64,000 bases of DNA from Dyella sp. SG609 (GTDB lineage Bacteria; Pseudomonadota; Gammaproteobacteria; Xanthomonadales; Rhodanobacteraceae): contig NZ_JAAZQJ010000007.1 of the NCBI RefSeq assembly GCF_012275375.1, positions 124,001-188,000 on the forward strand. The letters run 5' to 3'. The notes below the pieces were generated by a model, which was not told the DNA's origin, ran no database searches, and saw only the letters and a list, made by a program, of their open reading frames with translations. This document shows, piece after piece, positions 1 through 64,000 of the stretch. The translations under genes and the position numbers were made by a program. How positions within the stretch are numbered: position 1 is the stretch's first letter; each line of letters begins with the position of its first letter.

Positions 1-1361
1 GCCTGCTCGTGGCGGTGCCGGCGCTTGCCGCCGACACCGTCACCTCGCTCGGCGAACTGTTTTCCATCGCCCACGACAGCGAGCCCGGCTATCGCGCCGC
101 CAAGGCCAGCCTCGACGCTTCGCAGGCGCGCACGCGCCAGGCCTTCGGCGCGATGCTGCCGCAGATCTCCGCCACCGCCAGCAGCAATGGCAACCGCCGC
201 CGCTACGACACGCTGGACCGCGTCACCCACACCTTGCACGACCGCTATCACGGCGACACCGGCCAGCTCAGCCTGACCCAGCCGCTGTGGCGCCCCGCCA
301 ACACCGCCAGCCTGCACCAGGCCGAACAAGTGGAGCGGCAGAGCGAATACCAGCTCAAGGACACCGAGCAGCAGCTGTACCAGAAGCTGGCCTCCGCCTG
401 GTTCGACCTGATGGAAGCGCGCGACGCGGTGGAGTTCACCGCCGCGCAGCGCGACGCCTTGCGCGCGCAGTGGGATATCGCGCGCCGCGCCGTGGAACTG
501 GGCGCGCAAGGCGAACCGCAGGCCGAGGACGCGCACGCCAAGTACGAGGAAGCCGCGGCCGATGCGGAGTCGGCGCAGGCCGACCACGCCACCAAGCTGG
601 CCGCGCTCGAACAGTGGGTGGGTCCGGCGGAAGACCTGCAGCAGCCGTATCTGGACGACCAGCTCGAACTGCCCGACCTGATCGGCAACGACATCGACAG
701 CTGGCTGGGCCAGATCGACGCCAGCAGTCCCGCCCTGCGCGCCGCCGCGCGCGCGGTCGCCGCGGCGGAGGACGAAGTGAGCAAGCAGCGCGCCGGCCAC
801 CAGCCGACCCTGGACATGGTGGCCAGCTACGGCAACACCGACCAGAACGTCGGCAACTTTCCCGGCCAGGCCGGCTATCGCATCCGCACCTTTACCGTCG
901 GCCTGCAGCTCAACGTGCCGATCTATTCCGGCGGCACGCAGTCGGCCAAGGTCGCCGAAGCGCTGGCCCTGCGCGACAAGGCGCGCGACGACCTGGAAGC
1001 CGCGCGGCGGCAGGCCGTCCTCAACGTGAAAACTTCCTTTCTCGCCTGGCGCGCGGGCCTGGCCAAGGCGCGTGCCGCGCGCATCGCCATCGCCTCGGCG
1101 CAACGCGCGCTGGCGGTGGCCGAGCGCGGCACCGACCGCGGCCTGAAGACCGAAGCCGACACCCTCGCCGCGAAACAGCAGATCGCCGCTTCCCAGCGCG
1201 ACATGCGCAAGGGCCGCTACCAGCAGCTCACTGCATACATCAAGCTGCGGGCGACCCTGGGCGACCTGAGCATCGCCGATATCGACGAGCTGGATCAGTG
1301 CTTCGTGCCCGCGCGCATGAACGCTACCGCCTCGCTCAAGCCGGAGCGCGCGCCGCGATGA
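1..1361 (+). CDS. TolC-family outer-membrane efflux protein (5' partial)
   Basis: This is the outer-membrane channel component of a tripartite export system. Two long, Ala/Gln/Glu-rich alpha-helical repeats separated by short beta segments (such as the PIYSGG stretch near residue 300) are typical of the OEP family. The frame is open to the left edge, and the first visible residues (LLVAVPALAADT) look like the end of a signal peptide with an AxA cleavage site, so the true start lies upstream of the window and only a few residues are missing. The visible 450 residues are a normal TolC-family length. The stop overlaps the start of the next gene by ATGA, so it is translationally coupled to the GAF/HlyD adaptor. 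That makes it the likely exit duct of the 1-7334 export cluster. Confidence 0.85.
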   Translation, partial: LLVAVPALAADTVTSLGELFSIAHDSEPGYRAAKASLDASQARTRQAFGAMLPQISATASSNGNRRRYDTLDRVTHTLHDRYHGDTGQLSLTQPLWRPANTASLHQAEQVERQSEYQLKDTEQQLYQKLASAWFDLMEARDAVEFTAAQRDALRAQWDIARRAVELGAQGEPQAEDAHAKYEEAAADAESAQADHATKLAALEQWVGPAEDLQQPYLDDQLELPDLIGNDIDSWLGQIDASSPALRAAARAVAAAEDEVSKQRAGHQPTLDMVASYGNTDQNVGNFPGQAGYRIRTFTVGLQLNVPIYSGGTQSAKVAEALALRDKARDDLEAARRQAVLNVKTSFLAWRAGLAKARAARIAIASAQRALAVAERGTDRGLKTEADTLAAKQQIAASQRDMRKGRYQQLTAYIKLRATLGDLSIADIDELDQCFVPARMNATASLKPERAPR

Positions 1362-3205
1362 ACGCCCTGCCCGCCACACCCGATCCTTCCGCGCCCACGC
1401 CCTTGCCGCTGGACGGCTGGACGCGCTTCATCACCGCGCGCACCTCGGCCGAATTCTGCGACGCGTGGCTGGCGGTGCTGCGCGACAAGTTCGCGGTGAT
1501 CGCGCAGGCGGCGATCCTGGTCGAATCCGCGGACGGACAGAACTTCGTGCCGATCGCGGTGTTTCCGCAGGCCAACAGCGATATGGCGCGCATGGGCGAA
1601 GCGGTGCAGCGCACGCTGGCCGAGCGCCGCGTGGTGGTGCAGCCCTGCGCCGAACCTGCGGGCTTGTGGCATGTAGCGGCGCCGCTGTCGGTGCACGACC
1701 GCGTGGCCGGCGCGGTGGTGCTGGAGCTGAATGCGCACGACGAAAGCCTGCCGCTGCTGCTGCGCGAGCTGCATTGGGGCAGCGCCTGGCTCAGCAATCT
1801 GTTCGCGCGGCGCGAGCACGATGCCGCGCTCGCTTCGAGCGTGCGCTCGCTGGGCGTGCTCGAAGCCATAGCGATTGCGCTGCGCCACGAACGCTTCCAG
1901 CAGGCGCTGTTCGACCTCAGCAACGAATTGCGCCGGCGTTTCGGCGGCACGCGCGTGGCGATCGGCCTGATGCGCCATGGCGAAGCCAGGCTCACGGCGC
2001 TGTCGGAAGCGGCCACGTTCGAGAAATCCTCGCCGCTGGTGCACGCCTATGCCGCCGCGATGAACGAGTGCTGCGACCTGGCCCAGCCGGTGGAAGCGGC
2101 GGCGCCCGAACACGAGGCGCCGGACAGCTTCCGCGCGCATACCGCCCTGCTGCAGCGCACCGGCGCCGGCCGCCTGCTCTCGCTGCCGATCGCGCAGCAG
2201 GCCCGCTGCGTGGCGGTGGTGACGATCGAGCGCGAAGCGCCGACGCCGTTCGGCGACGACGAGCGCAAATGGATGGACACCTTCGGCGCGCTGCTGGCGC
2301 CGGTGATCGCCCAGCGCGTGGATGCGGAGCGCGGCTCGTGGCAGCGCCTGCGCGACGAAGGCCGCCGTTTCCTGGCCGCCTTGCTCGGCCCGCGCTATCT
2401 GCTGTGGAAGGCCGGCGCGCTGGCCGCGGCGCTGCTGCTGGCCGTGCTGGTGTTCCTGCCGGTGCCGTACCGCGTCTCCGCCAAGACCGTCACCGAAGGC
2501 GAGATCCAGCGCGTCGCCGCCGCGCCATTCGAAGGTTTTCTTGCCGCCAGCTTCGTGCGTGCCGGCGACACCGTCGCCAAGGGCCAGCCGCTGGCCCAGC
2601 TCGACGACCACGATCTGCGCGTGGAACGCAGCAAGTGGGCCAGCGAGCGCGATCAGTACGACAACAAGCTGCGCGAGGCGATGGCCGGGCACGACCTCAC
2701 CGCCATGCAGGTGGTCGGCGCGCAGTTGCGCGAGGCGCAGGCGCAGCTGGACCTGCTGGACGACAAGCTGTCGCGGGTAAAGGTGCTGGCGCCGTACGAC
2801 GGCGTGGTGGTCACCGGCGACCTGAGCCAGCAGATCGGCACGCCGCTGGAAGCCGGCAAGAAGCTGTTCGAGATCGCGCCGCTGCACAGCTACCGCATCA
2901 TTCTTCAAGTGGACGAGCGCGATATCGCCCAGGTGCGCGAAGGCCAGGACGGCCAGCTGGTGATCACCGGCCTGGCCGGCGCGCCGATGCCGTTCACCGT
3001 CGCCAAGATCATGCCGGTGGCCACCGCGCAGGACGGCCGCAACTTCTACCGCGTCGAGGCGCGCCTGAAGCAGGATTCGCCGCTGCTGCTGCCGGGCATG
3101 GAAGGCGTCGGCAAGATCGGTGCGGGCCGGCGCAAGCTGGGCTGGGTGCTGCTGCATGGCCTGTTCGACTGGCTGCGGCTGAATCTGTGGAGCTGGGGCC
3201 TGTAG
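1358..3205 (+). CDS. GAF-domain HlyD-type membrane fusion protein
   Basis: This 615-residue protein is a periplasmic adaptor expected to join an inner-membrane machine to the TolC-like channel. Residues about 25-150 and 175-320 look like two cytoplasmic GAF-type folds. One transmembrane helix follows at about 351-369, then a barrel-sandwich (lipoyl-like) half, a short coiled coil (about 420-465), the second lipoyl half (LAPYDGVVV) and beta-barrel segments. Ordinary HlyD/AcrA adaptors are 350-480 residues and lack the long N-terminal sensory part. The ATG was chosen because it overlaps the upstream stop (ATGA); the frame is open much further upstream but that part reads as shadow coding. The next gene starts 3 bases after the stop. 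The adaptor call is firm; a ligand for the GAF domains cannot be inferred. Confidence 0.85.
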   Translation: MNALPATPDPSAPTPLPLDGWTRFITARTSAEFCDAWLAVLRDKFAVIAQAAILVESADGQNFVPIAVFPQANSDMARMGEAVQRTLAERRVVVQPCAEPAGLWHVAAPLSVHDRVAGAVVLELNAHDESLPLLLRELHWGSAWLSNLFARREHDAALASSVRSLGVLEAIAIALRHERFQQALFDLSNELRRRFGGTRVAIGLMRHGEARLTALSEAATFEKSSPLVHAYAAAMNECCDLAQPVEAAAPEHEAPDSFRAHTALLQRTGAGRLLSLPIAQQARCVAVVTIEREAPTPFGDDERKWMDTFGALLAPVIAQRVDAERGSWQRLRDEGRRFLAALLGPRYLLWKAGALAAALLLAVLVFLPVPYRVSAKTVTEGEIQRVAAAPFEGFLAASFVRAGDTVAKGQPLAQLDDHDLRVERSKWASERDQYDNKLREAMAGHDLTAMQVVGAQLREAQAQLDLLDDKLSRVKVLAPYDGVVVTGDLSQQIGTPLEAGKKLFEIAPLHSYRIILQVDERDIAQVREGQDGQLVITGLAGAPMPFTVAKIMPVATAQDGRNFYRVEARLKQDSPLLLPGMEGVGKIGAGRRKLGWVLLHGLFDWLRLNLWSWGL

Positions 3206-3208
3206 CCC

Positions 3209-5353
3209 ATGGCGCGCAGTCCGTTCAGTCCGTCCTGGCATAGCGTGGCGCAGCTGCGGCCGCGGCTGATGCCGTATGCCACGGTGCAGCGCGTGGTGTT
3301 CCGCGGCAAGCCTTGGTACGTGGTGCAGGACCAGACCGGCGGGCGCGTCTATCGCCTGTCCACCGCGGCGTATGCATTCATCGCGGGCATGGATGGGCGC
3401 CAGACCGTGCAGGCCTTGTGGGAGCGCGCCAACACCTCCGAATCGCGCGATGCATGCACGCAGCCGGAAGTGGTCGACCTGCTGGTGCAGTTGCATGGCG
3501 CGGATCTGCTGCAGACCGACGTGGCGCCGGATTCCGCCGAAGCACTGGACCGCCACAAGCGCAAGCGCACCGAGACCATCCGCCAGTGGCTGCTCAATCC
3601 GATGAGCGTGAAGCTGCCGCTGCTCAATCCCGACCGCTTCCTTACCCGCCTGTCGCCCTACCTCTCGTGGTGCTTCGGCCCGGTCGGCGCACTGCTGTGG
3701 CTGGCCGTGATGCTGCCGGCCACGGTGCTGGCGGCGCAGCATTGGGGCGAGCTGACGCATAACCTCTCCGACCGCGTGCTGTCGTCGAGCAACCTGCTGG
3801 TGATGCTGGCGGTGTATCCGGTGGTGAAGCTGCTGCACGAGCTGGGGCACGGCTTTGCGGTGAAACGCTGGGGCGGCGCGGTGCGCGAGCTGGGCGTGAT
3901 GTTCCTGATCTTCGCGCCGGTGCCGTACGTGGAGGCGTCGTCGTCCGCGGCGTTTCCGTCGAAGTACCGGCGCGCCTTAGTGGCCGCCGCAGGCATGCTG
4001 GTGGAGCTGCTTCTTGCCGCGCTGGCGCTCTACGTGTGGCTGGCGGCCGAACCCGGCGTGCTGCGCGCGGTGGCGTTCAACGTGATGGTGATCGGCGGCG
4101 TGTCCACCTTGCTGGTCAACGGCAACCCGCTGCTGCGCTACGACGGCTATTACATCCTGGCCGACCTGATCGAGATGCCCAACCTGGCCCAGCGCGGCAC
4201 CGCCTGGTGGACCTGGCTGCTGGACCGCCATGCCTTCGGCTCCACCGACGCGGTAAAGCCGGACGAGACGCCGGCCGAGCAGCGCTGGCTGTTCTTCTAT
4301 GCACCGCTGGCATGGTTCTACCGCACTACGGTGACGCTGTCGGTGATCTTCCTGGTGGCGGGCAAGTACTTCATCGTCGGCGCGCTGATGGCGTGCTGGA
4401 GCGCGTATGGCCTGCTGGTGGGGCCGATCCGCAAGGGGCTGAAGCATCTGCGCACCGCCGGTGCGCTGCATCGCGTGCGTGCCCGTGCCTATCGCCGCAC
4501 CGCCGTCGCGGTTGGCGTCCTGCTCGCCGTGCTGCTGTTCGTGCCGGTGCCGTTGCATACGCGCGCCGAAGGCGTGGTGTGGCTGCCGGACCGCTCCATG
4601 CTGCACGCGCAGGAGAACGGCTTCTTCCATGCCTGGATGGCGGCGCCGGAGCAGGCCGTGCGGCGCGACCAGTCCGTCTACCTGATGGACAACCCGCAGC
4701 TGCAGGCGGAGCTCGCGGTCGACCGGGCCAAGCTGGACGAAGCGCAGGCGCGCTACGACGCGGATGCCTTCATCGACCCGGTGAAAGCCCAGGTCAGCGG
4801 GCGCCAGTTGGCCGAAGCGCGCGAAGTGCTCGAACGGGCGGAACTGCGCGCCGCGCGCCTGATCGGCCATGCCGGCGGCGACGGCCGCCTGATCGCCGCC
4901 ACGCCGCAGGACATGCCGGGCCACTACTACAAGAAGGGCGAGCTGCTCGGCTACGTGCTGGCGCCGCGCGACCTGATGGTGCGGGTGGTGGTACAGCAGG
5001 ACGATATCGATCTGGTGCACCAGCGCCTGCACGGCGTGCGCTTGCGCCTGGCCGATTCGCTGGGCGAGGAACGCGCCTCCCGCGTGGTGCGCAGCTTCCC
5101 CGGCGCGGTGGACGAATTGCCCACCGCGGCGCTGGGGCTCAACGGCGGCGGCGCCATTCCCACCAACCCGAACGACAACAACGGCGTGAAGACGCTGCAG
5201 CGCGTGTTTATCGTCGACGTCGCCCTGCCCGCCGGCATCGCGCCGCCGTTCGGCGAGCGCGTGCACGTGCGTTTCGACCATGGCAGCGAATCGCTGGCGC
5301 GCCAGGGCCTGCGGCGCCTGCGGCAGGTGTTCCTGGGGCATTTCGGTGTCTGA
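3209..5353 (+). CDS. PqqD-like/M50 zinc metallopeptidase/HlyD-type fusion protein
   Basis: This 714-residue inner-membrane protein joins three modules. Residues about 25-105 resemble a PqqD-like peptide-binding domain. A polytopic site-2-protease-like core follows, with the zinc motif HELGH at 210-214 and the second-ligand region NPLLRYDGYY at 306-315. After about residue 435 come a further membrane helix and a HlyD-like periplasmic half with a helical hairpin at about 495-560 and lipoyl-like strands. The M50 motifs look complete, so proteolytic activity is possible, but this subfamily might act only as a membrane scaffold. It sits 3 bases after the GAF/HlyD adaptor and overlaps the SecA-like gene, so the locus encodes two adaptor halves in one operon. 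The substrate is unknown. Confidence 0.82.
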   Translation: MARSPFSPSWHSVAQLRPRLMPYATVQRVVFRGKPWYVVQDQTGGRVYRLSTAAYAFIAGMDGRQTVQALWERANTSESRDACTQPEVVDLLVQLHGADLLQTDVAPDSAEALDRHKRKRTETIRQWLLNPMSVKLPLLNPDRFLTRLSPYLSWCFGPVGALLWLAVMLPATVLAAQHWGELTHNLSDRVLSSSNLLVMLAVYPVVKLLHELGHGFAVKRWGGAVRELGVMFLIFAPVPYVEASSSAAFPSKYRRALVAAAGMLVELLLAALALYVWLAAEPGVLRAVAFNVMVIGGVSTLLVNGNPLLRYDGYYILADLIEMPNLAQRGTAWWTWLLDRHAFGSTDAVKPDETPAEQRWLFFYAPLAWFYRTTVTLSVIFLVAGKYFIVGALMACWSAYGLLVGPIRKGLKHLRTAGALHRVRARAYRRTAVAVGVLLAVLLFVPVPLHTRAEGVVWLPDRSMLHAQENGFFHAWMAAPEQAVRRDQSVYLMDNPQLQAELAVDRAKLDEAQARYDADAFIDPVKAQVSGRQLAEAREVLERAELRAARLIGHAGGDGRLIAATPQDMPGHYYKKGELLGYVLAPRDLMVRVVVQQDDIDLVHQRLHGVRLRLADSLGEERASRVVRSFPGAVDELPTAALGLNGGGAIPTNPNDNNGVKTLQRVFIVDVALPAGIAPPFGERVHVRFDHGSESLARQGLRRLRQVFLGHFGV

Positions 5354-7334
5354 CGTGCGCGCCCTGCTGGCGGATCGGGATCTGCGGCTGGGCGATGGGC
5401 CTTATCTGGAACGGCTGGATGCGAAGCGCTCGCGCTGGGAGGACCGGCTGCGGGCGATGCTCGACAGCCTGCCGAGGTTCGACCGGCGACGCGTGCGTGA
5501 TTTCTTGGCCGCCACGGCAGCGCGCGAGGAGGCCGCACGTGCGGCCAGCGACGAGCAGGTGCGCGAACGCCTGCGTGCCGCCGCCCACCGCATGCATCTG
5601 GAAGGCTTTACCGATGCGATCCTGCCGGAGGCATTCGCGCTGATCCGCGAAGCCTCGCGCCGCACCCTGGGAATGCGCCATCACGACGTGCAGCTGCTCG
5701 CCGGCCGCGCGCTGCTGCAAGGGCGGCTGGCGGAGATGTCCACCGGCGAAGGCAAGACCCTGGCCGCCACCCTCGCCGCCTGCGCCGCGGCCGCGACGGG
5801 CGCCGCGGTGCACGTGGTGACGGTGAACGACTATCTCGCCGAGCGCGATGCGGAACACAACCGCGCGCTGTTCGATTTCCTCGGCATGAGCGCCGGCGTG
5901 GTGCTGCAGGACATGGCGGTGGCGGACCGGCGCAAGGCCTATGCCTGCGACATCGCCTATGTATCGAACAAGGAGTTGACGTTCGACTATCTGAAGGACT
6001 GCATTGCGCTGGGGGAAATCTCGGCAACCCAGCAGCGCCTGCGCGAGCTGGCCGGCGGCGCGCGCGGGGAGCCGCCGATCCTGCGCGGCCTGCATTTCGC
6101 CATCATCGACGAGGCCGACAGCGTGCTGATCGACGAGGCCAGCACGCCGCTGATTATTTCCGAGACGCTGCCGGACGATCTCGATCCGGCCGTCTATACG
6201 CAGTCGGTGGAGCTGGCGCGGACGCTTCAGGCGGGTACGGATTACATCAAGGGCCCGCGCCGCGATATCTGGCTGACCGAAACCGGCCGGCAACGCGTGC
6301 GCGAACTGACGGCGTCGTTCGGCGGCCTGTGGCGCTCCCCGCTGTGGCGCGACGAGTTCGTGCAGAAGGCTTTGTCGGCCGTGCATTGCTTCACCCGCGA
6401 CCAGGACTACATCCTGGCCGAGGACAAGGTGCAGATCGTCGACGAATCCACCGGCCGCGTGATGCCGGACCGCACCTGGGAGCGCGGCCTGCACCAGATG
6501 ATCGAGTGCAAGGAAGGCTGCGAGATCACCGGCCAGCGGCGGACGCTGGCGCAGATCACCTATCAGCGGTTCTTCGGGCGCTATCTGCTGCTGAGCGGCA
6601 TGACCGGCACCGCGCAGGAAGTAGCGCTGGAGGTGAAGCAGACCTACGGCCTGCCGGTCACGCGGATTCCCACGCACAAGCCGAGCCGGCGCCGGCGGCT
6701 GGCGGACCGCATCTGCGCCGACAGCGCGCAGCGCTGGCGCGAGGTGGCGCGGCGGGCGATCGAGCTGGCCGCGAACGGGCGCGCCGTGCTGGTGGGCACG
6801 CGATCGGTCGAGGCCTCCGAGATACTCGGGCGCCTGTTCGAGCAAGAAGGCGTCGAGCACATCGTGCTCAACGCGCGGCAGGACAAGGGCGAGGCGGAGA
6901 TCGTCGGCGACGCCGGCCAGCCCGGCCGCATCACCGTCGCCACCAACATGGCCGGCCGCGGCACCGACATCAAGCTCACCAAGGAGGTCGAAGCCGGCGG
7001 CGGCCTGCACGTGATCCTCACCGAGTTCCACGAATCGGCACGGGTGGACCGGCAGCTGTTCGGGCGCAGTGCGCGCCAGGGCGATCCCGGCACGACCGAG
7101 GCGATCGTCAGCGTGGACGACGACCTGTTCAAGCGCTTCGCACCTGCTGCCGGGCGCCGCCTGATGGCGCTGCTGATCCGCGATATGCAGCACAGCGAGC
7201 GATGGTTCCGGCGCTGGGTCACCTATGTGCAGGACCGGGCCGAGCGGCATTACCGGAAGCAACGGGTGGAAACGACGCGGAGGGATGCGGAGTGGGTGCG
7301 CGCACTCGGGTTTGTCGGAAAGACCAGGAAATAG
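5346..7334 (+). CDS. SecA-like translocase ATPase (short paralogue)
   Basis: This is a 662-residue DEAD-type motor homologous to SecA. From the GTG start, Walker A MSTGEGKT is at 131-138, the DEAD box of Walker B at 255-258, GMTGTA at 418-423, the TNMAGRGTD motif at 533-541 and the arginine-finger region GRSARQGDPG at 573-582. The crosslinking domain lies between the two nucleotide-binding folds at about 271-410. Housekeeping SecA is about 900 residues. This protein stops about 60 residues after the second motor domain, so most of the helical scaffold/wing and the Cys-rich zinc tail are missing. The GTG at 5346 was chosen because it overlaps the M50 stop; GTG 5355 is an alternative. The context implies a dedicated export ATPase and not the general SecA. 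Confidence 0.88.
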   Translation: MSDVRALLADRDLRLGDGPYLERLDAKRSRWEDRLRAMLDSLPRFDRRRVRDFLAATAAREEAARAASDEQVRERLRAAAHRMHLEGFTDAILPEAFALIREASRRTLGMRHHDVQLLAGRALLQGRLAEMSTGEGKTLAATLAACAAAATGAAVHVVTVNDYLAERDAEHNRALFDFLGMSAGVVLQDMAVADRRKAYACDIAYVSNKELTFDYLKDCIALGEISATQQRLRELAGGARGEPPILRGLHFAIIDEADSVLIDEASTPLIISETLPDDLDPAVYTQSVELARTLQAGTDYIKGPRRDIWLTETGRQRVRELTASFGGLWRSPLWRDEFVQKALSAVHCFTRDQDYILAEDKVQIVDESTGRVMPDRTWERGLHQMIECKEGCEITGQRRTLAQITYQRFFGRYLLLSGMTGTAQEVALEVKQTYGLPVTRIPTHKPSRRRRLADRICADSAQRWREVARRAIELAANGRAVLVGTRSVEASEILGRLFEQEGVEHIVLNARQDKGEAEIVGDAGQPGRITVATNMAGRGTDIKLTKEVEAGGGLHVILTEFHESARVDRQLFGRSARQGDPGTTEAIVSVDDDLFKRFAPAAGRRLMALLIRDMQHSERWFRRWVTYVQDRAERHYRKQRVETTRRDAEWVRALGFVGKTRK

Positions 7335-7382
7335 CGGGGAACAACCAAGATTCCGGTCTTGCGCGCCAAGCCTTCATAGCGA

Positions 7383-7404
7383 CTGCCTTAAAGGTTTGAG
7401 GCAG
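7383..7404. terminator. Weak hairpin between convergent genes
   Basis: CTGCCT pairs with AGGCAG across a 10-base loop in the 74-bp gap between the SecA-like gene and the convergent mdcR. The stem is only 6 bp and no run of T follows on either strand, so termination here is a guess. Confidence 0.2.
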
Positions 7405-7408
7405 GGAC

Positions 7409-8323
7409 TTACGCCCCGCCGAGCGCGGCCAGGCGCCGGCATTCTTCCGCCAACGTCACCAGGTATGGATCGCCCTCGCGCCTGCGCAGCATCAGCAAAG
7501 TGATGGTCTGCTGCGACGTATACGGCGGCACCAGCGGGATCAGCCGCACGCGTGCATTGAACGACTCCATCCGCCCCGGCAGCAGGCTGTAGCCGACGCC
7601 GCCGCTGATCAGGTTGGTCAGCGAGAAGATGTCGCCTACACGCATCGCCACCTGCGGCTGATAGCCCGCGCGCCGAAACGCCTGCTGGAAACTCGCCGCC
7701 GTGGCGAAGTCGTCTTCCAGGCAGACGAACTTCTCGTTGCGCACCTCGGCCAGGTCGAGCGAATTCCGCCGCGCGTAAGGCGAATCGGCAGGCACGGCGA
7801 AGAAGATGCTGTCCTCGAACAAAGGCACGGCCAGTAACTGGTCGTCGTTCACCGGCTCGCTGAGCGCGATCACGATGGCATCCAGCCGCCCTTCCCGCAG
7901 CTGCTCCAGCAACAATCGGTTGGAGCCGAGCGTCAGGTCGATGTCCAGGGCCGAGTTGCGCAGCTTCATGCGCACCAGCAAGGGCGGCATCGTGCGCGTG
8001 GTCAGCGAATACAGCGACCCCACCTTCAGGCGCGGCGCGGACAAGCCGGCGATCTCCCGCACCCGCCGCACGCCCTCCTCCGCCTCATGCAGGGCGCGCT
8101 GCGCATGTTCGGCCAGCGCATAGGCCGTCTGCAGCGGAATCAGCTTGCGCCCGTCGAGCTTGAACAGCGGACAGCCCACCGCCTGCTCCAGCGAATGCAA
8201 CGCGCGGTGCACGCTGACCACGCTGTAGGAAAGCCGCTCCGACACCTTGGGCATGTTGCCCAGCTGCATGAAGGCCAGGAACACCTCCAGCTTCTTCAGG
8301 GTGAAGCCATCGTCGATGGCCAT
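7409..8323 (-). CDS. mdcR: LysR-family regulator of malonate decarboxylase genes
   Basis: This 304-residue LysR-type transcriptional regulator has an N-terminal winged HTH (about 8-65, with the LSYSVVSVHRALHSLE helix region) and a periplasmic-binding-protein-like effector domain (about 95-300). It is divergent from mdcA across a 120-bp gap holding a perfect 21-bp palindrome, which is the usual layout for MdcR activators that respond to malonate. The ATG at 8323 has GGGAG 7 bases upstream. An upstream in-frame ATG at 8350 lies inside the palindrome and has no comparable ribosome site, so it was not used. The specific MdcR assignment rests on context and LysR family membership. Confidence 0.88.
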   Translation of the reverse strand: MAIDDGFTLKKLEVFLAFMQLGNMPKVSERLSYSVVSVHRALHSLEQAVGCPLFKLDGRKLIPLQTAYALAEHAQRALHEAEEGVRRVREIAGLSAPRLKVGSLYSLTTRTMPPLLVRMKLRNSALDIDLTLGSNRLLLEQLREGRLDAIVIALSEPVNDDQLLAVPLFEDSIFFAVPADSPYARRNSLDLAEVRNEKFVCLEDDFATAASFQQAFRRAGYQPQVAMRVGDIFSLTNLISGGVGYSLLPGRMESFNARVRLIPLVPPYTSQQTITLLMLRRREGDPYLVTLAEECRRLAALGGA

Positions 8324-8346
8324 GCCACGCTCCCAGCCACCGGCAA

Positions 8347-8367
8347 TCATTAGCTTGAAGCTAATGA
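8347..8367. promoter_or_regulatory. 21-bp perfect palindrome, putative MdcR operator
   Basis: The half-site TCATTAGCTT is repeated in inverted orientation around a single central G. The core fits the T-N11-A pattern of LysR-type sites. It lies 23 bp upstream of the mdcR start and 76 bp upstream of mdcA, so it can serve autoregulation and activation of the mdc operon. A weaker, related CTTAGCTTGATTGAAGC sequence follows at about 8375-8391 and could be the second, activation half of the site. Confidence 0.7.
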
Positions 8368-8443
8368 AATTACGCTTAGCTTGATTGAAGCGCAACCGGG
8401 CGCCGCCTAGAGTCGCCCTCGCCTTTTCCGCGAGAGCCACCCG

Positions 8444-10096
8444 ATGACGGCCCCCTCCGCAGCCACCGCGCGCTGGACCACCCGCCGCACCGAGAAGCAG
8501 CGCCGCCTCGCCGCCGTCAGCGGCCTGGCCCATGGCAACCAGCTGCCGGCCGCGCGGCTGACCGAAGCGCTGGAACGCCTGATCAGCCCGGGCGACCGCG
8601 TGGTGCTGGAAGGCAACAACCAGAAGCAGGCGGATTTTCTCTCCCGTGCATTGGCCCAGGCCGACCCGGCCAGGCTGCACGACCTGCACATGATCATTCC
8701 CAGCGTCAGCCGCGCCGAGCATCTGGACCTGTTCGAGCGCGGCATCGCGCGCAAGCTGGATTTCGCTTTCGCCGGCACGCAGAGCCTGCGCATCTCGCAA
8801 TGCCTGGAAGACGGGCTGCTGGAGATCGGCGCGATCCACACATATATCGAGCTGTACGCGCGGCTCTACGTCGATCTCTCGCCGAACGTGGTGCTGGTCG
8901 CCGCGTACAGCGCCGACCGCGAAGGCAATCTCTATACCGGCCCCAGCACCGAGGACACGCCCGCCCTGGTGGAAGCGGCCGCCTTCCGCGACGGCATCGT
9001 GATCGCCCAGGTCAACGAGATCGTCGACCAGCTGCCGCGCGTCGATATTCCCGGCTCCTGGGTGGATTTCGTGGTGCCGGCGGACAAGCCGTTCTTCATC
9101 GAGCCGCTGTTCACCCGCGACCCGCGCCTGATCACGCCGATCCAGATCCTGATGGCCATGATGGCGATCCGCGGCGTCTACGAACGCCACCAGGTGCAAT
9201 CGCTCAACCACGGCATCGGCTTCAATACCGCGGCGATCGAATTGATCCTGCCCACCTACGGCGAACGCCTGGGCCTGAAGGGCAAGATCTGCCGGCACTG
9301 GGCGCTCAATCCGCATCCCACCCTGATCCCGGCCATCGAGAGCGGCTGGGTCGACAGCGTGCATTGCTTCGGCGGCGAGCTGGGCATGGAGGCTTATGTG
9401 GCGGCGCGTCCGGATGTGTTCTTCACCGGACGCGACGGCTCGCTGCGCTCCAACCGCCTGCTGTCGCAATTGGCTGGGCAGTATGCGGTCGACCTGTTCA
9501 TCGGCTCCACCTTGCAGATGGATGGGCTGGGCAATTCGTCCACCGTCACGCGCGGCCGCCTCACCGGCTTCGGCGGGGCGCCGAACATGGGCCACGATCC
9601 GCACGGCCGCCGCCATGCCACACCGGCGTGGCTGGACCTGATCCAGGGCGACGATCCGCTGCAACGCGGCCGCAAGCTGGTGGTGCAAGTGGTGGAAACG
9701 TTCCAGGCCGGCGGCAAGCCCAGCGTGGTCGAATCGCTGGATGCGGTGGCGGTGGGGCGCGAGGCCGGCATGCCGCTGGCGCCGGTGATGATCTACGGCG
9801 ACGACGTCACCCACGTGCTGACCGAAGAAGGCATCGCCTACCTCTACAGGGCCGAGTCGGTGGAGCAGCGCAAGGCAATGATCGCCGCGGTGTCCGGCGT
9901 CACGCCGATCGGCCTGCAGCGCGACCCGAAGGCTTTGGCGCAATTCCGCCGCGACGGGCTGGTCGCGCTGCCCGAGGACCTGGGCATCCATCCCGGCGAA
10001 GCCGACCGCTCGCTGCTTGCCGCGAAGAACATGGCGGAACTGGTGGCCTGGTCCGACGGGCTGTATCAGCCGCCTGCGCGCTACCGGAGCTGGTAA
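8444..10096 (+). CDS. mdcA: Malonate decarboxylase alpha subunit (ACP transferase)
   Basis: MdcA (550 residues) is the acetyl-S-ACP:malonate ACP-transferase that swaps acetate for malonate on the acyl carrier protein and starts each catalytic cycle. The protein is full length for MdcA and has the CoA-transferase-like fold. It carries recognisable Mdc segments such as EGNNQKQADFLSRAL near residue 56 and FGGAPNMGHDPHGRRH near residue 380. It is the first gene of the operon, following mdcR and its operator. The mdcB start codon shares a base with its stop (TAATG). Identification is strong because all other mdc subunits follow in order. Confidence 0.95.
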   Translation: MTAPSAATARWTTRRTEKQRRLAAVSGLAHGNQLPAARLTEALERLISPGDRVVLEGNNQKQADFLSRALAQADPARLHDLHMIIPSVSRAEHLDLFERGIARKLDFAFAGTQSLRISQCLEDGLLEIGAIHTYIELYARLYVDLSPNVVLVAAYSADREGNLYTGPSTEDTPALVEAAAFRDGIVIAQVNEIVDQLPRVDIPGSWVDFVVPADKPFFIEPLFTRDPRLITPIQILMAMMAIRGVYERHQVQSLNHGIGFNTAAIELILPTYGERLGLKGKICRHWALNPHPTLIPAIESGWVDSVHCFGGELGMEAYVAARPDVFFTGRDGSLRSNRLLSQLAGQYAVDLFIGSTLQMDGLGNSSTVTRGRLTGFGGAPNMGHDPHGRRHATPAWLDLIQGDDPLQRGRKLVVQVVETFQAGGKPSVVESLDAVAVGREAGMPLAPVMIYGDDVTHVLTEEGIAYLYRAESVEQRKAMIAAVSGVTPIGLQRDPKALAQFRRDGLVALPEDLGIHPGEADRSLLAAKNMAELVAWSDGLYQPPARYRSW

Positions 10097-10956
10097 TGGA
10101 AACCGCCATCCGCTCATCGGCAGCCGTCACGGAGCAGGCGCAGTTCGCCGCCTGGCTGGCCGGCCAGGTCACCGGCGCGCTGCTGGACGAAGTGATGCTT
10201 GCGCCCAAGCCGGGGCTGGTCGATCCGCGCCATCGCGGCGCGCACAGCGACATGCACTGGCAATTGCTGAGCCGCTCCGCGCATGCATTGCGCCCAGGCT
10301 TTCAGGCGATGGCGCTGGCCGCGTATCGCCAACCCGCCGGCAGCGCACTGCGCGAGCGCATCGGCGCGCTGGGACGCGAAGCCGAGGCCGCGATGCTGGC
10401 CGCGACCGGCGGCATCAATACGCATCGCGGCGCGATCTGGGCGCTGGGCCTGCTGGCCGTGGCCGCGGCGCAAGCGCCGGACGAGCTGACACCGGCGGCC
10501 ATCGCCGCGCGCGCCGGTTCGCTCGCGCGCATGCCCGATCGCCATGCGCCGGAACACACCGGCCACCCGGGCGAACGCGCCTGCCGCCGCTACGGTGTCG
10601 GCGGCGCACGCGGCCAGGCGCAAGCCGGCTTCCCGCACGTGCTCGGACACGGCCTGCCGACCCTGCGCGGCGCGCGGGCGCAAGGCGCCACCGAACACGC
10701 GGCGCGGCTGGATGCCCTGCTCGCCATCATGGCCACGCTGGACGACACCTGCGTGTTGTCGCGCGGCGGGCCGGAAGCGCTGCAGGCGCTGCAGGCGGGC
10801 GCCCGCCGCGCGCTGGCGCATGGCTGCGCCACGCTGGCCGGCCGCCGCGAACTGCGCCGCCTGGACCGCGAACTGCTGAGCCGCCACGTCTCCCCCGGCG
10901 GCGCCGCCGACCTTCTTGCCGCCAGCCTGCTGCTGGACCGCATCTCCCGCGCTTAA
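10096..10956 (+). CDS. mdcB: Triphosphoribosyl-dephospho-CoA synthase
   Basis: MdcB (286 residues, CitG family) makes 2'-(5''-triphosphoribosyl)-3'-dephospho-CoA from ATP and dephospho-CoA, the precursor of the MdcC prosthetic group. Family marks are EVMLAPKPGLVDP near residue 32, ATGGINTHRGAIWALGLL near residue 98 and the DDTCVLSRGG block near residue 215. The start is the ATG that overlaps the mdcA stop, implying coupling. It supplies MdcG, which moves the group onto MdcC. Confidence 0.95.
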   Translation: METAIRSSAAVTEQAQFAAWLAGQVTGALLDEVMLAPKPGLVDPRHRGAHSDMHWQLLSRSAHALRPGFQAMALAAYRQPAGSALRERIGALGREAEAAMLAATGGINTHRGAIWALGLLAVAAAQAPDELTPAAIAARAGSLARMPDRHAPEHTGHPGERACRRYGVGGARGQAQAGFPHVLGHGLPTLRGARAQGATEHAARLDALLAIMATLDDTCVLSRGGPEALQALQAGARRALAHGCATLAGRRELRRLDRELLSRHVSPGGAADLLAASLLLDRISRA

Positions 10957-10967
10957 GAGGACTGCCG

Positions 10968-11270
10968 ATGCAAACCCTCGCCTTCACCTTCCCTGCCGCC
11001 GCACCGGCGCATGGCCGCGCGCTGGCCGGCGTGGTCGCCTCCGGCGACCTCGAAGTGCTGCTGGAACCGGCGGCCGACCGGCACATCAGCATCGAAGTCA
11101 CCACCTCGGTCGAAGGCATGGAGCGCACCTGGGCGGCGCTGTTCGCACGCCTGTTCGCCGAGCCGACGCGGCCGGCGGTGCGGCTGCAGATCAACGATTC
11201 CGGCGCCACGCCCGGCGTGGTGAGCCTGCGCATCGCGCAAGCCTTCGACGCACTGGCGCAGGAGCACTGA
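10968..11270 (+). CDS. mdcC: Malonate decarboxylase acyl carrier protein (delta)
   Basis: This 100-residue protein carries the acyl group through the decarboxylase cycle. The GVVASGDLEVLLEP segment places Ser25 at the position that holds the phosphoribosyl-dephospho-CoA arm in the characterised Klebsiella subunit (family knowledge). The ATG has AGAGGA 6 bases upstream. It is 11 bp downstream of mdcB and 3 bp upstream of mdcD. Confidence 0.94.
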   Translation: MQTLAFTFPAAAPAHGRALAGVVASGDLEVLLEPAADRHISIEVTTSVEGMERTWAALFARLFAEPTRPAVRLQINDSGATPGVVSLRIAQAFDALAQEH

Positions 11271-11273
11271 ACG

Positions 11274-12125
11274 ATGGACGCACAACGCCTGCTGGCCCGC
11301 CGCAGCTTCACCGAACTCCATGCCCGCGCACGCGCGCAGGCCTTGCTCGATCCCGGCAGCTTCCGCGAGCTGATCGATCCATTCGAACGGTTGGCGTCGC
11401 CATGGCTGCCGCGCCAAGGCATCGTCACCCAGGCCGACGATGGCCTGGTGGTGGCGCGCGGCCTCCTGGATGGCAACCCGGCCGTGGTGCTTGCCATCGA
11501 GGGCGCGTTCCAGGGCGGCAGCATGGGCGAAGTGTCCGCGGCGAAGATCGCCGGCAGCCTGGAACTGGCGGCCGAGGACAACCGCCAGGGCATCCCTACC
11601 CGCGCCGCGATCGTGTTCGAAACCGGCGGCGTGCGCCTGCAGGAAGCCAACCTCGGGCTGGCGGGCATCGCGGAAATCCAGGCCGCCATCGTCGATCTGC
11701 GCCGCTACCAGCCCGTGGCCGGCATCGTTGCCGGGCCGGTCGGCTGCTATGGCGGCATGTCGATCGCCGCCGGCTTGTGCAGCTATCTGCTGGTCACGCG
11801 CGAAGCGCGGCTCGGCCTCAACGGCCCGGCGGTGATCGAACAGGAGGCCGGCATCGCCGAGTTCGACTCGCGCGACCGCGCCACCATCTGGGGCCTGAGC
11901 GGCGGCGAGCAGCGCTATCGCAGCGGCCTGGCCGACCGCTACGTGGAAGACGATGCGGCGCAGATCCGCCAGGCCTTGCTGGTCTGCATGCGCGCGGGCC
12001 GGCCCGGGCGTTGCCGCAGCGAACGCCACGATGCGTTCCTGCCGCCGCTGTCGCAGGCCGACGGCGCCCGTCCGGCGGAGCCCGCCGAGGTCATCGCCGC
12101 GTTCGGCGAGGAGTTGCGCGCATGA
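11274..12125 (+). CDS. mdcD: Malonate decarboxylase beta subunit
   Basis: MdcD (283 residues) is the carboxyltransferase-fold beta subunit. With MdcE it decarboxylates malonyl-S-ACP to acetyl-S-ACP without biotin. It has crotonase-superfamily Gly-rich turns, including EGAFQGGSMGEVSAAKIAG near residue 78 and GPVGCYGGMSIAAGLCSYLL near residue 155. The ATG is preceded by AGGAG inside the end of mdcC, and its stop overlaps mdcE by ATGA, as expected for subunits made in equal amounts. Confidence 0.95.
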   Translation: MDAQRLLARRSFTELHARARAQALLDPGSFRELIDPFERLASPWLPRQGIVTQADDGLVVARGLLDGNPAVVLAIEGAFQGGSMGEVSAAKIAGSLELAAEDNRQGIPTRAAIVFETGGVRLQEANLGLAGIAEIQAAIVDLRRYQPVAGIVAGPVGCYGGMSIAAGLCSYLLVTREARLGLNGPAVIEQEAGIAEFDSRDRATIWGLSGGEQRYRSGLADRYVEDDAAQIRQALLVCMRAGRPGRCRSERHDAFLPPLSQADGARPAEPAEVIAAFGEELRA

Positions 12126-12931
12126 ATACCTCCAGCCAACGCGGCCTCGTGTGGTGGCAGGCACTGACGGGCGGCACCGAACCACTGGCCGGCTACGCGG
12201 CTTCGCTGCGCGTGGCCGATGCAAAGCTCGGCGATGACATGGCGCGCTACATCGCGGTGGTGCCCGATCCGCACAATCCGTTCCCGCGCGCCCGCCGCGG
12301 CGAAACCGGCCTGATCGAAGGCTGGTCGCTGGCGCGGGCGGTGCGCGACGCCATCGAAGCCGACCGCGACCGCGACCTGCGCCGGCCGATCGTCGCGGTG
12401 GTCGACACGCCCAGCCAGGCCTATGGACGCAACGAGGAAGCCTATGGCATCCACCAGGCGCTGGCCGCCGCCGCGGACGCCTATGCCACGGCACGGCTGG
12501 ATGGCCATCCGGTGATCACGCTGCTGGCCGGCAAGGCCATGTCCGGCGCCTTCCTCGCGCACGGCTATCAGGCCAACCGGCTGATTGCGTTCGACGACCC
12601 GCAGGTCATGGTGCACGCCATGGGCCGCGACGCGGCGGCGCGCATCACCCTGCGCAGCGTCGACGAACTCGACGCGCTCGCCGCGGATATCCCCCCGATG
12701 GCTTACGACATCCACAGCTATGCCTCGCTCGGCCTGCTGTGGAGGCTGCTCGCCGTCGACAACCCGGCGGCACCCGGCGCCGATGCCATCGCCAAGGTGG
12801 CGAACGTATTGCGCGAAGCGGTCGCCGATATTCGCGGCGACGCCTCCCGCGGCCTCGAAAGCCGCCTGCACGGCCCGCTGCGCAAGGCCTCGGCCGACGT
12901 GCGCGCACGCCTGCGCGCGCAATGGCGCTAG
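12122..12931 (+). CDS. mdcE: Malonate decarboxylase gamma subunit (codecarboxylase)
   Basis: MdcE (269 residues) is the second carboxyltransferase-fold subunit and partners MdcD in malonyl-ACP decarboxylation. The PIVAVVDTPSQAYGRNEEAYG block near residue 89 and LLAGKAMSGAFLAHGYQANR near residue 138 are typical of the family. The ATG overlaps the mdcD stop. A 46-bp gap separates it from the transporter genes, so the decarboxylase core (A-E) is one uninterrupted block. Confidence 0.94.
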   Translation: MNTSSQRGLVWWQALTGGTEPLAGYAASLRVADAKLGDDMARYIAVVPDPHNPFPRARRGETGLIEGWSLARAVRDAIEADRDRDLRRPIVAVVDTPSQAYGRNEEAYGIHQALAAAADAYATARLDGHPVITLLAGKAMSGAFLAHGYQANRLIAFDDPQVMVHAMGRDAAARITLRSVDELDALAADIPPMAYDIHSYASLGLLWRLLAVDNPAAPGADAIAKVANVLREAVADIRGDASRGLESRLHGPLRKASADVRARLRAQWR

Positions 12932-12977
12932 CGCATCGTCTTCCACTCATGGCGCGCCGCGGCGCGTGGAGGTGCTT

Positions 12978-13376
12978 GTGATCGTCTACGGAACCACCCT
13001 GCTCGCCCTGTGCTATCTGGCCGGCCTGCTGCTGGGCGAGGGGCTAGGCCGCCTGATCGGCGTGGGCACCAATGTCGGCGGCGTCGGCATCGCCATGCTG
13101 CTGCTGATCGCCGCGCGCATCTATCTGCACCGCCGCGGCGCGCTGCCCAGGGAAACCGAGGCCGGCGTCGGCTACTGGGGCGCGATGTACATCCCCGTGG
13201 TAGTGGCGATGGCCGCGCAGCAGGATGTGGTCGCCGCCTTGCGCGGCGGTCCCGTGGCCTTGATGGCCGCGCTGGGCGCGGTGCTGGTGTGCGGCGGCTG
13301 CATCGCCTTGCTCACCCGCACGGGCCGCGACGACACCTCGCTGCCCGAATCCACCACCGAACAAGCGCTGAGCTGA
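12978..13376 (+). CDS. madL: Malonate transporter subunit MadL
   Basis: This small inner-membrane protein (132 residues) has about four hydrophobic segments, and MadL is the smaller half of the two-component MadLM malonate/Na+ (or H+) symporter. The TNVGGVGIAMLLLIAARIYL segment near residue 31 and the GYWGAMYIPVVVAMAAQQDV segment near residue 68 are characteristic. The GTG at 12978 was chosen because GGAGG lies 5 bases upstream and no ATG is available. It is 10 bp upstream of madM. Confidence 0.92.
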   Translation: MIVYGTTLLALCYLAGLLLGEGLGRLIGVGTNVGGVGIAMLLLIAARIYLHRRGALPRETEAGVGYWGAMYIPVVVAMAAQQDVVAALRGGPVALMAALGAVLVCGGCIALLTRTGRDDTSLPESTTEQALS

Positions 13377-13386
13377 GGACGCACCC

Positions 13387-14151
13387 ATGCTCGAAATGCT
13401 GGACAAGATGCTCAACAAGAACGGGCTGGTCGCGGCATTCGCGATGGTAGGGCTGGTGATGTGGGCTTCCGTGCTGCTGTCGCGCAAGCTCACTTTCGGG
13501 CGCGTGCACGGCTCGGCCATCGCGATCCTGATCGGCCTGCTGCTGGCGTACTGGGGCGGCGTGCAGACCGGCGGCCAGCACGGCCTGGCGGACCTGACCC
13601 AGTTCGCCGGCATCGGGCTGATGGGCGGCGCCATGCTGCGCGACTTCGCCATCGTCGCCACCGCCTTCGAGGTGCAGGTGGACGAGGCGCGCAAGGCGGG
13701 CCTGATCGGCGCGATCTCGCTGCTGCTCGGCACCGTGCTGCCGTTCATCGTCGGTGCGTCCATCGCGCATGCGATGGGCTATCGCGACGCGGTGAGCATG
13801 ACCACGATCGGCGCCGGCGCGGTCACTTATATCGTGGGGCCGGTAACCGGTGCGGCGATCGGCGCCAGTTCCGACGTGATGGCGCTGAGCATCGCCACCG
13901 GGCTGGTCAAGGCGATCATCGTGATGGTCTTTACCCCCGTGGCGGCGCGTGCGCTGGGCTTGTCGACGCCGCGCTCGGCCATGATCTTCGGCGGCCTGGC
14001 GGGAACGGTAAGCGGCGTCAGCGCCGGCCTGGCGGCGACCGACCGGCGGCTGGTGCCGTATGGCGCGCTGATCGCCACGTTCCATACGGGCCTCGGTTGC
14101 CTGCTTGGACCGTCGGTGCTGTTCCTGGCGACCAAGGCCCTGGTGGGTTGA
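13387..14151 (+). CDS. madM: Malonate transporter subunit MadM
   Basis: MadM (254 residues) is the larger, polytopic subunit of the malonate symporter, with about seven to nine hydrophobic stretches. Gly-rich membrane motifs such as FAGIGLMGGAMLRDFAIVAT near residue 74 and GLAGTVSGVSAGLAATDRRL near residue 205 match the family. The ATG has GAGGA 8 bases upstream. It works with MadL to import the substrate used by MdcACDE. In several described loci the transporter genes sit at one end of the operon; here they are inside it. Confidence 0.93.
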   Translation: MLEMLDKMLNKNGLVAAFAMVGLVMWASVLLSRKLTFGRVHGSAIAILIGLLLAYWGGVQTGGQHGLADLTQFAGIGLMGGAMLRDFAIVATAFEVQVDEARKAGLIGAISLLLGTVLPFIVGASIAHAMGYRDAVSMTTIGAGAVTYIVGPVTGAAIGASSDVMALSIATGLVKAIIVMVFTPVAARALGLSTPRSAMIFGGLAGTVSGVSAGLAATDRRLVPYGALIATFHTGLGCLLGPSVLFLATKALVG

Positions 14152-14155
14152 GCGC

Positions 14156-14830
14156 GTGGCCGCCGTGCCGAATCCACCGGCGGTGATGGCGGAACGGGAA
14201 GCACCGCGTCCGCACGACCTGCTGTGGGCAAGCGACACGCTCGAGGTGCTGCGCTCGCCCTCGCCGCTTCCGGGCTGGGTCGATGCGGCCTGGTTTGCGG
14301 CCGCGCCGCTGGTGGTGCGCCGCGAACGTGCGCCAGCGGGCCTGGTGCCGGTGGGCCTGCGTGGCGAGCAGCGCCATCAACGGCATGCCGCTTATCTGCC
14401 GGCGAGCGCGATGACAAGGCGCACGCCGCCGGAAATCCTGGCGCGTACGCGCGCGTGGGAACCTTGGGGCGATGCCGCCGGCCATCGCTGCCGCCTTGCC
14501 CTGCGCGTGCTGGCACCGCTGCTCGACGAACTGCCCTGGGCCTGGGGCATCACCGGCGGAGCCGGCTTTGCGATCGCGAGCGGCCTGCCGGTGCTGCGCG
14601 AAAGCAGCGACCTGGATCTGCTGCTGCGCATCCCGCGGAAGCCGGATCCCGCAGCGCTGCAGAAGCTGTCGCATCATTTCGCTGCAATGCCGATGCGTGT
14701 GGATGCGCAGGTGGATACCGGCCACGGCGGTTTCGCGCTGGCCGAGTGGCTGCGCGGCGGCCCGGTGCTGCTGAAGACCGGTGATGGCCCGCGGCTGGTG
14801 GCCGATCCCTGGGGCGCGGCGGCGCCATGA
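14156..14830 (+). CDS. mdcG: Malonate decarboxylase holo-ACP synthase
   Basis: MdcG is the phosphoribosyl-dephospho-CoA transferase that loads the prosthetic group made by MdcB onto MdcC. It has the nucleotidyltransferase-like G-G-x-A and S-x-D-x-D pattern in WGITGGAGFAIASG and LRESSDLDLLLR. It is 224 residues from GTG 14156, which lies 4 bp after madM; ATG 14186 (214 residues) is an equally plausible start and neither has a strong ribosome site. Its stop overlaps the mdcH ATG. Confidence 0.9.
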   Translation: MAAVPNPPAVMAEREAPRPHDLLWASDTLEVLRSPSPLPGWVDAAWFAAAPLVVRRERAPAGLVPVGLRGEQRHQRHAAYLPASAMTRRTPPEILARTRAWEPWGDAAGHRCRLALRVLAPLLDELPWAWGITGGAGFAIASGLPVLRESSDLDLLLRIPRKPDPAALQKLSHHFAAMPMRVDAQVDTGHGGFALAEWLRGGPVLLKTGDGPRLVADPWGAAAP

Positions 14831-15750
14831 GCGTCCTCTTCACCTTTCCCGGCCAGGGCGCGCAGCGGCCCGGCATGCTGCATCGCCTGCCGGATACGCC
14901 GGGCGTGCGGGAGACGCTGGATCGGGCCGCCGACGTGCTGGGCCGCTCCATCGATGCGCTGGACGACGAAGCCAGCCTGCGCTCCACCGAGGCCGTGCAG
15001 CTGTGCCTGCTGATCGCCGGCGTTGCCGCCGCGCGCCTGCTCGCCACCCTGGGGGCGCTGCCCACCATGGTGTGCGGTTTGTCGGTCGGCGCGTTTCCCG
15101 CAGCCGTCACCGCGGGGGCGCTGGATTTTGGCGATGCCTTGCGCCTGGTCGCGCTGCGCGGGCGCCTGATGGAGCAGGCCTATCCGCACGGCTACGGCAT
15201 GACGGCCATCGATGGCCTCGCCGCTCCCGCCTTGGAATCGCTGCTCGCCGGGCTGCGTGCGGATGGATGGCCGGTCCACCTCGCCAATATCAACAGTGAC
15301 ACCCAGCTGGTCATCGCCGGCAGCGACGAGGCGATGGCCATCGCCGCCGAACAGGCGCGCAAGCTGGGCGCGAGGCGCAGCCAGCGCCTGCGCGTGGCCG
15401 TGCCGTCGCATTGCGCCCTGCTCGACGCGGCTGCCGCCGCCTTCGCGCGCGCCTTCGACGGCGTACCGCTGGCGCGGCCGCGCATCGCCTGTCTCAGCGG
15501 CAACCTGGCCCGCCCGCTGTTCCGTCCCGAACACATCGCCGCCGACCTTGCCGCCAATATGGCGCGTCCGGTGCTATGGCTGGACAGCATGCGCGCGGCC
15601 TGGGAACGCGGCGCGCGGCTGGCCGTCGAAATGCCGCCGGGCCGAACGCTGACCCGCTTGGCCGGGAGCAGCTTCGACGGCCTCGCCATCGCCGTGGATG
15701 ACCACCGGCTGGACAATGTCGCCGCCGCGGTGGCGGCGTCCACTTCATGA
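14827..15750 (+). CDS. mdcH: Malonyl-CoA:ACP transacylase of malonate decarboxylase
   Basis: MdcH (307 residues) is a FabD-like acyltransferase that primes the holo-ACP by moving malonyl from malonyl-CoA. It has the GQGAQRPGM oxyanion region at 9-17 and the nucleophile elbow GLSVG at 84-88 (Ser86). VPSHCALLD supplies the expected His. The ATG overlaps the mdcG stop. It is the last gene of the operon and converges on the M4 protease gene, with a terminator hairpin starting at its stop codon. Confidence 0.94.
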   Translation: MSVLFTFPGQGAQRPGMLHRLPDTPGVRETLDRAADVLGRSIDALDDEASLRSTEAVQLCLLIAGVAAARLLATLGALPTMVCGLSVGAFPAAVTAGALDFGDALRLVALRGRLMEQAYPHGYGMTAIDGLAAPALESLLAGLRADGWPVHLANINSDTQLVIAGSDEAMAIAAEQARKLGARRSQRLRVAVPSHCALLDAAAAAFARAFDGVPLARPRIACLSGNLARPLFRPEHIAADLAANMARPVLWLDSMRAAWERGARLAVEMPPGRTLTRLAGSSFDGLAIAVDDHRLDNVAAAVAASTS

Positions 15751-15783
15751 AAAAGCCGGTGGACGCATCGCGCCCACCGGCTT
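15749..15783 (-). terminator. Rho-independent terminator of the M4 protease gene
   Basis: AAGCCGGTGG pairs perfectly with CCACCGGCTT (10-bp stem, 11-base loop). Read on the minus strand the stem is followed by TTTTT, so it terminates the protease transcript; the T run overlaps the mdcH stop. On the plus strand no T run follows, but the hairpin may still protect the mdc mRNA end. Confidence 0.8.
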
Positions 15784-15840
15784 CGCACTCACTTCCCTGC
15801 ACGATTCACCACCGCCGCAGCGGTGGTTTCGGCATGCCGG

Positions 15841-18136
<2,296 letters not shown>

Positions 18137-18538
18137 TCAGACGTAACGCGCTGCTGCCATCGTCACGATCGCAATCATCAGCAGGCCGGCGGCGACGCGA
18201 TGCGCGATCAGGACGCGCGCGGGCAAGACGGCATCGCCAGCTTCGGCGCGCGCCTCGCGCAAGGCGCCGCCCACCACCGCCACCTGCACGATCAGCGCCG
18301 CGAAGGCGCTCAACGCGCCGATCATCAGGCTGCGCTCCATCGGTCCGACGGCTCCTTGATGGATCGTATGCCACAGATAGCCGCCCGTAAGAATGGCAAC
18401 CGCGGCAGCTCCCATCTGCGGCCGGAACAGGCGCTTCGTTTCACTGCCGCCGGTGCGTGCCAGCGCGGCGGTACTGCCTGCCCAGAACACGGCGGCGAGA
18501 ACGTGGAGAGAGATGGCGACGACTAATACGTATGACAT
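18137..18538 (-). CDS. Small four-helix membrane protein, CopD/DUF2269-like
   Basis: This 133-residue protein has four predicted membrane helices (about 3-20, 43-60, 70-92 and 110-131). The first helix contains LHVLAAVFWAGSTA, resembling the His-containing first helix of CopD/DUF2269-type membrane proteins; further His residues occur in helix 2 (LWHTIHQG) and helix 4. These could bind haem or metal, which is inference. The ATG at 18538 has GGAG 7 bases upstream. A TATACA/TGTATA palindrome lies 33 bp upstream of the start, suggesting regulated expression. No specific function can be assigned. Confidence 0.7.
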   Translation of the reverse strand: MSYVLVVAISLHVLAAVFWAGSTAALARTGGSETKRLFRPQMGAAAVAILTGGYLWHTIHQGAVGPMERSLMIGALSAFAALIVQVAVVGGALREARAEAGDAVLPARVLIAHRVAAGLLMIAIVTMAAARYV

Positions 18539-18570
18539 CGGATGGCTCCAGCGTGGCGGATTGTATTGAC

Positions 18571-18585
18571 TATACATTCTGTATA
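18571..18585. promoter_or_regulatory. TATACA-TTC-TGTATA palindrome, putative operator
   Basis: This perfect 15-bp inverted repeat in an AT-rich patch lies just upstream of the small membrane-protein gene, probably over its promoter. No adjacent regulator is obvious, so the binding protein is unknown. Confidence 0.5.
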
Positions 18586-18626
18586 TGTAAACACAAGGGC
18601 CGCCGGAACCACGGCATCGGCGCACT

Positions 18627-18655
18627 AAAAAAGGCCCGTGTCTGCCGCGGGCCTT
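18627..18655 (-). terminator. Rho-independent terminator of the NTF2-like gene
   Basis: AAGGCCCG pairs with CGGGCCTT (8-bp stem) and, on the minus strand, runs into six T. It lies 29 bp after the stop of the gene at 18684-19133. Confidence 0.8.
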
Positions 18656-18683
18656 CGCACTGCGCATGCCGCTTCAAGCGTGC

Positions 18684-19133
18684 TTATTTGACCGGATGGA
18701 TCTGCGTAAAGATCACCTGCCACTGCCCGTTGCGTTTCGCCCACACATCGACGAAGCGTCCGCGGAAAGTGAACTCCTTGCCCTGGCTGCTGCCCTTCGC
18801 ATCCACCATGCCGGCGAGCACCGCGCCATCGCTCCACACCTTGCTGACCTGATCGTAGAGATTGACCGAGATGGTCTTGTTGCCGGGCGCGGTCTGGTCG
18901 GCGATGAACTGCGCCTTGGTCAGGTTCTTTCCGGCGGTGCCGGCCAGCGTGTAATCGTCGGCGAGCACGCGTTCGAGTTCGGCCTTGTCGGCCTTGAACT
19001 GCGCGACGTCGTAAGCGGTAGCCGCGGCGGCGAGGTCTTTGGGCAGCTTGCTGTAGTCGCCGATTTCCTTGGCTTGTGCCGCGGTGGCGATCAAGGCGAC
19101 GCAGATCGATGCGAGTACGAGCGATGTACGCAT
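18684..19133 (-). CDS. Secreted NTF2-like (DUF4440/SnoaL-type) protein
   Basis: This 149-residue protein has a clear signal peptide (about 1-21, ending TAAQA). The remainder matches the NTF2-like cone fold of DUF4440: an N-terminal helix followed by LADDYTLAGTAG and a C-terminal strand pair FVDVWAKRNGQWQVIFTQIH. Such domains bind small ligands or act as simple enzymes and function is rarely predictable. The ATG at 19133 has GGGAGGGG just upstream; an upstream ATG (19163) would hide the signal peptide. It has its own terminator and no operon partner. Confidence 0.8.
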   Translation of the reverse strand: MRTSLVLASICVALIATAAQAKEIGDYSKLPKDLAAAATAYDVAQFKADKAELERVLADDYTLAGTAGKNLTKAQFIADQTAPGNKTISVNLYDQVSKVWSDGAVLAGMVDAKGSSQGKEFTFRGRFVDVWAKRNGQWQVIFTQIHPVK

Positions 19134-19292
19134 ATCCCCTCCCAAGTGGATGTTCACGAGCACGACGAGCCGGAAAATCGGGAACGGAAATCGGGGGAAG
19201 CCAAGGCCGGCATTGGACTACCCGCCCGCCGCCGCTGCCTATGGGCCAGAAGTCAGTGGTGGCAACCGGTTGGCCATATCGCCATCCGGATA

Positions 19293-19337
19293 AAACGGCG
19301 AAGGGCCGGATCCTCCCGCAAGAGAAACCGGCCCTTC
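19293..19337 (-). terminator. Probable terminator of the SDR gene
   Basis: GAAGGGCCGG pairs perfectly with CCGGCCCTTC (10-bp stem, 18-base loop) 23 bp after the SDR stop. On the minus strand it is followed within a few bases by TTTT. Confidence 0.65.
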
Positions 19338-19359
19338 CCTGCTTCAGCGTTTATGTCTT

Positions 19360-20118
19360 TCAGGCAGCGCCGAACAGCGCCATGGCCTGCTCGTTGAAGC
19401 CGTTGACGAAGCCATGCTCGTTCGGCCCCACGTTGGCGCGGAACGCCTTGGCGTTCTCCACCAGCACTTCGTCCACATCGGTGCCCAGCACCTCGATGGT
19501 CTCGGCGATGAACTCGTCCAGCGGCATCGCCTGCTCCGCCTCCTGGCTGTTGAGCAGCTCGGTGCGCACCCACGGCGGCGCGATCTCCAGCACGCGCACG
19601 CCAGTGTTGCGCAGCATGAAGCGCTGCGACAGCACATAGGAATGCAAGGCCGCCTTGGTCGCCGAATAGACACCCGACACCGCCAGCGGCACGAAGCCCA
19701 GCACCGAGCTGGTGTACCCAACCACCGCGTTCTGTTTGGTCTTCAGATGCTCGATCAGTGCGGACGTCATGCGGATCGGACCGAGCACATTGGTGTCGAC
19801 AGTTGCGGTGAGCATGGCGTCGTCGACCTTGCCGCCCACGCTGTCGATCTGCATCACGCCGGCGTTATTGATCAGCACGTTCAGATCGGGATGCGTGCGC
19901 ACCAGCTGCGCGGCGACGCGCCCGATGCTGGCCGGATCGGTGATGTCCAGCTCGACCGCCTCCATGCCGGGGTTGGCCGCGATCACGGCATCGAGATGCC
20001 CGCGCCGGCGCCCGGCGATGATTACCTTGTTGCCGCGCCGGTGCAGCGCTTCGGCCAGGCCGCGGCCGATGCCGGAGGCGCCGCCGGTGATGAAGATGGT
20101 GTTGCCGCTGAGTTTCAT
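19360..20118 (-). CDS. SDR-family NAD(P)-dependent oxidoreductase (DltE-like)
   Basis: This 252-residue classical short-chain dehydrogenase has a Rossmann nucleotide motif TGGASGIG at 11-18, NNAG at 84-87, a catalytic Ser at 137/138 and YSATK with Tyr151 and Lys155, so the active site is complete. The overall pattern is close to DltE-type SDRs. The basic GRRRG after the second strand favours NADPH. It is divergent from a TetR regulator across a 147-bp gap holding two near-identical operators, so it is probably the regulator's main target. The substrate is unknown. Confidence 0.9.
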   Translation of the reverse strand: MKLSGNTIFITGGASGIGRGLAEALHRRGNKVIIAGRRRGHLDAVIAANPGMEAVELDITDPASIGRVAAQLVRTHPDLNVLINNAGVMQIDSVGGKVDDAMLTATVDTNVLGPIRMTSALIEHLKTKQNAVVGYTSSVLGFVPLAVSGVYSATKAALHSYVLSQRFMLRNTGVRVLEIAPPWVRTELLNSQEAEQAMPLDEFIAETIEVLGTDVDEVLVENAKAFRANVGPNEHGFVNGFNEQAMALFGAA

Positions 20119-20146
20119 GAGAGGTGTCCTTGCAGGAGGGGATTCA

Positions 20147-20164
20147 CAATGGCGATCACCATTG
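20147..20164. promoter_or_regulatory. Putative TetR operator 1 (SDR side)
   Basis: CAATGGCGATCACCATTG is an 18-bp inverted repeat centred on GATC with one mismatched pair. It lies 29 bp upstream of the SDR start and is repeated 54 bp away at 20201-20218. Confidence 0.6.
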
Positions 20165-20200
20165 ACGTGGCGTAGAATCCGCTCGCGCCCGGATGATTGT

Positions 20201-20218
20201 CAATGGCGATCACCATCG
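20201..20218. promoter_or_regulatory. Putative TetR operator 2 (TetR side)
   Basis: This second copy of the CAATGGCGATCACCAT element (first 16 bases identical to operator 1) lies 48 bp upstream of the TetR ATG. Two copies in a divergent promoter region are typical of TetR autoregulation plus control of the neighbour. Confidence 0.6.
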
Positions 20219-20265
20219 TATTTTTTAATCGGTCCGATAGACGGCCACCGGAAAGGAGCGCGCCC

Positions 20266-20859
20266 ATGGGCGTCACCAAGCAGCAAGCCATTGAAAACAA
20301 AAAGGCTATTGTCGAAGCTGCGGAGAAGCTTTTCCGCGAACGCGGCGTCGCCGCGGTGGGCCTGGCCGAGCTCACCAAGGCCGCCGGCTTTACCCAGGGC
20401 GGCTTCTACAACCACTTCAAATCCAAGGACGCCCTGGTCGCCGCCGTGATCGACAAGGCGATGGAAGACGGCGCCACCCTGTTCAACTGCGGCCTGCAGG
20501 CCGCCAAAGCCGCCAAGGCCGCGCCGGTGAAGCGGCACGTGGAGTGGTACCTGTCGAAGGAGCACCTGGCCAATATCGAGCAGGGCTGTCCGCTCACCGC
20601 GTATGCCGGCGACGTGCGCCGCCTCGGCGCGGAGGCGCGGCAGTCGTATGCGCACGGCCTGCAATGGAATATCGAGCAGTTGGCAAGCCTGATCGACAAC
20701 GGCGACCCGCAAGCGAAACGCCAGCTGGCGGTGGCGCTTTTCAGCCAGCTGGTGGGCGCCTTGGTGTTGTCGCGCGCGGTGGCCGAGGCGGATCCGGCGC
20801 TGGCCGAGGAGATCCTGGAAGCCGGACGCCAGCAGTTGCTGCTGGCGCTGGAGAAGTAA
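20266..20859 (+). CDS. TetR-family transcriptional regulator
   Basis: This 197-residue regulator has an N-terminal TetR HTH (about 10-55, with LAELTKAAGFTQGGFYNHF) and an all-helical ligand-binding domain. The ATG at 20266 has AAGGAG 8 bases upstream, and the upstream open frame overlaps the operators and was excluded. It is divergent from the SDR gene and probably represses that gene and itself through the two CAATGGCGATCACCAT elements. Confidence 0.9.
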   Translation: MGVTKQQAIENKKAIVEAAEKLFRERGVAAVGLAELTKAAGFTQGGFYNHFKSKDALVAAVIDKAMEDGATLFNCGLQAAKAAKAAPVKRHVEWYLSKEHLANIEQGCPLTAYAGDVRRLGAEARQSYAHGLQWNIEQLASLIDNGDPQAKRQLAVALFSQLVGALVLSRAVAEADPALAEEILEAGRQQLLLALEK

Positions 20860-20929
20860 GCGCGGCGCCCCGCTGCCGTCCGCGCCCCGGCGCTAAGATG
20901 CCCCTCTCAAGGGGAGCCGGGGGGCAGCG

Positions 20930-21346
20930 ATGTGGAAGCGGGTGGCAGGTTACGGCGCGCTGCTGGCGGCGGGAACGCTGGCCCTGCAGTGGCTGGACTA
21001 CCAGCGCATGGCGCGCCTGCACTCCGGCGACATCTATGTGTTCCTGATCGCCGCGGCCTTCCTGGTGCTCGGCATCGTGCTGGGGGTACGGGTATTCGCC
21101 AGGCCCGCCGAAGCCCCCGCCTTCGACGGCAACCCCAAGGCGCAGACGGCGCTGGGCCTCAGCGGCCGTGAGCTGGAAGTGCTGCACGAACTGGCCGCCG
21201 GCCACTCCAACAAGGAGATCGCCGCGCACCTGTACGTATCGCCGAACACGGTGAAGACCCACGTGGCGCGGCTGTTCGAAAAACTCGGGGCAAAGCGTCG
21301 CACCGACGCAATCCGGCGGGCACGCGAGCTGGGCATCGTGCCCTGA
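20930..21346 (+). CDS. Membrane-anchored LuxR-type HTH regulator
   Basis: This 138-residue protein has two N-terminal membrane helices (about 5-22 and 36-57) and a C-terminal LuxR/GerE HTH (about 77-135, with LSGRELEVLHELAAGHSNKEI and VSPNTVKTHVARLFEKLGA). It has no receiver or ligand domain, so any signal must be sensed in or next to the membrane. The gene lies 108 bp upstream of a DUF4199 membrane-protein gene on the same strand, a pairing I recall from related bacteria, suggesting that the two work together. The target genes are unknown. Confidence 0.85.
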   Translation: MWKRVAGYGALLAAGTLALQWLDYQRMARLHSGDIYVFLIAAAFLVLGIVLGVRVFARPAEAPAFDGNPKAQTALGLSGRELEVLHELAAGHSNKEIAAHLYVSPNTVKTHVARLFEKLGAKRRTDAIRRARELGIVP

Positions 21347-21454
21347 GGCCGCTGCTTTTGAGGTGAAAACACCCGAATCATCCATTCGGGCGATTGCCGC
21401 AGGACGCCGGATCGCGGCCAATGGCGCCACCATCCATCGCTGAGGAGCAGCACC

Positions 21455-21991
21455 GTGTTGCGCACCATCCTGAAGTACGGCCTGATCGCCGGCCTGGTCG
21501 TCGGCGGCTTCGAACTCGCCACCTTCGTGCTGTTCTCCGGCATGCCGCCGCTGAAATACGGCATGGTGGTCGGCTACACCACCATGCTGATCGCCCTGAG
21601 CGCGGTGTTCGTCGGCATCAAGCGGCACCGCGACGTGGACCGCGGCGGGGTGATCGGCTTCTGGCCCGCGCTCGGGGTCGGGCTGGGCATCAGCTTCATC
21701 GCCGGCATCTTCTACGTGGCCGCGTGGGAAGCGGTGCAGTCGATGATGCATATGGATTTCGCCAGCTCCTACGCGCAGGCCATCATCGCCAGCCAGAAGG
21801 CCAAGGGCGCGAGCGCCGAGGCGCTGGCGAAACTGACCACCGAGATGGAGGCGTTCAAGGTCCAGTACGCGAACCCCATGTACCGCCTGCCGATGACCTT
21901 CGCGGAGATCTTCCCGATCGGGGTGCTGGTGTCGCTGGTCTCGGCGGGGTTGCTGCGCAACAGCCGCTTTCTGGCGGTGCGGCGGGGATAA
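21455..21991 (+). CDS. DUF4199-family integral membrane protein
   Basis: This 178-residue protein has about four membrane helices (roughly 5-27, 37-55, 68-90 and 148-168) and a longer soluble insertion at about 95-145 between helices 3 and 4. The pattern matches DUF4199, a family of unknown function. The GTG at 21455 has GAGGAG 7 bases upstream, so this non-ATG start is well supported. It follows the membrane LuxR-type gene and may be its partner or target. Confidence 0.8.
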   Translation: MLRTILKYGLIAGLVVGGFELATFVLFSGMPPLKYGMVVGYTTMLIALSAVFVGIKRHRDVDRGGVIGFWPALGVGLGISFIAGIFYVAAWEAVQSMMHMDFASSYAQAIIASQKAKGASAEALAKLTTEMEAFKVQYANPMYRLPMTFAEIFPIGVLVSLVSAGLLRNSRFLAVRRG

Positions 21992-22043
21992 TGAGCATAA
22001 GCTTGAGGTCATGGATCGAAACCTGAAACGGAGAAGAAACGCC

Positions 22044-22301
22044 ATGACCAGGGATGACGCCGAGCGCTTGAACGTGGTGTTCCTGCAGATCGTCGGCCGG
22101 CTGGACGAAACCGCGGCTTTTGTGCAGGAAAAAAGCGACAAGACGGAGTGGCACCTTTATCGCCAGGCCGTGGGCAGCGCGATGGCCGGGGTCTTCGAAC
22201 TCGCGGAGGGGCTATGGGCGCGCTTCCCTGATCTCAGGCCCGAGCAGCTCGGCGGCACTTACCAGGTCGATCTGCTTATCTACGAGCCGCGTTTTTACTG
22301 A
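22044..22301 (+). CDS. Small hypothetical protein
   Basis: This 85-residue, mostly helical soluble protein matches no family I recognise. It has no signal peptide or membrane segment and ends in an aromatic tail (YEPRFY). The ATG at 22044 was preferred over ATG 22011 because it has GGAG about 11 bases upstream and gives a more typical N-terminus, but the choice is not firm. A strong terminator follows 31 bp after the stop, which supports it as a transcribed gene, possibly at the end of the DUF4199 unit. Confidence 0.55.
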   Translation: MTRDDAERLNVVFLQIVGRLDETAAFVQEKSDKTEWHLYRQAVGSAMAGVFELAEGLWARFPDLRPEQLGGTYQVDLLIYEPRFY

Positions 22302-22332
22302 ATTGCGATAAGCAGCGCTTGGAAATGGAACA

Positions 22333-22368
22333 GGCGCGGTGAAGTATTTTCACCGCGCCCGCTGTTTT
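22333..22368 (+). terminator. Rho-independent terminator between convergent genes
   Basis: GGCGCGGTGAA pairs perfectly with TTCACCGCGCC (11-bp stem, 5-base loop), followed on the plus strand by TTTT a few bases later. It may also serve the convergent gene ending at 22382. Confidence 0.8.
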
Positions 22369-22381
22369 CTGCTCTTGGAAC

Positions 22382-24235
22382 TCAGAGCCCGATCGCCGAA
22401 ACCCGCGTCGCCCAATTACCCAGCGCGCCGCGCGTGCCGCCGCACTGGAACAGCGGCGGCGTCAGGTACTGCGCCAGCGTGCAGGTCTGCGCGATGTACT
22501 CCGAAGCCAGCCAGATCGTATTGCCGTCGGCCGCGGCCGCGCCGTAATCGCCCCAGCGCGGACGGTTGTCGCCCAGGTAGGGAATGCCGGTAAAGCCATC
22601 CCACGGACCCGCGCCCGCCGCGGCGATATGCACGTCGCCGGCGCCGGCCTTCGCATCCAGGCTGGCATAGCCCGCGCTCGGATAATCGTTGGGTCCGACC
22701 ACGGTGAACGCGATCACGCCCCGCCCGCTCTGTGTCACGGCTGCCGCGCCGTAGGTGAGGTTGGCATCGGGCAAGGCCAGGGTGCCGTTGGCGAAGATGC
22801 CGCCGGAATCCGGATTGATCACGAAGTAGTTGATGCCCGAACCATGGCTGCCATCGCCGAGCAGCACGTCGGTATCCAGTGTGCCCCACAGCTTGCCGTT
22901 GGCATAGCTCACCTGCTGCATGCGCGAGTCGTTCACCGCCAGGTCGCGTGGCGCGGGATAGACGAAGTTCGGATAGCCGAGGTAGGCCGGTGCGCAACCG
23001 GTCAGCGCAAAGCAATCGCGCAACGGCGTACTGCCTGGCTTCTGCTTCGCAAGACTGCTCGGCACGGCATACGGTTGCACGGTCAGCGGCGCCACGTTCA
23101 GCGACACGGCTGACGGCGTGGTGTCGATCGCCCGCGTATTCGTCACGGTCCACAGCCACAAGGTGTTGGACGTGCCCGAGTCGTAGAACACGGCATCGGA
23201 ACTCAGCAGGTATTCGGTGCCGTTATGGCCGCCGGCGTATTGCCCGCCGGAGGAGATGGCCGGCCATACCGTGAATGCGGGCGCGGGGATATCCGGATCG
23301 CCGCCGTTGAACATCGCCACATTCGCCGGCTGGCCCGACGCCAGCGCCTGCTTGGAAAGCACGTAGATCTGCGCGCCATAGAAGCCGTCGGCGAACAGCG
23401 CGAACTCATTGGTGGTCAGGAAGATCGCGTTGGCGTCGGCGCCGATATGCGGATAGTCGCCCAGGCAGAAGCCGCCCGCGCAGGCGTGATCGGGCGTGCC
23501 CTGCGTGCCGTTGTTCTGCACCGGCAAGCGGTAGATGTTCCAGGCGCCGGTGGGGTCGGCGGTCTGGCTGACCGCGATGTCCAGGTGATTGGTGCCGGCG
23601 AAGGACGACGTGGTGCCGAAGCGGTCCAGCGTCAGCACGACATGGAACCAGCGCCGCGTGCCCGCATCGTAGTAGCAGCTGGGGTCGGTGATTTCCGGTC
23701 CATAGGCGCCCGTGGCGCGATTGATCGCCGCCGGATAGTGATAGAAGGTGTTGAGATCGACCGGCCCGACCAGCTTGTTGCCGGCGCTGCCGTAGATGGC
23801 CATCACGTCGTTGACGCTTTCCACGACGAAGCCGTTGCCCGCGCACAGGCCCTGATCCGGCGGCTCGATCGAAAACTGGTTGCCGCCATTGGCATAGCGC
23901 TGATCGTGGAAATTCAGGCCGTCGAAGCCGCCGAGCAATTCGGGGCTGGATTTGGCCCGCTTCGCATTCGCCTGCCGGTTGCTGCCGGCGTTCCCGTGCG
24001 GAAGGCCGCGGTTGATCACCGGTTTCGAGCCGACGTCACCCACGTCGCCCGAATCGGCATCGCCGGCGCTGGTCGCCGGATCCAGTTCCAGGCTGGTGAT
24101 CGGTGCGCCGCCCAGCGGCGTGGTGACCGGCACCGTGGTACCGCCGCGTTGCAGTTTCAGCGTGGCTGGCGATGCGCCCAGGGCGCACGTGGCGAACGCC
24201 ATGGAAGCCATGGCGAAAAGCAATCGAGTCTGCAT
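22382..24235 (-). CDS. Large secreted protein of unknown function
   Basis: This 617-residue protein has a Sec signal peptide (about 1-20, ending ALGAS). A low-complexity Asp/Gly region (about 50-95) precedes a long beta-rich part. Repeated aromatic and Gly-Asp turns (GAYGPEITDPSCYYD, GDYPHIGADANAIFLTTNE, IPYLGDNRPRWGDYGAAA) suggest a beta-propeller-like fold. Several Cys pairs (for example CAGGFC and CFALTGC) could form disulfides. I do not recognise a named family. Codon use resembles the neighbours. It is monocistronic, convergent with the small gene at 22044, and lies downstream of a lipoprotein hydrolase on the same strand across a 221-bp gap. Confidence 0.75.
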   Translation of the reverse strand: MQTRLLFAMASMAFATCALGASPATLKLQRGGTTVPVTTPLGGAPITSLELDPATSAGDADSGDVGDVGSKPVINRGLPHGNAGSNRQANAKRAKSSPELLGGFDGLNFHDQRYANGGNQFSIEPPDQGLCAGNGFVVESVNDVMAIYGSAGNKLVGPVDLNTFYHYPAAINRATGAYGPEITDPSCYYDAGTRRWFHVVLTLDRFGTTSSFAGTNHLDIAVSQTADPTGAWNIYRLPVQNNGTQGTPDHACAGGFCLGDYPHIGADANAIFLTTNEFALFADGFYGAQIYVLSKQALASGQPANVAMFNGGDPDIPAPAFTVWPAISSGGQYAGGHNGTEYLLSSDAVFYDSGTSNTLWLWTVTNTRAIDTTPSAVSLNVAPLTVQPYAVPSSLAKQKPGSTPLRDCFALTGCAPAYLGYPNFVYPAPRDLAVNDSRMQQVSYANGKLWGTLDTDVLLGDGSHGSGINYFVINPDSGGIFANGTLALPDANLTYGAAAVTQSGRGVIAFTVVGPNDYPSAGYASLDAKAGAGDVHIAAAGAGPWDGFTGIPYLGDNRPRWGDYGAAAADGNTIWLASEYIAQTCTLAQYLTPPLFQCGGTRGALGNWATRVSAIGL

Positions 24236-24456
24236 AGCACTGGGTCTCCCGTTCGTATCGATAGGTGACCGCGCCCCCGGTAGAACGCCCAGATCGGCTG
24301 CGCCGACCAGCGCTCGCGCAAGTACGCATAGGTTGCATATGCGTGCGGGGACGATAGGCGCATCGGCCGATCGGCGCCATCGTCCATAAGGCCGGGAACA
24401 GCGCTTAAAAGACAGCTATGCGTAAGCCTGGCAGCCCTGGCGGGTTCGCGCTGGCT

Positions 24457-26346
24457 TCAGCGCTGCGCTCCGGTCGCCGCCATGTGCACGCGCAGGATCC
24501 GCCGCAACTCCAGAATCGCCGCCGGCGTCTCCTGCACGCTATGCCACGAAGGCACTGCCAACTCCGACTCGGCACCTTCCAGGTGCGCGCTCTTGTACGG
24601 CACCACGCCGTCGCTGCTGTCAGCCAATGGCCCCGGCGGCGTATAGACACCGACGATGGTGTGGTAGCGCACCGCGGGCGACATCGGCAGATCCGCCGCG
24701 GCCATGATGAAAGGATCGGTATCGCTGAGGTTGTCGACGCTGTTGGGAATGCGCACCGGCGTGCCGCCCTCGCCGTCCTTCAGCAGGTCGGCCACGCCGG
24801 CCACTTCCTTCAGCACATTGGCCGGCAGGCGGATCAGGTTGGCCATCCAGCGCGCCAGCGTGTTCTGCGCATAGGGCGTACCGCGCTGCGGCGAGGCCAG
24901 GAATACCGCGCGCGTCACCTGCGGCATCGGCGTGAACTGCAGATACGGCGCCAGCCGCTCGCGCAGGCGCGCCTGCTTTGCCTTCGAGAGATTGTCGCGC
25001 GCCGGCATCAGGCTCCACAGCTTGTCGCCGCTGGAGGACACCAGCAGGCGCGCGATCACGCCGCCCATGCTGTGGCCGATCAGCACCACGTTATGGGAAG
25101 CCCTCGCCTGCCCGCCCGGATCGAAATGCTGGAAGGTGGCGTCGAGCGCCTTGCGGATATTGGCGAGGTTCACCGCGATCGGCGCATTGGTCGGGTAATA
25201 GATTTCCCACACCTGGTAATTGCTGCGCAGCTCCTCGTCGCCCATCACCTCGTTGGATACGTTGATCCATGCCTCCGGGCTGCTGGCCAGGCCGTGCAGC
25301 ATGACGACGGTCATGCGGCTGGGATCGTAAGGCTGCATCAGCAGCACGCGCGGCGTCTGGATGCCGCCTTCCCTGCCCAGCAGCGAACGGATCGACTGCG
25401 TGGCGAAGCCCGAACGCGCCAGCCACACACCGTAGGCCGCGGTGAAGTTGCCGGCCAGCGGCACCTCGTGCCCGGCCACGGTCATGGTGTCGTCGTGATA
25501 GGGATCCTCGACCTGCACCGTCGCCCGCCTGGTGGCGAGCACTTCGTCCAGGTTGGCGCCGTCGAACAGGATGGCGCCGGTCATCGACACATAATCGGGA
25601 TCGCGCCACGGCACATCCCTGGATGGCGCGTCCGGCGGCGCCACCGCTACGAATTCCGAACCGAAACCGTCGCGCCGGTACACATTGCGCACGCCGTTGA
25701 AGCGCAGCGTCGAGGCGGGAATCAGCTCCGCCGGATCGGTAGCCGCACCTGCCCAGCGCACCGCCGGCTCGTTGCCGGTGACATGCCAGCCGGCCAGCTC
25801 GGCATGCCTGGCATGCCGCTCCAGCCGTGGCAGCTCCTGGAAGAAGCGCGTCATCGAGCGCTGTACGGCAAAGTTGTAGAAGCCGATCACCCGCACCTGG
25901 CGCAATTCGAAGGAGCGCTCGGAGGGTTGGCGCTTCGTATAGAACAGGTAGGCATAGGCGTAGCGCCCCGCCTGCAGGTAGGCATCGAGCGCCTGGTCGC
26001 TCATCTGGGTATCTCGCGTGCTGCGGTCGGTGCGGATGGCCAGGCCCAGCCACAGTTCGGACAGCGCGGACAGCCGCTGCTCGTCGTCCAGGCCCGGCGA
26101 ATGCAGCACGGTGTCCACGCAGGCCGGAAAGGCCCGCTCGCAATCGCGCGCCGCCAGCGCCACCACGTTAAGCGATTGCACGGTCTGGTCGCTCAGGCGC
26201 CCGGTGCTGATCACGTCGCCGCGCTGCTCGCTCACCGAATCGTGGGCATTGATGCGGCTGACGCCGACCATGGCGCAGCCGTGCAGGCATAGCAGGGCAG
26301 CCAGCACGACGCAGCGCGCGAGCAAGGCGTGGCTTGGGTGTTTCAT
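24457..26346 (-). CDS. Lipoprotein alpha/beta hydrolase (lipase-like)
   Basis: This 629-residue lipoprotein precursor has a signal peptide ending in the lipobox LHGC, with Cys24 as the lipidated residue. Residues about 30-330 are an unassigned, partly helical region. The C-terminal half is an alpha/beta hydrolase of the DUF676/PGAP1 type, with the oxyanion segment VVMLHGLASSPEAW at about 347-360 and the nucleophile elbow GHSMGG at 424-429 (Ser426). Acid and His residues probably lie in the later DGVVPYKSAHL and PSWHSVQETP segments. The ATG at 26346 was chosen because it opens the lipoprotein signal. It probably hydrolyses lipids or esters at the outer membrane; the substrate is unknown. Confidence 0.85.
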   Translation of the reverse strand: MKHPSHALLARCVVLAALLCLHGCAMVGVSRINAHDSVSEQRGDVISTGRLSDQTVQSLNVVALAARDCERAFPACVDTVLHSPGLDDEQRLSALSELWLGLAIRTDRSTRDTQMSDQALDAYLQAGRYAYAYLFYTKRQPSERSFELRQVRVIGFYNFAVQRSMTRFFQELPRLERHARHAELAGWHVTGNEPAVRWAGAATDPAELIPASTLRFNGVRNVYRRDGFGSEFVAVAPPDAPSRDVPWRDPDYVSMTGAILFDGANLDEVLATRRATVQVEDPYHDDTMTVAGHEVPLAGNFTAAYGVWLARSGFATQSIRSLLGREGGIQTPRVLLMQPYDPSRMTVVMLHGLASSPEAWINVSNEVMGDEELRSNYQVWEIYYPTNAPIAVNLANIRKALDATFQHFDPGGQARASHNVVLIGHSMGGVIARLLVSSSGDKLWSLMPARDNLSKAKQARLRERLAPYLQFTPMPQVTRAVFLASPQRGTPYAQNTLARWMANLIRLPANVLKEVAGVADLLKDGEGGTPVRIPNSVDNLSDTDPFIMAAADLPMSPAVRYHTIVGVYTPPGPLADSSDGVVPYKSAHLEGAESELAVPSWHSVQETPAAILELRRILRVHMAATGAQR

Positions 26347-26442
26347 GCGTGCACAGGCCCTTGGGTGCTTCGGAATGAAGCACGCGTGGGCGGATTTTGT
26401 CACAGGAAGGTTGCCGTTCCGCAGGGCACCCCCTCCCCTGCG

Positions 26443-27159
26443 TTACGCCTGTTCGGCGCGAATCGCCGCCAGCGAGCGGCGCTGGTTGCCTTGCTCGTCG
26501 AAATTGGCAGGCGCCAGCCAGGCGTCGAAAGCCGCCGACAGCGCCGGCCAATCGCGGTCCGTCATGGCGAACCATGCGGTGTCGCGGTTGCGTCCCTTGT
26601 AGACGACGGCCTGGCGGAAGGTGCCTTCGTACTGGAAGCCGAGCCGTGCGGCGGCCGCGCGCGAAGGCGCGTTGAGGTCGTCGCATTTCCATTCGTAGCG
26701 GCGGTAACCCAGCCCGTCGAATACATAAGTCATCAGCAGGTATTGCGCTTCCGTCGATACCGGCGTGCGCTTCAGTGCCGGCGAGAACGCCACGAAGCCG
26801 ACTTCGATCGAGCCGTTGGCCGGGTCGATGCGCAGCAGCGCAAGGGTGCCGACCGCGCGGCCGCTGGCGCGATCGATCACCGCGTAATGCAACGGGTCCG
26901 CGCTCGCTTCCACTTTGTGCGCGTGGACCAGGTAACTGGCTTCGTCCTCGAACGGACCGACGGACATATAGGTCCAGTCGCGCCCGTCGGGAGCCATGGC
27001 GTAGGCGGCATACAGCTCGGCCCCGTGGCGTTGCGCATCGAGCGGTTCGAGGCGGCAGTAGCGGCCGTCGAGCGTCACGCGGCCGGGGCGCGGGCGTGGG
27101 GTCCAGCCGGACACGGGCAGTCCGATGGGTTGTCCGTAGGTGTTGGCGGTGTGGGACAA
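26443..27159 (-). CDS. GNAT-family N-acetyltransferase (RimJ/RimL type)
   Basis: This 238-residue acetyltransferase of the RimJ/RimL-like subgroup has strands around GRYCRLEPLDAQRHGAEL, EVGFVAFSPALKRTPVSTEA (acetyl-CoA loop region), and YEWKCDDLNAPSRAAAARLG with the conserved Asn-x-x-Ser. The only in-frame start near the family N-terminus is TTG at 27159, with a poor ribosome site, so the start is uncertain. It is divergent from a MocR regulator with an operator-like repeat between them, so it may be a target of that regulator. Confidence 0.82.
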   Translation of the reverse strand: MSHTANTYGQPIGLPVSGWTPRPRPGRVTLDGRYCRLEPLDAQRHGAELYAAYAMAPDGRDWTYMSVGPFEDEASYLVHAHKVEASADPLHYAVIDRASGRAVGTLALLRIDPANGSIEVGFVAFSPALKRTPVSTEAQYLLMTYVFDGLGYRRYEWKCDDLNAPSRAAAARLGFQYEGTFRQAVVYKGRNRDTAWFAMTDRDWPALSAAFDAWLAPANFDEQGNQRRSLAAIRAEQA

Positions 27160-27222
27160 GGCGCGGTCTCGCTGGGTGAGCCGGCGGCGGGCCGGCGTGT
27201 TTGAAGATCGTAGGCAGGCCTA

Positions 27223-27264
27223 GGTACCATGAAAAGCGCCAGATCATGGCAGTTTTATGGTGCC
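27223..27264. promoter_or_regulatory. Putative MocR operator between GNAT and MocR genes
   Basis: GGTACCAT (27223-27230) faces ATGGTGCC (27257-27264) as an inverted repeat with one mismatch, and ATGGC at 27246-27250 adds a partial direct copy. A mix of direct and inverted repeats is typical of MocR/PdxR sites. The last repeat ends 5 bp before the regulator ATG. Confidence 0.5.
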
Positions 27265-27269
27265 ACACG

Positions 27270-28748
27270 ATGACGCTTCCCCGTGCCCACCGCCCGACCC
27301 GGCAGCAGCCATTGGATGCACCGCTATCGCGCGCCCGCAGCGCGCCATCGCTGCAACGCCAATTGCTGCTGCGGCTGCGCGAAGCCGTGCTCGGCGGCAC
27401 GCTGCCGGCCGGCAGTCCCTTGCCGGGAACACGCGCGCTGGCGGAGGCGCTCGGCATCTCGCGCAACACCGTCATGGCCGTCTATGAGCAACTGCTGGCC
27501 GAAGGATTCGTGCAATCCGACCGGCGCGGCACGCGCGTCACCGAGCTGACCCGGCCGGCGCGCACCAGGCAGGCGGCGGCGCCGCCGGTGGTTGCGCGCA
27601 GGGTGGCGAACCTGCGTCCACGCGCAGCCACGCCACCCGCGCACGAGGGCGGCCATTTCCGGCCCGGCGTGCCGGCGCTCGCGCAATTCCCCACCGGCAC
27701 ATGGCGGCGCGCACTCGATCGCGCCATGCGCGACCACGGCCCCGCCGCACTGGGCTATGGCGACCCGGCCGGCGAACCCGCATTGCGCGCGGCGATCGCG
27801 CGGCATCTCGCCGTCACCCGCGGCGTGCACTGCGAACCGGCCCAGATCGTGGTGACCGAAGGCGCGCAGGACGCGCTGGCCTTGTGCATGCAGTTGCTGA
27901 CCAATCCGGGCGACGTGGCCTGGACCGAGGAACCCGGCTATCGCGGCGCACGCACGGCCATGCATGCCGGCGACCTGGAGGTGGTACCGGTGCGCGTCGA
28001 CGCGCAAGGCATGTGCGTGGAGGCTGCCGAGGCGAACGCGCCGGCGCCGCGGATCATCTATACGACGCCGTCCAATCAATATCCCACCGGCGCGGTGCTC
28101 TCGGTCGCCCGCCGCCTCACGCTGATTGAAACGGCGCGCCGCCATGGCGCCTGGGTGATCGAGGACGATTACGACAGCGAGTTTCGCCACACCGGCGAAC
28201 CGGTGGGCGCGATGCAAGGCCTCGTGGCCGATGCACCCGTGCTGTACCTGGGCTCCTTCAGCAAAACCATGTTTCCCGCGCTGCGGATCGGCTTCCTCGT
28301 ACTGCCGCATGGCCTGATGCTCGTAGTCGCCGACGCGCTGCGCGAGCTGCAGCGCGGTGCGCAACGCCATGCGCAACTGGCGCTGGCCGACTTCATCGGC
28401 AGCGGCGAATACGCGCGCCATCTCGGGCGGATGCGGCGCTTGTACCGCGACCGGCGGCAGGCGCTGCTGCAAGCCCTGGAAGGCGTTTTCTCCATCGAGC
28501 ATCAGGTCGAGGGCGGCCCCTGCGGCTTGCATCTGACGGTGCGGCTGCCGGCCCGCTATCCGGATCGCGAACTGGTCGGCGCAGCGCGAGCGCACGGCGT
28601 GGGTGCGCTCGCGCTGTCCTCGTTCATGGGGAAGCCAGGCCCGGCCGACAATGGCCTGGTGCTGGGGTACGGCAACACGCCCGAGCATCTGTATCGGCCG
28701 TTGCTGCGTACGCTTGCGAAGCTGGCTCGCGGCATCGGCGCGCGTTGA
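27270..28748 (+). CDS. MocR-family (GntR-aminotransferase) regulator
   Basis: This 492-residue PLP-dependent regulator has a GntR-type winged HTH at about 30-95 (LRLREAVLGGTLPAGSPLPG then LAEALGISRNTVMAVYEQLL), a linker, and a fold-type I aminotransferase domain from about 130. The PLP-binding Lys is in SFSKTMFPALR (Lys332), and VIEDDYDSEFRHTG holds the cofactor-ring Asp. All PLP residues look present. The ATG at 27270 was chosen because earlier starts lie inside the repeats at 27223-27264. It probably controls the divergent GNAT gene or itself. It converges on the FAD monooxygenase gene with only 10 bp between stops. Confidence 0.9.
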   Translation: MTLPRAHRPTRQQPLDAPLSRARSAPSLQRQLLLRLREAVLGGTLPAGSPLPGTRALAEALGISRNTVMAVYEQLLAEGFVQSDRRGTRVTELTRPARTRQAAAPPVVARRVANLRPRAATPPAHEGGHFRPGVPALAQFPTGTWRRALDRAMRDHGPAALGYGDPAGEPALRAAIARHLAVTRGVHCEPAQIVVTEGAQDALALCMQLLTNPGDVAWTEEPGYRGARTAMHAGDLEVVPVRVDAQGMCVEAAEANAPAPRIIYTTPSNQYPTGAVLSVARRLTLIETARRHGAWVIEDDYDSEFRHTGEPVGAMQGLVADAPVLYLGSFSKTMFPALRIGFLVLPHGLMLVVADALRELQRGAQRHAQLALADFIGSGEYARHLGRMRRLYRDRRQALLQALEGVFSIEHQVEGGPCGLHLTVRLPARYPDRELVGAARAHGVGALALSSFMGKPGPADNGLVLGYGNTPEHLYRPLLRTLAKLARGIGAR

Positions 28749-28758
28749 GCCCTGGTCA

Positions 28759-30282
28759 TCAATGGAGGGACTGGCCGAACCATCGAGCCACGGCGTTCCC
28801 TGCTTCGCCAGCATGCAGCTCGCCTTCGCTGGCCCAGGCGACGAAGCCGTCGGGGCGAACCAGGAGGACGCTCACGCCCAGGCTGTTTTTCGCATGGCTT
28901 GAGATATAGGCGACCCGATCGCTCCAACGTTCCGCCAGCGACTGCAGCGGCGCGCTTGCATCGAAATCGACGACCAGGCCCTTGCCCGCTTTCAGCCATT
29001 CCCCAAGCCTGGTTCCATCGGCCAGCTCGAAATCCGGCGTACTGTATCCCGCCAGCGGGTGGCTTTCGCCGAGCTCATAGCGAAGCGCCACGCCCCATAC
29101 GCGCTCGGCGAAATACGTCGCGCCGTCGCGCGTATCGATCAGGTCGCGGATGATCGCCTCCAGTGCACGCGAGCTGGCACTCGGCCGCATCAGCGCCACC
29201 TGCGCACGCGACCAGTCCAGCACCTTGGCGCCTATCGGATGGCGTTCGCTGGTGTAGGTATCGAGCAGACCTTCGGGTGCGTGGCCGTGGATGGTGGCGG
29301 CGAGTTTCCATCCAAGGTTCATCGCGTCGCCGATACCGAGGTTGAGGCCCTGCCCGCCCAGCGGCGAATGGATGTGCGCGGCGTCGCCGGCGAGCAGCAC
29401 GCGTCCGTTGCGATATGCCGTCGCCTGTCTGGCGCGATCCGTCCAGGTGGTTGCCAGGCGCAGGGCGGTGACGGTGACCTCCACGCCGGAGACGCGGCGC
29501 AGCACGGACTGCACATGTTCGAGCGCGACCGGCTGGGTACGGTGATAGGCGCCGCCATCGAAGTCGACCATCGCGATCGTTCCGGGTGCCGTGTAGGTGT
29601 ACATGCCCGTGGCGGTGTAGTGGCGTCCGGGGCGCAGTTGTTGGGGATCGGCCAGTTCGACTTCGACCGAATAGCCGGTGAATTCCGGATCGGTGCCGGC
29701 AAACTCGAAGCCGCCCAGCTTGCGTACCTTGCTGCGGCCACCATCGCAGCCGACGAGCCAGCGTCCGTGAAAGGTTTCACCTCCCGCCCGAATCGCCACG
29801 CCGCCATCCGATTGCTCGAAGCCCTCGACGGCAAAGCCACGCCGCACCTTCGCTCCCAATGCGTTCGCACGCGCGGCCAAAGCGGTTTCGAGGGATTCCA
29901 GCTCGACCATCATGCTGGTGCCTGCCGGCGTGGGCAGGCGGTACGGCCACTTCGAAATGTCGACCTGGTCCTGATAGAACTGGATGCCGGCGAAATGCCC
30001 CGCCGGCTGGCGCGGCTGGCCCAGCCAATGCGCCGCTGCCGTGCCGTTGGCGCCATCCTTTGAAAGTTTCGGCACGGGAATCCCGTCCAGCAGCCCGCGG
30101 CGATAGAAAGCTTCGATGGTAGGCGCGGACAGGCCGCGCATGCCGAACGGCAGGCGCTTCAGCGGCGAATGCGGATCCTCGGCCTGCTCCAGCACCAGCA
30201 CCGAAACATGGGCCAGGCGCAGCTCGCAGGCCAGGAACAGGCCGACCGGGCCGGCTCCGGCGATAACGACGTCGTAGATCAA
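28759..30282 (-). CDS. FAD-dependent aromatic monooxygenase (PHBH family)
   Basis: This 507-residue flavoprotein hydroxylase has the GAGPVG Rossmann motif at 9-14, the DG motif in LVGCDGGRSKVRKLGG, and the GD motif LLAGDAAHIHSPLGGQGLN in the FAD-ribityl region. A C-terminal thioredoxin-like domain (about 395-507) is as in phenol/3-(3-hydroxyphenyl)propionate-type hydroxylases. The TTG at 30282 was chosen because it directly opens the FAD fold and has AAGGAA 6 bases upstream; the longer frame starts inside the divergent regulator. It is divergent from a TetR regulator with a 15-bp palindrome between. It likely hydroxylates an aromatic compound or detoxifies an antibiotic. Confidence 0.88.
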   Translation of the reverse strand: MIYDVVIAGAGPVGLFLACELRLAHVSVLVLEQAEDPHSPLKRLPFGMRGLSAPTIEAFYRRGLLDGIPVPKLSKDGANGTAAAHWLGQPRQPAGHFAGIQFYQDQVDISKWPYRLPTPAGTSMMVELESLETALAARANALGAKVRRGFAVEGFEQSDGGVAIRAGGETFHGRWLVGCDGGRSKVRKLGGFEFAGTDPEFTGYSVEVELADPQQLRPGRHYTATGMYTYTAPGTIAMVDFDGGAYHRTQPVALEHVQSVLRRVSGVEVTVTALRLATTWTDRARQATAYRNGRVLLAGDAAHIHSPLGGQGLNLGIGDAMNLGWKLAATIHGHAPEGLLDTYTSERHPIGAKVLDWSRAQVALMRPSASSRALEAIIRDLIDTRDGATYFAERVWGVALRYELGESHPLAGYSTPDFELADGTRLGEWLKAGKGLVVDFDASAPLQSLAERWSDRVAYISSHAKNSLGVSVLLVRPDGFVAWASEGELHAGEAGNAVARWFGQSLH

Positions 30283-30340
30283 GGCGATTTCCTTGGGCGG
30301 AGGCCGGATTGAAGGGGGTGTCGGATGCCCGGCCAAAATG

Positions 30341-30355
30341 TTACACTGAGTGTAA
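30341..30355. promoter_or_regulatory. TTACACT-G-AGTGTAA palindrome, putative TetR operator
   Basis: A perfect 15-bp inverted repeat lies in the 95-bp gap between the divergent monooxygenase and TetR genes, 59 bp from the monooxygenase start and 23 bp from the TetR ATG. The placement fits dual repression. Confidence 0.65.
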
Positions 30356-30377
30356 GTTTTGCGGGACGAGCATCGAC

Positions 30378-31022
30378 ATGTCAAATCCGCCCGGTCTGCG
30401 GGACAGCAAGAAGGCAGCCACGCGCCAGATGATTTCGGACGTGGCGACGCTGCTTTTCGTCGAACGCGGCTTCGAGAACGTCTCCGTGGACGAGATCGCA
30501 CAGGAAGCCGGCGTCTCCCGCAAAACCGTGTTCAATTACTTCCCGCGCAAGGAAGACATGGTGTTCGACCGCGAGGACGAAAGCCGTGAGCTGGTGCGCC
30601 AGGCCATCGCCGCCAACGGAGACCAGCCGCCTGTGCCGGTATTCCAGGCCTTGATGCGTGCATTGCTGGATGAGCAGCACCCGATGTTCCGCATCAACAA
30701 GCGCCCCATCCAGTTCTGGAGCACCGTCGCCGACAGCCCCGCACTCACCGTGCGTGCGCGCGAGCTGCAGGGCACGCTGGCCGACGATCTGGCGGCGATG
30801 CTCGCCGATGCCGTCGGCCGCCCGCATGCCGATCCCGAAGCGCGCCTTGCGGCGACCATGCTGGTCGGCACGCTGGTGGTGGCATATGGCGAAGCGCTGC
30901 GCGCCTTCCGCGCGAAGCGGAAGGCGCGCGAGGCATTCGCGAGCGTGATGGAACGGGGCTTCGCCGGCGTGAACGCCGCACTCTCAGCCACCCCCTACAT
31001 CGAAGCCAGCACCCCAAGGTAG
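30378..31022 (+). CDS. TetR-family transcriptional regulator
   Basis: This 214-residue regulator has a TetR HTH at about 12-58 (VSVDEIAQEAGVSRKTVFNYF) and a helical C-terminal effector domain. The ATG at 30378 gives the usual short N-terminal extension; its ribosome site is weak. It probably represses the divergent FAD monooxygenase and itself through the TTACACT palindrome. Its TAG stop lies inside the start of a REP-like repeat, so the C-terminus may have been reset when that repeat arrived. Confidence 0.9.
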   Translation: MSNPPGLRDSKKAATRQMISDVATLLFVERGFENVSVDEIAQEAGVSRKTVFNYFPRKEDMVFDREDESRELVRQAIAANGDQPPVPVFQALMRALLDEQHPMFRINKRPIQFWSTVADSPALTVRARELQGTLADDLAAMLADAVGRPHADPEARLAATMLVGTLVVAYGEALRAFRAKRKAREAFASVMERGFAGVNAALSATPYIEASTPR

Positions 31023-31107
31023 GTTGGAGTGAACGCAGCGAACTCCAACAGGAACGCCACGGCCGGGCGCCCGTTGGGGTTCGCCACAGGCTCACCCCAA
31101 CCTACAC
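31019..31107. repeat. REP-like inverted doublet, copy 1
   Basis: The left arm, GTAGGTTGGAGTGAACGCAG onward, faces an imperfect right arm ending CTCACCCCAACCTACAC, with about 40 bp between. It is the same family as the better-preserved copy at 46893-46983. It spans the stop of the TetR gene and ends 2 bp before the stop of the convergent chitin-binding-protein gene, filling the whole gap between them. Confidence 0.7.
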
Positions 31108-31108
31108 G

Positions 31109-32575
31109 TCAGAGCTGCGAAAGCGTCGTCGCATTGAACTTCATGCCCAGGTTGCTCTCGAGATTCCCGATCGCGAACTCCAGCACGCTGAAGAGCTTCG
31201 CCCGATCCGCCGCATTGCCGATATCCAGGCTCGCCGTGCCGGCCACACCTGCCTGCCCCAGCGCCGCATTGAACGCCGCCTGCGCCTGCGCCGCCGAGAT
31301 ATAGCTGGACGAAGTGCCGGAAGCGTTCGCGTAAGCCAAGGTCTGGAACACGCTGGAGAACACGCTTCCCAGCGTTCCCGCGCTGACATACACGTGATTG
31401 GCCGGCGTCACCAGCGTGGTCGCGCTGGTCGTCGGTATCGGCTTGTCGTACAGCTGGTCCAGGTAATAACGCACCTGGTACGGATACTGCCGATACGTAT
31501 CCTGCACGCCCCAGATCGAGCTGTACGCATCCACGGATGCCACCGTCGCCGGCGTGGCCGTCGCCCCCAGCCGGCTGTAGCTTCCCACCAGGCCGCCGTA
31601 ATAGCCCTGGTTATAGGCCACGTTCAACAGCACGTCGAAGAAGTTGTTCGGCAGCGTCTTGAAATTGACCAGCGCATTGTTGAAGGCCGGCTGCCATGGC
31701 GTGACCCATCCGCCCTCGCCGGTGCCGGTCACGATCAGCGCGACAAAATCGTTGTAGTGGAAATAGGCCGTCAGCATCGGCCCGTAGTACTTGTTGTTGA
31801 ACGAGGCCGGCGTCGGCTTGCTGTACTGCGTGGCGGCGGTGGCCATGGTGTAGCCGATATGCTTCTGGATCGCGATGTAATTGATCAGCGAATGCCCGGC
31901 CGGCGCATAGCTGCCGGACACCATGTCCGCGGCGTAGTTGTTGATCTGGTACGGACCGCCCTGCCCAACGCCCATCACCGCCTGCTGGTCGGGCGAGGGA
32001 TCGATCAGCGGACCGCTGCCGACATAATCCTGCGTGGCGATATTTTCCTGCAGCAGCTGCGCCAGCACCGAGCCGTAGACGTAGTCCTTGTTGAACTGCA
32101 GGCCGGGGTAGTACTCCTGCACCAGATGGCCGTACATCACGCCGGCGATCAGGTTGGACACGATCAGGTCGGTGTAGTTGTCGCCGGTGAGAACCAGCTG
32201 GTCCTGCGCATTGCCCACGCCCAGCAGCAGATGGAAGTTGATCGTGCCGGAAGTGCTGCCAACCGGCGGCGGCGGTGGCGGCGGCGGATTGGTGCCGCCG
32301 CCGCAATTGGCCACCACCGTCCACGGCTGGCCGCTGCCGGAAGCGCCGCTGTGCGTGGCTGGGTCGTCGCCGCGCGTCCACCAGTTGGCGGCGTAATTGA
32401 CGCCGTTTTCGCTCGCCTGGTCGCCGCCGACGTAAATGGTCGAAGCGTTCCAGGCGACCGAACAAGCCGGTTGCGATTGCGCATGCGCACCGATGGACAC
32501 CGCGGTCAAAGTCGCCGTGGCGATCGCGCGCATGCCGAGGGTGGACCACTTCGCCAGATGCTGCTTGCTGGGCAT
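31109..32575 (-). CDS. Secreted chitin-binding protein, possible lysozyme-like hydrolase
   Basis: This 488-residue secreted protein has a signal peptide to about residue 32 (AHA). A CBM5/12 (chitin-binding type 3) domain at about 38-91 has the aromatic pattern VAWNASTIYVGGD, YAANWWTRGDDP and WTVV. A run of eight Pro (about 97-104) links it to a roughly 370-residue C-terminal domain. That domain has VGQGGPYQINNYA near residue 185 and YYGPMLTAYFHYND near residue 250, reminiscent of lysozyme-superfamily or chitosanase-like enzymes, but I cannot name the family or the catalytic residue. The ATG at 32575 was chosen because GGAG is 8 bases upstream; the earlier ATG at 32581 leaves only 2 bases. A role in chitin or cell-wall attack is inferred. 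Confidence 0.75.
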   Translation of the reverse strand: MPSKQHLAKWSTLGMRAIATATLTAVSIGAHAQSQPACSVAWNASTIYVGGDQASENGVNYAANWWTRGDDPATHSGASGSGQPWTVVANCGGGTNPPPPPPPPVGSTSGTINFHLLLGVGNAQDQLVLTGDNYTDLIVSNLIAGVMYGHLVQEYYPGLQFNKDYVYGSVLAQLLQENIATQDYVGSGPLIDPSPDQQAVMGVGQGGPYQINNYAADMVSGSYAPAGHSLINYIAIQKHIGYTMATAATQYSKPTPASFNNKYYGPMLTAYFHYNDFVALIVTGTGEGGWVTPWQPAFNNALVNFKTLPNNFFDVLLNVAYNQGYYGGLVGSYSRLGATATPATVASVDAYSSIWGVQDTYRQYPYQVRYYLDQLYDKPIPTTSATTLVTPANHVYVSAGTLGSVFSSVFQTLAYANASGTSSSYISAAQAQAAFNAALGQAGVAGTASLDIGNAADRAKLFSVLEFAIGNLESNLGMKFNATTLSQL

Positions 32576-32744
32576 GGACATGTCTCCGAGTGAAGGCTGC
32601 TGATGGGCCGTGGTATCCATCGGCCGGGATGACAACGATTCCCCTCTTTCCCGTCAGCCGCGCGCAGCCTCACGCATCCACCCCCTTACCGGGCTGGATG
32701 AAAGAAGCCAAAAATACGAACAGCAGCGCCCGTCGAACGGCGAT

Positions 32745-32756
32745 GACAACGTTGTC
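32745..32756. promoter_or_regulatory. GACAACGTTGTC palindrome upstream of chitin-binding gene
   Basis: This perfect 12-bp palindrome is flanked by GAT and ATC on either side. It lies about 170 bp upstream of the start of the secreted chitin-binding protein, in the 332-bp gap shared with the autotransporter terminator. It is a possible operator; no cognate regulator is adjacent. Confidence 0.35.
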
Positions 32757-32867
32757 TATCGTTGCGCCGTTATCGCGCCAGCGACCGTGATGCGGATCGC
32801 AAAGGCGGGGATCGTCGCGCCTGGCCAGCAGACGCGATCGAATGCCTGGCGCAAGCATCAGCCGGAG

Positions 32868-32896
32868 AAAAAGCCCCTCTCCCATGCGGGAGAGGG
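32868..32896 (-). terminator. Rho-independent terminator of the autotransporter gene
   Basis: CCCTCTCCC pairs with GGGAGAGGG (9-bp stem, 4-base loop) 12 bp after the autotransporter stop and runs into TTTTT on the minus strand. The stem belongs to the same CCCTCTCCC hairpin family seen at 49223 and 61433, here serving as a terminator. Confidence 0.85.
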
Positions 32897-32907
32897 ACTT
32901 GGGGCCG

Positions 32908-35900
32908 TCACCACCGCATGCGGAAGCCCAACGTCCCGTTGAGCGCATGCGAATCCCCGAAGTGCTTCAAGCCGGTCGAAGCCTGCACTTCGCCGTAGAC
33001 CGAATAGCGTCCGTCCGCCCAGTCCAGCGACGCGCCCAGGCCGAAGCCGCCCCACAGGCGCTCGTTGCGCGAGGTGAAGTCAGTGCCTGCCACGTTCACG
33101 CGCGCATCGCCGCCAAAGTTGCGATACAGATTGGCAATGGCATAGACGTGCGTGGCGACCGAACCCGACTCGCCCTGGCGCGCACTGCGGTAATCGGCCA
33201 TCACGCCGGCACGTGCGGTGGTCGTGGTGCCCTGCTGCTGCGCCACGTGCGCGCCGAACGCATCGTTGAAGCTGTCGAAGCTGGCCTTGCCGTACGTCAA
33301 CTGCGCCTGCGGAACCAGCGACCACTGGTCGCCCAGCCGGAAGCGCCGGCCGGCTTCCACGCCCAGCGCGTACGCGCTGCCCTTGTTGCCGTCTTCCAGC
33401 AACTGCGCCAGCGTGGTCGAACGCAGATCGGTATCGAGACTGGACCAGCGCGCCTGGCCGTCGACATAGAAACCGTTCTCGCCGTACCAGGTAAGCGTGC
33501 CGCCGATGCCGTAGCTGCGCGTCTTCAGGCGGCCCTGGCCGTATACCGACTGCGCATTCGACTGATAGCGGCCGTATTGCAGCGTGGCGCCGCCCACCAG
33601 CTTGCCGCCCTCGCCTTCGCTCAGCGTGGTGTCGATGCCGGCCTCGGCTTTCCAGGTCGACAGGTCGTAGCGCGTGGCGCTGGTGCTGGTCTCGGGCTTG
33701 AAGCTCTGGTCGCCGCCCTCGACGCGCATCCACAGGCCTTCGCCGGGTTTCATGTTGTCCTCGGCCTGCACGCCGGTCCACAGGCGGTCGCCGGTGCGCT
33801 GGAACAGCGTGCCCAGCGTATTGACCTGCTGCAGGATGCCGGCATAGGCCTCGTACAGCGGCACGCCAGGCTGGTACAGCGGCTGCGGATTGCCGGGGTT
33901 GCCCGGATCCGTCGGTCCGGTGGAACCATTCACCAGCGCCGAGCGCAGATACCAGTCGCCGTCGTTCGCATTGGCCGTGCCCTGGTACAGCCGATACGCA
34001 TATGCGCCGGCCACCACCGCCTGCTGGCCCTGGAACACGTAATCGCCCTGCAAGGCGAATGTGCCGCCGGACGTGCCCTGCACATCGATCAGCTTGATGC
34101 CCTGCGCGGTCTGCGCACCCGCGCCGCCGACGTTGTTGACGCGCACCACGGTGTTGCCGGAGGTGTTGCCGGCGACCACCAGCTTGTCGGTGGCGGAACT
34201 GTCGTCGCCAAGCACGGTGTTGAACAGCAGCGTGCCGCCCTGTCCGGTGTAATCGCCGCGCACCGTCAGCGTAGCGCCCGGCGCCGCACCGAAGTGCACC
34301 GTGCCGGCATTGCTCAATGCGCCGATGCTTTGCGCGTGGCCGGCGAGATCGAGCGTGGCATTTCCCTGCACGGTGAACGCGGAAGCGGCGTTGAACGCAT
34401 GGTCCACCGCCGCCGCCAGCGTGCCCGCCGCCACCGTGGTGGCGCCGCCGTAGTTGGACGTGCCGGCCAGCACCAGCGTGCCGTTGCCCACCTTGGTCAG
34501 GCTGCCGCTGCCGCCGATGCCGTTGGCCAGCTGCAGCGTGGTGCCGTCGTCGGCGTCGATGGTGGCGGCGCCGCCTACGCCGACCGTGCGGCTGCTGAGG
34601 ATGTTGCCGGTGGTGTGCAGCGTGCCGTCGTCGATCGACAGGTTGCCGGAGGATTGGCCGAGACTGCCGTCGTTCGATATCTGCAGCGTGCCGGCGTGCA
34701 CCGTGGTGCCGCCGGTATAGGTGTTGACGCCGGTCAGCACCAGGGTGCCGAGATCGTCCTTCACCAGCATGCCGCTGCCGGTCAGCGCCGCATCGATCGT
34801 GGCCGTCATGCCGGCACCAGCCGCGGTGCCGTCGCCCACGCGGATGGTGTCGGCGCCGCCGGCCAAGGTGACGGAGCCGCCCGTCACCCGGTAGCCGTCC
34901 ACCTGGAACTGCATGCCCGACGCGCTCACCTGCCCGTTGGCGTTGTCCACCGTGACCGTGCCGCCCGCGCCGCCGAACACCGCAAACGTGCCATTGGTGT
35001 ACGGCGCATTGAGCGCGCCGCTGGCGTCGGTCCAGTAGTCGTTGTCGGCCAGGCGCCAGGTGCCGGTGCCGCCGTTGATGGCGCCGTCGTTGGCGTGGCC
35101 CGGGCCGTCCCAGAAGCTCAGCGTCAGCCCGGCGCTGTTCACCAGATTGACCTGGTGGGCGATCGAGGTCTGCACGAAGGCATCGCCGCTCGGCACCGCA
35201 CCGAGCGCGAGGCCGTTGTCGGTCAGCGCGCCGTCGTAGCTGAAGAGCCGATACACGCCCGCGCCGAAGCTGCCGCCCGCGGTGGCGGTCACGTCGAGCG
35301 CGCCGTCCAGCGTGAGGTTGCCATGCACCACGGTGAGGTCGTTGAGCGCGCCACCGGGCGTGCCGGCCTGGCCGAGCTGGTAGGCAAGCTTGCTGTTGGC
35401 GCCCAGTGCGAGGTTGCCGTTGATGGTGAGCGTACCCGCCGCGCCGGCATCGCCCGGACTCAGCGTGGCGCCGTCGGCCACCGTTACATTTCCGCCGATG
35501 GTGCCCATGCCGCCCAGGGTGGCGCCGCTCTGTACCGCGGTGGCGCCGGTGGCGCCGGACTGGTTGCCGTTCACCAGCAAGCTGCCCGACTGCACCGTGG
35601 TCGCGCCGGTATACGTGTTGGCGCCGCCGAGCACGGTGGTGCCGCTGCCCTTCTGCACCAGCGCGCCGGTGCCGGAAACCACGCCGCCGAACGCGTAGCT
35701 GTCCGAGCGGTTGAATGCCAGCGTGCCGTTGTTCGCCACATCGCCCAGGACCGAGCCGGCCGCGCCGCCCTCGCCCAGCTGCAGCACGCCATCGGTGACG
35801 GTGGTGCCGCCGGTGTAGGTGTTGTCGCCCGCCAGCACCAGGCTGCCGAGATCGGACTTGGTCATGCCACCAGTGCCGCTCAGCACCGAAGCAATGGTCG

Positions 35901-38900
35901 CCGTCATGGCGGTGCCGGCCGTGGTGCCGTCGCCGACGCGGATAACCGTCGGCGATGCACCGAGCGCGATGCCGTCGCCCTGCACGCGATAGCCGTCCAC
36001 CGCGAACTGCATGCCGCCGCTGTTCACCGCGCCGAGGCTGCCGTCCACCGTCACCGTGCCGCCGGTGCCGCTGAAGATGGCGAAGGCGTTGTCCTGGTAC
36101 GGCGCGTTGATGCTGCCGTCGGTCACCGTCCAGTTGTCGTTGCCGGCATTGTTCTGCCACACGCCGTCGCCGCCCTGGATCTGGCCATCGCCGCGCGCGC
36201 CGTTGCCGTCCCAGAAGTTGACGTTGAGGCCGGCGGTGTTGACCAGGTTTACCTGGTGCGCGATCGAGGTCTGCAGGAAGTAATCCGGCGACGGCACCGA
36301 GCCGATGCTCATGCCGTTGTCGGTAAGCGCGCCGTTGTAGCCGACGACGCGGTAGATACCCGGATCGAAGTTGCCGCCGGAAGACACCGCCACGTTGAGC
36401 GTGCCGTCCAGCGCGAGGTCGCCGTTCACCTGCACCAGGTCGTTGAGCGGACCGCCCACCACGTTGGCCTGGCCCAGATTCACGTTGAGATTGCTGGCGT
36501 TGCTCATGCCCAGGTTGCCCTTGACGGTGAGCGTGCCCGGCGCGCTGCCCACGTCGCCCGGGCTCAGCGTGGCGCCGTCGGCCAGCGCCACGTCGCCGCC
36601 GACGATGCCCTTGCCGCCGAGCGTGCCGCCGGCATCGACCGAAGTGGCGCCGGTCGCCGCACTCTGGTCGCCATTGATGAACAGGCCGCCCGCACGAACG
36701 GCGGTGATGCCGCCGTAGCTGTTGTTGCCGCTCAGCACGGTGGTGCCCGCGCCCTGCTGTTCCAGCGAGCCGGTGCCGGAGATCTGGCCGGCGAACGCCA
36801 GGGTGTCGGCGCGGTTGAAGACCAGCGTGCCGTTGTTGGCCACCGCACCCAGGAGCGAACCGCTGGCGCCGCCGTTGCCTACCTGCAGCGTGCCGGCCTG
36901 GATCAGGGTGCCGCCGGTGTAGCTGTTGTCGGCACCCACGATCAGCGTGCCGCTGCCGTCCTTGTTCAGCGAACCCGCGCCCGCGATGGCGCCGTTGAGC
37001 GTCAGGTCGGCATCGTTGAGGAGGCGCCCGCCCGCGCCGTTAAGCGCGACCGCGCGGCCGGAAGTGATGGCGGCGGTGTTCTCCAGCACACCGTTGTTGA
37101 ACGTCAACGCGCCGCTCGCATCGCCGAGGTTGGCATCGCTGGACACGATGATGCCGCCTGCGTTGATGATGGTGCCGCCCGTATAGGTGTTGCTGCCGTC
37201 CAGGGTGAGGCTGCCGCTGCCGGTCTTGGTGAGCCCGCCCGCGCCGGTGACGGTGCCGCTCAGCTCCAGGTTCGCCTGCGTCTCGAAGGTGGCGCCGCCC
37301 TGGTTGATCGTCACCGCGCGCGCAGTGGAGATCGCCGCGGTATTGCGCAGCGTGCCGCCGTCGAAGGCCAGACCGCCCGCCGCGTTGCCGAGATTGGCAT
37401 CGCCCGCCACCTGCAGCACGCCACTGTTGACCGTGGTGCCGCCGGCATAGGTGTTGGCGCCGCTCAGCACCAGGGTGCCGAGATCGTCCTTCACCACACC
37501 GCCGGTGCCGGCCAGGACCGCGGCGATGGTCGCCGTCATGCCCGCGCCCGCGGCGGTGCCGTCGCCCACGCGGATGATGTTCGGCGCGCCGCTCAGGGTG
37601 AGCGCGCCACCAGCGACGGTGTAGCCGTTCACCGCGAACTGCATGCCCGAGCTGGTCACCGCACCCAGGCCGTTGTCCACCGTGACCGTGCCCGGCGCGC
37701 CCATGAAGATGCCGAACTCGCCATCGGTATACGGCGCATTGTACTGGCCGGTCTGGTCGGCCCAGTTGGCATTGCCGGCCGAGTTCTGCCAGACGCCGCT
37801 GCCGCCGTCGATGGTGCTGTTGGCATTGCCGCTGGGGCCGTCCCAGAAGTTGAGCGTGAGTCCGCCGCTGTTGAGCAGGTTCACCTGGTGCGCCACCGAG
37901 GTCTGCACCTGGAAGCTGCCGGACGGCGTGGTGCCCAGTGCAAGGCCGTTGTCGGCAAGCGAACCGTCGTAGCTGATGATGCGGTACAGGCCCGGGCCGA
38001 AGCTGCCGCCCGGCGTCGCCGCCACGTTGAGCGTGCCATCCAGGCTCAGGTTGCCGTGCACCACGGTGAGGTCGTTGAGCGCGCCGCCCACCACGTTGGC
38101 CTGGCCGAACTGGTAATTCATCGCGGCGCCGGCATTCAAGGCCAGGCTGCCGTTGACGGTGAGCGTGCCCGCCGCGCCGGCATCGCCGGGATTGAGCGCG
38201 CCGCCATTGGCCACCGTCACGTCGCCGCCGACGATGCCCTTGCCGCCCAGCGTGCCGCCGTTCTGCACGGTGGTGGCGCCGGTCGCACCGGTCTGGTCGC
38301 CATTGACCAGCAGCGTGCCGGCCTGCACGGTCGTCGCGCCCTTATAGGTGTTGGTGCCGGTGAGCACGGTAGTGCCGTTGCCCAGCTGCGTCACGCCGCC
38401 GGTGCCGGAGACCAGGCCGCCGAACGTATAGATGTCCGAACGGTTGAAGGCCAGCGTACCGTTGTCCACCACGTCGCCGAGGATGCTGCCGTTGGCGCCG
38501 CCATTGCCCAGCTGCAGCGTGCCGGCGGTAATCGTGGTGCCGCCGGTGTAGGTGTTGGCGGCGGTGAGCACGGTGGCGCCGCTGCCTTGCTGCACCACGT
38601 TGCCGGCGCCGGAGATGGTGCCGGGCACGGTCGAAGTGTCGGCACGGTCGAACGCCAGCGTGCCCGCCGCGACGATGACGTTGGCGCTGGCGATCGAACC
38701 GGTGGTGCCGCCGGCGCCGAGCTGCAGGATGCCGCCGTTGATCACGGTGTTGCCGGTATAGGTATTCGTGCCCGTGAGCGCCCAGGTGCCGGCATCGTTC
38801 TTCGCCACCGTGGTGATGCCGCCGGAGGCGTCGATGATGCTGCCGCCCATCACGTTGAGGCCGGTGTTGGTGCCGCCCAGGCCCAGCGTGCGGTTGCCGG

Positions 38901-41900
38901 CGCCGGCATAAGCCGCCGAACCGGTGTTGGCGAACACGATGGCGCCGGTGCCGGAGGACTCGATCACGCTCGAGCCGGTGGACAGCGTGAACAGGCGGTC
39001 GGTGGTGTCGCCCGCGCCGGTATAGCGCAGCGTCGCGCCGCTGCCGATCACCAGGTTGGCGGCGGCAGCGGAGGATTGGCCAAGGCTGCTGACCTGGCCG
39101 CCGTTGGCGAGCTTGTCCACGCCCAGCACGCCACCGATGATCGTGGTAATGCCGGTATAGGTGCTGGCCGGGTTGCGCAGGATCCAGGTGCCGGTGCCGG
39201 TCTTGCGCACCGAGGTCTTGCCCGTGCCGTTGTCGGACAGCTGCAGGGCCAGGCTGTTGTTGCCGGTGCTGGTGCCGGTGAGCGTGACCGTCTGCGTGGT
39301 GTTGGGGCTGCTGAAGGCGAGCGCGCCGGTGTTGGTGAACTGCACGGCGCCAGTACCTGAGGCATCCAGCGCGCTGCTGGCGGATGCGCCAAGCGTCAAC
39401 AGGCGATTGGTACTGTCGCCGGCGCCCACGTACATCAGCGTGCCGCCATTGAGCACCAGGTTGCCGGCGCCGACGCTGGACGCGCCGATGGAGCTGGCGG
39501 TGCCGCCATCGGCGAGCTTGAACACCTGCAAGAAGCCGGCGTTGACCGTATTGGTGCCGGTGTACGTGCTGGTGCTGCCGGAAAGGTATTCGAAGCCGCC
39601 GCCATTCTTGACCAGGCCGCCGGTGCCGGTGATTGCACCGGCGTAATTGGCTGCCGCCTGGCTGCTGGCACCGTTGGTCACCGTGAGCGTGGCGCTGCCC
39701 AGGTCGATATTGCCGCCCGTAGTGCCGCCGCCGTAGAAATAGCTTACGTTGGTGTTGAAGCTATTGAGGTCGACCAGCACGCCAGCGGTGTTGTCCAGCG
39801 CCAGATAGCCGGTGCCGAACGCGTTGGCCGCGGCAGCGCGCAGGATACCGCCGCGATTGTAGGTGCCGCCGGTGTAGGTGTCGGCGCCGCTCAGCACCAG
39901 GGTGCCCGGGCCCTGCTTCTGGAACTGCCCGCCGCCTTGTATCGGGCCGCTGACGCCGAGCGTGGTGGCCGCATTGCCGATATTGATAGCGCCGTTGCCG
40001 CTGAGCAGGATGCCGCGGTCGATCGCCACGCTCGCGCCGGTATAAACCAGCGTGCCGCCGTACAGCGTGAGGTTGGCGGGCGCGCTGCTGGAAGCGCCCA
40101 CGCCGCTGGGCTGGCCGCCGTTGGCAAGGCAGTCGGTGCTGAGCGTGGAGGAGTTGAGCGTGGTGGCGCCGGTATACGTGTTGCCGCAGCCGCTCATCGT
40201 CTGCGTGGCGCCGTTGATCGACACGCCGCCGGTGCCGCTGATGGCGCCGCTGAAGTTGCCGGTGGTGTTGGTCTGCAGCGTGCCGGCGCCGAGCGTGACA
40301 TTGCCGGCGCCGTACAGGCCGCCCACCCATACGTTGTGGCCGGCAAGATCCGCGGTCGCACCCGCATTGACCGTCAGGCGCCCCGCGCCCGAGCCATTGG
40401 CGGCGCCGCCGAACGCCTGGTTGGAACCGGCGCGCAGGATGCCGGCATTGACCGTGTTGCCGCCGTTGTAGGTATTGGTGCCGGACAGCACCAGCACGCC
40501 CGCGCCGTCCTTGGTGAGCGAACCCGCGCCAGTCACCGTGCCGCTGTCGGTAAGCGTGGTGGACGCCTGCGCGACGTCGACATGCCCACCACCGGAACCG
40601 AGCGTAAAGCCGCGGTCGATCGATGCGGTGGCGCCGCTGTATTGCAGGCTGCCGCCGGTCTGCAGCACCAGGTTGGCCGGATCGCTGCTACCGGCGCCGA
40701 TGCCGCTGGCCGTGCCGCCGTTGGCCAGCGTGCCGACCGACAGCGTGCCGTTGCTCACCGTCAGCACGCCGACGAAATCGTTGACCGCATTCGCCAGCGT
40801 CAGCGTGCCGGTGCCGGTCTTGTTGAAGCCGGCGTCGTCGGGGCTGGTGACCACGCCGCCGAGGGTCACGTTGGCCGTACCGTCCACCTGGATGGTGCGC
40901 GACGGACCACCATTGACCAGGGTGAAGCCGCGGTCGCTGCTGGCGGTGGCGCCGATATAGCGCAGCGTGCCGTTCTCGATGATCAGGTTGGACGACGCAT
41001 TGCTCGACGCGCCGAGCGCACTCGCCGTGCCGCCGTCGGCGATGCTGTTGATCCTCAGCGTGCCGCCGCTGACCGTGGTCGCACCCGTATACGTGTTGCT
41101 GCCGGTGAGCGCCACCGAGCCGGCACCCGAGCCCCCCGAGGCGAAGCTGGTGGCACCACCGTTATCGACGATGGTGGAGCTGATACTGAATACGCCCCCG
41201 CCGTTCTGCAGCACACCCAGCGGACTGCCACCGGCTCCGCCGGTCATACTGCCGCCCTGGAAGACCTGCGACGCGGTACCCGACAACGGCGAGACGATGA
41301 TGCTGCCATCCACGCTCAGCGTATTGCCGGCGCCGATGGTCACCCCCGAGTTGGACGGCGCGGTGACCTTGAGGCCACCCAGCGCGACACTGCCGTTGAC
41401 TGTGCCGAAGTACGGCGTGTTGGCATTGCCGCCTTCGTCGCTGACGATGTCGCCGTTGAGCCAGGTGCTGGCGTCGTCCTTGTTGGCATACGCGGTGAAG
41501 GCGGTGATCACGCCGCCGGTGACTTGCGCGTAGTCCGTGCCGTTGACCGTGGCCCAGCCGCCGAGCGCGCCGTCGGCATGCGTGGTGGTGATGGTGCCGC
41601 CGGTGTTGAAGCCGAAATCGACCAGGCCGCCGCTGCGGTTGATCGCGCCCAAACCCAGCGTCAGCGTGCCGCCGGTGCCGGCGGTGGCGCTGATGCGGTT
41701 GCTGCCGGCGGTGACGTTCAGGCCGTTGAAGCTCTGGCTGTTGGCGCCCGCCTTGCCCTTGATCGAGAGCGTGCCGCCGGCCAGGTTGAGCGACGAGCTG
41801 GCGCTGACGATCTGGCTTGCCGGCGCGCCGGCCACGGTGAAGTCCAGCGCCAGCGTACCGCCGCCGATGGAAGTGGCGCCGCTGTAGGTGTTGGCGCCGC

Positions 41901-43794
41901 TGAGCGTCTGCGTGCCCGCGCCGAGCTTGGTCAGGCCACCGCTGCCGGCTATCGCGCCGCCATAACCGGTGGTGCCGCTGGCGGCGTTGAGCGTGAGCGA
42001 GCCGCCGCCGAGCTGCAGCGTGCCACCGGTGCCGGCGAGCGAAGGCGCGGTGATGTCGAAGTTGTTGAAATCCAGCGTGCCGCCGTTGACGACCAGGCCC
42101 TTCGAGTTGCCGAACGCATTGGCGCCGCCCGCGGTGAGCGTGCCGGCCTGCACGGTGGTGGTGCCCGCGTAGGTGTTGGCGCCACTCAGCAGCCAGCTGC
42201 CGCTGCCGTTCACCACCAGGTTGCCGGTGTTGGATATGACGCCGCTTACCGTATTGGCGCCGGCGTAGCTGCCGCCAAGGGTGAGCGTGTCGGTGCCGCC
42301 GTTGACGAAGGCGATCTGGCCGGTATAGGAGAGCGCGCCCGTGCCGTCGTTGTAGAAGGCGCTGAGGCCGTCCGAGGTGAGCGTGCGGTTGGTCGAGGTG
42401 GCCGCGCCGACATAGCGCAAGGTGGCGCTCTGCAGGTTGAGGTTGCCGACGTTGTTCAGGCCGAACGAACTGGCGGTACCGCCATCGGCCAGCACGGAAG
42501 CGACCACCGTGATGGTGTTGATGGTGGAGGGGCCGGTGTAGGTATTGGCGCCGCCGAGGGTGATGGTGCGGCCCGCGCTGCCGGTATACGAGACCGTGCG
42601 GTCCGACGTGCTGCTGATCGTGCCCAGCAGTTGCATGTCGCCCGATACCGCCTGGAAGTTCTGGCCGGTCGTCCATGCGCCGGTCAGTCCGATATTGCCG
42701 GTCAACGTCAGCGTGCCGGTGCCGATGTTGCGCAGCGCGTTGCCGCCGCTGGAAGTGTTGGCGAAGCGCCAGTCGCGGTTGGACACATTGCCGGCGCCGC
42801 CGTAATTGAGCGTACCGCCCAGGCCGCCGCCGGCCTGCACCACGATCAGGCCGTTGGCCGCCGTGGTCGGCGCACCGACCGCGCTCGCCTCGCCAATATT
42901 GCCGACGGAGGTGATGCCATAGGTTCCGCCGGTATAGAAGTTGGTCACACCGTCGTAATTGCTGGCGGCATTGCCCATGACCACGCCGCTGCCGGCATTG
43001 ACGTTGCCGGTGCCGGTGAAACGGGCATAGCCGACACCGTTGCCGGTCAGCACCACGGTGCCGCCGGTCAGCGTGACCACGCGAGTCGAGGCGAGTTGAC
43101 CGCCGCTGGCGGAAAGCCCCGCGCCATTGGCCATGGTGATGCCATTGCTGGCCACACCGAGGGCGGCATCGTTGGTGACCGAGATCGAACCACCGGTGAT
43201 GTTGATGCCGCCACTGAAGGTGTTCGCTCCGTTCAGTGCCAGCGCGCCACTGCCGCTCTTGGCCAGCCCCGCGGTGCCGGCGATCACCGAGTTGATGGTG
43301 GCCGAGCCGGACACGCCGGGCGTGGTGCCGGCCAGGGTCAGCGTACCGCCGTTGATGCCGTAGCCGGCCACGTTGAAGGTGAGCGTGTTGACCGTGATCG
43401 GCGCCTTGAGCGTGACGATGCCCGCGGTGCCGGCGAAGATCGCGTTGTCGAGCGCGGTGTTGTTCCAGCTGTAGAACGGTCCCGCCACGCCATCGTTGGC
43501 GGCATTCCAATACGGTGAGACGAGCTCCCAGTCGCCGGTGCCGCCGCTGCCGTTGGAGCCGCCGTTGACGTCCCAGTAGCGGTCGGCGGCATGCACCTGC
43601 GGCACGGCCAGCGCGGCGAGCACCGCCAGGCGCAGCGTCCATGCGCCAAGGTTCGAGCGCGCCGGCGCTGCGCGCTCGTCCGCACCCGCAACGCCGCAGC
43701 GGCCACGCCCCTTGCCATGCTTCCCGGTGAGTTCGGAGGCAACGACCCAGGCGTTCAAGGCGCGCGACCACACGATGCGGAATACACGATTCAT
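32908..43794 (-). CDS. Giant type Va autotransporter with beta-strand repeats
   Basis: This 3628-residue surface protein has a long signal region (1-70) beginning MNRVFRIVWSRALNAWVVAS, which is the extended signal peptide region typical of large autotransporters. A passenger of about 3280 residues follows, built from dozens of autotransporter-associated beta-strand repeats (variants of LVLSGANTYTGGTTVNAGTL), predicted to form one long beta-helix. The last 280 residues (from about 3350) form the outer-membrane barrel, ending in an aromatic residue (FRMRW). Three longer modules containing FWDG are repeated in the passenger. The ATG at 43794 opens the signal region. It has its own terminator. 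Adhesion or biofilm function is inferred. Long open frames on the opposite strand are shadows of its Gly/Thr/Asn-rich codons. Confidence 0.93.
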   Translation of the reverse strand: MNRVFRIVWSRALNAWVVASELTGKHGKGRGRCGVAGADERAAPARSNLGAWTLRLAVLAALAVPQVHAADRYWDVNGGSNGSGGTGDWELVSPYWNAANDGVAGPFYSWNNTALDNAIFAGTAGIVTLKAPITVNTLTFNVAGYGINGGTLTLAGTTPGVSGSATINSVIAGTAGLAKSGSGALALNGANTFSGGINITGGSISVTNDAALGVASNGITMANGAGLSASGGQLASTRVVTLTGGTVVLTGNGVGYARFTGTGNVNAGSGVVMGNAASNYDGVTNFYTGGTYGITSVGNIGEASAVGAPTTAANGLIVVQAGGGLGGTLNYGGAGNVSNRDWRFANTSSGGNALRNIGTGTLTLTGNIGLTGAWTTGQNFQAVSGDMQLLGTISSTSDRTVSYTGSAGRTITLGGANTYTGPSTINTITVVASVLADGGTASSFGLNNVGNLNLQSATLRYVGAATSTNRTLTSDGLSAFYNDGTGALSYTGQIAFVNGGTDTLTLGGSYAGANTVSGVISNTGNLVVNGSGSWLLSGANTYAGTTTVQAGTLTAGGANAFGNSKGLVVNGGTLDFNNFDITAPSLAGTGGTLQLGGGSLTLNAASGTTGYGGAIAGSGGLTKLGAGTQTLSGANTYSGATSIGGGTLALDFTVAGAPASQIVSASSSLNLAGGTLSIKGKAGANSQSFNGLNVTAGSNRISATAGTGGTLTLGLGAINRSGGLVDFGFNTGGTITTTHADGALGGWATVNGTDYAQVTGGVITAFTAYANKDDASTWLNGDIVSDEGGNANTPYFGTVNGSVALGGLKVTAPSNSGVTIGAGNTLSVDGSIIVSPLSGTASQVFQGGSMTGGAGGSPLGVLQNGGGVFSISSTIVDNGGATSFASGGSGAGSVALTGSNTYTGATTVSGGTLRINSIADGGTASALGASSNASSNLIIENGTLRYIGATASSDRGFTLVNGGPSRTIQVDGTANVTLGGVVTSPDDAGFNKTGTGTLTLANAVNDFVGVLTVSNGTLSVGTLANGGTASGIGAGSSDPANLVLQTGGSLQYSGATASIDRGFTLGSGGGHVDVAQASTTLTDSGTVTGAGSLTKDGAGVLVLSGTNTYNGGNTVNAGILRAGSNQAFGGAANGSGAGRLTVNAGATADLAGHNVWVGGLYGAGNVTLGAGTLQTNTTGNFSGAISGTGGVSINGATQTMSGCGNTYTGATTLNSSTLSTDCLANGGQPSGVGASSSAPANLTLYGGTLVYTGASVAIDRGILLSGNGAINIGNAATTLGVSGPIQGGGQFQKQGPGTLVLSGADTYTGGTYNRGGILRAAAANAFGTGYLALDNTAGVLVDLNSFNTNVSYFYGGGTTGGNIDLGSATLTVTNGASSQAAANYAGAITGTGGLVKNGGGFEYLSGSTSTYTGTNTVNAGFLQVFKLADGGTASSIGASSVGAGNLVLNGGTLMYVGAGDSTNRLLTLGASASSALDASGTGAVQFTNTGALAFSSPNTTQTVTLTGTSTGNNSLALQLSDNGTGKTSVRKTGTGTWILRNPASTYTGITTIIGGVLGVDKLANGGQVSSLGQSSAAAANLVIGSGATLRYTGAGDTTDRLFTLSTGSSVIESSGTGAIVFANTGSAAYAGAGNRTLGLGGTNTGLNVMGGSIIDASGGITTVAKNDAGTWALTGTNTYTGNTVINGGILQLGAGGTTGSIASANVIVAAGTLAFDRADTSTVPGTISGAGNVVQQGSGATVLTAANTYTGGTTITAGTLQLGNGGANGSILGDVVDNGTLAFNRSDIYTFGGLVSGTGGVTQLGNGTTVLTGTNTYKGATTVQAGTLLVNGDQTGATGATTVQNGGTLGGKGIVGGDVTVANGGALNPGDAGAAGTLTVNGSLALNAGAAMNYQFGQANVVGGALNDLTVVHGNLSLDGTLNVAATPGGSFGPGLYRIISYDGSLADNGLALGTTPSGSFQVQTSVAHQVNLLNSGGLTLNFWDGPSGNANSTIDGGSGVWQNSAGNANWADQTGQYNAPYTDGEFGIFMGAPGTVTVDNGLGAVTSSGMQFAVNGYTVAGGALTLSGAPNIIRVGDGTAAGAGMTATIAAVLAGTGGVVKDDLGTLVLSGANTYAGGTTVNSGVLQVAGDANLGNAAGGLAFDGGTLRNTAAISTARAVTINQGGATFETQANLELSGTVTGAGGLTKTGSGSLTLDGSNTYTGGTIINAGGIIVSSDANLGDASGALTFNNGVLENTAAITSGRAVALNGAGGRLLNDADLTLNGAIAGAGSLNKDGSGTLIVGADNSYTGGTLIQAGTLQVGNGGASGSLLGAVANNGTLVFNRADTLAFAGQISGTGSLEQQGAGTTVLSGNNSYGGITAVRAGGLFINGDQSAATGATSVDAGGTLGGKGIVGGDVALADGATLSPGDVGSAPGTLTVKGNLGMSNASNLNVNLGQANVVGGPLNDLVQVNGDLALDGTLNVAVSSGGNFDPGIYRVVGYNGALTDNGMSIGSVPSPDYFLQTSIAHQVNLVNTAGLNVNFWDGNGARGDGQIQGGDGVWQNNAGNDNWTVTDGSINAPYQDNAFAIFSGTGGTVTVDGSLGAVNSGGMQFAVDGYRVQGDGIALGASPTVIRVGDGTTAGTAMTATIASVLSGTGGMTKSDLGSLVLAGDNTYTGGTTVTDGVLQLGEGGAAGSVLGDVANNGTLAFNRSDSYAFGGVVSGTGALVQKGSGTTVLGGANTYTGATTVQSGSLLVNGNQSGATGATAVQSGATLGGMGTIGGNVTVADGATLSPGDAGAAGTLTINGNLALGANSKLAYQLGQAGTPGGALNDLTVVHGNLTLDGALDVTATAGGSFGAGVYRLFSYDGALTDNGLALGAVPSGDAFVQTSIAHQVNLVNSAGLTLSFWDGPGHANDGAINGGTGTWRLADNDYWTDASGALNAPYTNGTFAVFGGAGGTVTVDNANGQVSASGMQFQVDGYRVTGGSVTLAGGADTIRVGDGTAAGAGMTATIDAALTGSGMLVKDDLGTLVLTGVNTYTGGTTVHAGTLQISNDGSLGQSSGNLSIDDGTLHTTGNILSSRTVGVGGAATIDADDGTTLQLANGIGGSGSLTKVGNGTLVLAGTSNYGGATTVAAGTLAAAVDHAFNAASAFTVQGNATLDLAGHAQSIGALSNAGTVHFGAAPGATLTVRGDYTGQGGTLLFNTVLGDDSSATDKLVVAGNTSGNTVVRVNNVGGAGAQTAQGIKLIDVQGTSGGTFALQGDYVFQGQQAVVAGAYAYRLYQGTANANDGDWYLRSALVNGSTGPTDPGNPGNPQPLYQPGVPLYEAYAGILQQVNTLGTLFQRTGDRLWTGVQAEDNMKPGEGLWMRVEGGDQSFKPETSTSATRYDLSTWKAEAGIDTTLSEGEGGKLVGGATLQYGRYQSNAQSVYGQGRLKTRSYGIGGTLTWYGENGFYVDGQARWSSLDTDLRSTTLAQLLEDGNKGSAYALGVEAGRRFRLGDQWSLVPQAQLTYGKASFDSFNDAFGAHVAQQQGTTTTARAGVMADYRSARQGESGSVATHVYAIANLYRNFGGDARVNVAGTDFTSRNERLWGGFGLGASLDWADGRYSVYGEVQASTGLKHFGDSHALNGTLGFRMRW
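34730..38540 (-). repeat. Three long internal modules of the autotransporter passenger
   Basis: A module containing GTVTVD, GMQF, YRV or YTV, RVGDGT and MTATI blocks with an FWDG anchor recurs three times. The FWDG codons lie near 37845, 36213 and 35112, i.e. spaced about 1632 and 1101 bp. The first interval holds about 530 bp more, equal to extra short strand repeats. Similar units separated this way point to duplication of whole modules. Confidence 0.75.
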
Positions 43795-43909
43795 AGGTTT
43801 TCCCCTGTAAGGAGCAGCAAGCGTCCGCACGGCGGCGCACGGCCACCGACGATGGAAACAAAATGGAGTGCGCGGCGTGCCGCGCCTGGCGATAGCCGGA
43901 GCGGCCGGC

Positions 43910-44068
43910 TCAGCAGCGCGGCGGCGGCCGCGCCTGGTCGACGCGGCTCAGCGCCATGGGCGCGAAGCGGCGCTGCGGATTCGCACAGCTGCCCGCGAAG
44001 CAGATCGCTCGCGCTGCGTGCGTCATGGGTTGCCTGAACACATCGGCCCTGCCAGTTGAAGAACTCAC
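43910..44068 (-). CDS. Possible small leader ORF upstream of the autotransporter
   Basis: This 52-residue open frame begins at GTG 44068, which has GGAGG 6 bases upstream on the minus strand, and ends 115 bp before the autotransporter start. The sequence is basic (many Arg, ending QARPPPRC) with no recognised domain or signal. It may be a leader peptide or chance. Evidence is limited to the ribosome site and position. Confidence 0.25.
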   Translation of the reverse strand: MSSSTGRADVFRQPMTHAARAICFAGSCANPQRRFAPMALSRVDQARPPPRC

Positions 44069-44208
44069 GATCCCCCTCCGGCGCTGCTCCATGCGAGCGC
44101 CAGTGTCTTCAAACACGTCGGACGGCGGCCGGCAGATGCCGGTGTCGGTAGCCAGCAAGGCGAGACACCCCTGTCCCTTGTCGGACCATCATACGAAAAA
44201 TATTACCC

Positions 44209-44242
44209 GCGTAAGGTGTGCGTAAGGTCACTGCTTTACGCA
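44209..44242. promoter_or_regulatory. Tandem GCGTAAGGT boxes in the autotransporter upstream region
   Basis: GCGTAAGGT occurs at 44209-44217 and 44220-44228 (11-bp period, one helical turn), and an inverted relative, CTTTACGCA, at 44234-44242. The boxes lie about 415 bp upstream of the autotransporter start within the 714-bp gap 43795-44508, next to an AT-rich patch at 44190-44205. Phased boxes of this kind suggest a cooperative activator such as an OmpR/PhoB-type regulator. The rest of the gap shows nothing else I can support. Confidence 0.4.
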
Positions 44243-44508
44243 TCCGCTTATTCACGTTGATTTCGCGGGCAGTACGCCTGGCGCCGTATGCAAAGCATGG
44301 CGAACGCGACGAAGTGAGCGCCCATGTCCCAGCCAGTGAGTGCACTTGCGGTTGGCGGCAAGCGATCGGGACCGGTGCGGCGCGCTGATGAGGTCGGGTC
44401 CGGATTCCCGCGTTTCACGCCGATCTTTTGCATAGACAGAGCAATCGCGCGCCATGCATGACGCAAAATCACGACCGGCGTGACGAAGCCCGCCGGCGCG
44501 GCGGCGTT

Positions 44509-46053
44509 TCAGGCCGGACGCTCCGGCTCGCCCGTGCTCAGCTCGACCCAGTCGAGCTCGGCCTCGACCTGCCGGAACGCATCGTCGCCGATCGCACCGG
44601 ACAGGCGCAGGTCCTGCACCGCGTGGCGGGACTTCGCCACCAGGCAGCGGCGCAGCACGTTGTCTTCGTGGCCGCCGGGGGCGCGGCCGCGTTCGACGTT
44701 CTCCAGCGCCGCGGCAAGTTCGGCGCGCACGCGCATCGATGCCGGCGTCGGATCCGCGGGCAGCTCGTCCATCGCGGCGCGGATCGCGGTGGCTCGCGCC
44801 AGTTGCAGTTCGCGCTGCACGGTGCCGTCCGACGGCAGGCGCACCAGCTTCAGCAGCGGGCCCAAGGTCAGGCCCTGGATCACCAGCGTGCCCAGCACCA
44901 CCACGAAGGCGGTCAGCTGGATGAAATCGCGATACGGAAATCCCACCGGCAGCGCCATCGCCGCGGCCAAGGTGACGATGCCGCGCATGCCCGACCAGCC
45001 GATCACGGCCGCGCCCTTCAAGGTGGCCGGCGGCCCGGGCTTGCCGGACTGGCTGCGGCGCAGGCTGTTGAGGCGCACCAGCAGGTGGTGCACGAACACC
45101 CACGCCAGGCGCACCCCGATCACCACCGCCAGGATCACCATGGCCATGCCCAGCGAGTGCAGCCGCTCGCCTGCGCTCGACCTCTCCAGGATCGGACCCA
45201 GCTGCAGGCCGACCAGGGTGAACGCCAGCACGTTGAGCACCACGGTCGCCGTTTCCCAGATCGGGAACGACGCGGTGCGGATATGCGTCTGCATCGGCCG
45301 CGTGCTCAGCCGCGACATGGTCAGCGCGAAGGTCACCACGGCCACGATCGGCGACAGCCGCAGGCGCTCGCTGAGCAGCCAGATGCCGAAGGTCAGGCCG
45401 AACTGGAAGATCACCGCGCTGGGCGCTTCCTCGAAATGCCGCATGAAGCGGGTGATCGGCCAGGTCAGCGCCAGGCCGAACAGCACGCTGCCGAACACCA
45501 CCAGGACGAACATCGGCAAGGCATCCGCCGCGTGAAATCCGCCCGCCGCCACCGCACTCACGGCAAGGCGATAGATCAGTAGCGCCGACGCGTCGTTCAG
45601 CAGGCTCTCGCCTTCCAGCACCATGCGCATGCGCAGCGGCACCGGCAGCCGGCGCAGGATCGCGGTGGCGGCCACCGCGTCCGGCGGCGCCAGCAGCGCA
45701 CCCAGCGCGATGGCGGCCGCCCACGGCATATCCGGAAACAGCCAGCGGGCCGCCAGCGCCACCGCCACCGTGGTGAGCACCACCGCCACCAGCACCAGCG
45801 ACAGCACCGGCAGCCACATCGCGCGCAGGTCGCGCAGCGAAGTGTCGAAGGCGGCGTCCATCAGCACCGGTGCGACGAACAGCACCAGCACCAGGTCGGG
45901 CGGGAATTCCAGCTTCGGCGGATCCGGCAGGCAGGCCAGCAAGGCGCCGCCCACCGCCAGCAGCACCGGATAGGGAATATTGATGCGCTTGGCGAACGAG
46001 GAGACAACCGCTGCGCCGAGCAGAAGCACCAGGATGGTTTCGAAGACCTGCAT
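44509..46053 (-). CDS. CPA1-family Na+/H+ antiporter
   Basis: This 514-residue cation:proton antiporter has 10-12 membrane helices across residues 1-400, followed by a cytoplasmic C-terminal helical domain (about 400-514). Family marks include LGALLAPPDAVAATAILRRL near residue 99 (the conserved Pro-Pro-Asp ion site), EGESLLNDASALLIY near residue 128 and GWSGMRGIVTLAAAMALP near residue 335. These match NhaP/YjcE-type exchangers for pH and Na+ homeostasis. The ATG at 46053 opens the first helix. It follows the GntR regulator on the same strand after 40 bp and may be co-transcribed with it. Confidence 0.92.
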   Translation of the reverse strand: MQVFETILVLLLGAAVVSSFAKRINIPYPVLLAVGGALLACLPDPPKLEFPPDLVLVLFVAPVLMDAAFDTSLRDLRAMWLPVLSLVLVAVVLTTVAVALAARWLFPDMPWAAAIALGALLAPPDAVAATAILRRLPVPLRMRMVLEGESLLNDASALLIYRLAVSAVAAGGFHAADALPMFVLVVFGSVLFGLALTWPITRFMRHFEEAPSAVIFQFGLTFGIWLLSERLRLSPIVAVVTFALTMSRLSTRPMQTHIRTASFPIWETATVVLNVLAFTLVGLQLGPILERSSAGERLHSLGMAMVILAVVIGVRLAWVFVHHLLVRLNSLRRSQSGKPGPPATLKGAAVIGWSGMRGIVTLAAAMALPVGFPYRDFIQLTAFVVVLGTLVIQGLTLGPLLKLVRLPSDGTVQRELQLARATAIRAAMDELPADPTPASMRVRAELAAALENVERGRAPGGHEDNVLRRCLVAKSRHAVQDLRLSGAIGDDAFRQVEAELDWVELSTGEPERPA

Positions 46054-46093
46054 GGGCCGGGACTCTACATCACCAGCCACCGCACCCGCCGCT

Positions 46094-46816
46094 TTACGCT
46101 CCGGCCTTGCGCGCCTTGCCGCGGCTGCGCCGCACATTGGCCAGGGAGTCGCCGATCATGGCGTGCACGGCCGCGTGCGCCAGCTTGGGCTGCTTGCGGC
46201 GGATCGCCTCCAGCACCTTCTGGTGGTGCGGCAGCGAATAGCGGAAATCGGTGGCGTTGCGCGCGGACAGCACGAAGAAGGTGCCCAGCGCAGTATCGAT
46301 CACCGCGAACAGCGAGGACAGCAGCTCGTTGCCGGTGGCCTGCAGCACGGCTTCGTGGAAGCGCAGGTCGGCTTCGGCCCAGGCCTCCAGTGTCTGCGCC
46401 GCGTCCATCGCCTCGTAGGCGGACTGGATCTCGGCCAGCTGCGCATCGGTGCGGCGGCGCGCCGCGGCGGCCGCAGCCGCCGGCTCGATGACTTCGCGCA
46501 TTTCCACCAGCTTGTCGATGAAATCGTCGGTGGGCATGGAAGCGCAGCGCCAGGCCAGCACGTCGGCGTCGAGCTGGTTCCAGTGGCGCGGCTCCTGCAC
46601 GCGCGCGCCGACGCCGGCGCGCGATTCGATCAGGCCCTTGGCCGACAGCACCTTCATCGCCTCGCGCAAGGCGGTGCGGCTGACCTTGAGGCTTTCGGCC
46701 AGGGTCTCTTCGCGCGGCAACACCTCGCCCGGCTTGACCTGGCCGCTGACGATGCGCTGGCCGATCTCCTGCATCACGTGTCCGTACAGGTTGCGAACGG
46801 GGTTCGGCTTCCTCAT
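46094..46816 (-). CDS. GntR-family regulator with FCD domain
   Basis: This 240-residue regulator has a GntR winged HTH at about 5-70 (IGQRIVSGQVKPGEVLPREETLAESLKVSRTALREAMKVL) and an FCD effector domain at about 95-220. The FCD metal-site Asp and His residues are visible (DLRFHEAVLQATGN; LPHHQKVLEAI; AAVHAMIGDSL). The ATG at 46814-46816 has AAGGA about 9 bases upstream. FCD regulators usually sense sugar acids or carboxylates. It lies downstream of an alpha-galactosidase on the same strand, so a role in galactose-type sugar use is plausible but not shown. Confidence 0.9.
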   Translation of the reverse strand: MRKPNPVRNLYGHVMQEIGQRIVSGQVKPGEVLPREETLAESLKVSRTALREAMKVLSAKGLIESRAGVGARVQEPRHWNQLDADVLAWRCASMPTDDFIDKLVEMREVIEPAAAAAAARRRTDAQLAEIQSAYEAMDAAQTLEAWAEADLRFHEAVLQATGNELLSSLFAVIDTALGTFFVLSARNATDFRYSLPHHQKVLEAIRRKQPKLAHAAVHAMIGDSLANVRRSRGKARKAGA

Positions 46817-46892
46817 GGAGGGCGCGTCCTTGGCGGGGTGGCAATGGTGTATGGCGGCGCGATCTTGCCAACTTTTTGCGGCACCCGCGACC

Positions 46893-46983
46893 GGCGTAGG
46901 TTGGGGTGAGCGCAGCGAACCCCAACAGCCAGGTCTTGGCAGGTGCCATGTTGGGGCTCGCTGCGCTCACCCCAACCTACGCC
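46893..46983. repeat. REP-like inverted doublet, copy 2
   Basis: Two 35-bp arms beginning GGCGTAGGTTGGGGTGAGCG are inverted with a single mismatch and separated by 21 bp. Each arm also has internal TTGGGG/CCCCAA pairing. It sits between the GntR gene and the 3' end of the alpha-galactosidase gene. It is related to 31019-31107. Such doublets (BIME-like) can stabilise mRNA ends or attract RAYT transposases. Confidence 0.85.
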
Positions 46984-47010
46984 AACGTCGGCGCCGGATG
47001 GCCGGCCGGC

Positions 47011-48213
47011 TTACATCGCCGAGATCCGGTACATCACCGTCGCATGCGGCTCCAGCTTCACCTTGATGGAGCCGTCGCCCTGCGCATCGGCGTGCTTCCA
47101 CAGATCGCGCATGCGGTACTTGCCGGCCTTCAGCCCCACTTCCCGGGCCGTTACCGCCACGTCCTGCGCGGCATCGCCTTCGTTGAACACCGCCACCGCA
47201 CTGCTGCCATCCTTCAGCGGCTTGACGATCACATGGATGCCCTTGGCATCGCGCACCTGCTTGCCCTGCTTGCCCAGCGGGTCCTGGTCCACCGCAATCA
47301 CGTCCTTGTTCAAGAGGATTTCCAGCGCGGACGGGCTGATCTTGCGAAGGTCCGTGCCGATCAGCAGCGGCGCGGCCATGATCGACCACAGGCTGAAGTG
47401 CGAGCGGTACTCCACGTCGGTCATGCCGCCGTTGCCCACTTCCAGCATGTCAGGGTCGTTCCAGTGGCCGGGGCCGGCATAGGCGTCGAGAACCACGTTC
47501 TCCTTGAAGATCTTCAGCATCGAGTCGTACTTGTCGCTGATGTCGCCGGTGGTGCGCCACGACGAGGCGCCGACAGCCGGGTCGGTGCCCCACAGCCAGG
47601 CCTTGTTCTCGCCCCACTCGCACAGGCTGTAGAAGATCGGCCGGCCGGTGGCGCGCAGCGCTTCGCCCATGGCGGCGTAGCGCTCCTTGGCGGGCTTCTT
47701 CTCGTTATTGCAGTTGTCGTACTTCAGATAGTCCGCGCCCACGGAGGCGAAGAATGCCGCGTCCTGCTTCTCGTGGCCCAGGCCGCCGGGGAAGCCGCGG
47801 TTGGCCTGGTGCGGTTCGCAGGTGTTGGTGCCGGCGCTGGAATACAGGCCGAAGGCGAAACCCTTGGAGTGCACGTAATCGGCCAGCGCCTTGATGCCGT
47901 GCGGAAAGCGCTTGAGGTTCGGCTGCAGGTTGCCCTGCTTGTCGCGCTGCCAGTCGGCCCAGCAGTCGTCGAGGTTGATATGGCGATAGCCGGCGTCGCG
48001 CAGGCCGCTGCTGATCATCTTGTCCGCCACGCCGCGGATCATGTCTTCGTTGAATTCGTCGCGGCAGTGGGTGGAATTCCAGTTATTGAAGCCCATCTGC
48101 GGCACGGCCGCGCTGGACCATTCCGGCTTGACGTCCTCGGCCGACGCCGCCGTGGCGAAGCTCACGGCGACACAGATGGCGAGGCGGGTCATCGTTGCGG
48201 AAAACACTTTCAT
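47011..48213 (-). CDS. Secreted GH27 alpha-galactosidase
   Basis: This 400-residue glycoside hydrolase family 27 enzyme cleaves terminal alpha-1,6-galactosyl residues (melibiose, raffinose, galactomannan). It has a signal peptide (about 1-25, ASA), a (beta/alpha)8 barrel with MGFNNWNSTHC near residue 40 and HINLDDCWADWQRD near residue 78, and a C-terminal beta domain from about 315. The catalytic nucleophile is Asp166 in YLKYDNC and the acid/base is Asp224 in RTTGDISDKYD, both present. The ATG at 48213 has GGAGAGAG upstream; a second ATG at 48237 would start before the signal peptide. It may be controlled by the GntR regulator downstream. Confidence 0.95.
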   Translation of the reverse strand: MKVFSATMTRLAICVAVSFATAASAEDVKPEWSSAAVPQMGFNNWNSTHCRDEFNEDMIRGVADKMISSGLRDAGYRHINLDDCWADWQRDKQGNLQPNLKRFPHGIKALADYVHSKGFAFGLYSSAGTNTCEPHQANRGFPGGLGHEKQDAAFFASVGADYLKYDNCNNEKKPAKERYAAMGEALRATGRPIFYSLCEWGENKAWLWGTDPAVGASSWRTTGDISDKYDSMLKIFKENVVLDAYAGPGHWNDPDMLEVGNGGMTDVEYRSHFSLWSIMAAPLLIGTDLRKISPSALEILLNKDVIAVDQDPLGKQGKQVRDAKGIHVIVKPLKDGSSAVAVFNEGDAAQDVAVTAREVGLKAGKYRMRDLWKHADAQGDGSIKVKLEPHATVMYRISAM

Positions 48214-48609
48214 CGACTCTCTCCAGGCGGCATTCAAAAAAACGACGGGCGGCGCGCAGAAACCTGGGGGAGGCGCGCCGCCCGTCCGGGGAAACTCGCT
48301 GCGAAGCTCGGATGGTGCTGGGCGGGTGTTCGAACCGTGCTGCTCCGTCGCGCATCGAGCGCGACGGGCTCAAGTCGTTGTACTCCCCTGACGTCCCCAG
48401 ATAGTCAGTTAATCATACAAATATGAGCGAGGCCCGAATCATTGGTTGGGCATGCCCATGAGATCAAGCTGCGATGCAACATCCGCATGCAATGGCTTGT
48501 GTTCGCGGCAGGAATCGCTGGTCGGATCACATGCAGTCGATGAAAATTAGACGTCCAAATCGACGGGCATGGGGCAGGATTGGATCGCGTATCGACGATG
48601 GAGCGCTGC
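48214..48609. other. 396-bp divergent gap, alpha-galactosidase/DUF488
   Basis: It must contain promoters for both flanking genes. A relatively AT-rich patch at about 48405-48425 (AGTTAATCATACAAATATG) is the best candidate promoter area for the alpha-galactosidase. A 12-bp palindrome, TGGGCATGCCCA (48447-48458), lies nearby and may be a regulator site. No further gene is supported. Confidence 0.4.
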
Positions 48610-49158
48610 ATGGCTTTGCCATTTTTCACGATTGGCCATTCCAACCGGAGTCTTGCGGACTTCATCGCGCTGCTGCACGAAAACGAGGTGGGCCTGATGG
48701 CGGATGTCAGGGCGTTTCCGCGCTCGCGCACCAACCCATCATTCAATGACGACGTGCTGCCAGCGTCCCTGGCGGCCGAAGGCATCGCCTATCGGCACCT
48801 GGCCGAACTCGGCGGCCGGCGGCGCAAATCCGAAACGGTGCCGGTCGAGACGAATGGCTACTGGACACACCAGAGCTTTCACAACTACGCCGACTATGCC
48901 TTGACCCATGTCTTCCAGGTCGGGCTGGAAACGCTGATCGGCCTGGGCCGCGAGCAGCGCTGCGCCGTGATGTGTTCGGAAGCGGTGTGGTGGCGCTGCC
49001 ATCGGCGCATCGTCACCGATTACCTGCTGGCGCGCGGCGAAACGGTGTTGCATATCCTGGGGCCAGGGCACGTGGAAACTGCCGAGCTTACCGAGCGTGC
49101 GAGACCGCATGCGGACGGCGCCGTGACGTATCCGCCGGCGGGTGATTTGTTTGCTTAG
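48610..49158 (+). CDS. DUF488-family protein
   Basis: This 182-residue cytoplasmic protein of the DUF488 family has conserved TIGHSNR at 6-12, DVRAFPRSRTNPSFN at about 31-45, HLAELGGRR at about 65-73 and the C-x-E-x5-CHR motif (CSEAVWWRCHRR) near residue 126. The paired Cys/His residues suggest metal or nucleotide-related chemistry, but no function is established. The ATG at 48610 has TGGAG 6 bases upstream; ATG 48598 and TTG 48580 are longer options. No operon partner is evident. Confidence 0.88.
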   Translation: MALPFFTIGHSNRSLADFIALLHENEVGLMADVRAFPRSRTNPSFNDDVLPASLAAEGIAYRHLAELGGRRRKSETVPVETNGYWTHQSFHNYADYALTHVFQVGLETLIGLGREQRCAVMCSEAVWWRCHRRIVTDYLLARGETVLHILGPGHVETAELTERARPHADGAVTYPPAGDLFA

Positions 49159-49167
49159 AGGTGTAGC

Positions 49168-49247
49168 GAAGAGGGCTTGTTGCGAGCCTCAGCTCAGCGC
49201 TCCGGCCGGCCCCTCACCCCGACCCTCTCCCCGGAGGGGAGAGGGGG
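49168..49247 (-). repeat. CCCTCTCCCC hairpin repeat, copy inverted to 61433
   Basis: CCCTCTCCCC and GGGGAGAGGG (49223-49245) form a perfect 10-bp stem, and the flank CTCAGCTCAGCGCTCCGGCC matches, in inverse orientation, the element at 61433-61504 over roughly 70 bp with few differences. It follows the DUF488 stop and may help end its transcript, though no T run follows. Confidence 0.8.
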
Positions 49248-49337
49248 ATGTAGCGTGAGGCGATAATCGAACGAAGAGCGTGCGGCGCAGCCGCGGCGTT
49301 CCACTGGTGCGCTTCTGCTCTTGATCTACCGGGTCCC

Positions 49338-49462
49338 CTTGGCGCCGGCGGTGAGGGCGCCAAGCAGGGTGCCCTCTCTTTTTGGTTACTTTTTCTCTGG
49401 GCACGCAGAGAAAAAGTAACTCGCCCCGCGGCAGCGGGGCGAAACACTCGCCAACGGCGAGA
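49338..49462. repeat. Array of four adjacent hairpins
   Basis: Four perfect inverted repeats occur in a row. They are CTTGGCGCC/GGCGCCAAG (49338-49364), GTTACTTTTTCTCTG/CAGAGAAAAAGTAAC with a 15-bp stem (49385-49420), CGCCCCGC/GCGGGGCG (49422-49441) and CTCGCC/GGCGAG (49448-49462). They fill the gap between the DUF488 gene and the outer-membrane barrel gene. I recall similar GTTACTTTTTCT elements in related genomes. Confidence 0.8.
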
Positions 49463-49630
49463 CACCCAAGCGCCAACGCAACATCAAGCGACACCGCCAC
49501 TGGATGACAGGTTGCGAGAAACTTGGGGGTAGCAAAAAAAGACGCCCAGGCGCGAGCGGAGAAAACAGGGACGGACGTCTCCCCCACCATGCCCCCTCGC
49601 GCAGGCATGGCGCCCGGGCATCAAGCTCGC

Positions 49631-52600
49631 TCAGTAATAGCCGACCACGTTGAGGAACACGCCCTTATAGCGGTAGCCCAGCTTGGTCATGTCATCGTTG
49701 AAATCAGTGAAGTTGTAACCCAGCCCCATGCGGAAATGCTTGCTGACGTCATAGTCCACGCTGGCCAGCCAGCCCTTGCGGGTGCCGCCCTCGGACGCGC
49801 GCAGCACGCGGTACTCGCCCATCACGCTGAACCCGCCCATCACGTAGCGGCGCGCCTGCCCCGCCAGCATCGTCGCCCGGTTGTCGTACCACGCCCCGGT
49901 GCCGCGGCCCTCGCGAGCCTCGCCTTCGCGGGTGGCCAGCTTCGCCGCGAACTCCCACTGCGTATCCAGCCGGTACACACCTTCCAGCGAGAACACGCTC
50001 GAACGCTGGTCGTAGTAGCTGTCGGACTCGGTCTGGCCCGGCGAGGACAGGTCGTACAGGTAGGTGTACTTGCCCAGCACCGTCCAGCGCACGCTGTTCC
50101 ACGGACGCCAGGCGAAACCGACATTGGTCTCGTTGAAGCGCGCGTTGTTGCTCGGGTCCACCTTGTCGCTGGTGCGCGACCAGTTGATGCGGCCGGCCAC
50201 CTGCCACGACTCGTTGATCTTGTAGCTGATCCGGTGCGTGGTGACCCACTGGTCGCGCTGCTCGGCGCCGCGGTCGCGGCGGTATTCCAGCTTGCTGGCC
50301 CAGCTGGTGGAGGCGTCGGTCAGGCCGGCGTTGAGGCTGCCCGCATGGCGGTTGACGCGCCCTGCCCCGCTGGCCGCATCGAGCTGGCCATCCTGCAGGG
50401 TGAAGCCCAGCGTCCAGCCCAGGCTCGGATAGAAATCCATGCCGAAGGTATGGCCGATGCCGGTGTCCGGGCCGGATTTCAGCCACTGGCTCTCGTTATA
50501 GAGGTTGGTCTTGTCCGTCACGCGCCAGCGCTGGCCCAGGGTCAGGCCGTCCGGTGCCTGCGACAGCAGGCTGGAATCGTTGTACAGCGCGGTGCTGTCC
50601 ACCGAATAGGTGTACGCGCCATACAGCGAGTGATCGGGATTGAGGCGGTACTCGCCGTTGACCTGCGCCGCATTGCCGCGCGAACCGCGCGTGACTTCCG
50701 CCCCCGCATTGGACAGGTCGCCGAACTGGTACTTCGCGCCCACGGTCACCGCATCGTTGGTCGGATACGCGCCGTTGTCGTTGTTCAACGTCACCTGCCC
50801 CGTGGCATACACATCGAGCGAGCTGCCGATGCGCTGCGTATAACCGAGGGCCGCCAAGGTGCCGGTGCCGCTGCGCAACTGGTAGGTCTCGGTGACGCGG
50901 CGGATCTCCGCGATCAGGTCCGACTTCTCCGCCAGCTGCCAATCCAGCTGCACCTGTCCCTGCTCCAGCGCATCGTTACCGCGCTTGGCATAGCTGTAGC
51001 GCCCGGACAGGCGCAGGCCGTCCTGGATCTGCCCGGCGAACTCCGCGCCGTATTCCTTGACGGCCAGGCCCTGGTCGGCACGCGCCACCGAATAGCCGGC
51101 ATCGACGTCGCGCCACCATGCACCCACCGTCCACTCGCGCGCGCTCCAGCCCAGTTCGCGCAGATCCGCGTGCGCATCCACCGCCGCGGCATTGCCGCCG
51201 CGGCTGCCCGATGTCACGGGATTGGTGCGGATAAAGCTCAGGCCGCCGTTGTCCGAGTAGTAGATCGGCGCCACCGCGGCATCGCTGTGCGAGCGCTCCA
51301 CTTTCAGATAGGTGCCGCGCCCCGCCTGCAGCGTGACGTCCGCGCCCTTCAGCGAGTAGTCGTCACTCGAACGGCCTTCGTCGACATAAGTGCCGCCCAC
51401 CGCCACGTGCTCGCCGAACCAGTGCTTGGCGCGGATGCCCGCGGTGACGTCGTTGCTGTCGAAACCGCTGGGCACGTACTCGTAATCGGCCAGCAGGTGA
51501 TTCTCGTAGCCGCCCTGCGGGCGATCGCGGAACAAGGTGCTGACATTGGCCTGGGCGATCTGCGCCAGCGGCCGGGTCAGCAGCAGGCGGCCCTGCATCT
51601 CGTTGATGTCGTAGTCGACGCCGCGCACCAGGGTGACGCGCGACACCACGCTGCCGGTGGCCGGATCGCGCACTTCCAGCACCACCTGGTCCGAACCCGG
51701 CAGGATGTCGGTGTTGCGCAGGTAGTACAGGCTGCCGCCGGTGCCGAGGAACTCGGTATGGCCCAGCACCGTCTGCGCCTGCGACGCGAACGCCTTCAGC
51801 AGCGTGTTCGGATCGCCCAACGGCGTGGCTTCGCGGCTGCGCCAGTCGATCGCCGCACCGTACAGGCTGCGCACGTACTGCGCGTACTGCGTGCCGGTGA
51901 AGCCGGTCTGGTAGTTGCCCCACAGCGCCTGGCTCTTGTCCCAGTCCAGGCGCAGGTACAGCTTGCCCTGGGTGTCGATGTCGCGGTACGTGGTCGAGTC
52001 GTCGCCGTACACCGGGTAGTACATGTTCGGATCGAGGCGGCGGAACACGTCCTTCGGATCGGCCTTGAAGAAGCCGTTGAACAGGCTGCCCGTGTTGCGT
52101 TCCGTGGTGTCGGCCTGGGCGGTGAACAGATAGCGCCCTTCCAGCTTGCCCTTCATATAGAAGGCCAGGCGCCCTTCGTCGAGGAAGCCGTCGCGGTAGC
52201 GCGGATCCACCGTCAAGGCGGAAGCACCCGTGCCGCTGACCGAACTCTTCGACGCGGTGAGGTCGGCAATCGCCACCGCGAACAGATAGTTGTCGCGCAC
52301 ATTCACCGCCAGCGGATAGTGGCTGGCAGCACCGCCCGCGCCGCGCAGGGCGACGTCGAGCGTGTGCGACCCCGTCGGCAGCAGATACTCGGCGACGAAC
52401 TTGCGCTGCTGGTCCACCGGCACGCTCTGCCCGGCGATGGTCACGGCGTACTGGTCCGGCACGTTCTGCCCGTAGACCCGCACGCGCGAACCGCGGATGG
52501 CGATGTTCTGCCGCCGCAGCGCATTGCCGCCGAAGGTGCTGTCGAGCAGCTCGCGGTCCTCCAGCTGGCTCGCGCTCATCGAGCGCAACTCACCGGTGGC

Positions 52601-53221
52601 GCCCTGCCGGCGCTGCTCCAGCGAGCGCTGCCGGTCTTCCGGCCGCACCAGCTGCAAGCTGCGCGGATAGGTTTCATCCACGCTGCCGTCCTCGCCCCAG
52701 GCGCGCAGCACGTAGCTGAGTTGCTGGCCCGCCTGCAGGGAGATGCCGGCCGGCAGCTTGCCGTCCCAGCTCGCCTGCACCACCGCGCCGGGAGCGACGT
52801 CCACCGTTGCCAGCGGTGCGGTCAGGTTGGTGTCGTCGCTCCGGTAGATGCTGATCTGCATCTTGCGGATGAACGCGTCGTAGTTGCTGTACACCTGGAA
52901 GCGCACGGGCTCGGTGACCTGGCCGTGCTCGAACGCGGCCACCGCGCTGCCCTGCACATTGAGCAGGGGCGAGGTCAGCGCCGGATCCTCGGTGGCCCAG
53001 ATCAGGCCGCCGTTGGGCAGATCCAGGCTGTAGCGGCCGCGCGCCGCCGGTGCGCTTTGCGCGGCGGTGGTGGTGGTGGCAATGGCAGCGGCGTTAGCCG
53101 ACTGCGCCTGGGCGGGCGTCCAGGCGCCCGCGATGAGCACGCCGAGAATGGCGGCGTCCAGCGTCCTGATCTGCATGGTCCGGTTGGCCTTGGTCGGAGA
53201 GTGAGAGCGGCGGGCGTTCAT
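49631..53221 (-). CDS. Large outer-membrane beta-barrel protein (partner of DUF11 protein)
   Basis: This 1196-residue envelope protein has a signal peptide (cleavage near AQA, about residue 39). The N-terminal region (about 60-310) has Ig/stalk-like beta segments, including a repeat-type CNA/invasin-like stretch RGSRVRVYGQNVPDQYAVTI. From about residue 330 to the end there are about 40 alternating amphipathic strands typical of a large outer-membrane barrel, ending in an aromatic (NVVGYY). No TonB box or plug domain is visible, so the common label TonB-dependent receptor would be unsupported. The ATG overlaps the stop of the DUF11 gene (ATGA), so the two are co-translated. A role in anchoring or exporting the DUF11 protein is inferred from that pairing. 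Confidence 0.8.
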   Translation of the reverse strand: MNARRSHSPTKANRTMQIRTLDAAILGVLIAGAWTPAQAQSANAAAIATTTTAAQSAPAARGRYSLDLPNGGLIWATEDPALTSPLLNVQGSAVAAFEHGQVTEPVRFQVYSNYDAFIRKMQISIYRSDDTNLTAPLATVDVAPGAVVQASWDGKLPAGISLQAGQQLSYVLRAWGEDGSVDETYPRSLQLVRPEDRQRSLEQRRQGATGELRSMSASQLEDRELLDSTFGGNALRRQNIAIRGSRVRVYGQNVPDQYAVTIAGQSVPVDQQRKFVAEYLLPTGSHTLDVALRGAGGAASHYPLAVNVRDNYLFAVAIADLTASKSSVSGTGASALTVDPRYRDGFLDEGRLAFYMKGKLEGRYLFTAQADTTERNTGSLFNGFFKADPKDVFRRLDPNMYYPVYGDDSTTYRDIDTQGKLYLRLDWDKSQALWGNYQTGFTGTQYAQYVRSLYGAAIDWRSREATPLGDPNTLLKAFASQAQTVLGHTEFLGTGGSLYYLRNTDILPGSDQVVLEVRDPATGSVVSRVTLVRGVDYDINEMQGRLLLTRPLAQIAQANVSTLFRDRPQGGYENHLLADYEYVPSGFDSNDVTAGIRAKHWFGEHVAVGGTYVDEGRSSDDYSLKGADVTLQAGRGTYLKVERSHSDAAVAPIYYSDNGGLSFIRTNPVTSGSRGGNAAAVDAHADLRELGWSAREWTVGAWWRDVDAGYSVARADQGLAVKEYGAEFAGQIQDGLRLSGRYSYAKRGNDALEQGQVQLDWQLAEKSDLIAEIRRVTETYQLRSGTGTLAALGYTQRIGSSLDVYATGQVTLNNDNGAYPTNDAVTVGAKYQFGDLSNAGAEVTRGSRGNAAQVNGEYRLNPDHSLYGAYTYSVDSTALYNDSSLLSQAPDGLTLGQRWRVTDKTNLYNESQWLKSGPDTGIGHTFGMDFYPSLGWTLGFTLQDGQLDAASGAGRVNRHAGSLNAGLTDASTSWASKLEYRRDRGAEQRDQWVTTHRISYKINESWQVAGRINWSRTSDKVDPSNNARFNETNVGFAWRPWNSVRWTVLGKYTYLYDLSSPGQTESDSYYDQRSSVFSLEGVYRLDTQWEFAAKLATREGEAREGRGTGAWYDNRATMLAGQARRYVMGGFSVMGEYRVLRASEGGTRKGWLASVDYDVSKHFRMGLGYNFTDFNDDMTKLGYRYKGVFLNVVGYY

Positions 53222-56200
53222 GGCTGCCCTCCCGTCTGCTGGTCGCCACGCGTGGCGGCGCGCTCCGGTGGTCCACCCGGCTGCTCGTTCTGCGGCGCCG
53301 GCAAGGTCTGCACCGGCAGCTTCACGCCGAAGTCGAAGCGCGCCGGAATACCCTGGGTAATGCGCTTCACCTGCGGGTTCGGCGTGGTGAACTCGCTGTC
53401 CGGCGGCAGCGTGGCCGCGTCGACCTTCATGATGAAGTTGCGGCCGCGCGCCATGTTCGGCACGTCGATGCCTTCCAGGTGGAAGCGGCCGTAGGCGTCG
53501 GTCTCGATCAGGTTGCCTTCCACCGTGCCGATGCGCACGCCGGGAATGCCGCGCTCGTCGACGCCGCGGTTGACGATCACGTAGTCCACGCGCAGGTTGC
53601 CGTCCGCTTCGGTGCTGACGCGGCGTTCCACCGTCAGCTTCTCCGCGGAATGGCCCGAAGCCGCATCGCCGCTCAGCGCCGTATCGCTCTGGCCGCCGCT
53701 GCGCAGGCGCACCGTGGTGCCTTCCGCGCTGGTCAGCTGGAAATCGCCGGTGAACTCGGCACGGCGCAGGCGCTGCGAGATCACGATGCGGCGCAGGTCT
53801 TCCGGCTGCGCCACCGTATCGCGGCCGCGCAGCGAACCCAGGGCGATGCCATGCAGCAGCGGCGCGCTCGCATCCGCCTCCGGCTGCGGGCCCTGCCCGC
53901 GGTCCACCGTGGTGGAACCGGCGATGTACGCGCCCGGGGCGAAGCCGCCCTGCACGCGCAGGCCGTCGGCGGTGGCGCTGGCCTGCCAGCCGTCGCCGTT
54001 GCGGTCGTCGAACACGGTGCCGAAGGCGCGGCTGTCCTCGAACAGCGGATCGGCATCGCGCTGCACCTTGGCCTGCGCCACGTTGCTGGTGAGCACGCCG
54101 TTGAGCAGCATCTGCGCGGTGTTGACGTACTCGCCGCGGGCCGACGCGCCGGGACCGACGCGCATCAGATACACCACCGTGATGCTCTTGCCGGCGCCGA
54201 CGTCGATGCCTTCGACGCGGATCGGACTGCTGCCGGCCAGGCGCCCGCCGGAGTTGCCGACGTTGAGCGAATCGGCCACCAGGGTGAAGCCCACCGGCGG
54301 GGTATCGGCCAGCACCGCCTGGTGCACGTCGGCCTTGCCGGTGTTCTGGATGGTCAGCGTGTAGCGCACCACGTCGCCCACCTTCACCGTCTGCGGCGTG
54401 GCCTGCTTGCTCACGTGCAGCAGCGCATCGTCGCTCACCGCCAGGGTGATCGAGGCCGTGCTGCAGTTGGTGCGCAGCAGCGTGTCGCAGATGCGGTAGC
54501 TCAGCGTGTAGGTGCCGCGCGCGGTGCCCGCCGGCACGATCACGCTGCCGTCCGGGCCGATCGAAGCGCCCTTCAGGCCGCCGTTGTCCACCAGGGTGGT
54601 GATCACGCGGCCGGGATCGCCGATGACCGCGCCGCCCTGGGTGTCGTTGCCCAGCACCTTGCCGGGCGTGCCGCCGGTGGCGCCGTTGACCGGCGTGGTG
54701 CGGTAGTCGTCGTTCACCGCCTGCAGCGGCAGCGAGACCACCGCTACCGTGGCGACGGCGCTCTTGCAGTTGGCCGGATTGAGCTTCTCGCAGATTCGAT
54801 AGGTGATGGAGTACGTGCCGGCCGGCGTGCCCGGAGCGACCGAGACCTGGCCGGTGGCGGGATCCAGCTGCACGTTCGGGTTGCTCGCCGGCGTGGTCAC
54901 CGTGAGGTTGACGTTGGCCGGCGTGGCCTTGGCGCCATCGAGCGTGTCGTTGTCCAGCACATTGCCCGCGTTCGGCTTGCCGGCGCCGCCGTCGATGCCG
55001 GTGTAGCTGTCGTCGGTGGCGGCGATCTTGCCGGCGGCGACCGTGACGCTGGCCGTGGCGGAACTGCAGTTGCCGGGATTGAGCTTTTCGCAGATCTGGT
55101 AGGTGATGGTGTACGTGCCGGCCGGCGTGCCCGGGGCCACCGAGACATTGCCCGTCGCCGGGTCCAGTTTGACGTTGGGGTTGCCCGGCGGGGTGGTGAC
55201 CGACACCGTCACCGTCGACGGCGTGACCTTCGTGCCGTTGAGCGTGTCGTTGTCCAGCACGTTGCCGACCGACGGATTGCCGTTGCCGCCATCGATGCCG
55301 GTGTAGTTGTCGCCGGTGGCGACGATCTTGCCGGCGATGACGGTGACGTTCGCCGTCGCGGTGGCGCAGTTGGCCGGGTTGAGCTTCTCGCAGATCTGGT
55401 AGCCGATGCTGTACGTGCCGGCCGGCGTGCCCGGTGCGACCGAGACCTGGCCGGTGGCCGGATCGAGTTTCACGTTCGGGTTGCTGGCCGGCGCCGTCAC
55501 CGTCAGGTTGACGGTGGACGGAGTGGCCTTCACGCCGTCGAGCGTGTCGTTGTCCAGCACGTTGCCGGCGTTCGGCTGGCCCACGCCGCCATCGATGCCG
55601 GTGTAGGCGTCATTGGTGGCGACGATCTTGCCGGCGGCGACGATCACGCTGATCGTGGCGCTGGCGCAGCTGGCGGGGTTGATCTTGTCGCAGATCTGGT
55701 AGCCGATGGTGTACGTGCCGGCCGGCGTGCCCGGCGCCACCGAGACATTGCCGGTGGCCGGATCCAGCTTCACGTTCGGGTTGCTGGCCGGCGTGGTCAC
55801 CGTCACGTTGACGGTGGACGGCGTGGCCTTGGCGCCGTTGAGCGTGTCGTTGTCCAGCGCATTGCCCACCGACGGGTTGCCCGCGCCGGAAACGCCGGAG
55901 TAATTGTCGCTGCCCGCGGTGATCGGGCCGGCCACCACCGTGGCGGTCGCGGTGGCGGTGGCGCAGTTGCTCGGGTTGAGCTTTTCGCAGATCTGGTAGC
56001 CGATGGTGTACGTGCCGGCCGGCGTGCCCGGAGCGACCGACACTTCACCGGTCGCCGGATCGAGCTTCACGTTCGGGTTGCTGGCCGGCGAGGTGACGCT
56101 CAGCGTGACCGTCGAGACCGCCGCCGCGCTGCCGTTGAGCGTGTCGTTGCCCAGCACGTTGCCGACGTTTGCATTGCCGAGGCTGCTGTTGATGCCCGTG

Positions 56201-58842
56201 TAGTTGTCGTTGGCCGCGGCGATCTTGCCGGCGGCGACGGTGACGCTGGCCGTGGTGCTGGCGCAGTTGCTCGGGTTGAGCTTCTCGCAGATCTGGTAGG
56301 TGATGGTGTAGGTGCCAGCGGGCGTACCCGGGGCGACCGACACTTCGCCCGTCGCCGGGTCGAGCTTCACGTTCGGGTTGCTGGCCGGCGTGGTCACCGT
56401 CAGGTTGACGGTGGACGGGGTGGTCTTCACCCCATTGAGGGTGTCGTTATCCAGCACGTTGCCGGCATTGGCCTGCCCCACGCCGCCGTCGATGCCGGTG
56501 TAGCTGTCGGGCGTGGCGGCGATCGCTGCCGCGCCCACCGTCACATCCGCTTCGGCGGTCGAACAATTGGAGGCCTGCGCGGCATCGCAGATGGTGTACG
56601 GAATCTTGTAGGTGCCGGCCGGCGTGCCGGGCTTCACCGTGATGGTGCCGTCGCCATTGAGGGTGAAGCCGCCAGTGGCCGGCGGATTGCCGACACTGCC
56701 CCAGCTCAGCGTCACCTGCCCCTTGGCGGTGCCGATGGCCGGACCGGTGGTGGTGCCGAACTGGTCGTTGCCGACCACGTTGCCGGTGCTGCCGCCATTG
56801 GCGCCGTTCGGCACGTTGTAGCTGTCGTTCTTCGCGGTGATCTGCACGTCGCCGACCGGCGTATCGGTGGTGCCGGTGGACGTCACCGGCGAACCGCCGC
56901 CCGGCGGCGTGCCGGTGACGGTGGCGACGTTGTGCAGCGCCACGCCGGCATCCACGTCGGCCTGCTTCACCGTATAGACGAAACTGCCGCAGCTGGCGCT
57001 CTTGCCCGGATCGATCGAGGCCGGCGAGCACGCCAGCGCGGTGCCGCCGGCCATCGGGTCGGATACGGTCAGGCCATTGAGCGTGAGATTGCCGCTGTTG
57101 GTGGCGGTGATGGCGTAGCTGATGGTTTCGCCGACGTCCGCCTTGCCGTTGCCGTTGGTGTCGTTGAGCGTGGCGGTCTTGCTCACCTGCAGCGCGGGCG
57201 TGCCCTGCACCGTGGTGGTGGCGGTCGACGTGTTGTCGCCAGTGTCGGCGCTGGGCTCGCCCACCGTGGTATCGGTGGAAGCCAGCTTGACGTTGGCGGT
57301 ATTGCTCAGCGTGCCGATCAGGCTGACCGGCGCGGTGGCATTGATGGTCACCACCACGCTGCTGTTGGCGGGCAGGCTCTGTACCGCCCCGGTGACCGTG
57401 TAGCCGGCGGCATCGCTGCCGGTGACATTCACGCCGAGCGCGCCGCACACCGCGCCGTTGGTGGCGCTGCCGCAGCTCACGCCGCCGGCGCTGACGCCGG
57501 TGATGCCCACCGGCAGGGCGTCGGTGAACACCGCGCCGGTGGCCGTGTGCGTGCCGTTGTTGCTGATCGCCAGCGTGTAGCTCAGCGGCTGGCCGGCCTG
57601 CACGGTGGCGGGCGCGGTCTTCACCAGTTTGAGGTCCGCGATGCGCGGGATATTGGTGAGCGTGCAATCCACGCGGTCGCCCAGCTGTTGCAGGTCGACC
57701 TTGGGCGGGTTGGCGGGATCGAACGTGCCGGTGGGCAACACCGTTGCCGAGCCCGGGTTGCCATTGGTGCAGACAATATTGCGGTCGTACTGGTCCAGCG
57801 TGGACTTGCTGCCCGGCGCCATCTCCTCCTTCAGCGTGATCACGTTGCCCGGCATGGTCGCCTGGCCGCTGATGTAGGCGTAGTTGCCGGTGGCCGCGCC
57901 GGTGGTGGAGGTATTGATGATCTCCTGGCCCTTCACGTTGATCACGCGATAGGTGAACTGGTCGCTGGCGTCCAGGCGGCCATTCGGCAGCGCCTTGCGC
58001 AGGCGCACGCCGCCCCAGCGCACGCCGAAGGCGAAGCCCTGCAGGCTGCTGGCATTGGTGTGCACCTGGCCCATCACGGTGAACGGCGAGCCGGTGCGCG
58101 TGGTCGAGAACACCACGGCGTTGGCGGTGCCGCTCTTGCCGACCATGCGGATGCAATCGATCATGCCGGCGCAGGCCGAGGCCGGCGTGTTCGGCACGCC
58201 CGCGCTGCCCGGCGCGCCATAGGTGAGGTTGTTGGCCGCGGATGCGCCCAGCCATTCCACCAGGTTGAACGTGCTGCCGCCGGAGACCACGCCGAAGTCG
58301 AGATACTCGTTGCTGTTGGTGCTTTCGCCGTCGGCGACCACCATCTCGAACGCGTTGGTGCTCTCCACCCCGCTGGGGCCGAACAGATGGATGTCGCGCA
58401 AGGCCACCGTGGTGTCGTTGGCGACAGTGCCGGTGTTGGTGTACAGCGCAGCGGTATTGGGCTTGTAGATGGTGTAGTAGCCGGTGCTGCCGCTGAACTG
58501 CGAGCCGGTCCAGCTCGGCGCCTGCACACCCTTGAGGCCCGCGCTCGAACCCACGTTGCTGACGTCGACCGTAAAGGTCATGGTCGAGCCATCGGGCAGG
58601 TTGAACGTCAGCGGCGTCGAGCCATTGGCATTCAAGGTGACGCCGTCGAGCTGCAGCCAGCAGATCTCGTCGACGTGCGCGCCCTTGGAGTTGGGATCGG
58701 CCATGCGGCATTCGTTTGCCTGCGCCACTTTCGGCATGGCCATGCCCAGCAGCAGCAGCGCCAGCAAGGCGAAGAGCTTCTGGTACAGCGTCGCCCTGGC
58801 GCGTGTCCCTGTCCCGCGATAACTACCCGGCAAAGCGGACAT
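53218..58842 (-). CDS. Large surface protein with DUF11 and CshA/Ig-like repeats
   Basis: This 1874-residue secreted protein has a signal region (about 17-42) and an N-terminal domain of unknown fold (about 45-395). Two DUF11 domains follow (about 400-510, ADLKLVKTAPATVQAGQ; about 550-665). Eight Ig-like repeats of about 100 residues (about 680-1470) come next; the six central ones are nearly identical (variants of GNVLDNDTLNG and PNVKLDPATG). A third DUF11 (about 1490-1595) and a C-terminal transthyretin/CNA-B-like fold (GRFHLEGIDVPNMARG) complete it. No LPxTG or barrel is present. The gene is first in a two-gene operon with the outer-membrane barrel protein, which may hold it at the cell surface. 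Confidence 0.85.
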   Translation of the reverse strand: MSALPGSYRGTGTRARATLYQKLFALLALLLLGMAMPKVAQANECRMADPNSKGAHVDEICWLQLDGVTLNANGSTPLTFNLPDGSTMTFTVDVSNVGSSAGLKGVQAPSWTGSQFSGSTGYYTIYKPNTAALYTNTGTVANDTTVALRDIHLFGPSGVESTNAFEMVVADGESTNSNEYLDFGVVSGGSTFNLVEWLGASAANNLTYGAPGSAGVPNTPASACAGMIDCIRMVGKSGTANAVVFSTTRTGSPFTVMGQVHTNASSLQGFAFGVRWGGVRLRKALPNGRLDASDQFTYRVINVKGQEIINTSTTGAATGNYAYISGQATMPGNVITLKEEMAPGSKSTLDQYDRNIVCTNGNPGSATVLPTGTFDPANPPKVDLQQLGDRVDCTLTNIPRIADLKLVKTAPATVQAGQPLSYTLAISNNGTHTATGAVFTDALPVGITGVSAGGVSCGSATNGAVCGALGVNVTGSDAAGYTVTGAVQSLPANSSVVVTINATAPVSLIGTLSNTANVKLASTDTTVGEPSADTGDNTSTATTTVQGTPALQVSKTATLNDTNGNGKADVGETISYAITATNSGNLTLNGLTVSDPMAGGTALACSPASIDPGKSASCGSFVYTVKQADVDAGVALHNVATVTGTPPGGGSPVTSTGTTDTPVGDVQITAKNDSYNVPNGANGGSTGNVVGNDQFGTTTGPAIGTAKGQVTLSWGSVGNPPATGGFTLNGDGTITVKPGTPAGTYKIPYTICDAAQASNCSTAEADVTVGAAAIAATPDSYTGIDGGVGQANAGNVLDNDTLNGVKTTPSTVNLTVTTPASNPNVKLDPATGEVSVAPGTPAGTYTITYQICEKLNPSNCASTTASVTVAAGKIAAANDNYTGINSSLGNANVGNVLGNDTLNGSAAAVSTVTLSVTSPASNPNVKLDPATGEVSVAPGTPAGTYTIGYQICEKLNPSNCATATATATVVAGPITAGSDNYSGVSGAGNPSVGNALDNDTLNGAKATPSTVNVTVTTPASNPNVKLDPATGNVSVAPGTPAGTYTIGYQICDKINPASCASATISVIVAAGKIVATNDAYTGIDGGVGQPNAGNVLDNDTLDGVKATPSTVNLTVTAPASNPNVKLDPATGQVSVAPGTPAGTYSIGYQICEKLNPANCATATANVTVIAGKIVATGDNYTGIDGGNGNPSVGNVLDNDTLNGTKVTPSTVTVSVTTPPGNPNVKLDPATGNVSVAPGTPAGTYTITYQICEKLNPGNCSSATASVTVAAGKIAATDDSYTGIDGGAGKPNAGNVLDNDTLDGAKATPANVNLTVTTPASNPNVQLDPATGQVSVAPGTPAGTYSITYRICEKLNPANCKSAVATVAVVSLPLQAVNDDYRTTPVNGATGGTPGKVLGNDTQGGAVIGDPGRVITTLVDNGGLKGASIGPDGSVIVPAGTARGTYTLSYRICDTLLRTNCSTASITLAVSDDALLHVSKQATPQTVKVGDVVRYTLTIQNTGKADVHQAVLADTPPVGFTLVADSLNVGNSGGRLAGSSPIRVEGIDVGAGKSITVVYLMRVGPGASARGEYVNTAQMLLNGVLTSNVAQAKVQRDADPLFEDSRAFGTVFDDRNGDGWQASATADGLRVQGGFAPGAYIAGSTTVDRGQGPQPEADASAPLLHGIALGSLRGRDTVAQPEDLRRIVISQRLRRAEFTGDFQLTSAEGTTVRLRSGGQSDTALSGDAASGHSAEKLTVERRVSTEADGNLRVDYVIVNRGVDERGIPGVRIGTVEGNLIETDAYGRFHLEGIDVPNMARGRNFIMKVDAATLPPDSEFTTPNPQVKRITQGIPARFDFGVKLPVQTLPAPQNEQPGGPPERAATRGDQQTGGQP
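54720..56530 (-). repeat. Six near-identical ~300-bp tandem repeats
   Basis: The DNA for the six central Ig-like repeats recurs with a period of about 298-300 bp. For example the codons for QICEK (or QICDK) recur near 54790, 55090, 55390, 55690, 55987 and 56290. High nucleotide similarity between units indicates recent duplication or gene conversion, and the copy number may vary between strains. Confidence 0.85.
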
Positions 58843-59526
58843 ATCCGTTCACTCTCATGCTCGTGGCGTCCCGCGCGGCGGAACGGCCTGGTCGGAAAGT
58901 GGCGCAGCCGTACCCGCTCCTCCGGTGCGCGGAGAAGTGCATGCAGACGGCGAAAAGCCCCTGGCCGCCGCTGCTGAAAAGCAGGACGGTTGCGCCCTTG
59001 TGGCGGCTAGAGATGGGGTGAGGAGGTGTCGGCGGCAGTCCCTGCAGCTGCCGTCACGACCTCAGCGCGAAAGCCTTGCTGACGACACCGGTTACCCCCT
59101 TTGGCGGCGGCTCCGCGACGCTACGCGGCAGCCAGGCCAATGTCGGCATTTCCCATCGATGCCGAATCGGTGTCGTCAGCGGCGCGGATCGTAAGCTTGC
59201 CGCGGGAAGGCGTGGAAGGTGGTGCTGCGGGAACTTGCGTATTGCACGGCGGGACGTGCCGCCGCCGCGCCAAAACTTTGGCGTGCCGCAGTTGGCACGG
59301 GAGGGATGGGGAAAAGGGCTTTTTCAGCGGAAAAACCGGCGTCGCTGCAGTTGGCGACGATTTTGCCGAAGCGGCTGCGCCGGGTTGGCGTGGCATGCGG
59401 CAAAGCTTGCGGACGGCGCAGGAAAGCGGCGTGCGTCGTACTGAAGCGCATTTTGGCAGCCGCTTCAATCGCGTGGCGAGCAAACTGTGAACCAGCTCGC
59501 GCAGATGCTTGCGCGAAGCTGGCGCG
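58843..59526. other. 684-bp gene-free region upstream of the DUF11 operon
   Basis: It must hold the promoter of the DUF11/barrel operon and the 3' end of the response-regulator transcript. Open frames exist on both strands but none has a ribosome site plus a recognisable protein. The segment 59260-59345 contains G/A-rich runs unlike coding sequence. Only the hairpin at 59492-59522 is a clear structure. Confidence 0.4.
59492..59522 (-). terminator. Hairpin after the response-regulator gene
   Basis: CCAGCTCGCGCA and TGCGCGAAGCTGG form a 12-bp stem with one bulged base, ending 4 bp after the gene's stop. The following minus-strand sequence has only TTT a few bases on, so it is a weak or Rho-assisted terminator. 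Confidence 0.5.
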
Positions 59527-60303
59527 CTATTCGCTGGTCGCCAGCTCGTCGCTGTGCGAGGCCTTGCGGAACTGGTTGGGCGTCACGCCCATGCGTTCGC
59601 GAAACGCCGTGATGAAGTTGCAGGAACTGCGGAAGCCCACGCTCTCGGCGATGTCCTGCAGGCCCAGCGAGGTTTCGGTCAGCAGCTCGCGGCCTTTGCG
59701 CAGGCGCTCCTCGCGGATCCAGGCGAACACGGTGGTGCCCATGTGCTGGCGGAAGATCGCCGAGAGGCGCTTGTCGTGCGTGCCCACCTTGCGCGCGATC
59801 TCTTCCAGCGGCGGCAAGGCCGCCAGCTGCTCGCGGATCAGCCGCACGGCGGCGCGCAGGGTGATCTCGTCGTGCGACAGGAAACTCTCGGCATCCGCCG
59901 GCGCCGCCGCATGCGCGCGCGGCCCCAGCCGCAGGTGGATGCGCACGCGGGCCAGCACCTCGTCGGGGTGGCTGGGCTTGAGCACGTAGTCGACGCCGCC
60001 GTGGGTCAGGCCTTCGAGGCGCTCTTCCAGCGCGCCGGCGGAGCTCAGGAAGATCACCGGCACGTGCTGCGTGCGCGGGGCTTCTTTCAGCAGGCGGCAG
60101 GTGGCGAAACCGTCGAGCACCGGCATGCGCACGTCGAGCAGGATCAGGTCCGGCTGCAGCGCCATGGCGCGCTGGAAGCCCTGGCGTCCGTCGGTGGCCA
60201 GCGTCACGCGATAGCCCTCGCCCCGCAGCAGCTGCTGCAGGTGGCGAAGTTCTTCCGGCGAATCGTCGATCACCAGGATGTGCGGTGACGCCTGCGCTGG
60301 CAT
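59527..60303 (-). CDS. Response regulator with AraC-type DNA-binding domain
   Basis: This 258-residue protein has a receiver domain (about 8-125) with acidic pocket Asp13/Asp14, phosphoacceptor Asp57 (LILLDVRMP) and Lys109 (YVLKP). An AraC-type double HTH follows at about 150-250 (LEEIARKVGTHDKRLSAIFR and LGLQDIAESVGFRSSCNFIT). All phosphorylation residues are present. The ATG at 60303 has GGGGGAA upstream. A tandem pair of 15-bp boxes lies 94 bp upstream. Its cognate kinase may be the hybrid kinase at 61649, which is inferred from proximity only. Confidence 0.93.
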   Translation of the reverse strand: MPAQASPHILVIDDSPEELRHLQQLLRGEGYRVTLATDGRQGFQRAMALQPDLILLDVRMPVLDGFATCRLLKEAPRTQHVPVIFLSSAGALEERLEGLTHGGVDYVLKPSHPDEVLARVRIHLRLGPRAHAAAPADAESFLSHDEITLRAAVRLIREQLAALPPLEEIARKVGTHDKRLSAIFRQHMGTTVFAWIREERLRKGRELLTETSLGLQDIAESVGFRSSCNFITAFRERMGVTPNQFRKASHSDELATSE

Positions 60304-60396
60304 GTTTCCCCCTGTGGGCGGCCGAGGCCGCTGCCAACCGCCCGTGGCCATCCGGCCGCACGAGCGGAACGAGTATATAGCGGCTTCCGTTTCATC

Positions 60397-60432
60397 GTCC
60401 CCCCAGGCAAAACGGCGGTCCCCCCGGGCAAA
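60397..60432 (-). promoter_or_regulatory. Two direct 15-bp boxes, 21-bp spacing
   Basis: TTTGCCTGGGGGGAC and TTTGCCCGGGGGGAC (minus-strand orientation) differ at one base and are exactly 21 bp apart, i.e. two helical turns. They lie between the response-regulator gene and the divergent LysR gene, the pattern expected for AraC-type or other dimeric activator sites. Either regulator could bind. Confidence 0.55.
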
Positions 60433-60504
60433 GTCCACCCCGCCGGCGCGGTCCTAAGCTCCTCACCGTCGCCGCTCCGGCGCTGGCCTGGCCGCATCCG
60501 CACC

Positions 60505-61425
60505 ATGCTCCTGACCGACAACCTCAACGACCTCTACCTGCTGACCCGCGTGATCGAGGCCGGCGGTTTCGCCGCCGCGGCCCGGCAGACCGGCATGACG
60601 CGCTCGCTGCTCAGCCGCCGCATCGTCGGGCTGGAGCAGCGGCTCGGCGCGCAGCTGCTGTTGCGCAACGCGCGCCACTTCGCCGTGACGCCGCTGGGCA
60701 ACGAGGTGTACCGCCACGCCCTGCTGATGTGCGAGTCGGCGGAAGCGGCCATCCATGCGGTGCAGGACGCGGCCGGCAATCCCGGCGGCCGCGTGCGCAT
60801 CGACGTGCCGGACCTGGCCGGCGACCTGCTGTCGCAGGCGCTGGTGGCAGTGTCCGCGCAGCACGAGCGCCTGCATCTTGCGCTGAGCATGAACGGCGGC
60901 GTCGAGGCCTTGCTGGCGCAGCGCGTGGACCTGGCCCTGCATATGGACGACAAGATGCCCGACCGCGGCGACATCGTGGCGCACAAGCTCTGCCACGTGC
61001 GCATGGTGACGGTGGGCAGCCCGCGCCTGTTCCGCCGCCTGGGTTCGCCGACGCATCCGGACCAGCTGGAAGACCGGCATTGCCTGGGTTATCCGAGCGC
61101 CGGCGGCTCGCGCCACTGGACCTTGCGCGGCGCGCGCGTGCGCAAGCCGGCGGGGCCGCTGAGCACGGGGCATCTGTCCACGCTGCTGGTGGCGGCGCGC
61201 GAAGGGGCCGGGGTGGCGCAGCTGCCGCTCTACGCCTGCGCGGATGACTTGAAGGCGAGCCGGCTGCAGCGGGTGTTCGAGGAGTTCGAGCCGGAGCCGA
61301 CGCCCGTGCATCTGCTGAGCCTGTCGGGGATGGCGCTGACGGCGGCGACGCGCGGGGTGGTGCAGAGCCTGCGCAAGCAGTTGGCGTTGGCGCGGTTGCC
61401 GGGTGTCACGACAGGCGAGCATTAG
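60505..61425 (+). CDS. LysR-family transcriptional regulator
   Basis: This 306-residue LysR-type regulator has an HTH at about 6-65 (AGGFAAAARQTGMTRSLLSRRI) and an effector-binding domain at about 92-295 of the CrgA/AaeR-like subgroup (LCHVRMVTVGSPRLFRRLGSPTHPDQLEDRHCLGY). It is divergent from the AraC-type response regulator and followed by a hairpin repeat, then the convergent hybrid kinase. Its target is unknown. Confidence 0.92.
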   Translation: MLLTDNLNDLYLLTRVIEAGGFAAAARQTGMTRSLLSRRIVGLEQRLGAQLLLRNARHFAVTPLGNEVYRHALLMCESAEAAIHAVQDAAGNPGGRVRIDVPDLAGDLLSQALVAVSAQHERLHLALSMNGGVEALLAQRVDLALHMDDKMPDRGDIVAHKLCHVRMVTVGSPRLFRRLGSPTHPDQLEDRHCLGYPSAGGSRHWTLRGARVRKPAGPLSTGHLSTLLVAAREGAGVAQLPLYACADDLKASRLQRVFEEFEPEPTPVHLLSLSGMALTAATRGVVQSLRKQLALARLPGVTTGEH

Positions 61426-61432
61426 CTCTGCT

Positions 61433-61640
61433 CCCTCTCCCCTCCGGGGAGAGGGCTGGGGTGAGGGGCCGGGCGGAGCGGTGAGCTGAGGGTCGCTACA
61501 AGCTCAAAAAGCTCTTCTTTTCTTCGTAGAAGCGTTGCCGCGAGCACCCGCCCCTCATCTGCCTGCCGGCATCTTCCTCGCTCCTCAAAGCCGCGCACAT
61601 CCATGTGCGCTCCCCGCGTGCTCCCCGGAGGGGAGAAGAG
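61433..61640. repeat. CCCTCTCCCC hairpin repeat element, second copy
   Basis: CCCTCTCCCC and GGGGAGAGGG (61433-61455) form a 10-bp stem; the following roughly 50 bp are the inverse of the element at 49168-49247. A second partial unit near 61550-61636 (CTGCCTGCCGGCATC and CTCCCCGGAGGGGAG) completes the gap between the convergent LysR and hybrid-kinase genes. The stem may end the LysR transcript. Confidence 0.7.
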
Positions 61641-61648
61641 TTGCGGAT

Positions 61649-64000
61649 TCATGTTTCGCTGTTTACGCCCGACAGCAGGCGATCGACATGCTCCAGCAAC
61701 TGCTTCCCGCTCGCCGGCTTGAGCAACGCATCGTCGAACGCCAGGCCATCCTCCGCACGCCGCGGCGGCAATGACGAATAGAGCAGGACCGGCACCGCCG
61801 CATATTCGCTGCGCAAGGCGCGCAACAACGCCCATCCATCCATTCCCGGCATGAACTGATCGGTCACCACCAGATCGATGGCCTGCTTCTGCAAGGCCGA
61901 CAGCGCCTCTTCGCCCGACTCCGCCGGCACGCTCTCGAAGCCGAACCCGTCCAGCAGATCGCACAGCATGTCGCGGCTCTGCGGATGATCGTCCACCACC
62001 AGGATGCGCCGCCCCGCGCCGTCGATCTCGCCGCCGCCCTCGGCCGACAGCTCCTGATCCAGCTCGGCCTCTTCCGCCAGCGCCACGTCCAGCACGAAAC
62101 CGAAGCGGCTACCGCCGCCGGGCGCGGCGTCGATATTCAGCCGGCTGCCCATGCGCCCCAGGAGCTGCGTGACGATCGCCAGCCCCAGGCCGTAACCGTC
62201 GTAATGCGCGGCATTGCCGCCGCGGGCGAACGGCTGCGCCAAGCGCTCGCGTTCGGAGGGCTCGATGCCGATGCCGCTGTCTTCCACCGCCACCTGCAAT
62301 TGCACCCGGCCCGGCACGCTTGGCGCGGCGGTGACGGTGAGCTGGATATAGCCGTCGTCGGTGAACTTGGCGGCATTGCCGATCAGGTTGGCCAGCACCT
62401 GGCGCAGGCGGCGGAAATCCAGCCGGACCAGGGCGGGCAGATCCTCCGCATAGCGAGTGACGAAGCGGTTGCCGCGCCGCTCCGCCGGCAGCGCCGCCTG
62501 CTCGGCCACGCTTTGCAGGAAGGCGTGCAGATAGCCGGGCGCCTCCACCAGTTCCAGGTCGGTGAGCTCGTCGCGCGAGAATTCCAGCAGCTCGTCGATC
62601 AGGTCCAGCTGCTGCCGCGCGCTGCCTTCGATCAGCGCCGGATAGTCGCGCCGCCGGCTACCCTGCCGCCATTGCCGCACGCTTTCGATGATGCCCGCCA
62701 GCGGCGAGCGCAGGTCGTGGCTGATGCGCGCCAGCAGCATGCCGCGCGCGCGCATGGCGCTCTGCAGCTGCTCGGTGCGCACCGCCACCGCCTGCTCCAG
62801 CCGCTGCGCATGCTTGACCAGCACGCGCACGCGCCAGCGCCAGGCCAGCGCGAACGCGGCCAGCAGCAGCAAGGCCGCCGCGGCGAAGGCCGGCGTGCTG
62901 CGCCACCACGGCGGATTCAAGGTAAAGCCCAGGCTGATCGGCGCGGACAGGCGCCGCTGGTTTTCGTCGACCGCCTGCAGTTCGAAACGATAGGTGCCGG
63001 GTGGCAACGCGGCGTAGCGCACTTCGCGCGTCGATGCCTCCACCCAGTCGTTGTCGATATCGGACAGGCGGTAGCGGAAACGCACCGGGCTGCCCGAGCT
63101 GTTGCCCAGCACCGCGAAGCGCAACACCAGGGCGCCGCCCACGCCGAAGTCGGCTTCCGCCTGCTTACCCGCCAGCTCGTGCCCGTTGTAGAACGCCGAG
63201 ACCAGCCAGGGATGCAGCTCGCGCGGCGCCAGCAGCTCTTCCGGTTTCAGCAGATGGGACAGGCCGATCGGCGTGCCGACCCAGACCGAGCCGTCCTCGT
63301 CGGCATGGAAGGCGCCATGATTGGTTTCGTCCCACAGCAGGCCGTCGCGCGAGGTCAGGCGCGTCCAGCGCTGCGCGTTCAGCACATCCACGCCGTTGTT
63401 GCCGCCCACCCACAGGCGGCCGCGGCGATCGGCGCGCAGGAAGTACACGCGCGAATCGGCCAGCAGCGGATCGTCCACCGGCGTGAGCGTCACGCTGTCC
63501 GCATCGCCGGCCGCGCCGCCGAGCAGGCCGGGCTGCAAGGAGCTGAGCCAGAGCCGGCCGTCCGGCGTGACGGCCACGTTCTCGTAGCCGCCGAGCGCTT
63601 CTTCCGGCGCCACCCTGACATGCGTCCAGCGGCCGCCGGCGAAACGGAACAGGCCGGCGCGGCAGGCTGCCCACAGGCGTCCCGCGCGATCTTCCGCCAG
63701 ATCCGAGCACATCGAGGTGGGAATCAGATCCGGCGCCGCGCGCTCCATCCGGCCGGTCGCGCCGTCGAGCGCATAAAGGCCGCCGAGCGTGTAGGCCCAG
63801 AAGCGTCCGTGGCTGTCCTGGAACGCGCCGCGCACCAGGAACGGCAAGGTGGCGACCACCGTGGTCTTGCGGCTCCCCGGTTCGTAGCGCAGCACGCGGC
63901 CGTCGAACAGGAAGTACCAGACCGAGCCGTCCGCGGCCGACAGCACGGTGCGCGTCTGGTGCGGCGGCGCCACCGCCAGCGGCCAGGGCTCGGCATGGTC
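61649..64000 (-). CDS. Hybrid sensor histidine kinase, Reg_prop/Y_Y_Y sensor (5' partial)
   Basis: At least 783 residues are present; the frame runs off the right edge. The visible N-terminal part has two-component-regulator propeller repeats (GRLWAACRAGLFRF, GRLWVGGNNGVDVL, GSVWVGTPIGLSHL) and a Y_Y_Y domain (FRYRLSDIDNDWVEAS, LPPGTYRFELQA). One membrane helix, a HisKA H-box (ISHDLRSPLAG), a HATPase with N box LIGNAAKFTDDG and G boxes EDSGIGI and GYGLGLAIV, and a C-terminal receiver with VVDDHP and VTDQFMPGMDGW follow. All key residues are present. This architecture resembles periplasmic sugar-sensing hybrid kinases, usually linked to polysaccharide or nutrient use. It may signal to the AraC-type regulator at 59527. 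Confidence 0.93.
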   Translation of the reverse strand, partial: DHAEPWPLAVAPPHQTRTVLSAADGSVWYFLFDGRVLRYEPGSRKTTVVATLPFLVRGAFQDSHGRFWAYTLGGLYALDGATGRMERAAPDLIPTSMCSDLAEDRAGRLWAACRAGLFRFAGGRWTHVRVAPEEALGGYENVAVTPDGRLWLSSLQPGLLGGAAGDADSVTLTPVDDPLLADSRVYFLRADRRGRLWVGGNNGVDVLNAQRWTRLTSRDGLLWDETNHGAFHADEDGSVWVGTPIGLSHLLKPEELLAPRELHPWLVSAFYNGHELAGKQAEADFGVGGALVLRFAVLGNSSGSPVRFRYRLSDIDNDWVEASTREVRYAALPPGTYRFELQAVDENQRRLSAPISLGFTLNPPWWRSTPAFAAAALLLLAAFALAWRWRVRVLVKHAQRLEQAVAVRTEQLQSAMRARGMLLARISHDLRSPLAGIIESVRQWRQGSRRRDYPALIEGSARQQLDLIDELLEFSRDELTDLELVEAPGYLHAFLQSVAEQAALPAERRGNRFVTRYAEDLPALVRLDFRRLRQVLANLIGNAAKFTDDGYIQLTVTAAPSVPGRVQLQVAVEDSGIGIEPSERERLAQPFARGGNAAHYDGYGLGLAIVTQLLGRMGSRLNIDAAPGGGSRFGFVLDVALAEEAELDQELSAEGGGEIDGAGRRILVVDDHPQSRDMLCDLLDGFGFESVPAESGEEALSALQKQAIDLVVTDQFMPGMDGWALLRALRSEYAAVPVLLYSSLPPRRAEDGLAFDDALLKPASGKQLLEHVDRLLSGVNSET

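Follow-up and report, generated by a model that had tools for sequence, protein, structure and literature searches.

Type I secretion systems are built of HlyB, HlyD and TolC, and they carry LapA- and RTX-type giants as cargo. In this study, we examined an operon of Dyella sp. SG609 that encodes TolC- and HlyD-type proteins together with a SecA paralogue, and asked what it exports and which protein could drive the export. The window, that is, the whole stretch of DNA analysed, has 64,000 nucleotides (contig C7, C7:124001-188000; window base 1 is C7:124001). The genes of the operon and their upstream neighbours are listed below, with positions of the window unless C7 is given.

C7:123961 (39 bases before the window) to stop at 1361, + strand: TolC-type outer-membrane channel (OEP), GTG start, 466 aa
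1358-3205, + strand: GAF-HlyD adaptor, 615 aa, 4-base overlap with tolC
3209-5353, + strand: M50-HlyD (PqqD/RRE-like domain, M50 membrane domain with HExxH, HlyD), 714 aa, after a 3-base gap
5346-7334, + strand: truncated SecA paralogue, GTG start, 662 aa, 8-base overlap with M50-HlyD
C7:83319-121730, + strand, outside the window: LEPR-XLL giant, proposed cargo gene, 12,803 aa
C7:121793-122380, outside the window: small protein with an exported-type N-terminus, 195 aa
C7:122398-123045, outside the window: small protein with an exported-type N-terminus, 215 aa

The tolC, GAF-HlyD, M50-HlyD and SecA-like genes form one tight operon on the + strand, and the two small-protein genes sit between the giant gene and tolC. 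An earlier note on this DNA had described four genes with overlaps or a 3-base gap, as the coordinates confirm. Its reading of their products as an outer-membrane channel, a GAF-HlyD adaptor, an M50-HlyD protein and a SecA paralogue without C-terminal parts was borne out by Pfam and by the match to Bacillus subtilis SecA. TolC has a hydrophobic N-terminal signal and matched OEP with 173 bits (Pfam) and TIGR01844 with 219.6 bits, slightly below the cut-off of 225.15. GAF-HlyD matched GAF with 38.5 bits and HlyD_3 with 66.7 bits (Pfam). A pattern scan around the operon found no ABC ATPase signature in C7:60001-141000, which agrees with the view of the note that the SecA-like protein is the only visible motor.

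The SecA-like protein matched SecA_DEAD with 327.8 bits, together with SecA_PP_bind and P-loop_SecA, and gave no Pfam match to the scaffold/wing family SecA_SW. Its best match spans residues 39-563 of the 783-residue B. subtilis SecA chain. The protein keeps NBD1, the preprotein-binding domain and NBD2 with the Walker A and DEAD motifs, and lacks the scaffold with the two-helix finger, the wing and the C-terminal linker of canonical SecA. It ends in a conserved LxFxG tail, which reads LGFVG in this copy. In the A2 profile, canonical SecA copies align to about position 510-563 of 670, and full-length SecA-like copies to 660-670. A decayed or mis-assembled SecA was rejected, since 18 and 30 aligned sequences (this one included) share a comparable conserved tail and the ATPase motifs are kept. 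Among the 50 structural matches listed for the predicted model, the top one by TM score was SecY-engaged SecA 6itc (TM 0.81), and 5eul (also SecY-engaged SecA), 6sxh and 4uaq were present as well. Elsewhere in the genome there is a second SecA, in a frame of 934 codons. The genome search found a single SecY match, and no second SecY as in the accessory Sec system (SecA2-SecY2).

M50-HlyD matched M50 with 27.4 bits, barely above the Pfam cut-off of 27.2. It is predicted to be a protease, with HExxH intact: H210, E211, H214 and the downstream D312 were invariant in alignments of 14 and 47 rows. The PqqD-like module that the note had seen on this protein has some support from its relatives. The N-terminus of this copy scored 14.0 bits against PqqD (PF05402), below the cut-off of 23.4, and nine of 14 strong-type relatives had a PqqD match at E<=1 (best 7e-7), as did none of eight weaker-type M50-HlyD proteins. 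At residues 25-97, the predicted structure shows three strands along with three helices, a topology in keeping with PqqD. The 50 matches listed by a fold search with the whole protein are adaptors. NCBIfam ties the M50 part to daptide and epipeptide maturation proteases, all below their cut-offs (NF041824, 138 bits, cut-off 300). The fusion to HlyD and the adjoining giant make a plain peptide-maturation protease less likely.

We then counted the neighbours of M50-HlyD in 80 named loci, which had been picked as the best M50-HlyD matches. GAF-HlyD adjoined it in 74 of 74 loci with room, and the SecA-like gene in 74 of 75. Of the 40 loci that span 20 kb or more, 9 had an OEP gene nearby; over all 80 loci, the count was 18. 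Thus the claim that the four genes are conserved together held for GAF-HlyD and SecA-like and failed for tolC. These results show that the association of GAF-HlyD, M50-HlyD and SecA-like exceeds chance, and that the conserved core is these three genes, with tolC outside it. A further HlyD/biotin_lipoyl protein was present in 31 of the 40 longer loci of relatives and absent from C7:121000-141000. Six ORFs with an ABC signature were found, in 5 of the 80 loci and 2.1-5.9 kb from the M50 gene. With a looser ABC pattern, L103, L113 and L168 each gave one ORF, and the SecA frame of L177 matched too, probably by chance.

The earlier note had called this an unrecognised, undescribed system, and this claim was rejected. 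A computational study by Kamneva, Poudel and Ward (2015, PMC4452313) describes a secondary SecA_DEAD, type I-related locus, with a SecA_DEAD protein without SecA_SW (or most of it), GAF-HlyD, M50-HlyD, sometimes OEP, and no ABC transporter. The authors suggested SecA as a co-opted ATPase replacing the ABC ATPase, and M50 as a pore. They mapped the locus to META1p2402-2399 in the non-pathogenic laboratory strain Methylobacterium extorquens AM1, reported a further, not required HlyD/biotin_lipoyl protein in the M. extorquens operon, and called the broader biological role of the locus "completely unknown". In the main text of the paper, the words "giant", "LEPR" and "adhesin" do not occur. The paper is cited in PMC5313232. 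No experimental description of the system was found in the literature searched.

The note had also suspected a large or leader-bearing substrate, and a recurrent gene for a very large protein with a leader was found before the window. The giant encoded 2.3 kb upstream carries an N-terminal LEPR-XLL motif (NF012209, 32.4 bits, cut-off 17). It contains no GGxGxDx(hydrophobic) repeat, so that an RTX cargo was rejected. We examined LEPR-XLL across genomes, in a sample without Planctomycetota and Verrucomicrobiota. Among 299 genomes of the phylum, LEPR-XLL was present in 33 of 35 with a strong M50-HlyD, in 15 of 49 with a weaker one and in 2 of 215 others (33/35 vs 17/264, Fisher p=5.6e-29, kinship between genomes ignored). 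Among 229 genomes of the class, the counts were 15/17 vs 5/212 (Fisher p=1.7e-17, kinship again ignored). In families f188, f193 and f197, genomes with both a strong M50-HlyD and LEPR were found along with listed genomes that have neither; this is a partial kinship control, since the family of genomes outside the listing could not be established. LEPR matches were also found in 41 of 49 named genomes picked for having the locus, being missing in the other 8, and in 0 of 14 control genomes. Of 77 LEPR matches, 36 were on the contig of a listed M50-HlyD match, 32 of these within 10 kb. Further exceptions were G302 and G230 (phylum set) and G008 and G094 (class set), without a LEPR match, and G213, G120 and G076 (class set), with LEPR matches and no M50-HlyD match found; the LEPR frame of G120 has only 99 codons, and the G076 assembly has about 780 contigs. 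The link between the machine and the giants is a strong correlation, from which we infer that the giants are its cargo. It appears to be new within the literature searched: in open-licence PMC papers, which include no preprints and few subscription journals, we found no description of LEPR-XLL giant export or of a link between LEPR and the locus.

The leaders were cleanly read in 35 of 51 loci. The strong type has LEPR-x-[LM]-h followed by S or A in the loci of 27 of 28 genomes, and in the weaker type, LEPR-x-[LM]-h is followed by D[AG]A in all 6 loci. No strongly hydrophobic stretch was found in the 35 leaders, with a maximum score of 1.68 by a crude proxy that gives 1.71 and 1.85 for two neighbours of the exported type. 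At the other end, an hxW motif was present in 31 of 51 SecA-type giant tails (20 lacked it) compared with 97 of 1058 internal windows, the pattern and the 600-bit limit having been chosen after data inspection. The SecA-like gene was found in 33 of 35 strong-type genomes of the phylum, this one included, and in 1 of 17 LEPR genomes without a strong-type M50-HlyD. These results indicate that each of two LEPR sub-types goes with its own M50-HlyD sub-family, and that the SecA-like protein accompanies one of the two.

Some M50-HlyD/LEPR systems have no SecA-like gene. It was not found in G404 and G236 of the phylum set, or in G190, G206, G052 and G094. The last four are among 16 genomes of the class whose M50-HlyD scores exceed 300 bits. 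Either search could have overlooked a strongly diverged form. All six genomes except G094 have LEPR matches. When the SecA of G060 was used as bait in 22 genomes, it matched G060 itself and the SecA-like gene of G053 (144 bits); the other 20 gave only frames resembling canonical SecA, or none. The SecA-like protein is therefore not strictly required, or has been replaced. Weaker-type systems almost always lack it and have no PqqD match, so LEPR can accompany machines without the proposed motor and reader.

We consider that the operon probably encodes a machine dedicated to the export of giant LEPR-XLL proteins. We infer a mechanism in which the PqqD/RRE-like domain of M50-HlyD would read the non-hydrophobic N-terminal leader LEPR-x-LL-SAD, while the truncated SecA, as the motor, would bind the unfolded chain and push it with ATP. 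The two HlyD-type adaptors would connect to the TolC channel. The leader may be removed by the intramembrane protease, and the C-terminal hxW tail may anchor the product at the surface. Candidates for the inner-membrane pore are SecYEG and an M50-HlyD assembly. In this way, giants would be carried without an obvious Sec signal. More tentatively, and with somewhat more doubt than confidence, we propose a distinct pathway: a truncated SecA would stand in for the ABC transporter in a type I-like duct and export proteins of about 15,000 residues in one step, their short N-terminal LEPR leader being recognised by a RiPP-type recognition domain that shares one chain with an intramembrane protease and an adaptor, and a sister pathway without this SecA would use the D[AG]A-type leader.

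The truncated SecA could instead be an accessory SecA2-like ATPase that feeds the giants to SecYEG, with HlyD and TolC taking over from the periplasm in a second step. The single SecY match, the resemblance of the model to SecY-engaged SecA, and the presence of the preprotein-binding and both motor domains are consistent with this. However, the two-helix finger of the scaffold, which pushes the chain into SecY, lies outside the matched region, the leaders lack a strongly hydrophobic stretch, and M50-HlyD is a single chain that has both a membrane domain and an adaptor. We regard this two-step route as rather unlikely. We also doubt that M50-HlyD is the essential part, in leader reading, cleavage or maturation, with the SecA-like protein a chaperone or regulator and not a motor. 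In the LLSAD sub-type, the SecA-like gene is nearly always adjacent and keeps Walker A and DEAD, although the systems without it and the sub-threshold kinship of the M50 part to daptide and epipeptide proteases point the other way.

It is very unlikely that an ordinary ABC type I system from another part of the genome exports the giants and that the locus, with some other function, is a mere genomic neighbour. Against this stand the co-occurrence and sub-type segregation across many families, the missing RTX repeats of this giant, and the missing ABC signature in the surroundings of the operon, the region scanned within the genome. RTX is not universal among type I cargo, TolC and HlyD belong to type I systems, and giants rich in repeats are typical of what such systems carry. 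In addition, a Vibrio LEPR-XLL giant with a C-terminal RTX region is described in the text of PMC10868602, so that ABC-free export may not be the only route of LEPR proteins.

Joining the 2015 locus with the LEPR giants gives each a partner, and both can then be put to a direct test. A SecA homologue acting as the motor would mean that a TolC-type export route can run on a SecA-family ATPase although its cargo has no ordinary Sec signal peptide.

Compared with type I secretion, the locus shares HlyD-type adaptors, TolC and a giant repeat protein, but it is ABC-free near the operon, and its giant has an N-terminal LEPR motif and no RTX. As with SecA2 of Gram-positives and mycobacteria, there is a second SecA-family ATPase, and 6sxh and 4uaq are among its structural matches; unlike SecA2, it ends after the second motor half save for a short tail, has no second SecY in the genome search and is paired with HlyD and TolC. 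The leader-reader-like fold and M50 protease recall PqqD/RRE and M50 maturation of daptides and epipeptides, whereas the M50 part here is fused to HlyD and adjoins a giant gene. The locus of Kamneva et al. is alike in its SecA_DEAD protein without scaffold and wing, adjoining GAF-HlyD and M50-HlyD, and ABC-free surroundings, and differs in that our operon lacks the short extra HlyD protein. The main text of that paper has no cargo, to which we add the LEPR giants, the leader sub-types, the PqqD/RRE-like domain, the hxW tail and the SecA-less relatives. Finally, NF012209 (LEPR-8K) covers the N-terminal motif of very large proteins, this giant included; that model names the motif only, whereas here the motif is linked to a machine as its partner, and two types of it are told apart.

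The SecA-like protein, a truncated SecA paralogue, is encoded with TolC and two HlyD-type adaptors in a single tight run on the plus strand, as the earlier note had claimed. Upstream of tolC, we found an open reading frame 12,844 codons long, which encodes a 12,803-residue protein when read from its ATG. The genes are as follows, those of the run assigned by domain matches (C7 is the contig; other coordinates are those of the window).

C7:83319-121730, LEPR-XLL giant, ending 2.3 kb before the window
C7:121793-122380 and 122398-123045, two small exported-type proteins of 195 and 215 residues, 2.2 to 1.0 kb ahead of the window
start 39 bases upstream of the window, end at 1361, plus strand, TolC
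1358-3205, plus strand, GAF-HlyD
3209-5353, plus strand, PqqD-like/M50/HlyD protein (M50-HlyD)
5346-7334, plus strand, SecA-like protein, 662 residues

The N-terminus of the giant, RFEALEPRVLLSGDV, matched the LEPR-XLL family NF012209 with 32.4 bits (cut-off 17), and its body matched CARDB, PPC, He_PIG, Big_9 and cadherin-like domains. It contains 14 cysteines and a single matrixin-type zinc motif, HEYGHLLGFEH; a pattern scan of the whole giant found no RTX nonapeptide. The two small proteins look similar, have exported-type N-termini and are possible partners of the giant. Just before tolC, a 105-residue lipoprotein-like frame lies antisense to the operon (minus strand, C7 about 122900-123700). 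Directly downstream of the operon, window 7409-14200 holds a regulator and further genes, which we take to resemble a malonate decarboxylase cluster; a link to the export locus was not apparent. The 5.13 Mb genome has one long SecA elsewhere and one SecY match. The M50-HlyD gene has its nearest named relatives in Dyella, at 82% identity, followed by Frateuria at 77% and Luteibacter at 75%.

The locus is real, widespread and conserved. Gene content was compared in 80 named loci, the best matches to the M50-HlyD profile out of a larger number. The GAF-HlyD gene adjoined M50-HlyD in 74/74 loci with sufficient flanking sequence, and the SecA-like gene did so in 74/75 (the exception is locus L153), including diverged genes at L197 and L206 (139 and 152 bits); the loci were picked on M50-HlyD, and the frequency of the SecA-like gene alone is outside their scope. 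Forty of the loci span 20 kb or more; 31 of them encode a short HlyD protein, 9 an OEP, and 28 have either a LEPR start or a giant repeat frame of at least 1500 codons. These results indicate a constant core made up of GAF-HlyD, M50-HlyD and SecA, with tolC mostly not nearby. The proposed conserved four-gene set was thus upheld for three genes and not for tolC, and the large gene expected to recur beside it was found. ABC signatures were present in six ORFs in 5/80 loci, 2.1-5.9 kb distant; a looser ABC pattern added three ORFs (L103, L113, L168) and also hit the SecA frame of L177.

We examined the relationship between LEPR giants and M50-HlyD in two samples. In the class sample (229 genomes), LEPR-XLL was found in 20 genomes and M50-HlyD (at least 200 bits) in 17; LEPR was present in 15 of these 17 (not G008 or G094) compared to 5/212 others. 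The phylum sample (299 genomes), which overlaps the class sample (G000, G107 and G224 among others), had LEPR in 50. M50-HlyD was divided into a strong type (best match at least 600 bits) and a weaker type (best E between 1e-146 and 1e-60, tallied manually), using a profile built from 14 class genomes, 13 of which have LEPR, and limits chosen after the scores were seen; LEPR was present in 33/35 strong-type genomes (not G302 or G230), 15/49 weaker-type genomes and 2/215 remaining genomes (G429, and G496 with a 64-codon frame); 44 of these 215 had slight M50-HlyD matches (1e-60 to 1e-10). LEPR was not found in 14 well-known control genomes. On the same contig as a listed M50-HlyD match were 36 of the 77 phylum LEPR matches, and in 32 of these pairs, from 25 of the 50 LEPR genomes, M50-HlyD was at most 10 kb from the giant frame, with spans estimated from frame length; the other four were 10.6, 11.4, 36 and 610 kb apart. 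The remaining 41 had no M50-HlyD on the contig among the matches listed. LEPR was also found in 41 of 49 named genomes taken from among those of the 80 loci, chosen for carrying the locus, with frames reaching 14,414 codons; among the other eight genomes, that of L168 has the variant start YEPRLLLSG. An unexplained exception is L121 (G213:C57), where a frame of 7373 codons has a LEQRLLLS-type start in a genome without an M50-HlyD match.

Leaders were read at 51 LEPR loci of both samples, mostly the best match per genome. Of these loci, 41 gave a readable motif and 35 a clean placement. Strong-type genomes had [LMI]EPR-x-[LM]-h-[SA] (LLSAD) in 27/28 leaders, the remaining one being LEPRVLLNSD, and weaker-type genomes had LEPR-x-[LM]-h-D-[AG]-A in 6/6, an association by genome in which both machine types may coexist in strong-type genomes. 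The leader of G120, without M50-HlyD, is LEPRILLDGT. The SecA-like gene was told from canonical SecA by a profile match reaching the profile end (E limit 1e-60 in the phylum-set search). It was present in 33/35 strong-type phylum genomes, the window's own included (missing in G404 and G236), counting G290 (cut by a contig end), G230 (weak, 213 bits) and G507 (in-frame stop). Of the 17 LEPR genomes that have no strong-type M50-HlyD, one (G387) had it. In the class sample, 12/16 genomes with M50-HlyD above 300 bits had it (absent in G190, G206, G052 and G094). These results show that the SecA-like gene belongs to the LLSAD sub-type and is not universal even there. Since some LLSAD systems lack it, their motor could be canonical SecA or a different one. 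In G081, the SecA-like gene is on a different contig. At L109:5515-11629 (G224), OEP, short HlyD, HlyD and M50-HlyD stand in a row by Pfam, in a genome where a giant of the LEPR-D[AG]A type occurs and the SecA-like gene does not; L110 (G119) and L116 (G162) have similar layouts. This layout is a possible sister export system without the SecA-like motor. Diverged SecA-like proteins occur at L197 and L206, and also at L117:6599-8320 (G060), where a 573-residue SecA_DEAD protein lies beside weaker-type M50-HlyD in a genome without a LEPR match.

The most hydrophobic 15-residue window of the 35 leaders had a mean of at most 1.68 (median 1.11), compared to 2.57 for TolC of the window locus. The separation is modest, because the two small exported-type neighbours score only 1.71 and 1.85. 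At the other end, [IVLF]-x-W-[DGQNSTEAKR] was found within 75 residues of the stop in 31/51 tails at strong-type loci, compared to 97/1058 internal windows of those proteins (p = 8e-20, descriptive only because the pattern was defined after part of the tails had been seen) and 1/8 at weaker-type loci. The tails are those of long repeat-like frames picked by length and composition, so a small number of them may be other than LEPR giants. Matrixin-type HExxHxxGxx[HD] was present in 14/51 strong-type frames, 79-142 residues before the end in 10 of the 14, and in 0/8 weaker-type frames. Giants of several genera (L093, L144, L148, L160, L169, L185, L250) share the tail W-x-x-DF(V/L)-x-H-x-G/A...RNPNA-x-L.

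The M50-HlyD model (pLDDT 86.2, pTM 0.69) has strands at 25-50 and helices at 52-97, an order we take to be that of PqqD/RRE, then a helical membrane bundle, and its adaptor part resembled MexA in a structure search. HExxH was invariant across 14 and 47 M50-HlyD sequences. Pfam PqqD matched 9/14 strong-type relatives (E at most 1) and none of 8 weaker-type proteins. Since the weaker type has no PqqD match yet occurs with LEPR proteins, this argues that the common LEPR core is seen by a diverged reader or by another part. M50-HlyD frames of 599-608 codons in G282:C30, G383:C30 and G256:C32 match only from about profile position 130, and seemingly lack the PqqD-like domain. In the most likely working of the system, the PqqD-like domain would read the leader, the SecA-like protein would push the chain using ATP through the HlyD-TolC duct, M50 would possibly cut the leader, and the tail would hold the giant at the surface; we infer the reader and the pore as well as the sequence of steps.

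The SecA-like protein aligned to residues 39-563 of the 783 of B. subtilis SecA. Compared to that protein, it keeps the preprotein domain and the two halves of the motor, and lacks the wing, the two-helix finger, the C-terminal linker and what remains of the scaffold. Its Walker A and DEAD residues were invariant or nearly so, and its C-terminal end, LxFxG, was conserved. The AlphaFold2 model (pLDDT 84.9, pTM 0.84) had its best E-value with 1tf5, the SecA of B. subtilis; of the 50 matches listed, SecY-bound SecA gave the best TM-scores (6itc, 0.81; 5eul, 0.78).

The description as an unrecognised export system did not hold, as the locus has been known in outline since 2015 (PMC4452313). The main text of that article suggested SecA as supplier of ATPase activity and M50 as the pore, and called the role of the locus completely unknown; a term search of it gave 0 occurrences of "LEPR", "giant" and "adhesin". 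Therefore, the gene set is already known, and its cargo is not named in that main text. The new part is the strong, sub-type-resolved association with LEPR-XLL giants, which offers both a cargo and a signal.
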